From: a virus
IMG/VR virus record: IMGVR_UViG_3300006753_000035
Location: 1 to 31,515 of that record
Reading direction: 5' to 3' (one strand)
DNA length: 31,515 nucleotides
In this document: piece after piece, positions 1 through 31,515 of the stretch
Position numbering within the stretch: position 1 is the first letter of the stretch
Layout of the letters: each line of letters starts with the position of its first letter
Notes under the pieces: generated by a model
What the model saw: the letters and a program-made list of their open reading frames with translations, nothing else
What the model was told of the DNA's origin: nothing
Databases searched by the model: none
Made by a program: the position numbers and the translations under genes

Positions 1-2
1 AA

Positions 3-377
3 GACGAGGGCAAAGAGTACGTTGACTTCAAGTTCAAGATGAAGCCATCTTACACGACCAAGACAGGCGACGTCATCACACAAACGCCTGTCATTTTCGA
101 CTCACAGTCTAAACCCATCAAGGTGAAGATTGGGTATGGTTCAAAAATTAGGGTCAGCTTTTCGGCTGCTCCCTATCTCGCACCAGTTGGTGCAGGAGTC
201 GCCCTTCGACTCCACGCAGTCCAAGTTCTGGACTTGGTTGTTCCTTCGGTAAAGCAAGAAGAAGCCTTTGATAAGGTGGAAGGGGGCTTTACCGTTGAAC
301 AACCTGAAGAATCCGCTGAAGTCCCGCAACCGACAGCGGACGCATCACCGGCCACGAATGATGCTACTGAGTTCTGA
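3..377 (+). CDS. Single-stranded DNA-binding protein, T7 gp2.5-like (5' end outside window)
   Basis: The reading frame is open from the first bases of the window, so this is the C-terminal 124 residues of a longer gene; the first internal ATG at 39 is not the true start. The segment from KIGYGSKIRVSFSAAPY through GAGVALRLHAVQVLDL matches the OB-fold end of T7 gp2.5-type SSBs, which coat ssDNA and organise the replisome. The last 40 residues are acidic and low-complexity and end in DATEF. An acidic tail ending in an aromatic residue is the known gp2.5 feature that contacts polymerase and helicase. Its place just before endonuclease I and primase-helicase matches T7 gene order 2.5-3-4. The family call is firm; the start cannot be seen. 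Confidence 0.88.
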   Translation, partial: DEGKEYVDFKFKMKPSYTTKTGDVITQTPVIFDSQSKPIKVKIGYGSKIRVSFSAAPYLAPVGAGVALRLHAVQVLDLVVPSVKQEEAFDKVEGGFTVEQPEESAEVPQPTADASPATNDATEF

Positions 378-406
378 TTGAACTTGGTAGTCTGTTTAAT
401 CAGAAC
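371..406 (+). promoter_or_regulatory. 13-bp RNA hairpin spanning the SSB stop codon
   Basis: Bases 371-383 (GTTCTGATTGAAC) pair with 394-406 (GTTTAATCAGAAC) over 13 positions with a single G-U wobble, leaving a 10-base loop (384-393). The SSB stop codon lies inside the 5' arm. No T-run follows the stem on either strand, so it is not a typical rho-independent terminator. In T7, hairpins between early genes are RNase III processing sites, and that is the simplest reading here, but it is an inference. It could also protect the SSB mRNA 3' end or limit initiation at the GTG start 13 nt downstream. Confidence 0.6.
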
Positions 407-418
407 GCATCATGGCCT

Positions 419-778
419 GTGTCCTCCTACAAAAATAAACTCGAAAAGGGAATGGGGCTTCTTCTGGAAACAGAGGGAGTCCCATTCTCCTATGAGGGGG
501 AGTTTTTCTACTACCTCAAGAAGCATCGGTATGTCCCTGACTTTCACCTGACAGGGAACAGGGATATCTTCATTGAGGTGAAGGGCCGTTTCTTACCATC
601 TGACCGTAGCAAACATCTCCTGATTAGGGAGCAAAACCCCAGCTTGGATATTAGGTTCGCTTTCCAACAGCCGACACATAAGATCAGGCCGGGGTCAAAA
701 ACAAGCTACGCCGGTTGGTGCGACAAACACGGGTTCAAGTGGTGCGGAATGACTGTCCCTAAAGCATGGTTATTGTAA
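419..778 (+). CDS. Endonuclease I, Holliday-junction resolvase (T7 gp3-like)
   Basis: This is a 119-residue PD-(D/E)XK nuclease of the T7 endonuclease I family. It resolves four-way junctions before packaging and takes part in host DNA breakdown. The active-site set is present: a Glu in SYEGEFF (E26 or E28), D41 in YVPDF, and E53 and K55 in IEVKG. The C-terminal GSKTSYAGWCDKHGFKWC resembles the T7 protein's end. T7 endonuclease I is 149 residues, and this one is shorter at the N-terminus. The start is a GTG. No clear Shine-Dalgarno precedes it, and an ATG at 412 in another frame closes after eight codons. It lies between SSB and primase-helicase, as in T7. Confidence 0.93.
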   Translation: MSSYKNKLEKGMGLLLETEGVPFSYEGEFFYYLKKHRYVPDFHLTGNRDIFIEVKGRFLPSDRSKHLLIREQNPSLDIRFAFQQPTHKIRPGSKTSYAGWCDKHGFKWCGMTVPKAWLL

Positions 779-999
779 GGCCCAGAGCAGCTACCCACGC
801 GGTATTGACTACCCCTGACGGAAAGAAGTCGGTGGTAGGCATTGATGATCTGGACTGCTTCGCTGGCACAGCGGGAACTATCGTGTGGTTAAAGCTTGGA
901 CGCAGCAGTCGAGAAAGAATTGGATCGAAACTAAAATTTGACGGAAACATTGAAGAAATAACAAGTGACTACCAAATACGAAAACGAAGAAGAAAGTAG
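766..999 (+). CDS. Small basic protein of unknown function
   Basis: A 77-residue frame fills the otherwise empty space between endonuclease I and primase-helicase. It overlaps the upstream gene by 13 nt and the downstream gene by 35 nt. The sequence has a short beta-like stretch (AVLTTPDGKKSVVGIDDL), a central TAGTIVWLKL and a very basic end (IRKRRRK). I do not recognise a family. In T7 this position holds gene 3.5 (amidase and RNA polymerase inhibitor), but none of the zinc-amidase residues are visible and the length is half, so it is not that gene. The ATG at 766 has only a weak upstream purine stretch. Its reality rests on filling the gap and on the overlapping layout. Confidence 0.55.
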   Translation: MVIVRPRAATHAVLTTPDGKKSVVGIDDLDCFAGTAGTIVWLKLGRSSRERIGSKLKFDGNIEEITSDYQIRKRRRK

Positions 1000-2596
1000 C
1001 TTTATAGAACACGGCCCCTGTGCTGATTGCGGATCAAGCGATGGTGTGGGCGTTTATGATGATGGACATGGGTTTTGCTTCGTATGTAACACTCACTTCC
1101 AGAACTACAACGGCGAGGCTTCCATTGCGAAGCCCGTCCCAAGGAATGACCAAGTAGAAGGACTAGAAAACTTGAAGTATGCCGCTCTATCCAAGCGCGG
1201 AATCACGGAGAAAACCTGTCGGTTCTGGCAGTACCAGATAGGCTCATACCTTGGCCGACCCGTACAGGTGGCCAACTACTTCAACAATGGATCAGTCCCC
1301 ATAGCCAAGGTCAGGTTTGCCAACAAGGATTTCCTACAGGTAGGTAAGGGCAAGCTTCCCCTCTATGGCCAATGGCTCTGGCAATCCACCGCCAAGGTCA
1401 AGCAGCTAGTGGTTACCGAGGGAGAAATTGACGCCATTTCGATAGGCCAAATCCAAGAGAACAAGTGGCCCGTTGTGTCGATTCCGAATGGAGTCGCCGG
1501 TTCTGTCAAAGCCTTTAAGGATAACCTTGAGTGGCTGGAGAAGTTTGAAACAGTTGTCATTGTCTTTGATAACGACGATGTAGGCCAAGAAGCTGCTGAA
1601 AAGTGCGCCCAAGTCTTATCTGTCGGCAAGGCCAAGATCGCCAAGCTCCCCCTCAAGGATGCCAACGAGATGCTCCTCGCGAAACGTCACGGGGAACTGC
1701 TCAACCACATTTGGAACGCCAAGCCGTGGCGACCTGATGGGATTGTCGCCGGGACAGACCTGTGGGAGACCCTCACCAAGGTGGAGAAGTCCACCACCTA
1801 CATGTATCCTTGGGGGAGCCTCAATGACATGACTATGGGGCTAAGGGCCGGGGAGATTACAACCATCTGCTCTGGCTCTGGCATCGGTAAGTCAAGCGTA
1901 TGTAAAGAGGTTGCCCATCATCTCATCCTGAAGGGTGAATCTGTGGGCTACATAGCCCTAGAAGAGTCAACCAAAAGGACTGCGCTCGGTATCATGGGGA
2001 TTCACTTGAACAAGCCCATCTACCTCAACCCAGAGGAGGTGGAGGAGGCTGACCTTAAGGAAGCCTTTGACGCTACTGTCGGTTCAGGCCGCTACTTCAC
2101 CTATGATCATTGGGGATCACTAGGAGAGGAGAATCTATTACAAAAAATTAGATATCTTATAACGGCACTTGACTGTAAAATTATTTTCCTCGACCACTTG
2201 TCCATCGTTGTGTCAGGCATGGAGGGTGGGGATGAACGCCGCATGATTGACAACACTATGACCAAGCTTCGCTCCCTAGTTGAAGAGCTGCGCTGTTCGT
2301 TGGTCATCGTGAGTCATCTCAAGAGACCTGAAGGGCGGGGCCATGAAGAGGGTGCAAGGACTACCTTGGCCCAGCTTCGGGGAAGCGCGGGGATTGCACA
2401 GCTATCTGACATGGTGATTGGATTGGAGCGTGATCAGCAGGACGCAGCACTCTCCAAGTTCACAACCATTCGGGTGCTAAAGAATCGCTGGTGTGGTTTG
2501 AATGGAGTGGCCACTACCCTTGAGTTTAGTGAAGAGACGGGCCGCTTAGTCGAGGCAATAAATTTCGATGAGAATAATGAAGAGAACGATATTTGA
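965..2596 (+). CDS. DNA primase-helicase (T7 gp4-like)
   Basis: This bifunctional 543-residue enzyme primes lagging-strand synthesis and unwinds DNA as a hexamer. The primase zinc-binding domain has C19, C22, C38 and C41 in T7-like spacing. The TOPRIM centre shows E152 in VVTEGEID and D202/D204 in IVFDNDD. The RecA-like helicase has Walker A at about 304-311 (GSGIGKSS), Walker B at about 405-411 (KIIFLDH), and later motifs around VIVSHLKRP and LRGSAGIAQLSD. The tail is acidic (FDENNEENDI), as in T7 gp4, where it contacts the polymerase. The GTG start is supported because the first zinc-ligand Cys then falls at residue 19, close to T7 gp4A. T7 gp4A is 566 residues. The gene overlaps both neighbours. 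Confidence 0.96.
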   Translation: MTTKYENEEESSFIEHGPCADCGSSDGVGVYDDGHGFCFVCNTHFQNYNGEASIAKPVPRNDQVEGLENLKYAALSKRGITEKTCRFWQYQIGSYLGRPVQVANYFNNGSVPIAKVRFANKDFLQVGKGKLPLYGQWLWQSTAKVKQLVVTEGEIDAISIGQIQENKWPVVSIPNGVAGSVKAFKDNLEWLEKFETVVIVFDNDDVGQEAAEKCAQVLSVGKAKIAKLPLKDANEMLLAKRHGELLNHIWNAKPWRPDGIVAGTDLWETLTKVEKSTTYMYPWGSLNDMTMGLRAGEITTICSGSGIGKSSVCKEVAHHLILKGESVGYIALEESTKRTALGIMGIHLNKPIYLNPEEVEEADLKEAFDATVGSGRYFTYDHWGSLGEENLLQKIRYLITALDCKIIFLDHLSIVVSGMEGGDERRMIDNTMTKLRSLVEELRCSLVIVSHLKRPEGRGHEEGARTTLAQLRGSAGIAQLSDMVIGLERDQQDAALSKFTTIRVLKNRWCGLNGVATTLEFSEETGRLVEAINFDENNEENDI

Positions 2597-4406
2597 TATT
2601 GAAACAGACGGCCTCCTCGATGCCCTCACCACAGTTTGGTGTATTGTGTGTCGAGACATTGACTCTGGTAAGGTCTCAACGTTTGGGCCAAGGGATATAG
2701 CTGCCGGTGTTCGTTTCCTATTGGGACATGATGAGATCATAGGTCACAACATCATTGACTTTGATATCCCTGCACTTGAACAGCTAGACTACATCGACCA
2801 CCACCAGAAACTACCCAAGGTAACTGACACCTTAGTGATGTCGCGTGTTATTCACACTAACGTGAGTGACAATGACCGCATCCAAAACACGAAGATGGCC
2901 TACATTCCTGTTCGATTGGTTGGGTCTCACTCACTCAAGGCGTGGGGGTATCGCGTGGGTACACACAAGGGAGCGTACCTAGAGGAGCATGGCTATGATC
3001 ACTTCAGCGAGCAGATGATGATGTACTGCGTGAAGGATACTGAAATTAACCTTGAGTTATTTCGCAGGCTTCGGAGGGAAGGGTGGGACATGTGCTGTCT
3101 TACCCTTGAACATGAGTTTGCAATGGTCATGCAGATGATGATGAGCCACGGGTTTAGCTTTGATGTTCCTGCTGCTACCAACCTCTACGTTAAGCTGAGT
3201 ACGAGGAAGTTAGAACTAAACGAGAAGCTTCAAGAGATGTTCCCCCCTGATGAGTTTCAGATGAAGTCCACCTTCTGGCGAGCCGGGGATGAACTTTTTG
3301 ATACCAAGAAAGAAGCTGTCGCTGCTGGTCACAAGGCCAAGGACGTAACCAAAGGGCCAAACAAGACCAAGCTTATTGATTTCAACCCCTCCTCCCGCGA
3401 CCACATTGCAGATAGGTTGCAGCGATTGGGGTGGAAGCCGACCACCTTCACCGAAGAAGGCAAACCCAAGGTAGACGAGGCGGTGATGTCAAAGATTACA
3501 CTCGATCACGAGTCGGTTAGGATGTTGATGGAATATCTCATGTTGGTTAAGCGCATGGGTCAAGTGGCCGAGGGAAAACAGGCGTGGCTCACCGCAGAGG
3601 TGGGAGGGAGGATGTATGGCAGGATCAATACCAACGGAGCCATCACAGGCCGCTGCACCCACTCTCGTCCCAACATGGCACAGGTTCCAAGTGTTGGCTC
3701 CCCCTATGGGAAGGAGTGCCGCTCCCTATTCAAGGCAACGGACGGGGCTGTTCTTATAGGTTGCGATGCCTCTGGCCTAGAGCTACGTTGCTTGGCCCAT
3801 TACCTCTATCCGTATGATGGAGGAGATTATGCTAATAAGATACTGCAAGGCGATATACACACGGTTAACCAGAATGCAGCGGGGCTACCGACACGCGATG
3901 CGGCGAAGACGTTTATTTACGCCTTCCTCTATGGAGCGGGTGACGAGAAGATTGGAAAGGTCATTGGACGCGGGAGAAGTGCTGGACGAGCAATCAAGGC
4001 TACCTTTCTCGAAAGACTCCCGGCCCTAGCTCAACTAAAAGCTTGCATAGTAAACTCTTTAAGTTCAAGAGATTGGCTTAAGGGATTAGACGGGCGTAAG
4101 CTTTTTATAAGAAGCGCACATGCAGCTCTGAACACGCTGCTGCAGGGTGCGGGGGCTGTTATAATGAAGCAGGCGACCGTTCACCTTTATGAAACATTAA
4201 CTAAAGCGGGACTTCAACACGGGGAAGACTATGGTTTTGTAGCTCATGTACATGATGAGTTTCAAGTAGAAACCAAGCCCCAGTATGTTGACCTGATCTT
4301 AAAGGAATCAGTCAATGCAATCAGGCAAGCAGGAACCACGCTCGGATTTAAGTGTCCCCTTGACGGTGAGGCTAGGGCTGGCTCCAATTGGGCAGAAACA
4401 CACTAG
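2568..4406 (+). CDS. Family A DNA polymerase (T7 gp5-like)
   Basis: The replicative polymerase carries a proofreading exonuclease: Exo I is DIETDGL (D10, E12), Exo II is the IIGHNIIDFD region, and Exo III is YCVKDTE (D157). Polymerase motif A is GCDASGLELRCLAH (D400), motif B is TRDAAKTFIYAFLYGAGDEK (R443-Y456), and motif C is HVHDEFQVE (D563, E564). The C-terminus GSNWAETH matches the T7 ending style. At 612 residues it is shorter than T7 gp5 (704), partly because the loop between FW (237) and FNPSSRDH (272), the thioredoxin-binding segment in T7, is about half the length. The start overlaps primase-helicase by 29 nt. An in-frame ATG at 2577 (MKRTIFDIE) fits T7 length slightly better and may be the real start. 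Confidence 0.96.
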   Translation: MRIMKRTIFDIETDGLLDALTTVWCIVCRDIDSGKVSTFGPRDIAAGVRFLLGHDEIIGHNIIDFDIPALEQLDYIDHHQKLPKVTDTLVMSRVIHTNVSDNDRIQNTKMAYIPVRLVGSHSLKAWGYRVGTHKGAYLEEHGYDHFSEQMMMYCVKDTEINLELFRRLRREGWDMCCLTLEHEFAMVMQMMMSHGFSFDVPAATNLYVKLSTRKLELNEKLQEMFPPDEFQMKSTFWRAGDELFDTKKEAVAAGHKAKDVTKGPNKTKLIDFNPSSRDHIADRLQRLGWKPTTFTEEGKPKVDEAVMSKITLDHESVRMLMEYLMLVKRMGQVAEGKQAWLTAEVGGRMYGRINTNGAITGRCTHSRPNMAQVPSVGSPYGKECRSLFKATDGAVLIGCDASGLELRCLAHYLYPYDGGDYANKILQGDIHTVNQNAAGLPTRDAAKTFIYAFLYGAGDEKIGKVIGRGRSAGRAIKATFLERLPALAQLKACIVNSLSSRDWLKGLDGRKLFIRSAHAALNTLLQGAGAVIMKQATVHLYETLTKAGLQHGEDYGFVAHVHDEFQVETKPQYVDLILKESVNAIRQAGTTLGFKCPLDGEARAGSNWAETH

Positions 4407-4770
4407 GCATGAGGTAGCAGGCATCGCTGTAGAGTTAATGATGAAATCAATTTTAATAAAGCAGGGGTTCAGCGTATCAGACCCCATTCTGTCCACCAGT
4501 TACGATTTTATTACCGAGTATGATGGGGTGGTGAACACGGTACAGGTACGTTCTTCAACCCACATCTCCCCGAATGGATACCACAGGATTTTGGCGGGAG
4601 ACAAGGTGGGAGGGTACTCTGTCCTGCTGGCTCATCTTGTCCCTTCAGGAATAACCTATGTCATCCCTTGGAATGAGCTTAGTTGCAAGTGGTTGTGCCT
4701 TCACACGGATAGGCCAAACAAGTATGAAAAGTACAAGGAAGCATGGAACTTACTTAAGGAGGCCCACTAA
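4315..4770 (+). CDS. PD-(D/E)XK nuclease-like protein (PDDEXK_5-type fold)
   Basis: The pattern is that of small resolvase-like PD-(D/E)XK proteins: an initial helix with Glu (HEVAGIAVELMM, E40), then GFSVSDPILSTSYDFI with D64, then a strand TVQVRSS where family members usually have Q-x-K. Here the Lys is R79. A later ITYVIPWNEL resembles the family's Tyr-x-Ile-Pro strand. The homologous region begins around residue 28, while the ATG at 4315 lies 92 nt inside the polymerase gene. The start is therefore uncertain, and a TTG at 4360 or GTG at 4366 would still keep the fold. A role in DNA recombination or repair is inferred from fold and position after the polymerase. Catalytic activity is doubtful given the Lys-to-Arg change. 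Confidence 0.7.
   Translation: MQSGKQEPRSDLSVPLTVRLGLAPIGQKHTRHEVAGIAVELMMKSILIKQGFSVSDPILSTSYDFITEYDGVVNTVQVRSSTHISPNGYHRILAGDKVGGYSVLLAHLVPSGITYVIPWNELSCKWLCLHTDRPNKYEKYKEAWNLLKEAH
4755..4762 (+). promoter_or_regulatory. Strong ribosome binding site deciding the ATA start
   Basis: TAAGGAGG is the best anti-16S match seen in the window. It lies at the end of the preceding gene and is followed after nine bases by ATA at 4772. No ATG, GTG or TTG in the metallopeptidase frame lies within normal spacing. The next in-frame candidate is GTG at 4799, 36 bases downstream. Confidence 0.65.
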
Positions 4771-4771
4771 G

Positions 4772-5059
4772 ATAACCGTATTAAACCAAGAGTTTAAGGT
4801 GGAGTGGCTTTCTACAGGTGATGTTCATGGAAGTGTTGATCTCAACAACTGCATCATTCAGATGGTGGGGGGTTACCCCAAGGGGACAACAGCAGACACC
4901 TTTTTGCACGAGGTAATCCATGCGGTGAACCATGTGATGGGTATCTCCGACACAACAAATGAAGAGGAGAGTACCACACGCCTATCCACGGGCTTGTGTA
5001 CCGTGTGGAAACACAACCCCAAGGTCTTTGAATGGCTACATAAACAACTAACACCATGA
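4772..5059 (+). CDS. Small HEXXH zinc-metallopeptidase-like protein, probable ATA start
   Basis: This is a 95-residue protein with HEVIH at residues 46-50, a zinc-metallopeptidase signature, and a downstream acidic cluster NEEESTTR that could supply the third zinc ligand. It resembles the small HEXXH proteins common in phage genomes, which begin with a short beta strand such as TVLNQEFKVEW; their function is unknown to me. The frame extends upstream to an ATG at 4658, but that region lies inside the previous gene and does not resemble the family. A strong Shine-Dalgarno (TAAGGAGG, 4755-4762) sits nine bases before an in-frame ATA at 4772, exactly where the family sequence begins, so I place the start there. 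A GTG at 4799 is the fallback. The stop overlaps the next start (ATGA). Confidence 0.72.
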   Translation: MTVLNQEFKVEWLSTGDVHGSVDLNNCIIQMVGGYPKGTTADTFLHEVIHAVNHVMGISDTTNEEESTTRLSTGLCTVWKHNPKVFEWLHKQLTP

Positions 5060-5814
5060 GCAAACCGCCCACCCTACTAATTGATGGCGACATCTTCGCC
5101 TACAAACACGCCGCCGGGGCTGAAGTCCCTACTGATTGGGGCAACGACATCTGGACACTACACACCGACACTTCAGTAGCTATTAAGGTTATGGATACAG
5201 CCATTAAGGCGTGTGTCCTTGCGTTAGACGCTGCGAAGGTGCGTGTCGCCTTGTCGCACAAGGAATGTTTTCGACGGGACATTGACCCCTCCTATAAAGC
5301 ATCCCGAAAGAAAGCAAGGAAACCTATAGGACTCCCTGTATTGCGCGAACACCTGATGGTGGAGTGGAGGGCATTAGTTATCCCTAACCTAGAGGCTGAT
5401 GACATCTTAGGTGTCTGGGCAACTGACCCGATGTATGAAGTAGGTAGTCGCAAGATCATTGTCAGTACCGACAAGGACATGCAGACTATACCCTGCTTCC
5501 TCTGGAACCCTGACCACCCAGAGCGAGGCGTCCGTAAGATTACCAAGAAGTTTGCTGATGACTACCACCTCTTCCAAACCTTATGCGGCGACCCTACTGA
5601 TGGGTACGCAGGGTGTCCCGGTGTTGGCCCTGCTACTGCCCGAAAGATTTTAGACGCAGGCACGACAACAACTCCGTGGGAAAAAGTAGTCAATAGTTTT
5701 GGTAAGAAAAATTTTGACGAGAAAGCCGCCTTAGTTCAGGCCCGTCTTGCGCGGATACTAAGAGTTGAGAATTATAACATGAGGAAAGAGGAAATCAAGT
5801 ATTGGAGACCATGA
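5056..5814 (+). CDS. 5'-3' exonuclease (T7 gp6-like, FEN family)
   Basis: This 252-residue metal-dependent 5' nuclease would remove RNA primers, degrade host DNA and process recombination intermediates. The FEN-type acidic residues are visible: D10 and D12 (LIDGDIFAY), E113, D115 and D116 (NLEADDILGV), D139 and D141 (STDKDMQTI), and D179 and D182 in LCGDPTDGYAGCPGVG, which also holds the helix-hairpin-helix. Further T7-like stretches are DPSYKASRKKARKPIG near residue 77 and the end RILRVENYNMRKEEIKYWRP, close to the T7 gp6 terminus. T7 gp6 is 300 residues and this one is trimmed at the N-terminus. The start overlaps the upstream stop by four bases (ATGA), suggesting coupled translation. Confidence 0.95.
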   Translation: MSKPPTLLIDGDIFAYKHAAGAEVPTDWGNDIWTLHTDTSVAIKVMDTAIKACVLALDAAKVRVALSHKECFRRDIDPSYKASRKKARKPIGLPVLREHLMVEWRALVIPNLEADDILGVWATDPMYEVGSRKIIVSTDKDMQTIPCFLWNPDHPERGVRKITKKFADDYHLFQTLCGDPTDGYAGCPGVGPATARKILDAGTTTTPWEKVVNSFGKKNFDEKAALVQARLARILRVENYNMRKEEIKYWRP

Positions 5815-6374
5815 ATGTAATAGCACTAGCAGGAAAGAAACAGAGTGGAAAGGACACGGTATTCGTAACGGCTCGTGAGTTGTGCGAAGACCAGCGAGTG
5901 GGCCGTGTTGCTTTCGGTGACTTAGTTAAGCACGAAGTCTCAGAGATCACGGGGTTTCGGGTTGACCACATTGAAGAACACAAAGAAGACTTCAGAGCAT
6001 TGCTCCAAGTATGGGGGAGTGACTTCCGAAGGAAGCTTTGCGGTGATACATACTGGCTCAAGAAGATGGAGATCATCATTGAGGCCAGCCGAGAACACTA
6101 TGACGTTCTCTTTGTTACAGATGTCAGGTTTCCTAACGAGGCTGACCTCATCAAAGAGCTTGGTGGAAAACTAATCAGAGTGACGCGGAGGGTGGAAGTC
6201 TATGACACCTACCCATTCCAGCAAACTGGTATAGATGACCACGCTTCTGAGACTGCCTTGGATTCTTATCCTGATTACGATTATGTCTTGGACAATGATA
6301 AGTCCCGTGATATATTAAAGGATGCCGTCAGTAAAATGCTGCACACTTTAGGCTTGCATGATAAATCCGCTTGA
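5811..6374 (+). CDS. Deoxynucleoside monophosphate kinase
   Basis: A 187-residue P-loop kinase likely phosphorylates dNMPs released from host DNA to feed phage dNTP pools, working with the endonuclease and exonuclease next to it. Walker A is GKKQSGKDT at residues 8-16, the arrangement of the T4 gp1-type dNMP kinases. The later VLFVTDVRFPNEAD and the basic KLIRVTRRVEVYD fit the family's substrate and lid regions. The chosen ATG overlaps the exonuclease stop (ATGA) and is preceded by GGAG. A TTG nine bases upstream is in frame but less likely. Substrate specificity cannot be read from sequence. Confidence 0.88.
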   Translation: MNVIALAGKKQSGKDTVFVTARELCEDQRVGRVAFGDLVKHEVSEITGFRVDHIEEHKEDFRALLQVWGSDFRRKLCGDTYWLKKMEIIIEASREHYDVLFVTDVRFPNEADLIKELGGKLIRVTRRVEVYDTYPFQQTGIDDHASETALDSYPDYDYVLDNDKSRDILKDAVSKMLHTLGLHDKSA

Positions 6375-6576
6375 CTTACCCCTTAATTTTGCTAACGAGA
6401 AGAACGAGAAGTTGCCTCCCGTCGATGAGGGGCTTATCGTCTGGCTCAAGCGGGTCTTCCCTGATCGGATGCCTGCAGATGTAGACATGATGGACATAAG
6501 GTACAAGCAGGGCCAAGTGGCTGTGGTTAAAACACTTACAAGTATTTACGAGGAACAACGCAATGTGCATGAGTAG
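6358..6576 (+). CDS. Small conserved-looking protein of unknown function
   Basis: This 72-residue soluble protein overlaps the dNMP kinase by 17 nt and the next gene by 14 nt. It is acidic in the middle (GLIVWLKRVFPDRMPADVDM) and ends with a helix-like IRYKQGQVAVVKTLTSIYEE. Short proteins with a FPDR-like turn followed by a Gln/Gly-x-Val helix are familiar to me from the position just before the portal gene in T7-like marine phages, but no function is known to me. It has no membrane segment or signal peptide. Overlap on both sides supports it as a real gene. Confidence 0.7.
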   Translation: MINPLDLPLNFANEKNEKLPPVDEGLIVWLKRVFPDRMPADVDMMDIRYKQGQVAVVKTLTSIYEEQRNVHE

Positions 6577-6796
6577 CCCCAGAGTAGCGAAGCCATTAGT
6601 GCAGCAGCTCCCTGCATTGCAACAAGCCAAGCAAGCTAAAGTTACCCTCAAGCCCTCCACTCAGGTGCGGGACGCACGGGGTACGAAGAAGAGGCGGCGA
6701 GGAACGTCAGCTAGGTCTTTAACGATTGCTCGACCACAAGGGGTTAACCCCGGCACGGGAGGCGTTGGAGCCTATGCCCCCACTCAGATACCGTAA
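6563..6796 (+). CDS. Small basic virion/ejection protein, T7 gp6.7/gp7.3-like
   Basis: This 77-residue protein lies directly before the portal gene. It starts MCMSSPRVAKP, recalling T7 gp6.7 (MCFSPKIKTPK), and its C-terminal half KKRRRGTSARSLTIARPQG recalls the T7 gp7.3 end, with a basic run, SL-x-[VI]-AR and a Gly-rich tail. In T7 both are small virion proteins delivered with the ejection apparatus and flank the portal gene. The homology is inferred from short matches and position. GAGG lies nine bases before the ATG. The final stop TAA overlaps the portal ATG by one base. The sequence is otherwise low in complexity, rich in Gln, Lys, Pro and Gly. Confidence 0.62.
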   Translation: MCMSSPRVAKPLVQQLPALQQAKQAKVTLKPSTQVRDARGTKKRRRGTSARSLTIARPQGVNPGTGGVGAYAPTQIP

Positions 6797-8397
6797 TGCA
6801 CAGGTCTCACCTGAAAGGATATTACGATGCTTGCTCGCAAGAGCGGGACTCTTTTCTACAGAGGGGGCGAGCGTGTGCGGAGTTAACCATCCCGTATCTT
6901 GTTCCTCCTAATGCTCCCGGCCCTAACACAAACTACCCTACTCCCTTCCAAGGCGTTGGGGCCAGAGGGGTAAACAACCTAGCCTCCAAGCTTCTCCTAG
7001 CTTTACTCCCTCCTAACTCCCCCTTCTTTCGGCTGGTCATCGACAAGTATGAGTATGATAAGGCTTCAGAAGGACAGGCAGACCCAGAGCTTAAGACTGA
7101 ACTAGAGAAGGCTTTGGCTGAAATAGAGAGAGCCGTCCAAGCAGAGGTGGAGACAAGTGCAGTCCGAGTGGGAGTCTTTGAGGCTCTAAAGCAACTCATC
7201 GTTGCTGGCAATGTCCTGCTGTATGTCCCTGACAAGGGGGGTGTGCGGGTGTTCAATTTAGACAGGTATGTGTGCAAGCGCGACCCAATGGGTAACGTTC
7301 AGTCCATAATCATTAAGGAATCCCTAGACCCTGACGTACTACCAGAGGTAATCAAGGTTCAGGTGGAAGCTGCAGACCAGCAGCCTGAGACTGCTTACGG
7401 ACAGAAATCGGTTGATGTTTACACGGGAATTTACAGGGAGGGGAAGAAGTGGATAGCTAGGCAGGAGGTTGCTGACATAGAAATCGAATCTGCCTTTGGA
7501 GAGTATGAGATAGATAAGAACCCTTGGATTCCCTTGAGATATACCCGTATTGAGAACGATAACTATGGCAGAAGCTTTGTTGAGGAATACCTCGGAGACC
7601 TACAGTCACTTGAAGGTTTGACTCAAGCTATCGTTGAGGGGGCCGCTGCTGCAGCTAAGGTATTATTTCTAGTAAGTCCCAATGGAACCACACGCCCACG
7701 CACTCTGGCTACTGCTCCTAATGGGGCTATTGTTCAAGGCAATGCGGATGATGTCACGGTCTTGCAGATGCAGAAACACGCTGACTTCAGGGTGGCGCAA
7801 GAAATCATCAACCAAATTAAAGAACGATTAGGCTTTGCCTTCCTAATGAATACCGCCATTCAGAGGAATGGTGAGAGAGTCACAGCCGAAGAGATTCGGT
7901 TTATGGCTCAGGAATTAGAGGATGTTCTCGGTGGAGTGTATAGTATCCTGTCACAGGAGTTCCAAATGCCCTTAGTTAATAGGCTGATGGACAGAATGGA
8001 GAAGGGTGGCCGACTCCCTGCCTTGCCTAAAAAGATTGTTAAACCTACCATTGTTACAGGGTTGGAGGCACTCGGCAGGGGACACGATCTTAATAAATTA
8101 GATATGTTTATCCAAGGGGCAGCACAGTTGTTGGGGGATTCCTTTAAGCAGTACGTTAATATGGGTGATTATCTTAAGAGACGAGCAACCTCGTTGGGTA
8201 TTGATACCGAAGGACTGATCAAGGATGAAGAGGCTATCGCAGAAGAGCAGCGAATGGCTCAGGCCCAGCAGATGGCCCAGCAAGTAGCTCCTAATGTCGC
8301 CAAGGCCGCAGGCGAGATGGCGAAGGAAGACCCAGAGAAACTTCAGTCAATGGCTCAGGCCGTTGGCCAGCAAATGCAGGCACGACAACAGCAATAA
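6796..8397 (+). CDS. Portal (head-tail connector) protein, T7 gp8-like
   Basis: At 533 residues it is almost the T7 gp8 length (536). It forms the dodecameric ring at one capsid vertex through which DNA is packaged and ejected. The N-terminal region with RGRACAELTIPYLVPP, then YPTPFQGVGARGVNNLASKL and LLALLPPNSPFFRL, matches the T7-type portal signature. Later hallmarks are FNLDRYVCKRDPMGN, YGRSFVEEYLGDLQSLEGL and AIQRNGERVTAEEIRFMAQE. The last 70 residues are Gln/Ala-rich (AQAQQMAQQVAPN, MQARQQQ), as in many portals. The start codon overlaps the preceding stop (TAATG). Scaffold follows after seven bases. Confidence 0.96.
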   Translation: MHRSHLKGYYDACSQERDSFLQRGRACAELTIPYLVPPNAPGPNTNYPTPFQGVGARGVNNLASKLLLALLPPNSPFFRLVIDKYEYDKASEGQADPELKTELEKALAEIERAVQAEVETSAVRVGVFEALKQLIVAGNVLLYVPDKGGVRVFNLDRYVCKRDPMGNVQSIIIKESLDPDVLPEVIKVQVEAADQQPETAYGQKSVDVYTGIYREGKKWIARQEVADIEIESAFGEYEIDKNPWIPLRYTRIENDNYGRSFVEEYLGDLQSLEGLTQAIVEGAAAAAKVLFLVSPNGTTRPRTLATAPNGAIVQGNADDVTVLQMQKHADFRVAQEIINQIKERLGFAFLMNTAIQRNGERVTAEEIRFMAQELEDVLGGVYSILSQEFQMPLVNRLMDRMEKGGRLPALPKKIVKPTIVTGLEALGRGHDLNKLDMFIQGAAQLLGDSFKQYVNMGDYLKRRATSLGIDTEGLIKDEEAIAEEQRMAQAQQMAQQVAPNVAKAAGEMAKEDPEKLQSMAQAVGQQMQARQQQ

Positions 8398-8403
8398 TAA
8401 CAA

Positions 8404-9135
8404 ATGGAAAGAGTAACAATCGGAGAAGCAGACACGCCTCCTGATGACCCGCAAGCAGAACCTCAAGCAGAACCTCAAGCAGAAGTTCAAGCAGAGGAGC
8501 CACAGCAGGAGCAACAAGAAGCAAGTGACCGACCAGATTGGTTACCCAATAAGTTTGGTGATGCTGAAGAGCTTGCCAAAGCTTATGGTCAACTGGAAAA
8601 GAAACTTTCTTCTAGACAGGCCGAGGAACAAGGACTCGTTACCCCGACAGACCTTGAAAAGTATGAGGATGAGTACCTCAATAACAACGGGGTTATCGGA
8701 GACGATTCCTACAAAGAACTAGCTAAGAAGGGTATCTCAAGGGAACTTGTGGACTCCTTCATAGAGGGGAGGGAGAAGGTTAGCCAAGATCAAGCTTCTG
8801 CCTTGTTCGATCTCGCAGGAGGTGAGGAGACCTACGCAAGAATGATTGCATGGGCTGGTGATTCCTTGGGTGAACAGGAGATGGCAGCCTTTAACACCGC
8901 TGTGTCAGGCCGAGATATAGGGATGGCCAAGTTGGCAATTCAGGGACTCTCCTCCCAGTTTAGCAAGGTTGATGCGGGTGCTGCCCCCTCTTTACTGCAG
9001 GGTGGCAAGGCTCCAGCAGCCGTAGGCTATGGTTCTACTTATGAAATGCAGGAGGACATGAAGAATCCTCTGTATAAGGCTGGAGACAAGGCGTTCCACG
9101 CAATGGTGGATAAGCGTCTTGCGGTAACAAACTAA
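8404..9135 (+). CDS. Scaffolding (capsid assembly) protein, T7 gp9-like
   Basis: This 243-residue acidic protein lies between portal and capsid genes, where T7 encodes its scaffold gp9 (307 residues). Scaffold guides procapsid assembly and leaves before DNA packaging. The N-terminus is a disordered Gln/Glu/Pro/Ala stretch with a tandem QAEP repeat. RPDWLPNKFGDAEELAKAYG (about residues 44-63) is the typical start of the folded part in T7-like scaffolds, followed by a coiled, charged region (EKYEDEYLNNNGVIGDDSYK) and a C-terminal helix with NPLYKAGDKAFHAMVDKRLA. The end resembles the capsid-binding tail of the family. The stop overlaps the next start by one base. Confidence 0.9.
   Translation: MERVTIGEADTPPDDPQAEPQAEPQAEVQAEEPQQEQQEASDRPDWLPNKFGDAEELAKAYGQLEKKLSSRQAEEQGLVTPTDLEKYEDEYLNNNGVIGDDSYKELAKKGISRELVDSFIEGREKVSQDQASALFDLAGGEETYARMIAWAGDSLGEQEMAAFNTAVSGRDIGMAKLAIQGLSSQFSKVDAGAAPSLLQGGKAPAAVGYGSTYEMQEDMKNPLYKAGDKAFHAMVDKRLAVTN
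8452..8499 (+). repeat. Four tandem 12-nt units in the scaffold gene
   Basis: CAAGCAGAACCT occurs twice in tandem, followed by the diverged copies CAAGCAGAAGTT and CAAGCAGAGGAG. They encode QAEP-QAEP-QAEV-QAEE in the disordered N-terminus of the scaffold. The unit length keeps the reading frame, so copy number could vary without breaking the gene. Confidence 0.9.
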
Positions 9136-9446
9136 TGAAAAAGATACTACTTATCGTTGGTGTAGCGTTGTTCGCAACGACTGCAAGAGCGGAGACCTTT
9201 GGAGCAAGCCTCAAGCCTGTCCCAAATGTCACCTTGTTTGGCCAGACCATCAAGTGGGGCATCCCCTCCTTATGTGTGGGCAAAGCAGCGGGGGTTCTCC
9301 CCGATGCACGAGTGTCTGCCGAAGGGATAAGCCTCAAGCTTCCTTGGCTGGCTGTAGACATCCCCCTCCCCTCCCTCATTCTTGGCTTCAAAACCAACAA
9401 GGTGGAGCTAAAGTTGGGAGAGGTTAACAGAAGTACCCAAGAATAA
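9135..9446 (+). CDS. Secreted small protein of unknown function
   Basis: The 103-residue product starts with a clear Sec-type signal peptide: MKK, a hydrophobic core (ILLIVGVALFA) and a cleavage-like TARA-ETF near residue 19. The mature 84 residues are beta-rich with alternating hydrophobics (VTLFGQTIKWGIPSLCVG, LKLPWLAVDIPLPSLILG) and one Cys. No catalytic motif of muramidases, amidases or peptidases is visible. It begins the group of envelope-directed genes inserted between scaffold and capsid. An envelope role such as lysis timing, superinfection exclusion or receptor masking is plausible but unproven. The start overlaps the scaffold stop (TAATG). I do not recognise the family. Confidence 0.75.
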   Translation: MKKILLIVGVALFATTARAETFGASLKPVPNVTLFGQTIKWGIPSLCVGKAAGVLPDARVSAEGISLKLPWLAVDIPLPSLILGFKTNKVELKLGEVNRSTQE

Positions 9447-9447
9447 T

Positions 9448-9720
9448 ATGCCTGATACACAACTTACTGTGCCGGTGGTAAACGAAGCGGTTAAGAAACC
9501 GGGATATAAATCCACCGAGTTTTATATGAGTATGCTGGCTGTGATCGTTGGGGCCGTTGCTTCCTCTGGAATACTGGAGGGAAGTGACGGTTTGACCAAG
9601 GTTGTTGGCCTTGTTATGGCCGCTTTGGTAGCCCTCGGCTACACAGGCTCTCGTTTGACCCTCAAGAAACTGGACACAGCTAATGGCAACGGCACTACTG
9701 GCAATACTGGCAATTCTTAA
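9448..9720 (+). CDS. Holin-like two-helix membrane protein
   Basis: This 90-residue protein has two predicted membrane segments, at about 26-46 (FYMSMLAVIVGAVASSGIL) and 50-68 (LTKVVGLVMAALVALGYTG), joined by a short EGSDG loop. A Lys-containing cytoplasmic-type stretch precedes the first helix and a hydrophilic Gly/Asn/Thr tail closes the protein. This layout, including the KSTEFYMS entry and the ALGYTGSR exit, fits small holins of marine and other phages that form the lysis hole. The two spanin-like frames immediately following strengthen the lysis reading. The last codons, which encode GNGTTGNTGNS, overlap the next gene. Confidence 0.8.
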   Translation: MPDTQLTVPVVNEAVKKPGYKSTEFYMSMLAVIVGAVASSGILEGSDGLTKVVGLVMAALVALGYTGSRLTLKKLDTANGNGTTGNTGNS

Positions 9721-9865
9721 AGAAATACTTAGTTTACTATGGAATGAGGCTGCTAAACCTGTTAAAGCAACGGTTGCTCCTGCTGTCCCTGCTAGTCTTA
9801 GGGCTGCTTGGAACAAACGGATGCTTGACAAATGGAAAAAGAGTAGTCTTCATTCCGACGAGTGA
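9683..9865 (+). CDS. Putative small inner-membrane spanin-like protein (overlaps both neighbours)
   Basis: A 60-residue frame starts inside the holin gene and overlaps the lipoprotein gene that follows. It has one N-terminal hydrophobic helix (ATALLAILAILKEILSLLW), a Pro/Ala/Val linker, and a basic amphipathic end (AAWNKRMLDKWKKSS). One membrane helix plus a short periplasmic part, nested against a lipoprotein frame, is the layout of Rz/Rz1-type spanin pairs. It is shorter than classical i-spanins and lacks a long coiled coil, and no clear ribosome site is seen, so the function is an inference. Confidence 0.5.
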   Translation: MATALLAILAILKEILSLLWNEAAKPVKATVAPAVPASLRAAWNKRMLDKWKKSSLHSDE

Positions 9866-10010
9866 CGCCTTGGTTCGTTTAGGGCCAGACGTTACAGGCC
9901 GAGTCTATTACTGGGACGGCAAAGAGTGGGAACTCTCTAGAAACAGAGTCACTCTGCCTGAAGGGTGGTTGGCTGGGCCATTAGATTTGCCCGAAGGGGA
10001 CGCTGAATAG
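9744..10010 (+). CDS. Putative outer-membrane lipoprotein, o-spanin-like
   Basis: The 88-residue product has a basic start (MRLLNLLKQR), a long leucine-rich hydrophobic core and a lipobox-like LLGTNGC with the lipidated Cys at position 27. The predicted mature part of 62 residues is globular rather than proline-rich: RVVFIPTSDALVRLGPDVTG, VYYWDGKEWELSRN, VTLPEGWLAG. It lies in a +1-type overlap with the putative inner-membrane partner and follows a holin, which suggests the outer-membrane half of a spanin. The mature sequence is unlike the classical Rz1, so a different surface role is possible. Start choice rests on the signal sequence, since no strong ribosome site is visible. Confidence 0.68.
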   Translation: MRLLNLLKQRLLLLSLLVLGLLGTNGCLTNGKRVVFIPTSDALVRLGPDVTGRVYYWDGKEWELSRNRVTLPEGWLAGPLDLPEGDAE

Positions 10011-10120
10011 CCTGATACGTCAGACAACTTGAAAGCAACCAGAGGGGTTGTTATGTGGTAAGCCCTAGTGAGTGCTAAGGCTGCTTTTAAGTTAAACAAG
10101 ATAAAGGAAAGGAAATTATC
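10011..10120 (+). promoter_or_regulatory. Structured leader upstream of the major capsid gene
   Basis: This 110-nt stretch is the longest non-coding gap in the window. It holds two small hairpins: CAACC/GGTTG at 10036-10050, and a seven-pair stem with one mismatch at 10061-10082 (AGCC-C-TAG against CTA-A-GGCT) followed by a short T-rich run. A purine-rich ribosome site, AAGGAAAGGAAA, precedes the ATG. In T7 the capsid gene has its own strong promoter and an RNase III site here. I cannot identify a phage promoter because no RNA polymerase or second promoter copy is visible. Confidence 0.45.
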
Positions 10121-11320
10121 ATGGCTCTTGGATTCAATTCCCAACTACATGGTGCTTCAAACGTCTTGTCACGCGCCGGTGTTAATCTAACTGGTAGTGA
10201 CTCAACGGAACTCTTCTTGAAGAAATTCGCAGGAGAGGTAATGACGGTCTTCGATGAGAAAAACATCATGAAGCCGTTGCATACCATTAGAACTATTTCT
10301 AAAGGTAAATCGGCGCAGTTCCCAGTAATCGGAACGGCGAACGCAGGATACTATACCCCCGGTACGGATATCCTAAGTGTTAATGAGGATAAGAACCTCG
10401 CAGACGGAGCCTCAACCACTACTGGTTTGGGCAATGGTAACGCAGGGCTTGGTCAGGCTGGTGGCTTGAATCATATGCAGCAAACTGAGGTACTCATTCA
10501 CATTGATAAGATGTTGATGTCTTCGACATTCATTTCATCTATTGATGAGTTGGTGAGTCACTTCGATGTTCGCGCTCCATATACCCATCAACTTGGTGAG
10601 GCTTTGGCCAACGCCTTCGATAGGAATGTGTTGCGTGTTGCTGTCAAGACAGGTGCTAAGAACGGAACGGGGGCAGCCCTTCTTCCTTCTGACGCATGGA
10701 TAACTGATCAAACCAAAAGGGGTTCGGTTGTCTATTGTAAAAAGTCTACTCCAAGTGATCCCGTTAACACGGCGAACGCTGGTGAGACTTTGGAGGACTT
10801 GCTCCGCGAAGCTCCTAAAGCTGAAGCCATTCGGAATGCTCTCTTTGAGTCTGCCCGTTTGTTGGATGAGAAGGATGTTCCTTCGAGTGATCGCTACGCC
10901 ATCATAACTCCTGCTATGTACTACGAGTTGGTCAACAACTCTAGTAACACAGATGTTGTTAACTCTGTTATCAACAAGGATGTTGGTGGAGAAGGTTCAA
11001 TCGCTGCTGGTACGGTTGCTCGTGTCGCGGGTATTACGCTCCTGACTTCGATGCACATTCCGAAGGCCGATGAAACTGGTGTCTTCAACCGCTGGGATGG
11101 TCAGACAGGTAATGATTACCGTCAGAACACCAGTAAATGTGCGGGACTCGTGTTCCAGAAGGGTGGCTTCGCTACGTTGAAGCTGCAAGACTTGACAATG
11201 GAATCGGAGTATCTGATTGCTCGTCAGGGGAACCTGTTTGTTGCCAAGTACAGCATGGGTCATGGGCCGTTACGCCCTGAGTCTGTTGTTGTTTGGTCTG
11301 ACAGCGTTCAACCTAGTTAA
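10121..11320 (+). CDS. Major capsid protein, T7 gp10A-like (HK97 fold)
   Basis: At 399 residues it is somewhat longer than T7 gp10A (345). The N-terminal DSTELFLKKFAGEVMTVFDE and ISKGKSAQFPVIGTANAGYY closely follow the T7 capsid start (LFLKVFGGEVLTAF, SGKSAQFPVLG). Further on, LIHIDKMLMSSTFI, SHFDVRAPYTHQLGEALANA and SDRYAIITPAMYYELVNN match conserved capsid positions. The C-terminal FVAKYSMGHGPLRPESVVVW is the usual closing strand. It has its own leader with a strong ribosome site upstream and a terminator downstream, consistent with very high expression. I see no obvious slippery site giving a 10B-type frameshift product. Confidence 0.96.
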   Translation: MALGFNSQLHGASNVLSRAGVNLTGSDSTELFLKKFAGEVMTVFDEKNIMKPLHTIRTISKGKSAQFPVIGTANAGYYTPGTDILSVNEDKNLADGASTTTGLGNGNAGLGQAGGLNHMQQTEVLIHIDKMLMSSTFISSIDELVSHFDVRAPYTHQLGEALANAFDRNVLRVAVKTGAKNGTGAALLPSDAWITDQTKRGSVVYCKKSTPSDPVNTANAGETLEDLLREAPKAEAIRNALFESARLLDEKDVPSSDRYAIITPAMYYELVNNSSNTDVVNSVINKDVGGEGSIAAGTVARVAGITLLTSMHIPKADETGVFNRWDGQTGNDYRQNTSKCAGLVFQKGGFATLKLQDLTMESEYLIARQGNLFVAKYSMGHGPLRPESVVVWSDSVQPS

Positions 11321-11332
11321 TAATCATTGGGG

Positions 11333-11367
11333 CGTCCCCTCGATGGGAGGGGGCGTTTCCTTTATTT
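11333..11367 (+). terminator. Rho-independent terminator after the capsid gene
   Basis: The arm CGTCCCCTC (11333-11341) pairs with GAGGGGGCG (11347-11355) over nine positions with one G-U, closing a five-base loop. The stem is followed by TTTCCTTTATTTTG. It sits 12 bases after the capsid stop and just before the tail tube A start, matching the role of the T7 T-phi terminator after gene 10, which lowers downstream expression. Confidence 0.85.
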
Positions 11368-11371
11368 TGTT

Positions 11372-12223
11372 ATGGCTTACGGGGTGCTTACATCGAAGCT
11401 GGAGGCAGTAAATCAAATGCTGTCTACTATAGGGCAGGCACGGGTTGCCTCTCTCCAAACTTCAGGCGAAGCTTACGAGGCACAGAAGGTTTTAGAGGAA
11501 GTTGATAAGGCAGTCCAAACGGAGGGGTGGCACTTCAACCGATTCTTTGACGAACCCCTCTCTCTAGGTACAGCTACGATTGGCTGCATCATTTCAGAGC
11601 AACCCTCAACTGCGGTCAACACGGTGACGCTTGGCGGCAGCACCGCCGCTCAACATTTTTTAGAAAAGGGAGAAGCAATCGCAATCGACAGCATTGCTAA
11701 TACAGTAGAGACCGTTAACAGCGATGGTATTTCCTTTGTGGCAGGGACGGCTGCAAGCGGTCAAGTTCTTAGGTATAGCCAACGTATAGCTGCGCCTACC
11801 AATGCGCTACAGCTTGACACTAGCCTGAGCAGCTACTCAAGTCTTGATCCTATTGTTCGTGGAAGATTTCTTTATGATAAATATGATGGGACATACCAAT
11901 TTACTACTGACCTTAAGGTTAACATTGTTTACCAAGTAGCCTTTGAACAGGGTGATGAGGGTGAGCCAGCGTTGCCAGAACATGCTCGTCGATTCATTAC
12001 GATGCGAGCCTCAAGGATTTTTGCACAGAGATATGTTGGTGATCCTCAGTTGTTACAGTTTGTAATCCAAGAAGAGAGAGATGCGTGGACATCGTTTGTG
12101 CAGATCGAAGGCGAAACTGCCGACCACAGCATATTCGGTTCGGCTCTAGCCTACTATACGGTGGAGCGTAACACGACATCGAACGTCAATCCAGTAGGGT
12201 CTCTTTATAGGGTTGTAAAATAA
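11372..12223 (+). CDS. Tail tubular protein A (adaptor), T7 gp11-like
   Basis: The start ATG at 11372 gives MAYGVLTSKLEAVNQMLSTI, which aligns with the T7 gp11 beginning (AVNDILASIG). Frame extension upstream into the terminator is not supported. The T7-like core continues with LEEVDKAVQTEGWHFN, then FTTDLKVNIVYQVAFEQGDE, LPEHARRFITMRASRIFAQR and FVIQEERDAW. At 283 residues it is longer than T7 gp11 (196), with about 70 extra residues between GWHFN and IAAPTNALQLDTS. The protein forms the ring joining portal to nozzle. No normal ribosome site is seen near the ATG, since the U-tract of the terminator lies directly upstream, so expression may be low by design. Confidence 0.9.
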   Translation: MAYGVLTSKLEAVNQMLSTIGQARVASLQTSGEAYEAQKVLEEVDKAVQTEGWHFNRFFDEPLSLGTATIGCIISEQPSTAVNTVTLGGSTAAQHFLEKGEAIAIDSIANTVETVNSDGISFVAGTAASGQVLRYSQRIAAPTNALQLDTSLSSYSSLDPIVRGRFLYDKYDGTYQFTTDLKVNIVYQVAFEQGDEGEPALPEHARRFITMRASRIFAQRYVGDPQLLQFVIQEERDAWTSFVQIEGETADHSIFGSALAYYTVERNTTSNVNPVGSLYRVVK

Positions 12224-15200
12224 TGCCTGTCACCAAGTATGCAGTTACTAATTTGTCACAGGGAGCCAGCCAGCAGGCAGAGTCCCAGCGATTTCCTTCT
12301 CAGGCTACGGAACAAATCAATGGTTACTCGTCCCACATCAAGGGACTAACCAAGCGTCCTCCCATAGAACATCTAGGGGCAATCGACAAGATTACCACCT
12401 CGACTCTCTCTCCCGCTCAGGACTCCTTCTTCCACCTAACGAGCAGAGACAGGCAAGAGCAGTATGCCGTAGTGATAAACAAGGGTGGGCTAAGTATTAC
12501 CACCACGAGCATTGATACCACCACATCATTACCTTTTGGGGAAACCGGTATCATAGGGAGTGCCATTGTATATCAAAACTCTGACACAGAGGATAACACT
12601 CCCTTCTTTACTGCAGGTCAAGTAGTTCAACTGTATGCAACGGAAGGTAGAAGCTCGCTCGTCAAGGGGATTACACTAGGTAAGACTTATTATGTTCATA
12701 GTGAAGGACAGCAGGGCCAAGTTGGAGACAACTACTGGAGATACATCCGCTTAAAGGAGACCAAGGATGCCTCTGTCGCTACAGCCCACCCTGATGTTGG
12801 TGGTTACATAACATTTGGACAGATAGAACTCACCACCCCCGCAATGGGTACGTCTACTGTTAGTGGTGATGAATATAAGGCTGGCTTGTTGGTGGAGTCG
12901 GTGCGAAGAGCCAACGGGTCTTGGATTGACGGTGTGATAACTGTGCGGTTTGGGAGCACCACCAGCGCACAGGGTAACGATTATACAGTCGGCGATCAGA
13001 TTAGGTTCAGGGACTTAAACACAGAGACCTACATAGGAAGCCAGCAAATTCCAGTATTTGCTAAGTATGTCCTGACTAGACCTTGGGAAGACTACCTTCT
13101 CACGCAGCCTGCAAAGACAATGGGCAACACAGCCCTGCGTACCGCTGAGAAAGAGAATAAGTTTTGGCTGATGCAGGGGGGACAGTTCAGGTCATCCGAT
13201 TTCGACGGCTATCGAATAGATGGGGATCAACTAAGGCACATTGATTCTTATAAGGAGAAGTATGCGAAGGGCCATACGCAACATGATTTCATTGGGTGGT
13301 CTGGTGCAGTTGACTCTGCCGATGCTACCGCACAGGTGACGCTTGATGGGGATGAGATTGAGTGGGTTACCGTAGGTTCTAATACTCTGGACTTTCGTAC
13401 TCTGTTCTCTGAGGGCCAGCTTATCAAACTGGGTAGTCATGTTAACGCACCCCGTAGTATTGTAACAAAGGTGGAAGAGCATAAGCTCACCCTTGCAGAA
13501 GCCCCTTATACTGCTGGCGGCGATTACACAGACAGCGATGGTACTAACTTCAACCTGTACTACTGGTCTACCCTATCCACCAAAAAGGTGCGCCTGTTCC
13601 ATGTGTCGGACTACCGACCTACTACAGTTGGAACAGCAACAACCACTTCGACAGCCCATGTAGGGAACGCTCCAGAAAGTTCAATCTTTTATGTGGTGAA
13701 AGAAGGGATTGGCCCTTATGTATTTGATTTGAAAACCGGGGATGAGTACCCCATCGAAGTAGATAATTCGCGGGGAAATCCTTATGATTATTTATCTCAC
13801 ACTACAAACCCAAAGAAAGATTTTGAAGCGGTAACCATAGGGGACACTACCTTCATCGCAAACAAGACTGTCTCTGTGAAACCGGGAGGGTTCGCTCCAA
13901 ACCGAGAGAGGTACGAGGCGTTCATTACTGTTCGACAGGCTGACTATGGTAAATACTACAGGATAAATGTTGGAGACGAGGCTGTTAACCACTCGTTGAA
14001 TCCCGGCGTTACTTTTGAAGAGGAAACAGATGAGACACCTGCCTCAAAAACTAAAGGATTTCTCTATGGAGCAGACGGGGCAAACGCAAACTCTACGTCT
14101 CGGAAAGTTATATGTATTCGGCGAAGGACAGCGGGAGACTTTAACAACTGGTCACTACGGTTTACTCAAAACTGGCACTTCTTTTGGGATCCTGCTGGCG
14201 GCTGGGGTACGACAGAAAATGTTCCTCAAGGTGTAACGGCTGGTAGGTCTACTCCACCACAGGGGGAGGGGCGCACCTTTGCTACCACCTCCATGAGTAT
14301 TGAGAGAGGCGCAGCGATGTACACCACCACTACCGAGTGGGGCCATGTCGTTGCAGATTGGACTCCAGAAGATCAGGACACGGAAACTGTTGCGGTTGCA
14401 TACGACAATGTGCGGCAGGAGATAACTATTTGGGCTAACTTTTATTGGGCCTATGAATACAGGTATGGTAGCCAGACTACCACAACGGTTAAACAGGTTC
14501 TTAATGCCCTTAACAACTCTGGGTTTAACGATCAATGGGAAGCACTACTCTGTGATGACCAAGGTCGAGTAGGCCCAACGACAGACTTAGATGGTAACAC
14601 GGTCGAGGCAGACACAGGTTTTCAAAGCAGTACATTGTCAGAAGAAGATTGGACGTTTACCGATTGTATCTTAGGGAATGACTTTCAGGATAAGGACAAG
14701 GACAACGTTGATGATACCTATAAGGTAGCCGGTAACAGATATACAATAGGGCGCGACTCTGAGACCCGTCAACTCAGGGACATGACGTTCTGGATAAATA
14801 CAGGTGGTAGCTGGTATGACAATTATGATCCTGAAGACTTTGAGGGGGATGTCTTTGAGGGGGGTGGTTTAGAACTCAGCGAGGTTCAGACCGTTAAAGA
14901 CCCCGGTCTTCTGATGCCAAAGACCCCTCCCGGTCGCTTATTCAGAACTGCTGCCTACCATAAGTTTGGTGGGGGCGCAGGAACAGTACCAAAGTTTGAT
15001 CTCACCGATACGGTTGGAACGGGCCAAGGCAGTAATAAGATTGTGGTTTATAATGGTCAGTATTTCTACAAGACTCCTAAGTGGACAGGAGCGACAGGTC
15101 AAGAAGCAATAGGTACACACCGAGTTGCAGAGATGTTGGCCAGCAATGGTCTCATTACCACAGGGAAGTGGTGGGTCACCCCCGCTAAAAAACTGCAGGG

Positions 15201-17190
15201 AGCAGGAGGAAAGTCGGTCAGTCACTATGCTGAGTCAACTATTCGCACGGCATCCAAGGAGGAACTGATTGGGTTAACTCATACTCGTTCTGACATGGAC
15301 GATCAGGCTGACATGGATGGCCCCGGTACTTCAGGTCATTACTATGATGCTACTAAAACTAAACACTTAGCTGAGTGGCAGGGAGATGTCTTAGGAGGAG
15401 GAGACCGCGAGTGGAGCGTTGAACAGTTTGGTTCAACCATTTCCATTAGTAATCCAGAAGGCACATTTTTTAAGATTGGTGTTGAGGATGATTTAGGAGG
15501 GGACGGGTTAAATCTTACCTACTATGAAGTTGAGGAGAGTGCCAAGCTCCCTGAGATATGTCGGCACGGTCATGTGGTTAAGGTAGTGGGAGACGCTAGG
15601 GAGCAGGCTGACGATTACTACCTGAAGTTTGAGGGAGATGAGGCTGACCCCCATCGCTTACAACATGGACGTTGGGTAGAAACCTCTGGGTTCGGTGTGG
15701 TATCTGACATCAGGCATTCAAGCATGCCTGTGATGTTGCAGCGATTTTTCAGAGCCAACAAACCAGTTTTCCGTCTCTCTCATGGGTTATGGAAAGATCG
15801 AAAGGCTGGGGATGACTTCTCGAATCCCATGCCGTCGATTGTTGGCCAAACACTCAACCAGATTTTTCTCTATAAAAATCGCTTGGGTTTCTTGGCGGGA
15901 CAAAATGTAGTCTTAAGTGAATCAGGAGAATACTTTAATCTCTTCAGAACAACGGCTGCTTCGTTCCTTGATACGTCTCCCATTGATGTACGCACCTCAT
16001 CAGAGAATGTTTCCAAGCTGCACTATGCTGTGCCTTATGCAGACCGCCTTGTTTTGTTTGCTGATCAGGGTCAGTATTCTCTGCAGGGTGATCAATTCCT
16101 GTCTCCTAAGACAGTCAGCATTACCCCTACCACCAGCTTTTCTAACTTTTCATTAGAGGCTCCTCCCATTCTAACTGGCAACTCGGTGTTCTATCCGTTT
16201 GAGCGGACAGGGTTTTCAGGTGTAGGAGAATACTTTCTGTCTAAAGATCAGTTAGATAGCCTAGACGCCAAGGACTTGACCGCACACATCCCGAAGTATA
16301 TCGAAGGCAACGTCACCAAGCTGGCCTCGTGTTCTTCGGAGGATGTGCTTGCGGTTTTAACAGATGCTACAGGTAAGGCTAACCTGTACATCTACAAATA
16401 TTACATTGCTGAGAACAGGCAGAAGGTTCAGTCTGCATGGTTCACATATCAAACAGGGGATGCGAACTCACAGATTCTCAACATGGAGTTTATAAGCAAC
16501 AAACTCTACCTCATCGTTAAGAGAGGTGACTTTACTTTCTTAGAGTCACTAACCTTTGAGGATTCCCAGCTAGATGGAAGCAGAGGCTTTCAGGTTCTCT
16601 TGGATCGCCGCCTCACAATGGCTTCAGGGGATTCACGGGTTGTCTATGCTGTAGGGAACACAACGATTACTCTCCCTTATTCTCCTACTACTAACTTCAC
16701 GGTGATGCCTCCTAGCAATGTCCCGGTGAAACCTACAACTGTTACTACAAGCACAGCGGTTTTCAATGGGATCGACCTCACAGGAAAGGAGTTAATCATG
16801 GGCGAACCTTATACGTTTGAGTACACCCTGTCTAAACCGTACCTCCGTAAGGCGGGGACTGACAGCAAGGGGCCACTCTACGGGGGCCGTCACCAGTTGT
16901 TCCGAGGGGAACTAGAGTTTACAAACGCTCGTACCTTCACGGTGGATGTCACGCACCTACCACAGGATGTAACGCAGAGTAGTACACACTCCTTTGGTGG
17001 GGTGGAGTTGGGATACGCCACGGCAATTGAAGGAGTATCCACGCTGTCGCAGGGTTCATATAGATTTGGGATCATGGGGAAGAGTGACCGCGTTAACATT
17101 AAAATTACTAATGACACACCCTATCCGTCAGACTTTTTAAGTATAGACTATGAAGGAAGAGCATATTCTAGGGCTACAAGGTGGGGCTAG
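12223..17190 (+). CDS. Tail tubular protein B (nozzle), T7 gp12-like, greatly enlarged
   Basis: The ends and core are clearly T7 gp12: residues 1-57 include GASQQAESQRFP, INGYSS and GLTKRPP. Residues 521-550 hold YLSHTTNPKKDFEAVTIGDT. From 1117 onward come HVVKVVGDAREQADDYYLKF, MPSIVGQTLNQIFLYKNRLG, FLAGQNVVLSESGEYFN, PIDVRTSSENVSKLHYAVP and a C-terminal SYRFGIMG close. T7 gp12 is 794 residues; this one is 1655. The excess sits in two insertions, about residues 90-490 and 560-1110. The insertions are beta-rich, and the second contains DKDKDNVDD near 823, resembling a calcium-binding loop. The protein forms the hexameric tail nozzle that gates DNA. The start overlaps the gp11 stop (TAATG). Confidence 0.93.
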   Translation: MPVTKYAVTNLSQGASQQAESQRFPSQATEQINGYSSHIKGLTKRPPIEHLGAIDKITTSTLSPAQDSFFHLTSRDRQEQYAVVINKGGLSITTTSIDTTTSLPFGETGIIGSAIVYQNSDTEDNTPFFTAGQVVQLYATEGRSSLVKGITLGKTYYVHSEGQQGQVGDNYWRYIRLKETKDASVATAHPDVGGYITFGQIELTTPAMGTSTVSGDEYKAGLLVESVRRANGSWIDGVITVRFGSTTSAQGNDYTVGDQIRFRDLNTETYIGSQQIPVFAKYVLTRPWEDYLLTQPAKTMGNTALRTAEKENKFWLMQGGQFRSSDFDGYRIDGDQLRHIDSYKEKYAKGHTQHDFIGWSGAVDSADATAQVTLDGDEIEWVTVGSNTLDFRTLFSEGQLIKLGSHVNAPRSIVTKVEEHKLTLAEAPYTAGGDYTDSDGTNFNLYYWSTLSTKKVRLFHVSDYRPTTVGTATTTSTAHVGNAPESSIFYVVKEGIGPYVFDLKTGDEYPIEVDNSRGNPYDYLSHTTNPKKDFEAVTIGDTTFIANKTVSVKPGGFAPNRERYEAFITVRQADYGKYYRINVGDEAVNHSLNPGVTFEEETDETPASKTKGFLYGADGANANSTSRKVICIRRRTAGDFNNWSLRFTQNWHFFWDPAGGWGTTENVPQGVTAGRSTPPQGEGRTFATTSMSIERGAAMYTTTTEWGHVVADWTPEDQDTETVAVAYDNVRQEITIWANFYWAYEYRYGSQTTTTVKQVLNALNNSGFNDQWEALLCDDQGRVGPTTDLDGNTVEADTGFQSSTLSEEDWTFTDCILGNDFQDKDKDNVDDTYKVAGNRYTIGRDSETRQLRDMTFWINTGGSWYDNYDPEDFEGDVFEGGGLELSEVQTVKDPGLLMPKTPPGRLFRTAAYHKFGGGAGTVPKFDLTDTVGTGQGSNKIVVYNGQYFYKTPKWTGATGQEAIGTHRVAEMLASNGLITTGKWWVTPAKKLQGAGGKSVSHYAESTIRTASKEELIGLTHTRSDMDDQADMDGPGTSGHYYDATKTKHLAEWQGDVLGGGDREWSVEQFGSTISISNPEGTFFKIGVEDDLGGDGLNLTYYEVEESAKLPEICRHGHVVKVVGDAREQADDYYLKFEGDEADPHRLQHGRWVETSGFGVVSDIRHSSMPVMLQRFFRANKPVFRLSHGLWKDRKAGDDFSNPMPSIVGQTLNQIFLYKNRLGFLAGQNVVLSESGEYFNLFRTTAASFLDTSPIDVRTSSENVSKLHYAVPYADRLVLFADQGQYSLQGDQFLSPKTVSITPTTSFSNFSLEAPPILTGNSVFYPFERTGFSGVGEYFLSKDQLDSLDAKDLTAHIPKYIEGNVTKLASCSSEDVLAVLTDATGKANLYIYKYYIAENRQKVQSAWFTYQTGDANSQILNMEFISNKLYLIVKRGDFTFLESLTFEDSQLDGSRGFQVLLDRRLTMASGDSRVVYAVGNTTITLPYSPTTNFTVMPPSNVPVKPTTVTTSTAVFNGIDLTGKELIMGEPYTFEYTLSKPYLRKAGTDSKGPLYGGRHQLFRGELEFTNARTFTVDVTHLPQDVTQSSTHSFGGVELGYATAIEGVSTLSQGSYRFGIMGKSDRVNIKITNDTPYPSDFLSIDYEGRAYSRATRWG

Positions 17191-17668
17191 ATGGGACTAC
17201 GGAGCAGCTTATGTTAGGCGAAGTACCATATCGGATGCCAGATCAATCGGGGAGAACCTACGGGCTGCTGACAGGGAAGAACTCTCTGCGCTCACCCTCA
17301 AGCCTCCTGTATCAATCATTGCAGATGGAATCAACTCCGCAGTCGCCTGCTACACCCTCTGCCTCAGAGACGGTGACCGTCCCTGTGCAATTTTTGGTGT
17401 CAACAACTCTGGAAATCCCGAAAGCGGCATTGTCTGGTGCTTGGGAACTGATGATCTATTCGGAATTGCTGTCAAATTTCTGCGTAACTCCAAAGAATGG
17501 TTGAATGAATTACACTCAAAACACAGACTTTTGTTTAATGTCGTTGACGAAAGACAGACAGTCTATATTAAATGGCTCAAGTGGCTTGGCTTTGAGTTTA
17601 TCGAAGAGTTCGATAAATATGGCATAGAAGGCAGACGGTTTAGATTATTCACAAGGTATCATGTTTGA
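17150..17668 (+). CDS. Internal virion protein, T7 gp13-like (GNAT-like fold)
   Basis: This 172-residue product overlaps the nozzle gene by 41 nt. Its C-terminal two-thirds align with T7 gp13 (138 residues): PCAIFGVNNSGNPESGIVWC, LGTDDLFGIAVKFLRN, YIKWLKWLGFEFIEEFDKYG and a final RRFRLFTRYH. The YVRRSTISDARSIGENLRAA start is acetyltransferase-like, consistent with the fold of this family. In T7 gp13 is needed for assembly of functional virions but is not part of the final particle. The first 20 residues (MKEEHILGLQGGARWDYGAA) may not be translated, because AAGGAAG at 17153-17159 looks like a ribosome site for a later start, though no standard codon fits it. Confidence 0.82.
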   Translation: MKEEHILGLQGGARWDYGAAYVRRSTISDARSIGENLRAADREELSALTLKPPVSIIADGINSAVACYTLCLRDGDRPCAIFGVNNSGNPESGIVWCLGTDDLFGIAVKFLRNSKEWLNELHSKHRLLFNVVDERQTVYIKWLKWLGFEFIEEFDKYGIEGRRFRLFTRYHV

Positions 17669-18272
17669 AATTATCCCCATCTTAGCCTGCGAACCCACTA
17701 CGATTGCCATGATGGTGATCGCTGCGGCGTCTTCAGCAGTCCAATACATGGGTGCAAAGCAGCAGGCTGAAGCTACCTTGGAACATCAGAAAGCTGTGGG
17801 GGCTGACATGCAGAGGCAGGAGGGGCTGCAACAAACCATGCTGGCTTCTAATGTGAGAGACAAGCTCGATGCCTCGGCCAGACAGAGGGAAGCATTTCAG
17901 ATCAAAGCTACCACAGTAGCTTCTAAACGGGCTGCTTCTGCTAATGAATCAGGAGCTACGGGAGCCAGCCTAGAGATGGCAGCACAGGAATTTGATGCGT
18001 ATGACGCTAGGTGGATGGAGGCTCAGTATCTCAGGGAAGACACAGCGTTAGCCAAGTGGGATCGAGACAAAGCCTTACTGGCTTCTCAGGTACGGGGTCG
18101 TTTGATTTCCAACTACTCTCCCATAGCCCAGCCATCTGAGTTGGCCTACGGGCTGGAAGCGGCTGGTGGAATGTTGTCTGCTTATGACAGCTACAAGACT
18201 AGGCAAGGCTTTAAGCCCAAGGATAAAGTCTTTGAGGCGAGTCCAGATATTAGCGGAGAGATGGACATCTAA
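17661..18272 (+). CDS. Internal virion (ejection) protein, T7 gp14-like
   Basis: At 203 residues it matches T7 gp14 in size (196) and position. After a short hydrophobic start (AMMVIAAASSAVQYMGA) it is a long Ala/Gln-rich helical protein: KQQAEATLEHQKAVGADMQR, DKLDASARQREAFQIKATTV and a Ser/Gly hinge NESGATGASLEM. T7 gp14 leaves the capsid first and forms the outer-membrane part of the DNA channel. The hydrophobic N-terminus here would suit membrane insertion. AAGG lies six bases before the ATG. The gene overlaps gp13 by eight bases and the following gene by one (TAATG). Confidence 0.82.
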   Translation: MFEIIPILACEPTTIAMMVIAAASSAVQYMGAKQQAEATLEHQKAVGADMQRQEGLQQTMLASNVRDKLDASARQREAFQIKATTVASKRAASANESGATGASLEMAAQEFDAYDARWMEAQYLREDTALAKWDRDKALLASQVRGRLISNYSPIAQPSELAYGLEAAGGMLSAYDSYKTRQGFKPKDKVFEASPDISGEMDI

Positions 18273-21200
18273 TGGCAGCTAAAGCAAAACGGTGGAACCC
18301 CACGCCTTCGGAAGTCCTAGGGGCTATCCCCACGGTTGACCCCGGCAACGCTGGGCCAGCTTCCATTACGGGACGCGCCTACAAACCCTCTGGTGGGACA
18401 GGTCTCCAACAACTGGGGACAGCCCTAAAGAGATTCAACCCCATCCTTGAGAAGTACATGGTAGGCCGGGAGAACCGGGGGATGGCTGAGTCTTCACAGT
18501 ACCTACGCGAGATGGAACAGATGGTTTCTGATAATGCGTATGGGTTTAAGACAGGCTTAAAAGCAGCAGGGTATTCTCAATGGAGGAACCCTCATGTCTA
18601 TCGGAATCAGATCATGAACGTAGCCGGGATCACGGCTTACAAGGATGCTGATTTTCTCCGCACAGATGCAGAGTTTCTAGCTGCAATCGAAGCAGCGAAG
18701 AAGGGTGATGATTTTGCTGGGCAGGCTGAACTCATAGCTGAAGAACACCTAGCTAAGAACCGTCAGCGTCAACCTACGAACCCTAAAGAAGGAGGCTACT
18801 GGGATGCAGGGTATGCTCCCAAGTGGATGGAAGCTAGGCAACGCTTACTCCAACCTTTCCTGAACGAGAAAGTCAAAGCGGATCGCACGGAAGTCCTAGA
18901 GAATTTCTATGAGAATGGTCGCAACCATTTGTTGGATGTCATTAAGATTAACCAACCGAATTACAAAGACCCAGTAACCGGCAAGACCAGACAGCCGGGA
19001 GACGAGATCAACATTAAGCCCTTGCGAGAGTACATCAGCAAACAATGGGCAAGCTATCCAGATGGTGATCACTCTTTCAATCAGGCGGTATTTGAAAAGA
19101 TCATCCAACCCGTCTTCTTAGACTTAGTTGAAGACCCGGACAACGAGTTGTTGATTGAGTCACTCTATGAGCGAGTCATGAAGATGACCCGTGAAACCAC
19201 TAACCCAGACGGCACGAAGAGTCGCCACAGTATGTTCAAGCGGTGGAAGGATGGGGTGTCTGGCGGTAGTTCCGGTTCATTTAATCTTGATGAAGATTCA
19301 TTCTGGGAAAAGGTCATGGATGTTGAGGCCGAGGCTCACAACAAACAATTCCTGCGCGAACAAAAGGAAGTCAATAGATTAGCTACAGGAGTTAACCTTG
19401 TTCTCAAGGACAGGGCCAACCCTGATTGGGGTATACATGACGTTCCTTTCCCATATGACAGCAAGGGAATATCAACGGTTGCCAACACTCTTGCTGCGAA
19501 TGAAGACTTTTTAACCAAGTATATTAGAAAAGGAGGAGACCTCCACACGCAATTAGTCTTTAGGGAAATCGTGCAAGACTTAACCCGTGCTATTCGTAAG
19601 GCTGATCTAACGGCCTTAGTGACTGAGCGAGAGTATGGAAAAGAAATTGACGCAAAAATTCAAACGTCATTAAACGCATACATAAAGAATACTGATCTGT
19701 TCCCCCAAATCCAGAAGATGTTCAGGAAGGCAATCGGCGGCAGCACAACTTTAGAAGATGCCAAGAAGAGAGCCACCGCTCTGCTCAACCCTGAATCTTT
19801 GGTCGCTGGTTTTATCGCGGAGAACCCCACCTTCAAACCCGAAGCGGCTGGCCTCATGATGGCCCTGTCTCGTAGTGTTGATTCTCTCGGAGACAACTCA
19901 GCCCTTAGCAAAAGTAATGATCTTATCCAAATAGCCTCCAATGTAGCACGAGGAAAAGACACAGGATCAGACCCCTATGAGCTTATAGCAGAGCTTACGG
20001 ATGCTCAGAACGAAACCTTCACAGATGAGGATGATGAGGCATTAGGCCGTGCCATTAAGATGGTGGAGAAGCATACCCAAATTATTGGGCAATGGGAATC
20101 CTTGAACAGGGACGAGTCTTCCATCTTATCTTCAGTAATTGACGGAGGAGCCAACGATGTTCTTAGGTCTGTTATCTCTCCTCATTTCTATTTCAAACTC
20201 AAGTCACCTGATGAGCTTGGGGAGCAATCGGGGGTTGATCTAGGTAAACCATCCAACTTGGAGAAGGAGGCAGCGCACTCGGCTTTCGAGGAGATGCAGG
20301 ATGACATGAAAGCAATCTCACGCAAGCTCCTGCATAGATATCATGCGGCTCATCCAGACCCCACAGAGCGGGACAACCATTGGAGGGACTCAGGACAGAA
20401 AGAGGTAACAGATGAAATCGTTAGGCAGATGCGTGAGCGGGTTAATTTCTATGCGAGGACATACACAGACCACTTAAGGAGAAGCCAACAAGGGCGAGCG
20501 CAGACTGAGACAAAGCAGATGAAGACCCTGCTTGAGGCAAGTGCGGCTGAAGCAAAGCAAGTTGATGACATAGCAGTACAGATGGAGGAGTCGCTGCAGA
20601 CGTTAGGCAATATTGATAACAAGCAGCTTTTTGAAGATAACCAAACTGCCACAGGTGCGGCGTCTGCGGCTCATTTTTGGACAGGCCCATCTGGGAACAA
20701 GATAGCTGAAGCCCTGAGACAGCGGCAGAAGCAGCGTAAGATTCAGTATGACCTAGGTGTTACGGAACTCGCAAGGGATTTGCAGAACTTGAAGAAGGCA
20801 CGAGAGGCGGGTGCAACCGATCAGATAGATATAGAACTAGAAAGGGTTAGGCAGAAGCAGAATTACATCAAGAACATGAGGCTTCAAGGGGGTAACCTTG
20901 ATTGGCAGGATTGGATTGATGATAAGGGTGCGCTTAAACAGGGTTCAGACTTAAACTTTAATGTCATGAACGAGGACGGTGAAGAGATGTCCGTTCCCTT
21001 TAACATTGTTGGAGACAACCTCAACCCCCAATACCACCTCCTCTTTAACAAGTGGGATGAGTTTGATGACATCACCGTTGAGATCAACGCTGCTGAGAAA
21101 GACCCAGAGTATGAGTTCTCGACCAAGGCAAAGGGATTTTTCAAGTTGTGGGGAGTGATGACGGGTGATGATATCAATCCCCACGGGAAAGACCTTAGTG

Positions 21201-22738
21201 ATCCCGAAGTCGCTCGTAAGCTTAAGAAGGCCCACGGCAATTATGACCGAAAAATGCGAGGCCAGATGGTCATGTTCATGTCTCGCAAGAGGGGTGACCT
21301 CCCCCAAGCTGCTGTCGAGCATATCCAAAACAATATCGTAGCAGATTTTTTGGGTGGGGACAGTAACATGTTCCAAGATGTTCACTACACAGACCGGGAG
21401 AAAGTCCACCATGAGAGGTTTCTCGTCCACAACCAGAAAGTTCTAAATGGTGAGGTTAACATCGAGGATGGGTTAGATTGGGATGGGTATTTAGAAAAGT
21501 ATGCGGTGGTCACGAACGGGATGATTCCGACCGGCCCTTACACAACTCGTCCCAACCCTGAGACAGGGTTTGCTTCCGATCATATAATTCAGAGTGGCAG
21601 AGAGAGGGATGGGAGTCCTATTATTGGTTACGGGAGGGCGTTCATAGACCCAGAGATGCAAGACCAAGTAGCGTCACCCCTCTGGACTTTGCAGGGCTTT
21701 GAAGAAATGGGTGATGTCGAGAGGACTCAAGAGGCTATTGACATGCATGGTCTGGATGATTGGGCTATACCTCGCAAGGACAAGATAGGCAGGCAGTATT
21801 TCTTAGCACAAGAGCTTGCGCTCGCTGACATGGGGTATAAGGAGACCACTAACCTCCCTGACTCTGGATGGACTTGGCCGCGCCTCGCAGGCCATGCGTT
21901 TGGAGGCTCAGGAATATCTCTCAATGTTAAAGAGTTCAAGCAGAAGACTGAACACTACAGGCAAGTCCTTAGTGGTGGCCCAGAGCAAAACTCAGCGAGG
22001 GCTAGAGCGTTCAACCTCCTCCTTGCCCACTCAAACTTAACCAAAGACAAGTATCTTAGTAAGACGAATATGATGGGTCTTTCGCCTCTTTCTATTCCAC
22101 ACAAGCCAGAAGAGTCTGAGTTTCCTCCGATGATGCCTGAGTCGATTGATCATAGTGCAGAGCGTAGTGAGCGTGAGCAGCGGAAGGCAGGAAGCTTCGG
22201 AGCAACGACGAAGGAGGAGCAAGAGAAGAAGGATAAGGAGAAGATGGTCTCGGACATAGTAAAACGTAACGCCTTCGATCTGAGGGATGACCCCAATCCG
22301 CGAAAAGATAATAGAGAAACGCCCAAGCCGGTCATACCTAAGACCCCGCCGCTACCTCCCGGCATGTCAAAGCTCCAAGCGGAACATGGGCCTCAAGTTA
22401 AGCCTGTCCCCAAGAGGAAGCCTAAACCTAAACCAAAGCCAACTAAGGAACCAATGGAGGAGGCGGCGGTGAAAATGATTCAAGACATACGGAGCAGAAA
22501 TGCGTTTGATCTTAAAGAACCTAAGAAGGTTCCGGGTCAAGATGATCCAAATCCGAAGAAAAGCGTTCTAAGTAAATCAGGGAAAGCGGCTTTGCTGCGG
22601 AAGCTAAAAGACCCGAAGAGAAAAACAGCAGCCGAGCGTATCCTAGAGACGCTTAAGCCAACTCCCCCAGAAGCCGCAAGGATTATCGAGGAGATGACAA
22701 AAAGGAATCCCTTTAACCTGAAGAAACCTAAGAAATAA
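18272..22738 (+). CDS. Internal virion (ejection) protein at the gp15 position, enlarged
   Basis: The 1488-residue protein occupies the gp15 slot between the gp14-like and gp16-like genes; T7 gp15 is 747 residues. The N-terminus (LQQLGTALKRFNPILEKYMV, then helical segments rich in charged residues) fits a gp15-type core-stack protein that forms a periplasmic tube during ejection. No enzymatic motif is visible. The middle, about 700-890, is Gln/Glu-rich and coiled-coil-like (LRQRQKQRKIQYDLGVTELA). The last 170 residues are disordered, Lys/Pro-rich (KRKPKPKPKPTKEP), and carry three copies of a 13-residue motif. The assignment rests on order, size class and helical character more than on residue identity. 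The ribosome site GGAGAG lies in the preceding gene. Confidence 0.8.
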   Translation: MAAKAKRWNPTPSEVLGAIPTVDPGNAGPASITGRAYKPSGGTGLQQLGTALKRFNPILEKYMVGRENRGMAESSQYLREMEQMVSDNAYGFKTGLKAAGYSQWRNPHVYRNQIMNVAGITAYKDADFLRTDAEFLAAIEAAKKGDDFAGQAELIAEEHLAKNRQRQPTNPKEGGYWDAGYAPKWMEARQRLLQPFLNEKVKADRTEVLENFYENGRNHLLDVIKINQPNYKDPVTGKTRQPGDEINIKPLREYISKQWASYPDGDHSFNQAVFEKIIQPVFLDLVEDPDNELLIESLYERVMKMTRETTNPDGTKSRHSMFKRWKDGVSGGSSGSFNLDEDSFWEKVMDVEAEAHNKQFLREQKEVNRLATGVNLVLKDRANPDWGIHDVPFPYDSKGISTVANTLAANEDFLTKYIRKGGDLHTQLVFREIVQDLTRAIRKADLTALVTEREYGKEIDAKIQTSLNAYIKNTDLFPQIQKMFRKAIGGSTTLEDAKKRATALLNPESLVAGFIAENPTFKPEAAGLMMALSRSVDSLGDNSALSKSNDLIQIASNVARGKDTGSDPYELIAELTDAQNETFTDEDDEALGRAIKMVEKHTQIIGQWESLNRDESSILSSVIDGGANDVLRSVISPHFYFKLKSPDELGEQSGVDLGKPSNLEKEAAHSAFEEMQDDMKAISRKLLHRYHAAHPDPTERDNHWRDSGQKEVTDEIVRQMRERVNFYARTYTDHLRRSQQGRAQTETKQMKTLLEASAAEAKQVDDIAVQMEESLQTLGNIDNKQLFEDNQTATGAASAAHFWTGPSGNKIAEALRQRQKQRKIQYDLGVTELARDLQNLKKAREAGATDQIDIELERVRQKQNYIKNMRLQGGNLDWQDWIDDKGALKQGSDLNFNVMNEDGEEMSVPFNIVGDNLNPQYHLLFNKWDEFDDITVEINAAEKDPEYEFSTKAKGFFKLWGVMTGDDINPHGKDLSDPEVARKLKKAHGNYDRKMRGQMVMFMSRKRGDLPQAAVEHIQNNIVADFLGGDSNMFQDVHYTDREKVHHERFLVHNQKVLNGEVNIEDGLDWDGYLEKYAVVTNGMIPTGPYTTRPNPETGFASDHIIQSGRERDGSPIIGYGRAFIDPEMQDQVASPLWTLQGFEEMGDVERTQEAIDMHGLDDWAIPRKDKIGRQYFLAQELALADMGYKETTNLPDSGWTWPRLAGHAFGGSGISLNVKEFKQKTEHYRQVLSGGPEQNSARARAFNLLLAHSNLTKDKYLSKTNMMGLSPLSIPHKPEESEFPPMMPESIDHSAERSEREQRKAGSFGATTKEEQEKKDKEKMVSDIVKRNAFDLRDDPNPRKDNRETPKPVIPKTPPLPPGMSKLQAEHGPQVKPVPKRKPKPKPKPTKEPMEEAAVKMIQDIRSRNAFDLKEPKKVPGQDDPNPKKSVLSKSGKAALLRKLKDPKRKTAAERILETLKPTPPEAARIIEEMTKRNPFNLKKPKK
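22244..22720 (+). repeat. Three dispersed copies of a 13-residue motif in the gp15-like tail
   Basis: The copies are MVSDIVKRNAFDL (residues 1325-1337), MIQDIRSRNAFDL (1402-1414) and IIEEMTKRNPFNL (1471-1483), spaced by 77 and 69 residues in a Pro/Lys-rich disordered tail. The consensus is an amphipathic turn followed by RN[AP]F[DN]L. The first two copies are also followed by DDPNP and basic residues. The DNA of the copies has diverged (GTAACGCCTTCGATCTG against GAAATGCGTTTGATCTT), so the amino acids are what is conserved. Confidence 0.85.
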
Positions 22739-22740
22739 AG

Positions 22741-25700
22741 ATGCCTGTAGGAGAAACTAAAATAGGTGGTGCTACCAAAAGCGAACTGGATCAATACCAA
22801 GGTCAGATGGACAGTTGGTATACTCGGTCAGATGGGCAGGCTAACTATAAGTCGAGGCAGATGGCAGAACGTCCTTGGTATATAAACACATTCCAAGGAG
22901 GCACTAAGGGTTTGGCCAAAACAGTTGAAGCTGGGGCCAACCTTATCCCCGACTTGATGGGTGCAGATCAGCGGTTCTTTACCTTTTCTGATTACATCCC
23001 AGACAATCCCGAAAGCACTAACTACCAACTGTCAAACATAGGAGTGCATTTGGTTAGCTCCTATCTATTGAGTCATAGGGCTATAAAAGCGTCTGGCTTT
23101 GGCGCAGAGAAACTCAGCAAAAACATTGATTGGAGCCCGTCCTTAAAAAAGAGATGGGGTAAGAAGCCCAAGTCAGACAAGGAAATCTCTGCGATGGACG
23201 ATAAGACTCGTTCTGTTTATATCGGTGATTTGGCTAAAAATCTTCGTGAGCAAGACAGGATGAAGCGGTCTAGAGGTTTAACTCCTAGGAAGCTTTACGA
23301 GATAGGCAAGCAGGGAATCGGTACAGGTGTTGTTGCGGAGGGAGTGCTTTGGAGAGGACAGGATGAGGAGTTAATCATCGACAGTCTTCGTAGTTTTTTT
23401 GATGAGTATAGCGAATTAGAGGGCATCGTTGAGGAGGCTATTGAAGACAACCCCAACTGGATGAATGAGCCTGCCAACAAGCTGGGAGAGAAGATCACCT
23501 TCAGTTGGAACGCATTTCATGGGAACGCACTTGGCAGGCTGAAGTTTGCAGGAGAGGGTGCTGTCTTTGGACTCTTCTTTAACTACTTTGCAGCCCTGTT
23601 AAAGGTTGGTGCTGTCGCAGCAGGACGCACAGGGTCACGAGGACTCAGCAGGATTCTACATGGTGGAGATCAGGCAGCTAAAAAAGGAGCAGACGCAACT
23701 GAAGCAGCGGCAAAGGGTGGGGATGGGCCTCTCTCAGCGAAAGAACGGAAGAAGCTAGAGTCTGAGGACTTAGCTTTTGGCGGTGACCAAGATACTGTTA
23801 CTCCTATTAACGAAGCTGAAGCTGCCGATGAGTTAGCAGAAGCCCACTCGAAAGCCTTAGACGGCTCTGAAGCTGAAGAGGCAGCCAAGCCTAAAGAGCT
23901 AAAAGATATAGATGATGAGTCCTTAGCTCCCAGAGAGTGGGACGAAGACCTACACGGTGAGGTTGAGAGTGAATTAGTAGGTGTAAAGGAAGACCTTTAT
24001 AAGAGAACGCCTGTCGGACAGAACGAGGAAATCCCCGTTGACATGCTGGATGGCCCTCCTCCTGATGGTTCTATTGTTGTTAATTTTGAAGCAGCCCTGT
24101 CTGCCGCTGCAAGGCTTCAGGATAAACTCCTGACTCTGGACGGTATCAAGGCTCAAGCAATGTTAAGGAACCTTGGGAGGAAGTCACCAAAGATTGGAGA
24201 CAACCTAACAGCTAGAGACCTTCTGGGGTCAGGGCCGTTAGATGATATGACGGTCAAGCAGGCCGAAGATTTTCTAGGGCAACTCGATCTTGAGAAGGAG
24301 CAGATAGCTGCGCTGCTTCATCTACGGAAACTCATCAATGTATTTGAGTTTACAGATGAGGAACTAACCCTTCTTGCGAGACGGGCAGAAGGTTCTAGCG
24401 CTGGCTGGCCGGAAGTTGCACGGGATGTTGACGTTACTGGCCCAGAGTTTAAGGAGCTTGCTCCAGACTTAGTGGACAAGGAGGTGGGTGAGGGGGCTTT
24501 GGAAGGTGGTCTCATGGAGACCATTCATCTCAATTCTCCCCTGACTCGCTTCCTAGATCAGGTTCAATGGTTGGTTCAAGGTGGGAGGAAAAACCCTGAA
24601 GGGATGAAGAAAGCCATAGTGGATGAACTATGGAGAATGTTTGATGATGCACTTGGGGATGTCCCTGATGGGAAGGCGGTAGATAGACTTACTCAGAAAG
24701 CCAGAATCCAAGAAATCGCAGACAACATAACTAAGAAGGGGAGCAAGCTCCGAGACATGGAGCAACTGAGCGGGACAACTGATGTTGGTCTGATGAGACA
24801 CGCCTCCGACATGGGCTTGTCCGAAGAAGAAGCCACAAGGTTTATCGAGTCAACGCGCACCACCTCGTTCGACGAGCTTCCTAATGAAACTGTTAGGAAA
24901 GACCCTGTGTCAGGCGAAGAGCTAGACGCTTGGGAACTGATGGAAAAGATGGATGCTGAACGCATCGCTGAGGGCATACCACCTTGGTCTAAAAATGATC
25001 CAGAATGGTCAGCCGAGTTTTCAAAGAGGAGGGGGTATTCTCCTGAACAAATAAAAGCTACTGCAGATCATATCTCACAGATTGGGGAACTTCTTCAGAA
25101 GGGGCATAGGATAGCAGACCTTCAATACTTTGAGGGAAACATTACGGGTCAGTTAGATAACTTACAGACGCTGGCAACTACCTATGACGGTAAGGTAGTT
25201 CTTAGGCGAAGTTTAGCCCAAGATAATTGGAATCGCTGGCAACCCGATGGCTCAAATCCCATACTTCAGGAACACATCCCCAAAGATGTCTTCTCTGACT
25301 ACCAAGATTTTGAACGTTTTATTATAGAGCGAGAGAAAGCTTACTTAAGGAACCCTATGATGCGTGGTGAGGATATTGTCAACTACCACCGCAGGGTTCA
25401 GCGACACGCCATCAACGCTTCTAAGCGTAAGGGTATTGGAGATTTCTATAAGTATGAGTTTGATCCCAAAGGCCCAGCGGGTTTAAGGCTAACAGAGAGC
25501 GAGCAGCTTCGGATTCTATTTGGAGAGGGGAATGATGTAGCTGGTAAAAAGGTTATTGAGATACTGAAGAACGCCGGGAAAGCCCGTGGACGTAGCGTGA
25601 CTGACGCCATGAACGAGGCGGCGAAGATCATTAACATTGATAACACAATGACTGACATTGGTTCCAAGTACCTTACGGGGAGGATCATGTCGTTCTTCAT

Positions 25701-28680
25701 ACACAGCCTCCGTCAGGGGTTCTCCCACCTTCCTGATGATGCTCGTGCCTTTAAGAAAGCTGATATTGATACTCTCGCTGATGCCCTTGGCTTTGTTAGA
25801 GACCCTCATCGAAGAGGGCCAGCCGCCATACTGGAAGAAGATGTCCTGAACGGTATAGATGATATCGCAGATGCCAATGCTATCGGCAGGGATGCAATGG
25901 CTGAACGTATCCGTAGTGGTCGCGGTGATTTCAGAAAGCTTTATGGAGAGTTAGCTCCCTCCACCAGCCTTGACAAATCCCTTTCACAGGACGTTAAGGT
26001 TCTCAAAGAAGCGTACATTCGGACTGTCGCTTATAAGATGGATGCCGTCATGCAAGTGAAGCGTCTTGAGCAGCTAGCAGACGATATTGTCAAGCTGTCT
26101 GACGATCAATGGGCGGCTAATAAAGGTATGCAGAAGGCATACCACGACGAAATGCAGCGGATCGCCCACAAGGTATCTAACCTTCAGAAACTAGGGACTG
26201 CAGGCGGTAGGCTGCTCCGCGCTCAGAATGATATGCACAAGGCTGTCTTCTCAGACATGGAGAAGCACCTTGATCAGGTTAAGTTTGGTAACCCCGCAAC
26301 TGTTAAGAAACACGCTCATAGGCTTCATGCTATTATGCAGGCCAATAAGCATAGCGCAGTTGATTCTGCTATTGCCTCGAAGGAGTTCTTATCGAACAGC
26401 ATTAGTGGTATAGACATTCATAATGAGTATTGGCTTAACTCCATCCTTAGCGGAACCAAGACTCAAATGGTTAACTTCATCTCCACAGGTATCCACCTCT
26501 ACTACAAACCTGTAGAAGGTATGGTTGGAGCCTTGATGCGGAGAGACCCCAAGCAAGCCAAGGTTATGGTAGATAGCCTTGTTCAAACAGCCATGATCAA
26601 CGCTTCCGTAATGAAAGTGCCGGGGTCATTAGGTTGGAACTGGGCGAAACGAGCGGGAGGATTGATTGACAACGCAGGCTACCACGCTGGCCGATCAAAG
26701 ATTTTTAAGAGAGGGCAGGAAGGAACAGGCCCGATGGCTCAAGCCACAGGTGCGGTAGCTGGAGCGAGGAAATCCTTCCGTGCAGGCGAAGGAACCCTAA
26801 GCCAACACTCTGACCTGTTTGATGTAAAACCACCTAACGCCATCTCAGGTCGGTTGCTGGGTGAGCAGGCAGATGAGTCCTTCTTTGGGGCTAGTATGGG
26901 AGCCAAGAAGACGTTGGATTATGTAGGAAACCTCATTCGTATGCCCATGCGGTTGATGATTACGAGTGATGAACTGTTCAAGCAGATTGCCTTTCGCTCT
27001 ACTGCCATGTCGAAACTAGCGCAAGACGCTTTGGAGCATGGCCTGACAAGTTCAGATGATGTCGCAAAGTATATCGCTGATAATTTCAAAGGATTGATAC
27101 GCAAAAATGGCAAAAGGCACACAGGCAAGGCCATTCAAGATGAAGCTTACCGTGAGCATGGTAAGATTATGAGTCGTTTCAATGACAAGGCTACTGATGA
27201 GTTCCCTGAGCAATACCGTAACAGGAATGACTTTGTTGAAGATTATGTGGCTCACCATTATGATCCCAATAAGGGCGTCTTATCAGAACGAGCAATGGAT
27301 TGGGCTGAAGACGTTACCTACACCAGACGGCTGGATAAAGACGCTGTATTCCTCAAGAGTCTAGGTAAGGGAGGGAAGGGACACTCAATGCTGCAGGATG
27401 TACAGGACATGGTACACCGCCATCCCTACCTACGCCTTGTGATGCCCTTCATCAAGACACCTGTGAATATCCTGAAGTTCCCTCTTCAGCGTATGAACAT
27501 TCCCTTTATCACCAACCAGAAGGGGCAACTACTGGGTAAGGAAGTACAATGGCTGAAGAACATGCACACAAGGTATGCCGCCGATATGGCCAGCGGTGAC
27601 CCCCAGAGAATGGCCGAAGCGGCAGGCCGCGTCTGGGCTGGGAGGTTTTATTGGGTGAGTAGTATTTCGTTGGCAAGCTCAGGAGTCATCACAGGTGGTG
27701 GCCCCTCTAATCCAAGGGAGCGAAACAATCTGATCGCCACAGGATGGAGACCCTACTCTGTTCGCATGGGGGATAAGTATATCTCCTATAGCAGGCTCGA
27801 TCCCTTCTCGACAGTCTTGGGGTTAGCCGCCGATGTCTATGAAAAGTTCGCTGAACAGGGACAGAATGGTGATTTAGAGGAGGATGGGTTCCAAGCGGTC
27901 ATGCTCGCTGGGGCTTTCTCCCTCTCCAACAACATAGCCGACAAGAGTTATCTGGCAGGCATCAACAACGTTCTGCAGGCTTTCCTAGAACCTGAGACTA
28001 AGTTGAAGACTCTCCTTAAGAAACAAACTGGGGCTTACATCCCTAAGATTGTCTCACAATGGACGCCACTCACAGATGATCATTACATGAAGAAGACCTA
28101 CAGCCTGCTTGAAGGCTTAATGGTCAGAACCCCCGGTGCTGCTCGACACATTGAGCCTATGAGGAACTACCTCGGTGACCCCGTAGAAGCCATGTATCAG
28201 CCTACGGTGTGGGCCGCTGGATTGAACCCCTTCCTGATTAGTAAGGCTAAGAAAGACCCAATCTTGGATGAAATTGGCCATCTGGATTACGGTTTCGGTG
28301 CGCCTACCGCCAGAATCAAAGGGTCTCGTCACCTTGACATGAGGAAATTCTTTGATGAAAACGGCAGGACAGCCTTTGATCGTTTCCAAGAAGCCATTGG
28401 TCAGGAAAAAATAAATGGACGCACACTCAGAAGTTCGTTAGAACGGTTGTTTAACAGTCCCGGGTATGAACGGGCTGGCACAATGGCTGAGAGCAATGAG
28501 CTTTTTCATCAAGGAACATTTCGTGACCCTCGCATTAAAGCGGTGAAATCTATTATGGCAAAGTACCGTAACAGAGCTAAAAACCGTGTGCTGAAGGAAT
28601 ATCCAAACCTAAAGAGTGCCGTCAGGACTTTCAACTGGCAGACTGATACTCAAATGGAAAAACTATTAGGAGAGTTTTAA
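22741..28680 (+). CDS. Giant internal virion protein at the gp16 position
   Basis: At 1979 residues this is the largest gene in the window (T7 gp16 is 1318). Its place after gp15 and before the fibre, and its size, make it the gp16 equivalent that forms the inner-membrane end of the ejection channel. T7 gp16 begins with a lytic transglycosylase domain. Here residues 1-120 show no such Glu-Ser or GLMQ-type motif. Visible parts are a hydrophobic stretch at about 268-296 (FGLFFNYFAALLKVGAVAAG), an acidic region at about 340-420, and a C-terminal block NSILSGTKTQMVNF (about 1232), RMPMRLMITSDELFKQIAFR (about 1400) and LRLVMPFIKTPVNILKFP (about 1564). This block recalls large polyvalent and virion proteins of other phages. 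A second hydrophobic stretch is near 1636-1655. Confidence 0.82.
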   Translation: MPVGETKIGGATKSELDQYQGQMDSWYTRSDGQANYKSRQMAERPWYINTFQGGTKGLAKTVEAGANLIPDLMGADQRFFTFSDYIPDNPESTNYQLSNIGVHLVSSYLLSHRAIKASGFGAEKLSKNIDWSPSLKKRWGKKPKSDKEISAMDDKTRSVYIGDLAKNLREQDRMKRSRGLTPRKLYEIGKQGIGTGVVAEGVLWRGQDEELIIDSLRSFFDEYSELEGIVEEAIEDNPNWMNEPANKLGEKITFSWNAFHGNALGRLKFAGEGAVFGLFFNYFAALLKVGAVAAGRTGSRGLSRILHGGDQAAKKGADATEAAAKGGDGPLSAKERKKLESEDLAFGGDQDTVTPINEAEAADELAEAHSKALDGSEAEEAAKPKELKDIDDESLAPREWDEDLHGEVESELVGVKEDLYKRTPVGQNEEIPVDMLDGPPPDGSIVVNFEAALSAAARLQDKLLTLDGIKAQAMLRNLGRKSPKIGDNLTARDLLGSGPLDDMTVKQAEDFLGQLDLEKEQIAALLHLRKLINVFEFTDEELTLLARRAEGSSAGWPEVARDVDVTGPEFKELAPDLVDKEVGEGALEGGLMETIHLNSPLTRFLDQVQWLVQGGRKNPEGMKKAIVDELWRMFDDALGDVPDGKAVDRLTQKARIQEIADNITKKGSKLRDMEQLSGTTDVGLMRHASDMGLSEEEATRFIESTRTTSFDELPNETVRKDPVSGEELDAWELMEKMDAERIAEGIPPWSKNDPEWSAEFSKRRGYSPEQIKATADHISQIGELLQKGHRIADLQYFEGNITGQLDNLQTLATTYDGKVVLRRSLAQDNWNRWQPDGSNPILQEHIPKDVFSDYQDFERFIIEREKAYLRNPMMRGEDIVNYHRRVQRHAINASKRKGIGDFYKYEFDPKGPAGLRLTESEQLRILFGEGNDVAGKKVIEILKNAGKARGRSVTDAMNEAAKIINIDNTMTDIGSKYLTGRIMSFFIHSLRQGFSHLPDDARAFKKADIDTLADALGFVRDPHRRGPAAILEEDVLNGIDDIADANAIGRDAMAERIRSGRGDFRKLYGELAPSTSLDKSLSQDVKVLKEAYIRTVAYKMDAVMQVKRLEQLADDIVKLSDDQWAANKGMQKAYHDEMQRIAHKVSNLQKLGTAGGRLLRAQNDMHKAVFSDMEKHLDQVKFGNPATVKKHAHRLHAIMQANKHSAVDSAIASKEFLSNSISGIDIHNEYWLNSILSGTKTQMVNFISTGIHLYYKPVEGMVGALMRRDPKQAKVMVDSLVQTAMINASVMKVPGSLGWNWAKRAGGLIDNAGYHAGRSKIFKRGQEGTGPMAQATGAVAGARKSFRAGEGTLSQHSDLFDVKPPNAISGRLLGEQADESFFGASMGAKKTLDYVGNLIRMPMRLMITSDELFKQIAFRSTAMSKLAQDALEHGLTSSDDVAKYIADNFKGLIRKNGKRHTGKAIQDEAYREHGKIMSRFNDKATDEFPEQYRNRNDFVEDYVAHHYDPNKGVLSERAMDWAEDVTYTRRLDKDAVFLKSLGKGGKGHSMLQDVQDMVHRHPYLRLVMPFIKTPVNILKFPLQRMNIPFITNQKGQLLGKEVQWLKNMHTRYAADMASGDPQRMAEAAGRVWAGRFYWVSSISLASSGVITGGGPSNPRERNNLIATGWRPYSVRMGDKYISYSRLDPFSTVLGLAADVYEKFAEQGQNGDLEEDGFQAVMLAGAFSLSNNIADKSYLAGINNVLQAFLEPETKLKTLLKKQTGAYIPKIVSQWTPLTDDHYMKKTYSLLEGLMVRTPGAARHIEPMRNYLGDPVEAMYQPTVWAAGLNPFLISKAKKDPILDEIGHLDYGFGAPTARIKGSRHLDMRKFFDENGRTAFDRFQEAIGQEKINGRTLRSSLERLFNSPGYERAGTMAESNELFHQGTFRDPRIKAVKSIMAKYRNRAKNRVLKEYPNLKSAVRTFNWQTDTQMEKLLGEF

Positions 28681-28681
28681 G

Positions 28682-29248
28682 ATGGGTTACTCTAGATATT
28701 ATGGAAATGCTACAGCGAATGGGGCTGGGACTCTTGTTCATGTTGTTTCTAATCCCGATAATGCTAACTTTGGTTGGCTTCTCAATAGCCACTTGGAGTT
28801 ACGACTTTCTTCAGCGGGACAAAGCCTAGCTGCCTTCACCACAGAGGTAGAGGATGGGTTAGCAAAGCTCTCATTGTACAACGATTATAACATAAATGGG
28901 TCATCTATTGAGATTCCAAACCTCACAGCCAGCGCAGTTTATCAATTCTACATTAGCAGGATTACCCCGAAGTTATCCCATTTTGTAGATTTTCAGGCTG
29001 GTTCACCCATTACTGAGACAGACCTTGACAACTCAAATAAGTATGCTTTATTCCGTTTCCAAGAACTGGAGGATGTCTCTGAGCAGTACAGTCCGTTTAT
29101 TTTAACTCTTGCAAAGATGAAAACAGTAGCAGGCATAACAGGAGAATTTACTGGAGACACAGATACACAGACAATGACAAATAAAACATTCACGGCTGGA
29201 GCCGGGATCACATCATCATTTGATCTTGGTACAGCCTCATGGCAATAA
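28682..29248 (+). CDS. Tail fibre N-terminal (virion-attachment) protein, T7 gp17 N-like
   Basis: This 188-residue product matches the virion-attachment domain of T7 gp17: YQFYISRITPKLSHFVDFQ, then AGSPITETDLDNSNKYALFR and FQELEDVSEQ correspond to the T7 RRVT-x-VDF-x-DGS-x-DLN-x-EE segment. The C-terminus switches to DTQTMTNKTFTAGAGI, a linker module frequent in phage fibres, and stops soon after. There is no receptor-binding region, so this gene probably encodes an adaptor that anchors fibres made from the next genes. GGAGAG nine bases before the ATG is a good ribosome site. The gene starts two bases after the previous stop. Confidence 0.85.
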   Translation: MGYSRYYGNATANGAGTLVHVVSNPDNANFGWLLNSHLELRLSSAGQSLAAFTTEVEDGLAKLSLYNDYNINGSSIEIPNLTASAVYQFYISRITPKLSHFVDFQAGSPITETDLDNSNKYALFRFQELEDVSEQYSPFILTLAKMKTVAGITGEFTGDTDTQTMTNKTFTAGAGITSSFDLGTASWQ

Positions 29249-29254
29249 AACATA

Positions 29255-30322
29255 ATGGCTAACGTAGCACAAATAAAACGAAGCGCGGTTGCTAACCACG
29301 CATCCACAGACGTTCCCACCACTACCAACGGCCAACTAGCTCACGGTGAGCTTGGCTGGGTAGATGGGAGCAGGCAGTTGTTTATAGGACGAAACACGGC
29401 GGAACCAGCAGTAATCGTCGTTGAAGAGGTAATTGGTAGGGCCGCAACCTTATCAGATGCCACGGTTCCCAAGAGAGGTGTCGCTTGCTTTGATTCAGAT
29501 GACTTCACCATGTCAGCCCATAGTTTGGGTGATGATACGGGAGGAGTGGTTTCTCTTAAGTCTTTAACTAACTCCCACCTGACTAACTCTAAATTTGTCA
29601 TTAGTGATGGAACCGAGACAAGTGACATTGATTTAGGAGGCACACTTACAATCGCAGGAACTGACGATGAAATAACAGCAACAGAATCTGCTGGAACCGT
29701 TACTCTGAGCCTACCTTCTGCTGTATCAGTTGAAGCCCTTACGGTGACCGGCGATCTGACCGTTAGTGGCGAAACAACCACCACCCTCGCTCAGACCCTT
29801 GAGATTGAGGATAAGTTCATCATGTTGGCGAAAGGCAACACCACAAGGGCCACAGCAGCAGCGGCCCCTGCGGCGGGTCTTTTCATTCAATGCACTACAT
29901 CAGGACAAACTGATCCCTCTCTATACTGGACAACAGACGGCTGGAAAACTGATGAAGCCTTTATTGCTGGAGGTCTCATTACTGCTGATGGAGGTAATTC
30001 TGGTGAGTGGAACACAGCACACGCCGACCGGCTCAAGTGGGACGGCGGGTCAACGGACTTAAACGCTGCTACAGCTAGGGCCAGTTTAGACTTAGAGGTT
30101 GGTGTGGATGTCCAAGCCTATGATGCCACCATTGTGGTGGACGACGATTTAGGAACTTCAGCCTTATTGGATACAGCGGCGGTTACTGATGGAGCAACTA
30201 CTACAGTAGCCACAGGAGATCAGATTTATGACTTTGTTATCGCCCTTAATTACATAACGGCTTCCAGCGAAGACACGTTAACCAACAAAACGCTTGCGTC
30301 AGACGCCGTTACTTGGTCATAA
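29255..30322 (+). CDS. Tail fibre / structural protein with TNKT linker
   Basis: This 355-residue protein is rich in Thr, Ala, Asp and Gly and looks like beta-structured fibre. The start QIKRSAVANHASTDVPTTTN followed by LAHGELGWVDGSRQLFIGRN is the ELA-type capping domain seen at the head of many fibre proteins. Later parts include VEALTVTGDLTVSGETTTTL, LEIEDKFIMLAKGN and LDLEVGVDVQAYDATIVVDD, also common in fibres. It ends with EDTLTNKTLASDAVTWS, echoing the end of the preceding gene. It starts six bases after the upstream stop without a clear ribosome site, so re-initiation is likely. Confidence 0.78.
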   Translation: MANVAQIKRSAVANHASTDVPTTTNGQLAHGELGWVDGSRQLFIGRNTAEPAVIVVEEVIGRAATLSDATVPKRGVACFDSDDFTMSAHSLGDDTGGVVSLKSLTNSHLTNSKFVISDGTETSDIDLGGTLTIAGTDDEITATESAGTVTLSLPSAVSVEALTVTGDLTVSGETTTTLAQTLEIEDKFIMLAKGNTTRATAAAAPAAGLFIQCTTSGQTDPSLYWTTDGWKTDEAFIAGGLITADGGNSGEWNTAHADRLKWDGGSTDLNAATARASLDLEVGVDVQAYDATIVVDDDLGTSALLDTAAVTDGATTTVATGDQIYDFVIALNYITASSEDTLTNKTLASDAVTWS

Positions 30323-30337
30323 GAAAATGAGACCCGA

Positions 30338-31515
30338 ATGGCAAACACGATACAGTTAGCACACAGTAGTACAGCAGACGAAGCCCCCTCCTCTACTCTC
30401 GCAGCGGGTGAGGTTGCTATAAACAGCAGCGACAGAAAAATCTGGGTTGGTGACGGTTCTGCCAACCAAGTGATCTTTCAACATGCCGATTACCTAACTG
30501 CAGCATACGACACCACCACTAATGTTGGAGCAGACTATACTGCTTCGTCCGGGAGTTGGACTTTTAACACAACTACCACGGAGTGGGATACTTCCTATAC
30601 GATTTGTGCTGGTAATGCCTACACCTCAACCTCTGGGTTGGGTACGACCAATACAAGCCACATCACCTACGCTGTTCCATCTGGAATGAAGTCGGCTTAT
30701 GTCGCCCATCTCCTGTGGAGTAATTGTGGGTACTTTGATGTAGTCGGTATTGAAGCGGGGGGGACAGGTGAGGTTTTCATTCAGCGGATTCATAGTTATC
30801 AGAACATCCAAAACACCGACGAGGGGGTGTCGCATGACGGAGTGTCGGTCTTCAAATGTTCTGGTATGGATCGCTTTGACAGTATCAAGTTTTACGGTCG
30901 CAAGGGTCGGGTTCACTTGATGGGAATTGGTTGGACTAAAGAGGATGACAAGGACACTCACCCCGGTGCGCTTAATCTGATTCACCATGACAATGTGGTT
31001 GGCACTTCGCCGTGGTTATCAACGGGTGGCGGAACGTTGACGGATGCGTTAGAAATCAGAGGCGGCCTGACGGTCAGTAATTCGGCTGACACCCTAGACG
31101 TACTTGTAGCCCCCCCAGACGGGGATGTTTATATGCCCGGAAGGCTTGCGATAGGGGGAACCACTCATGTCGCCGGGAAATGGTTAACCGTTATTGGCCC
31201 ATCCTCATTCAGCGATTCAATTGTAGGTACTAGTGCTACGTTTAGTGGGAACTTAACGTGCGAATCCACAATTTTCACAAGTGAATACATTAAACACTAC
31301 GGCGAGGACGCTAACTATCTTCGGTTCACTACGGCTAACCTAGCAATTTCTAAACAGACCACATTTAGCAGTCACGCAATTGTTCAGGGAGAATTAGATG
31401 TTGCCGAATATCTTCGTCATACAGGAGATGTCAATACTCAAATCAGATTTGAGAGTAGTCAAATGACACTCAAGACAAGTGGCGGCTGCAGTATATCATT
31501 GAACAACAACGAAGG
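30338..31515 (+). CDS. Tail fibre / receptor-binding protein, 3' end outside window
   Basis: The frame from the ATG at 30338 stays open to the last base of the window, giving 392 residues without a stop. The start MANTIQLAHSSTADEAPSST with AAGEVAINSSDRKIWVGDG is the same capping-domain type as in the preceding gene. A globular region follows (FIQRIHSYQNIQNTDEG, FDSIKFYGRKGRVHLMGIGW), then fibre repeats such as SFSDSIVGTSATFSGNLTCE, YIKHYGEDANYLRFTTANLA and YLRHTGDVNTQIRFESSQM. The last type often precedes a chaperone or receptor-binding tip in phage fibres, which would lie beyond the window. GAG upstream of the ATG is a weak ribosome site, and 15 bases separate it from the preceding gene. Confidence 0.82.
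   Translation, partial: MANTIQLAHSSTADEAPSSTLAAGEVAINSSDRKIWVGDGSANQVIFQHADYLTAAYDTTTNVGADYTASSGSWTFNTTTTEWDTSYTICAGNAYTSTSGLGTTNTSHITYAVPSGMKSAYVAHLLWSNCGYFDVVGIEAGGTGEVFIQRIHSYQNIQNTDEGVSHDGVSVFKCSGMDRFDSIKFYGRKGRVHLMGIGWTKEDDKDTHPGALNLIHHDNVVGTSPWLSTGGGTLTDALEIRGGLTVSNSADTLDVLVAPPDGDVYMPGRLAIGGTTHVAGKWLTVIGPSSFSDSIVGTSATFSGNLTCESTIFTSEYIKHYGEDANYLRFTTANLAISKQTTFSSHAIVQGELDVAEYLRHTGDVNTQIRFESSQMTLKTSGGCSISLNNNE

Follow-up and report, generated by a model that had tools for sequence, protein, structure and literature searches.

The gp15-like ejection protein of a partial T7-like podovirus genome (IMGVR_UViG_3300006753_000035, a virus record whose 31,515 bases form the window analysed here) ends in a basic, Pro- and Lys-rich tail that carries three spaced copies of one sequence unit, and the similarity of these copies at the peptide level is real and not a product of chance. 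We infer, with a probability of roughly 0.4, that the tail comprises three spaced anchor units that would dock multivalently on the internal core ring and thereby tether the core stack before ejection; binding, partner and timing all belong to the inferred side of this reading. Judged by its alignment with related proteins, the tail that follows the conserved core end is a module specific to this lineage, attached to a protein of a known kind. Three genes define its setting in the window:

17661 to 18272, plus strand: gp14-like internal virion protein gene, 203 amino acids (Pfam T7_gp14, E 1.3e-14; PHROG 805, internal virion protein, E 2.7e-9).
18272 to 22738, plus strand: gp15-like ejection protein gene, 1488 amino acids (assigned by position, a core homologous to 16 IMG/VR proteins and weak fold-level matches to T7-type core proteins).
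22741 to 28680, plus strand: gp16-like internal virion protein gene, 1979 amino acids (hits PHROG 6651, internal virion protein, at E 2.3e-38 and is matched in 66 phage records).

Because its gene sits directly between the gp14-like and the gp16-like genes, the 1488-residue protein holds the position of T7 gp15, the internal virion protein C that builds the core ring and the periplasmic tunnel. Pfam and PHROG searches with this protein gave no match, sequence similarity to T7 gp15 was not detectable (hhalign E 0.22 over 84 columns), hhalign against the protein at the gp15 position of KT997847 returned nothing, and tblastn of the whole protein against phage records found no match; since distant gp15 proteins diverge beyond the reach of Pfam, PHROG and hhalign, a null result at the sequence level does not exclude membership in this family. 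A model of L021, a relative with almost no tail (mean pLDDT 74.5), gave a weak, colinear match to the mature T7 core chain 9jyy_G (Z 6.4, 269 residues aligned, rmsd 11.9), and several of its matches in BFVD were internal virion proteins of T7-like phages, the named ones with E values of 0.04–0.65. Foldseek searches against the PDB yielded no significant match, and sequence profiles run against the PDB yielded nothing relevant. In these models the fold-level support for a gp15 identity is weak but points towards gp15, and together with the flanking genes it agrees with an earlier note on this DNA, which had called the protein a gp15-like ejection protein. The present protein further resembles T7 gp15 in being mostly helical and in having a basic C-terminal end, but it is about twice as long, and the T7 protein lacks a triple helix-NxFxL tail.

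The 3′ part of the gp15-like gene contains the following features:

22061 to 22105, plus strand: end of the conserved gp15 core, KTNMMGLSPLSIPHK, aa 1264–1278 (family consensus NxFG[IV]xPLPIPxK from alignments, its Phe lost here).
22115 to 22735, plus strand: lineage-specific basic Pro/Lys-rich tail, aa 1282–1488 (51 K/R, 32 D/E, 30 Pro; pLDDT mostly below 50; unlike the tails of relatives).
22241 to 22285, plus strand: repeat unit 1, KMVSDIVKRNAFDLR, aa 1324–1338 (predicted helix aa 1314–1332, ending at RN).
22472 to 22516, plus strand: repeat unit 2, KMIQDIRSRNAFDLK, aa 1401–1415 (predicted helix aa 1395–1409).
22679 to 22723, plus strand: repeat unit 3, RIIEEMTKRNPFNLK, aa 1470–1484, then KPKK (predicted helix aa 1467–1478).

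The hexamers at the heart of these units are RNAFDL at aa 1332 (nt 22265–22282), RNAFDL at aa 1409 (nt 22496–22513) and RNPFNL at aa 1478 (nt 22703–22720). Their starts are spaced by 77 and 69 residues, all three lie within the last 165 residues of the protein, and the third is followed by five residues, KKPKK, and then by the C-terminus. The earlier note had described three spaced copies in the C-terminal tail, the last ending five residues before the C-terminus, and was accurate on both points. It had also given the motif a length of 13 residues; the repeat itself stands, but the similarity extends upstream of the hexamer, and the full unit is longer, comprising about 14–18 residues including the predicted helix, with the pattern [KR][MI][VI]x[DE][IM]x[KS]RN[AP]F[DN]L[KR]. 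No other R?NxFxL-like match in any reading frame forms a group with these three copies.

A plain identity count on the hexamer only is modestly significant, with the observed value reached in 3 of 300 shuffles. When BLOSUM scoring was used, the best gapless triple in the 207-residue tail consisted of exactly these copies, whether taken at 8, 14 or 18 columns, with scores that no shuffle out of 1000 attained (z 4.1, 6.7 and 8.4, respectively). A position-specific scoring matrix (PSSM) of the unit gave the three copies scores of 38–42, while the next match among the proteins of the window reached 13.8. This next match, at aa 79–93 of the gp15-like protein (REMEQMVSDNAYGFK), was dropped as a candidate further unit, its score falling within the range of maxima obtained on 20 shuffled proteomes (6.4–18.3). 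Among 47 gp15-like or position-matched proteins encoded upstream of gp16 genes, a set of ORFs picked by position that are not all homologous gp15 proteins, the present protein has the strongest triple repeat (z 8.2; the next 3.9).

Copies 1 and 2 have ten identical residues, and six of these ten are specified by different codons. The synonymous differences to which the earlier note had drawn attention are hence real, and the copies are not the product of a recent DNA duplication. Several copies kept at the peptide level while their codons diverge are a mark of short linear docking motifs in disordered tails, and the present tail shows it.

In an AlphaFold2 prediction of the monomer (aa 289–1488, 17 aligned sequences), the helical core mostly has pLDDT values of 70–90, while the tail mostly lies below 50; with this and its 30 Pro and 51 Lys or Arg residues, it fits its earlier description as a disordered Pro/Lys-rich tail. 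Within it, the Arg of each RN (aa 1332, 1409 and 1478) is precisely the last residue of a predicted helix, and the three helices stand out as local peaks of confidence, at about 64, 58 and 50, values that are low in absolute terms. Unit 3 has a high amphipathic moment (99th percentile within the protein), units 1 and 2 a moderate one (87th and 88th). Since a predicted helix precedes each motif and ends precisely at RN, the unit looks, in this model, more like an amphipathic helix with an N-x-F-x-L cap or hydrophobic plug than like a bare peptide. The tail contains five aromatic residues: two Phe near its start, at aa 1284 and aa 1309, and the three of the motif copies, which are the sole aromatics of the last 179 residues. 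A foreign-DNA origin of the tail was considered and found unsupported; its GC and GC3 values match those of the core.

Relatives of the gp15-like protein were found in IMG/VR by way of gp16. The gp15-like proteins of L001, L003, L013, L021, L022 and others share with it a homologous core ending in NxFG[IV]xPLPIPxK; they differ from it in having no RNxF repeat, their tails being absent, short or unrelated. The core-end stretch was seen at the gp15 C-termini of L001, L002, L003, L013, L021, L022, L024 and L026, and its Pro belongs to the handful of positions that do not vary across the 17 aligned proteins. Because this end is predicted with pLDDT 86–89 in L021, it appears to pack on the core in that model. 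The core end of the present protein lacks the consensus Phe (TNMMGLSPLSIPHK) and reads TNMMGLS. In several relatives the protein stops at most a few residues past the core end, and others have short, different extensions. In L014, the gp15 tail (5997–9998, last 88 residues) is short and Lys/Pro-rich, with two PPLP-type copies, DLPPLPPNMPK and VLPPLPEGLGK; as this tail is its own, tails seem to have been gained repeatedly in the gp15 family. At the extreme C-terminus of the L026 protein, the core end recurs as a second, shorter copy (RPDPFGINIPEGN).

The earlier note made conservation in homologues a touchstone of the motif, and on this point its proposal was not supported: the nearest tail-bearing relatives, L001 and L003, which are about 48–51% identical to the present protein over the core and have tails of about 180 residues, contain no RNxF in these tails. 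The two tails are homologous to each other (Smith-Waterman score 476), and their similarity to the present tail is marginal or nil (82, p ~0.007; 44, p ~0.43). Their tail being a different sequence altogether, the missing RNxF speaks for lineage specificity of the motif rather than for a lack of function. IMG/VR scans with gp15, tail, gp16 and alignment queries recovered as near kin only L001, L003 and fragments, with the motif in none of their gp15 tails that were read; in L012 and L004 the record lacks this part of the gene. Neither tblastn of the tail against phage records nor a search of genome contigs gave a further example of motif or tail, and a literature search found no described motif of such a kind. 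Conservation across homologues, another mark of docking motifs, was thus not found; within the collections searched the tail motif occurs in a single genome, too few to judge its conservation between phages.

How could such a tail act? In each unit, a short amphipathic helix would lead into N-x-F-x-L, whose Phe and Leu would serve as a hydrophobic plug, and the three units would bind with avidity to one kind of site that is repeated on the internal core ring. Such sites could lie on neighbouring gp15 subunits, on the tetramer of gp16 or on the collar formed by gp14 and portal; the earlier note had thought of the portal, the gp14/gp16 rings, a scaffold contact or a partner in the host periplasm. 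Linkers rich in Lys and Pro would bridge the distance from one site to the next and touch packaged DNA, and the tail would hold the core stack together before ejection and then be drawn out with gp15. What speaks for three docking anchors is a triple repeat of 14–18 residues far beyond that seen in shuffled sequences, predicted helices that end at RN in all three units and are each a local confidence peak, motif Phe residues that are the sole aromatics of the terminal 179 residues, and codons of identical residues that have diverged while the peptide has not. Repeated sites close to gp15 are known from T7, where gp15 forms an octamer on gp14 and the 12-fold portal, with gp6.7 peptides bridging the symmetry mismatch (PMC11784390), and where gp16 stabilises the C-terminal region of gp15 after ejection (PMC8954989). 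The T7 gp6.7 adapter peptide is comparable by function only: in the head interior, short segments of this peptide connect portal, gp14 and gp15 and accommodate the symmetry mismatch (PMC11784390), but it is a separate protein of 88 residues and not a gp15 tail. Against docking by three anchors stand the motif-free tails of L001 and L003, the restriction to a single genome and the low confidence of the helices (about 50–64).

Among the alternatives, a plain DNA-contact tail fares best and is a serious contender, although we consider it unlikely. In that case charge would hold the linkers to packaged DNA, and each unit would be just a short helix with an ordinary N-x-F cap that aids packing and has no protein partner. 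The tail is indeed strongly basic (net +19, with a KRKPKPKPKPTK run), T7 gp15 too has a basic C-terminal stretch, and the C-terminal domain of T7 gp14, which is unresolved, is thought to touch DNA (PMC11784390); charge, however, needs no 18-residue sequence kept at the peptide level in three places. Self-association strikes us as improbable. Here, the helices of neighbouring gp15 tails would bundle into a sleeve on the core or the periplasmic tunnel, as the helix predicted at each unit, its hydrophobic positions and the clear amphipathic moment of unit 3 would allow, but the helices come from a monomer model and are of low confidence.

A more improbable alternative still holds that the units mimic the NxFG[IV] core end and dock in its pocket, compensating for the Phe that the present core end has lost. 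NxFG[IV] is conserved and, in L021, confidently placed, and the present core end reads TNMMGLS. When the relatives are scanned with a PSSM of the tail-motif 6-mer, the core-end site has a median rank of about 10 out of some 1300 positions; conversely, a PSSM built from the core ends of the relatives places KRNPFNL first in the whole present gp15-like protein. The match nevertheless covers only about five residues, its tail-shuffle p value of ~0.02 comes from a comparison made after the resemblance had been noticed and with relatives that are not independent, and the 14-residue unit is not enriched. The notion that the whole 14-residue unit is a copy of the core-end motif was rejected on this last ground; a resemblance over 5–6 residues is what is left of it. 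Least probable of all is a tail with no function, a fast-evolving low-complexity sequence that lengthened through old internal duplication and in which the likeness of the copies is a mere remnant; this would suit the instability of tails across the gp15 family but not the divergence of codons at identical residues whose peptide was kept, nor linkers that lie outside the best-scoring repeat.

Docking by three anchors can be extended to a broader proposal that we regard as doubtful: the disordered tail would be a modular core-stack tether that is swapped between lineages, and the anchor unit might stem from a copy of the core-end strap, a conserved element whose docking role would have passed to the tail. 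How the symmetry-mismatched gp14/gp15/gp16 stack of T7-like phages is held and then released is still an open question, and a tail with three repeated anchors, if that is what it is, would offer an easily cut handle for testing peptide tethers in the core stack. The comparison also exposes the conserved core end NxFG[IV]xPLPIPxK, beyond which the sequence may be a swappable module.

Some further features of this genome and of T7 emerged. The best PHROG match of the gp12-like tail nozzle protein (12223–17190, 1655 amino acids) covers only residues 996–1653; compared with the PHROG profile of about 790 residues, the protein thus carries a large additional portion, either N-terminal or inserted. 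A very basic ORF of 77 amino acids (6563–6796; MCMSSPRVAKP...KKRRRGTSARSLTIARPQG) with no PHROG match immediately precedes the portal gene, at the position where T7 has the small virion proteins gp6.7 and gp7.3; its product may likewise be a small protein of the core or tail. In T7 itself, the C-terminal tails of gp14 (L098) and gp15 (L097, 326–2566) have in common the exact string APIVAA, which possibly marks a shared contact.

Follow-up and report, generated by a model that had tools for sequence, protein, structure and literature searches.

A putative ejection protein at the gp16 position of a marine T7-like phage, without the T7 transglycosylase and with a large variable insert

The gp16 protein of bacteriophage T7 begins with a lytic transglycosylase domain (SLT), which is described as needed only under certain conditions, namely where the peptidoglycan is highly cross-linked, in the same account that lists the gp16-like proteins of P22 and Sf6 as being without SLT (PMC8954989). 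In phage phiM1, structural comparison is reported to have located a lysozyme-like region (residues 718–903) in the OEP protein and an endolysin-like region (residues 268–528) in the TEP protein, so wall-enzyme domains can occupy other places in gp15/gp16-type proteins (PMC11440229). Among the marine T7-like phages, the P-SSP7 record describes its own gp15 and gp16 as 'assigned by synteny and size', and the expectation that such proteins contain the T7 domain therefore rests on gene position only.

The window analysed here is the whole 31,515-nucleotide stretch of IMG/VR record IMGVR_UViG_3300006753_000035. It is a 31.5 kb virus fragment, so the lack of a recognised wall enzyme within it says nothing about the whole genome. 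By synteny its genes run gp12-gp13-gp14-gp15-gp16-fibre genes. The protein under study is encoded by a single intact ORF of 1979 codons, from ATG to stop, and occupies the T7-type position after gp14/gp15 and before the tail fibre genes: a nozzle gene, a gp13-like gene, a gp14-like gene and a gp15-position gene lie upstream, and tail-fibre-like genes lie downstream.

12223..17190, + strand: gp12 nozzle whose N-terminal part carries a large insertion, with no wall-enzyme family (PF25675, E 4.2e-188)
17661..18272, + strand: gp14-like ejection protein (PF24072 T7_gp14, E 1.3e-14)
18272..22738, + strand: gp15-position protein, 1488 aa, no cysteine, without a Pfam family or significant PHROG
22741..28680, + strand: putative internal virion (ejection) protein at the gp16 position, 1979 aa (ORF and translation; phrog_6651)
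22741..23820, + strand: N-terminal module, residues 1–360, conserved, helical, no SLT
23821..25290, + strand: variable slot or insert, residues 361–850 (column occupancy and slot lengths)
25291..26334, + strand: core segment, residues 851–1198, conserved in the near group, all-helical in the AF2 model
26335..28677, + strand: C-terminal hub, residues 1199–1979 (HMM match in 32 of 38 gp16-position proteins)
27397..27984, + strand: best phrog_6651 stretch, residues 1553–1748

The nozzle is itself twice the T7 length; Pfam nozzle positions 1–92 and 186–793 correspond to residues 1–96 and 1039–1653, with several hundred residues inserted between them.

The initial annotation had described a recognisable C-terminal block resembling those in large virion proteins of unrelated phages. 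The block is real, with residues 1553–1748 matching phrog_6651 'internal virion protein' (E 2.3e-38), but its carriers are not unrelated: a tblastn search against phages matched 74 records, mostly marine T7-like and mostly from Pelagibacter, Synechococcus and Roseobacter phages. In the best 60 of these, between 10 and 48% of the protein was matched, always within its C-terminal half. The close relatives in IMG/VR are G001, G003 and G002 (65, 67 and 42% identity), gp16 alignments added further relatives, and the nozzle led to 80 loci. Of 38 gp16-position proteins, 32 are matched by a hub HMM made from 13 near sequences, among them those of HTVC011P, CRP-125, P-SSP7, Syn5 and ProddE; the other six give no match, so the gp16 position holds more than one family. 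Profile-profile alignment (hhalign) of the near group against these five named proteins gave a probability of 100% (E 7e-70). On sequence grounds, then, the C-terminal hub identifies the window protein as a member of the marine gp16-position family of the HTVC011P/P-SSP7 type. It has the hub, the gene order and the absence of SLT in common with the five named proteins, four of which are also free of cysteine (ProddE gp16 has three), but these are only 1230–1415 aa long and the window protein differs in its large slot insert and longer N-terminal half.

With T7 gp16 the window protein shares its gene position, its ejection-protein neighbours and a complete lack of cysteine. It differs in lacking SLT, in showing no similarity to T7 gp16 that sequence or profile comparison detects, and in being 1.5 times as long (1979/1318 = 1.50, the '50% larger' of the initial annotation). 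The implication that this is a true T7 gp16 homologue from which the SLT was deleted would account for the shared position, the cysteine-free composition and the mostly helical model. However, hhalign of T7 gp16 (6 sequences) against the near-group profile and a 31-sequence hub profile returned probabilities of only 0.3–0.8%, and the domain is generally missing from the relatives, which makes the deletion quite unlikely; remote homology to T7 gp16 may nevertheless exist.

The absence of SLT extends throughout these relatives. It was found in none of 46 gp16-position N-terminal regions (the window, trimmed to 1100 aa, and 45 others, trimmed to no more than 1000 aa), in none of 72 whole records (43 + 29, many of them fragments), and in none of the gp16 proteins of HTVC011P, CRP-125, P-SSP7, Syn5 and ProddE. 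As far as these sequences tell, the marine gp16-position family is normally without an N-terminal transglycosylase, and with SLT absent from relatives as well its absence is no puzzle peculiar to the window phage. Among the 46 members Pfam gave a GNAT match in one and a single peptidase, an M15 domain (residues 31–102) in locus L096. In that protein (L096:6953-9316) Peptidase_M15 sits N-terminally, where T7 carries SLT, and neither the N-module nor the hub is detectable by HMM. In a phage collection, 1315 records match T7 gp16. Among 40 sampled rows, the match in ICP3, a member of the T7 subfamily, starts at T7 residue 185, and the ICP3 gene (1127 aa) starts nine codons ahead of the match and so begins after the SLT; in a Kayfunavirus phage the match runs from T7 residue 159 and the N-terminus is different.

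Within the 1979-residue protein, Pfam detected no SLT, lysozyme, amidase or peptidase family, confirming that the T7 transglycosylase is missing; T7 gp16, run as a positive control, gave PF01464 SLT at residues 15–127 (E 1.7e-31). The only whole-protein match at E≤1 was DUF1633 (E 0.044, under its cut-off), and three slices plus the insert contained nothing muralytic at E≤10. Alignments of gp16, of gp15 and of the N-terminal gp16 part, used as profiles against the PDB, gave no significant match. AF2 models, helical in both cases, were of mean pLDDT 57 and pTM 0.41 for residues 1–1200, and of mean pLDDT 71 and pTM 0.60, mostly helical, for residues 851–1979; a Foldseek search with both against the PDB and a viral library gave no match at E≤1e-3. 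A second look with VIA-align reached a best Z of 5.4 over 51 residues, with no wall enzyme among the matches listed, which is the level of common helical arrangements. The initial annotation named one finding as counting against it, a wall-enzyme fold within the protein, and neither Pfam, PDB profile search, AlphaFold nor Foldseek revealed one, on models that are weak: that of residues 1–1200 is poor enough for a buried enzyme fold to escape notice. Both phiM1 domains, moreover, were missed by Pfam at E≤0.1. Given this blindness and the weak models, the negative result is not final, and a divergent wall enzyme may be present in gp15 or gp16.

This bears on a tentative alternative, that the wall enzyme was relocated to the gp15-position or another ejection protein and is too divergent for Pfam, as in phiM1 OEP. 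The window gp15 is twice as long as that of T7, and Syn5 gp44, at the gp15 position (L143:6513-9020), has a weak C-terminal match to Phage_lysozyme2 (residues 695–815, E 0.013). Set against this, 49 gp15-position proteins contain no muralytic family at E≤0.1 save a lone PG_binding_2 (E 0.096), few acidic residues are conserved in gp15, and six-frame searches of the window with single-sequence queries from the Syn5, phiM1 and T7 domains or with a three-sequence lysozyme HMM found nothing, so that no counterpart of the phiM1 OEP/TEP domains was detected there.

The remainder of the window was equally unproductive, and the statement that it holds no muramidase elsewhere stands for the families searched. 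PF01464, PF08291, PF00959, PF01551, PF01510 and PF18013 are absent from the whole window record and from G001, no wall enzyme was found in 14 further window ORFs scanned against all of Pfam, and no canonical one was detected in gp12, gp13, gp14, gp15, gp16 or the small window ORFs. The gp12 insertion was rejected as a candidate after scanning 20 nozzle N-terminal parts, which held no wall-enzyme family, as were the small window ORFs after the Pfam scan; weak SprT-like and Peptidase_M4 scores arose among the 14 ORFs. One ORF, 4658-5059 (133 aa; phrog_1233), carries a zinc-peptidase-like HEVIH motif, the only HExxH among the 27 listed proteins of the window. A further locus lies between the scaffold and capsid genes and is conserved in the relatives examined:

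9135..10010, + strand: lysis-like cassette, putative in function, without a recognisable endolysin (sequence, hydrophobicity, conservation)

It encodes a signal-peptide protein, a two-TM holin-like protein, a small TM protein and an Rz1-like lipoprotein. Among the relatives, 25 records were tested for four of the six families: Phage_lysozyme occurred in three (G009, G010 and G016), with a single score above cut-off, and one record had Amidase_2. In three loci a separate phage-lysozyme gene lies between those for the capsid and gp11 (L036:5671-6348, L039:5806-6462 and L042:5836-6450); it is absent from the window and G001. The 43.7 kb G001 (loci L011-L013) starts inside gp12 and ends inside gp14 and looks like a permuted, near-complete genome. 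It contains no recognised endolysin and none of the wall-enzyme families tested, which suggests an undetected wall enzyme somewhere.

A compositional feature sets gp15 and gp16 apart. The two window proteins (18272-28680) contain no cysteine in 3467 residues, where the content of the other window proteins would predict about 31. The 53 gp15-position relatives have seven in 50,962 residues (48 have none) and the 44 gp16-position relatives five in 59,822 (40 have none), while the nozzles contain 0.51% cysteine. Cysteine is also absent from gp15 and gp16 of T7, P-SSP7, Syn5 and HTVC011P and from OEP and TEP of phiM1. This absence supports an ejected role for gp15 and gp16, as judged from composition, and it rules out cysteine-dependent wall hydrolases in both chains. 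A literature search on cysteine in ejection proteins returned no title on the subject among the matches listed.

The protein is built of the N-module (1–360), the slot (361–850), the core (851–1198) and the hub (1199–1979), and the slot supplies most of the extra size. Every near relative tested has a match to the N-module HMM, as do some distant relatives at E<0.05; Pfam finds nothing in the module. In a 17-sequence alignment the columns of residues 451–850 are 13–44% filled, compared with at least 91% for each block of 851–1900. Measured as the gap between the HMM borders of N-module and core, the slot is 490 residues long in the window; it is shorter in L004 (345), L019 (327) and L023 (192), and spans 92–140 in the eight remaining near relatives of the measured set, whose total lengths are 1523–1566 aa. 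The extra length lies mainly in the variable slot, residues about 361–850. Direct searches with residues 425–850 found no close relative, none in viral contigs, and one weak phage match (E 0.05); Pfam matches neither the window insert nor those of L004, L002 and L019. Part of L019 lines up with residues 425–850 when the family is aligned, and L004 and L002 have a different segment.

That the insert is itself a non-canonical peptidoglycan hydrolase is most improbable. In its favour, the insert is the least conserved part of the protein and matches nothing in Pfam, the PDB or phages, and the L096 protein shows an M15 peptidase at the gp16 position. But L096 has no detectable N-module or hub, the insert has no cysteine and hence no CHAP or NlpC/P60 chemistry, and eight near relatives keep the rest of the protein with a slot of minimal length, so the insert is no general entry enzyme.

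The most plausible view of the slot is of an accessory segment that can be exchanged, with no activity assigned. The gp16-position ORF of L064 (948 aa, cut by the contig end) matches the N-module HMM at 85–270 and carries an ART-PolyVal (ADP-ribosyltransferase) domain at residues about 490–700 (L064:16750-17382; E 1.9e-16), between the N-module and the cut end and so in the same place as the window slot. This single case favours an exchangeable slot without proving one. By eye, the slots of L004 and L002 (L004:11240-12091 and L002:5906-6736) seemed to hold ADP-ribosyltransferase-like inserts; Pfam did not confirm this and they stay a lead only. Such domains are described in polyvalent proteins, phage proteins that are injected and that include N4-type polymerases (PMC5512222). 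The window protein is likewise large and presumably injected, but its insert matches no effector domain, and Pfam recognises none in the protein. A search on polyvalent proteins, internal virion proteins and ADP-ribosyltransferase returned no title on T7-like gp16 proteins among the matches listed. A bolder proposal, speculative and somewhat doubtful, is that the marine gp16-position protein has a 'cargo bay' between N-module and conduit core, in which unrelated domains are swapped among close relatives and delivered into the host along with the DNA, the window insert being a new injected effector.

Overall, the earlier reading is partly supported: its observation is correct and the main explanation is ordinary. 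The window protein is probably the ejection protein at the gp16 position of a marine T7-like phage, of the HTVC011P/CRP-125/P-SSP7/Syn5/ProddE family in which SLT is normally absent, and probably needs no SLT-type enzyme of its own for the wall to be crossed. By analogy with T7 gp16, it would be packaged in the head and ejected, free of disulfides, through the tail with the DNA co-injected, its helical hub helping to form a DNA conduit across the inner membrane. The channel may use existing gaps in a thin peptidoglycan, or a divergent gp15 or gp16 domain may cut the wall. The conclusion that another enzyme has to open the wall is not justified, since the T7 SLT is itself only conditionally needed and ICP3 gp16 has none. 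An entirely enzyme-free virion, whose ejectosome threads gaps in the thin wall or borrows host hydrolases, is consistent with these cases and with P22 and Sf6; weak or divergent enzymes could still be present, and we hold this alternative only tentatively.

Placing the window protein in this family corrects an assumption, in that T7-like phages do not as a rule carry the T7 wall enzyme. It raises two testable questions: whether marine T7-like phages have any virion wall enzyme, and whether effectors are delivered by way of the variable slot in the gp16-position protein. Cysteine is nearly absent from gp15 and gp16 proteins even where no sequence similarity between them is detected, and this suggests a simple signature of ejected proteins.
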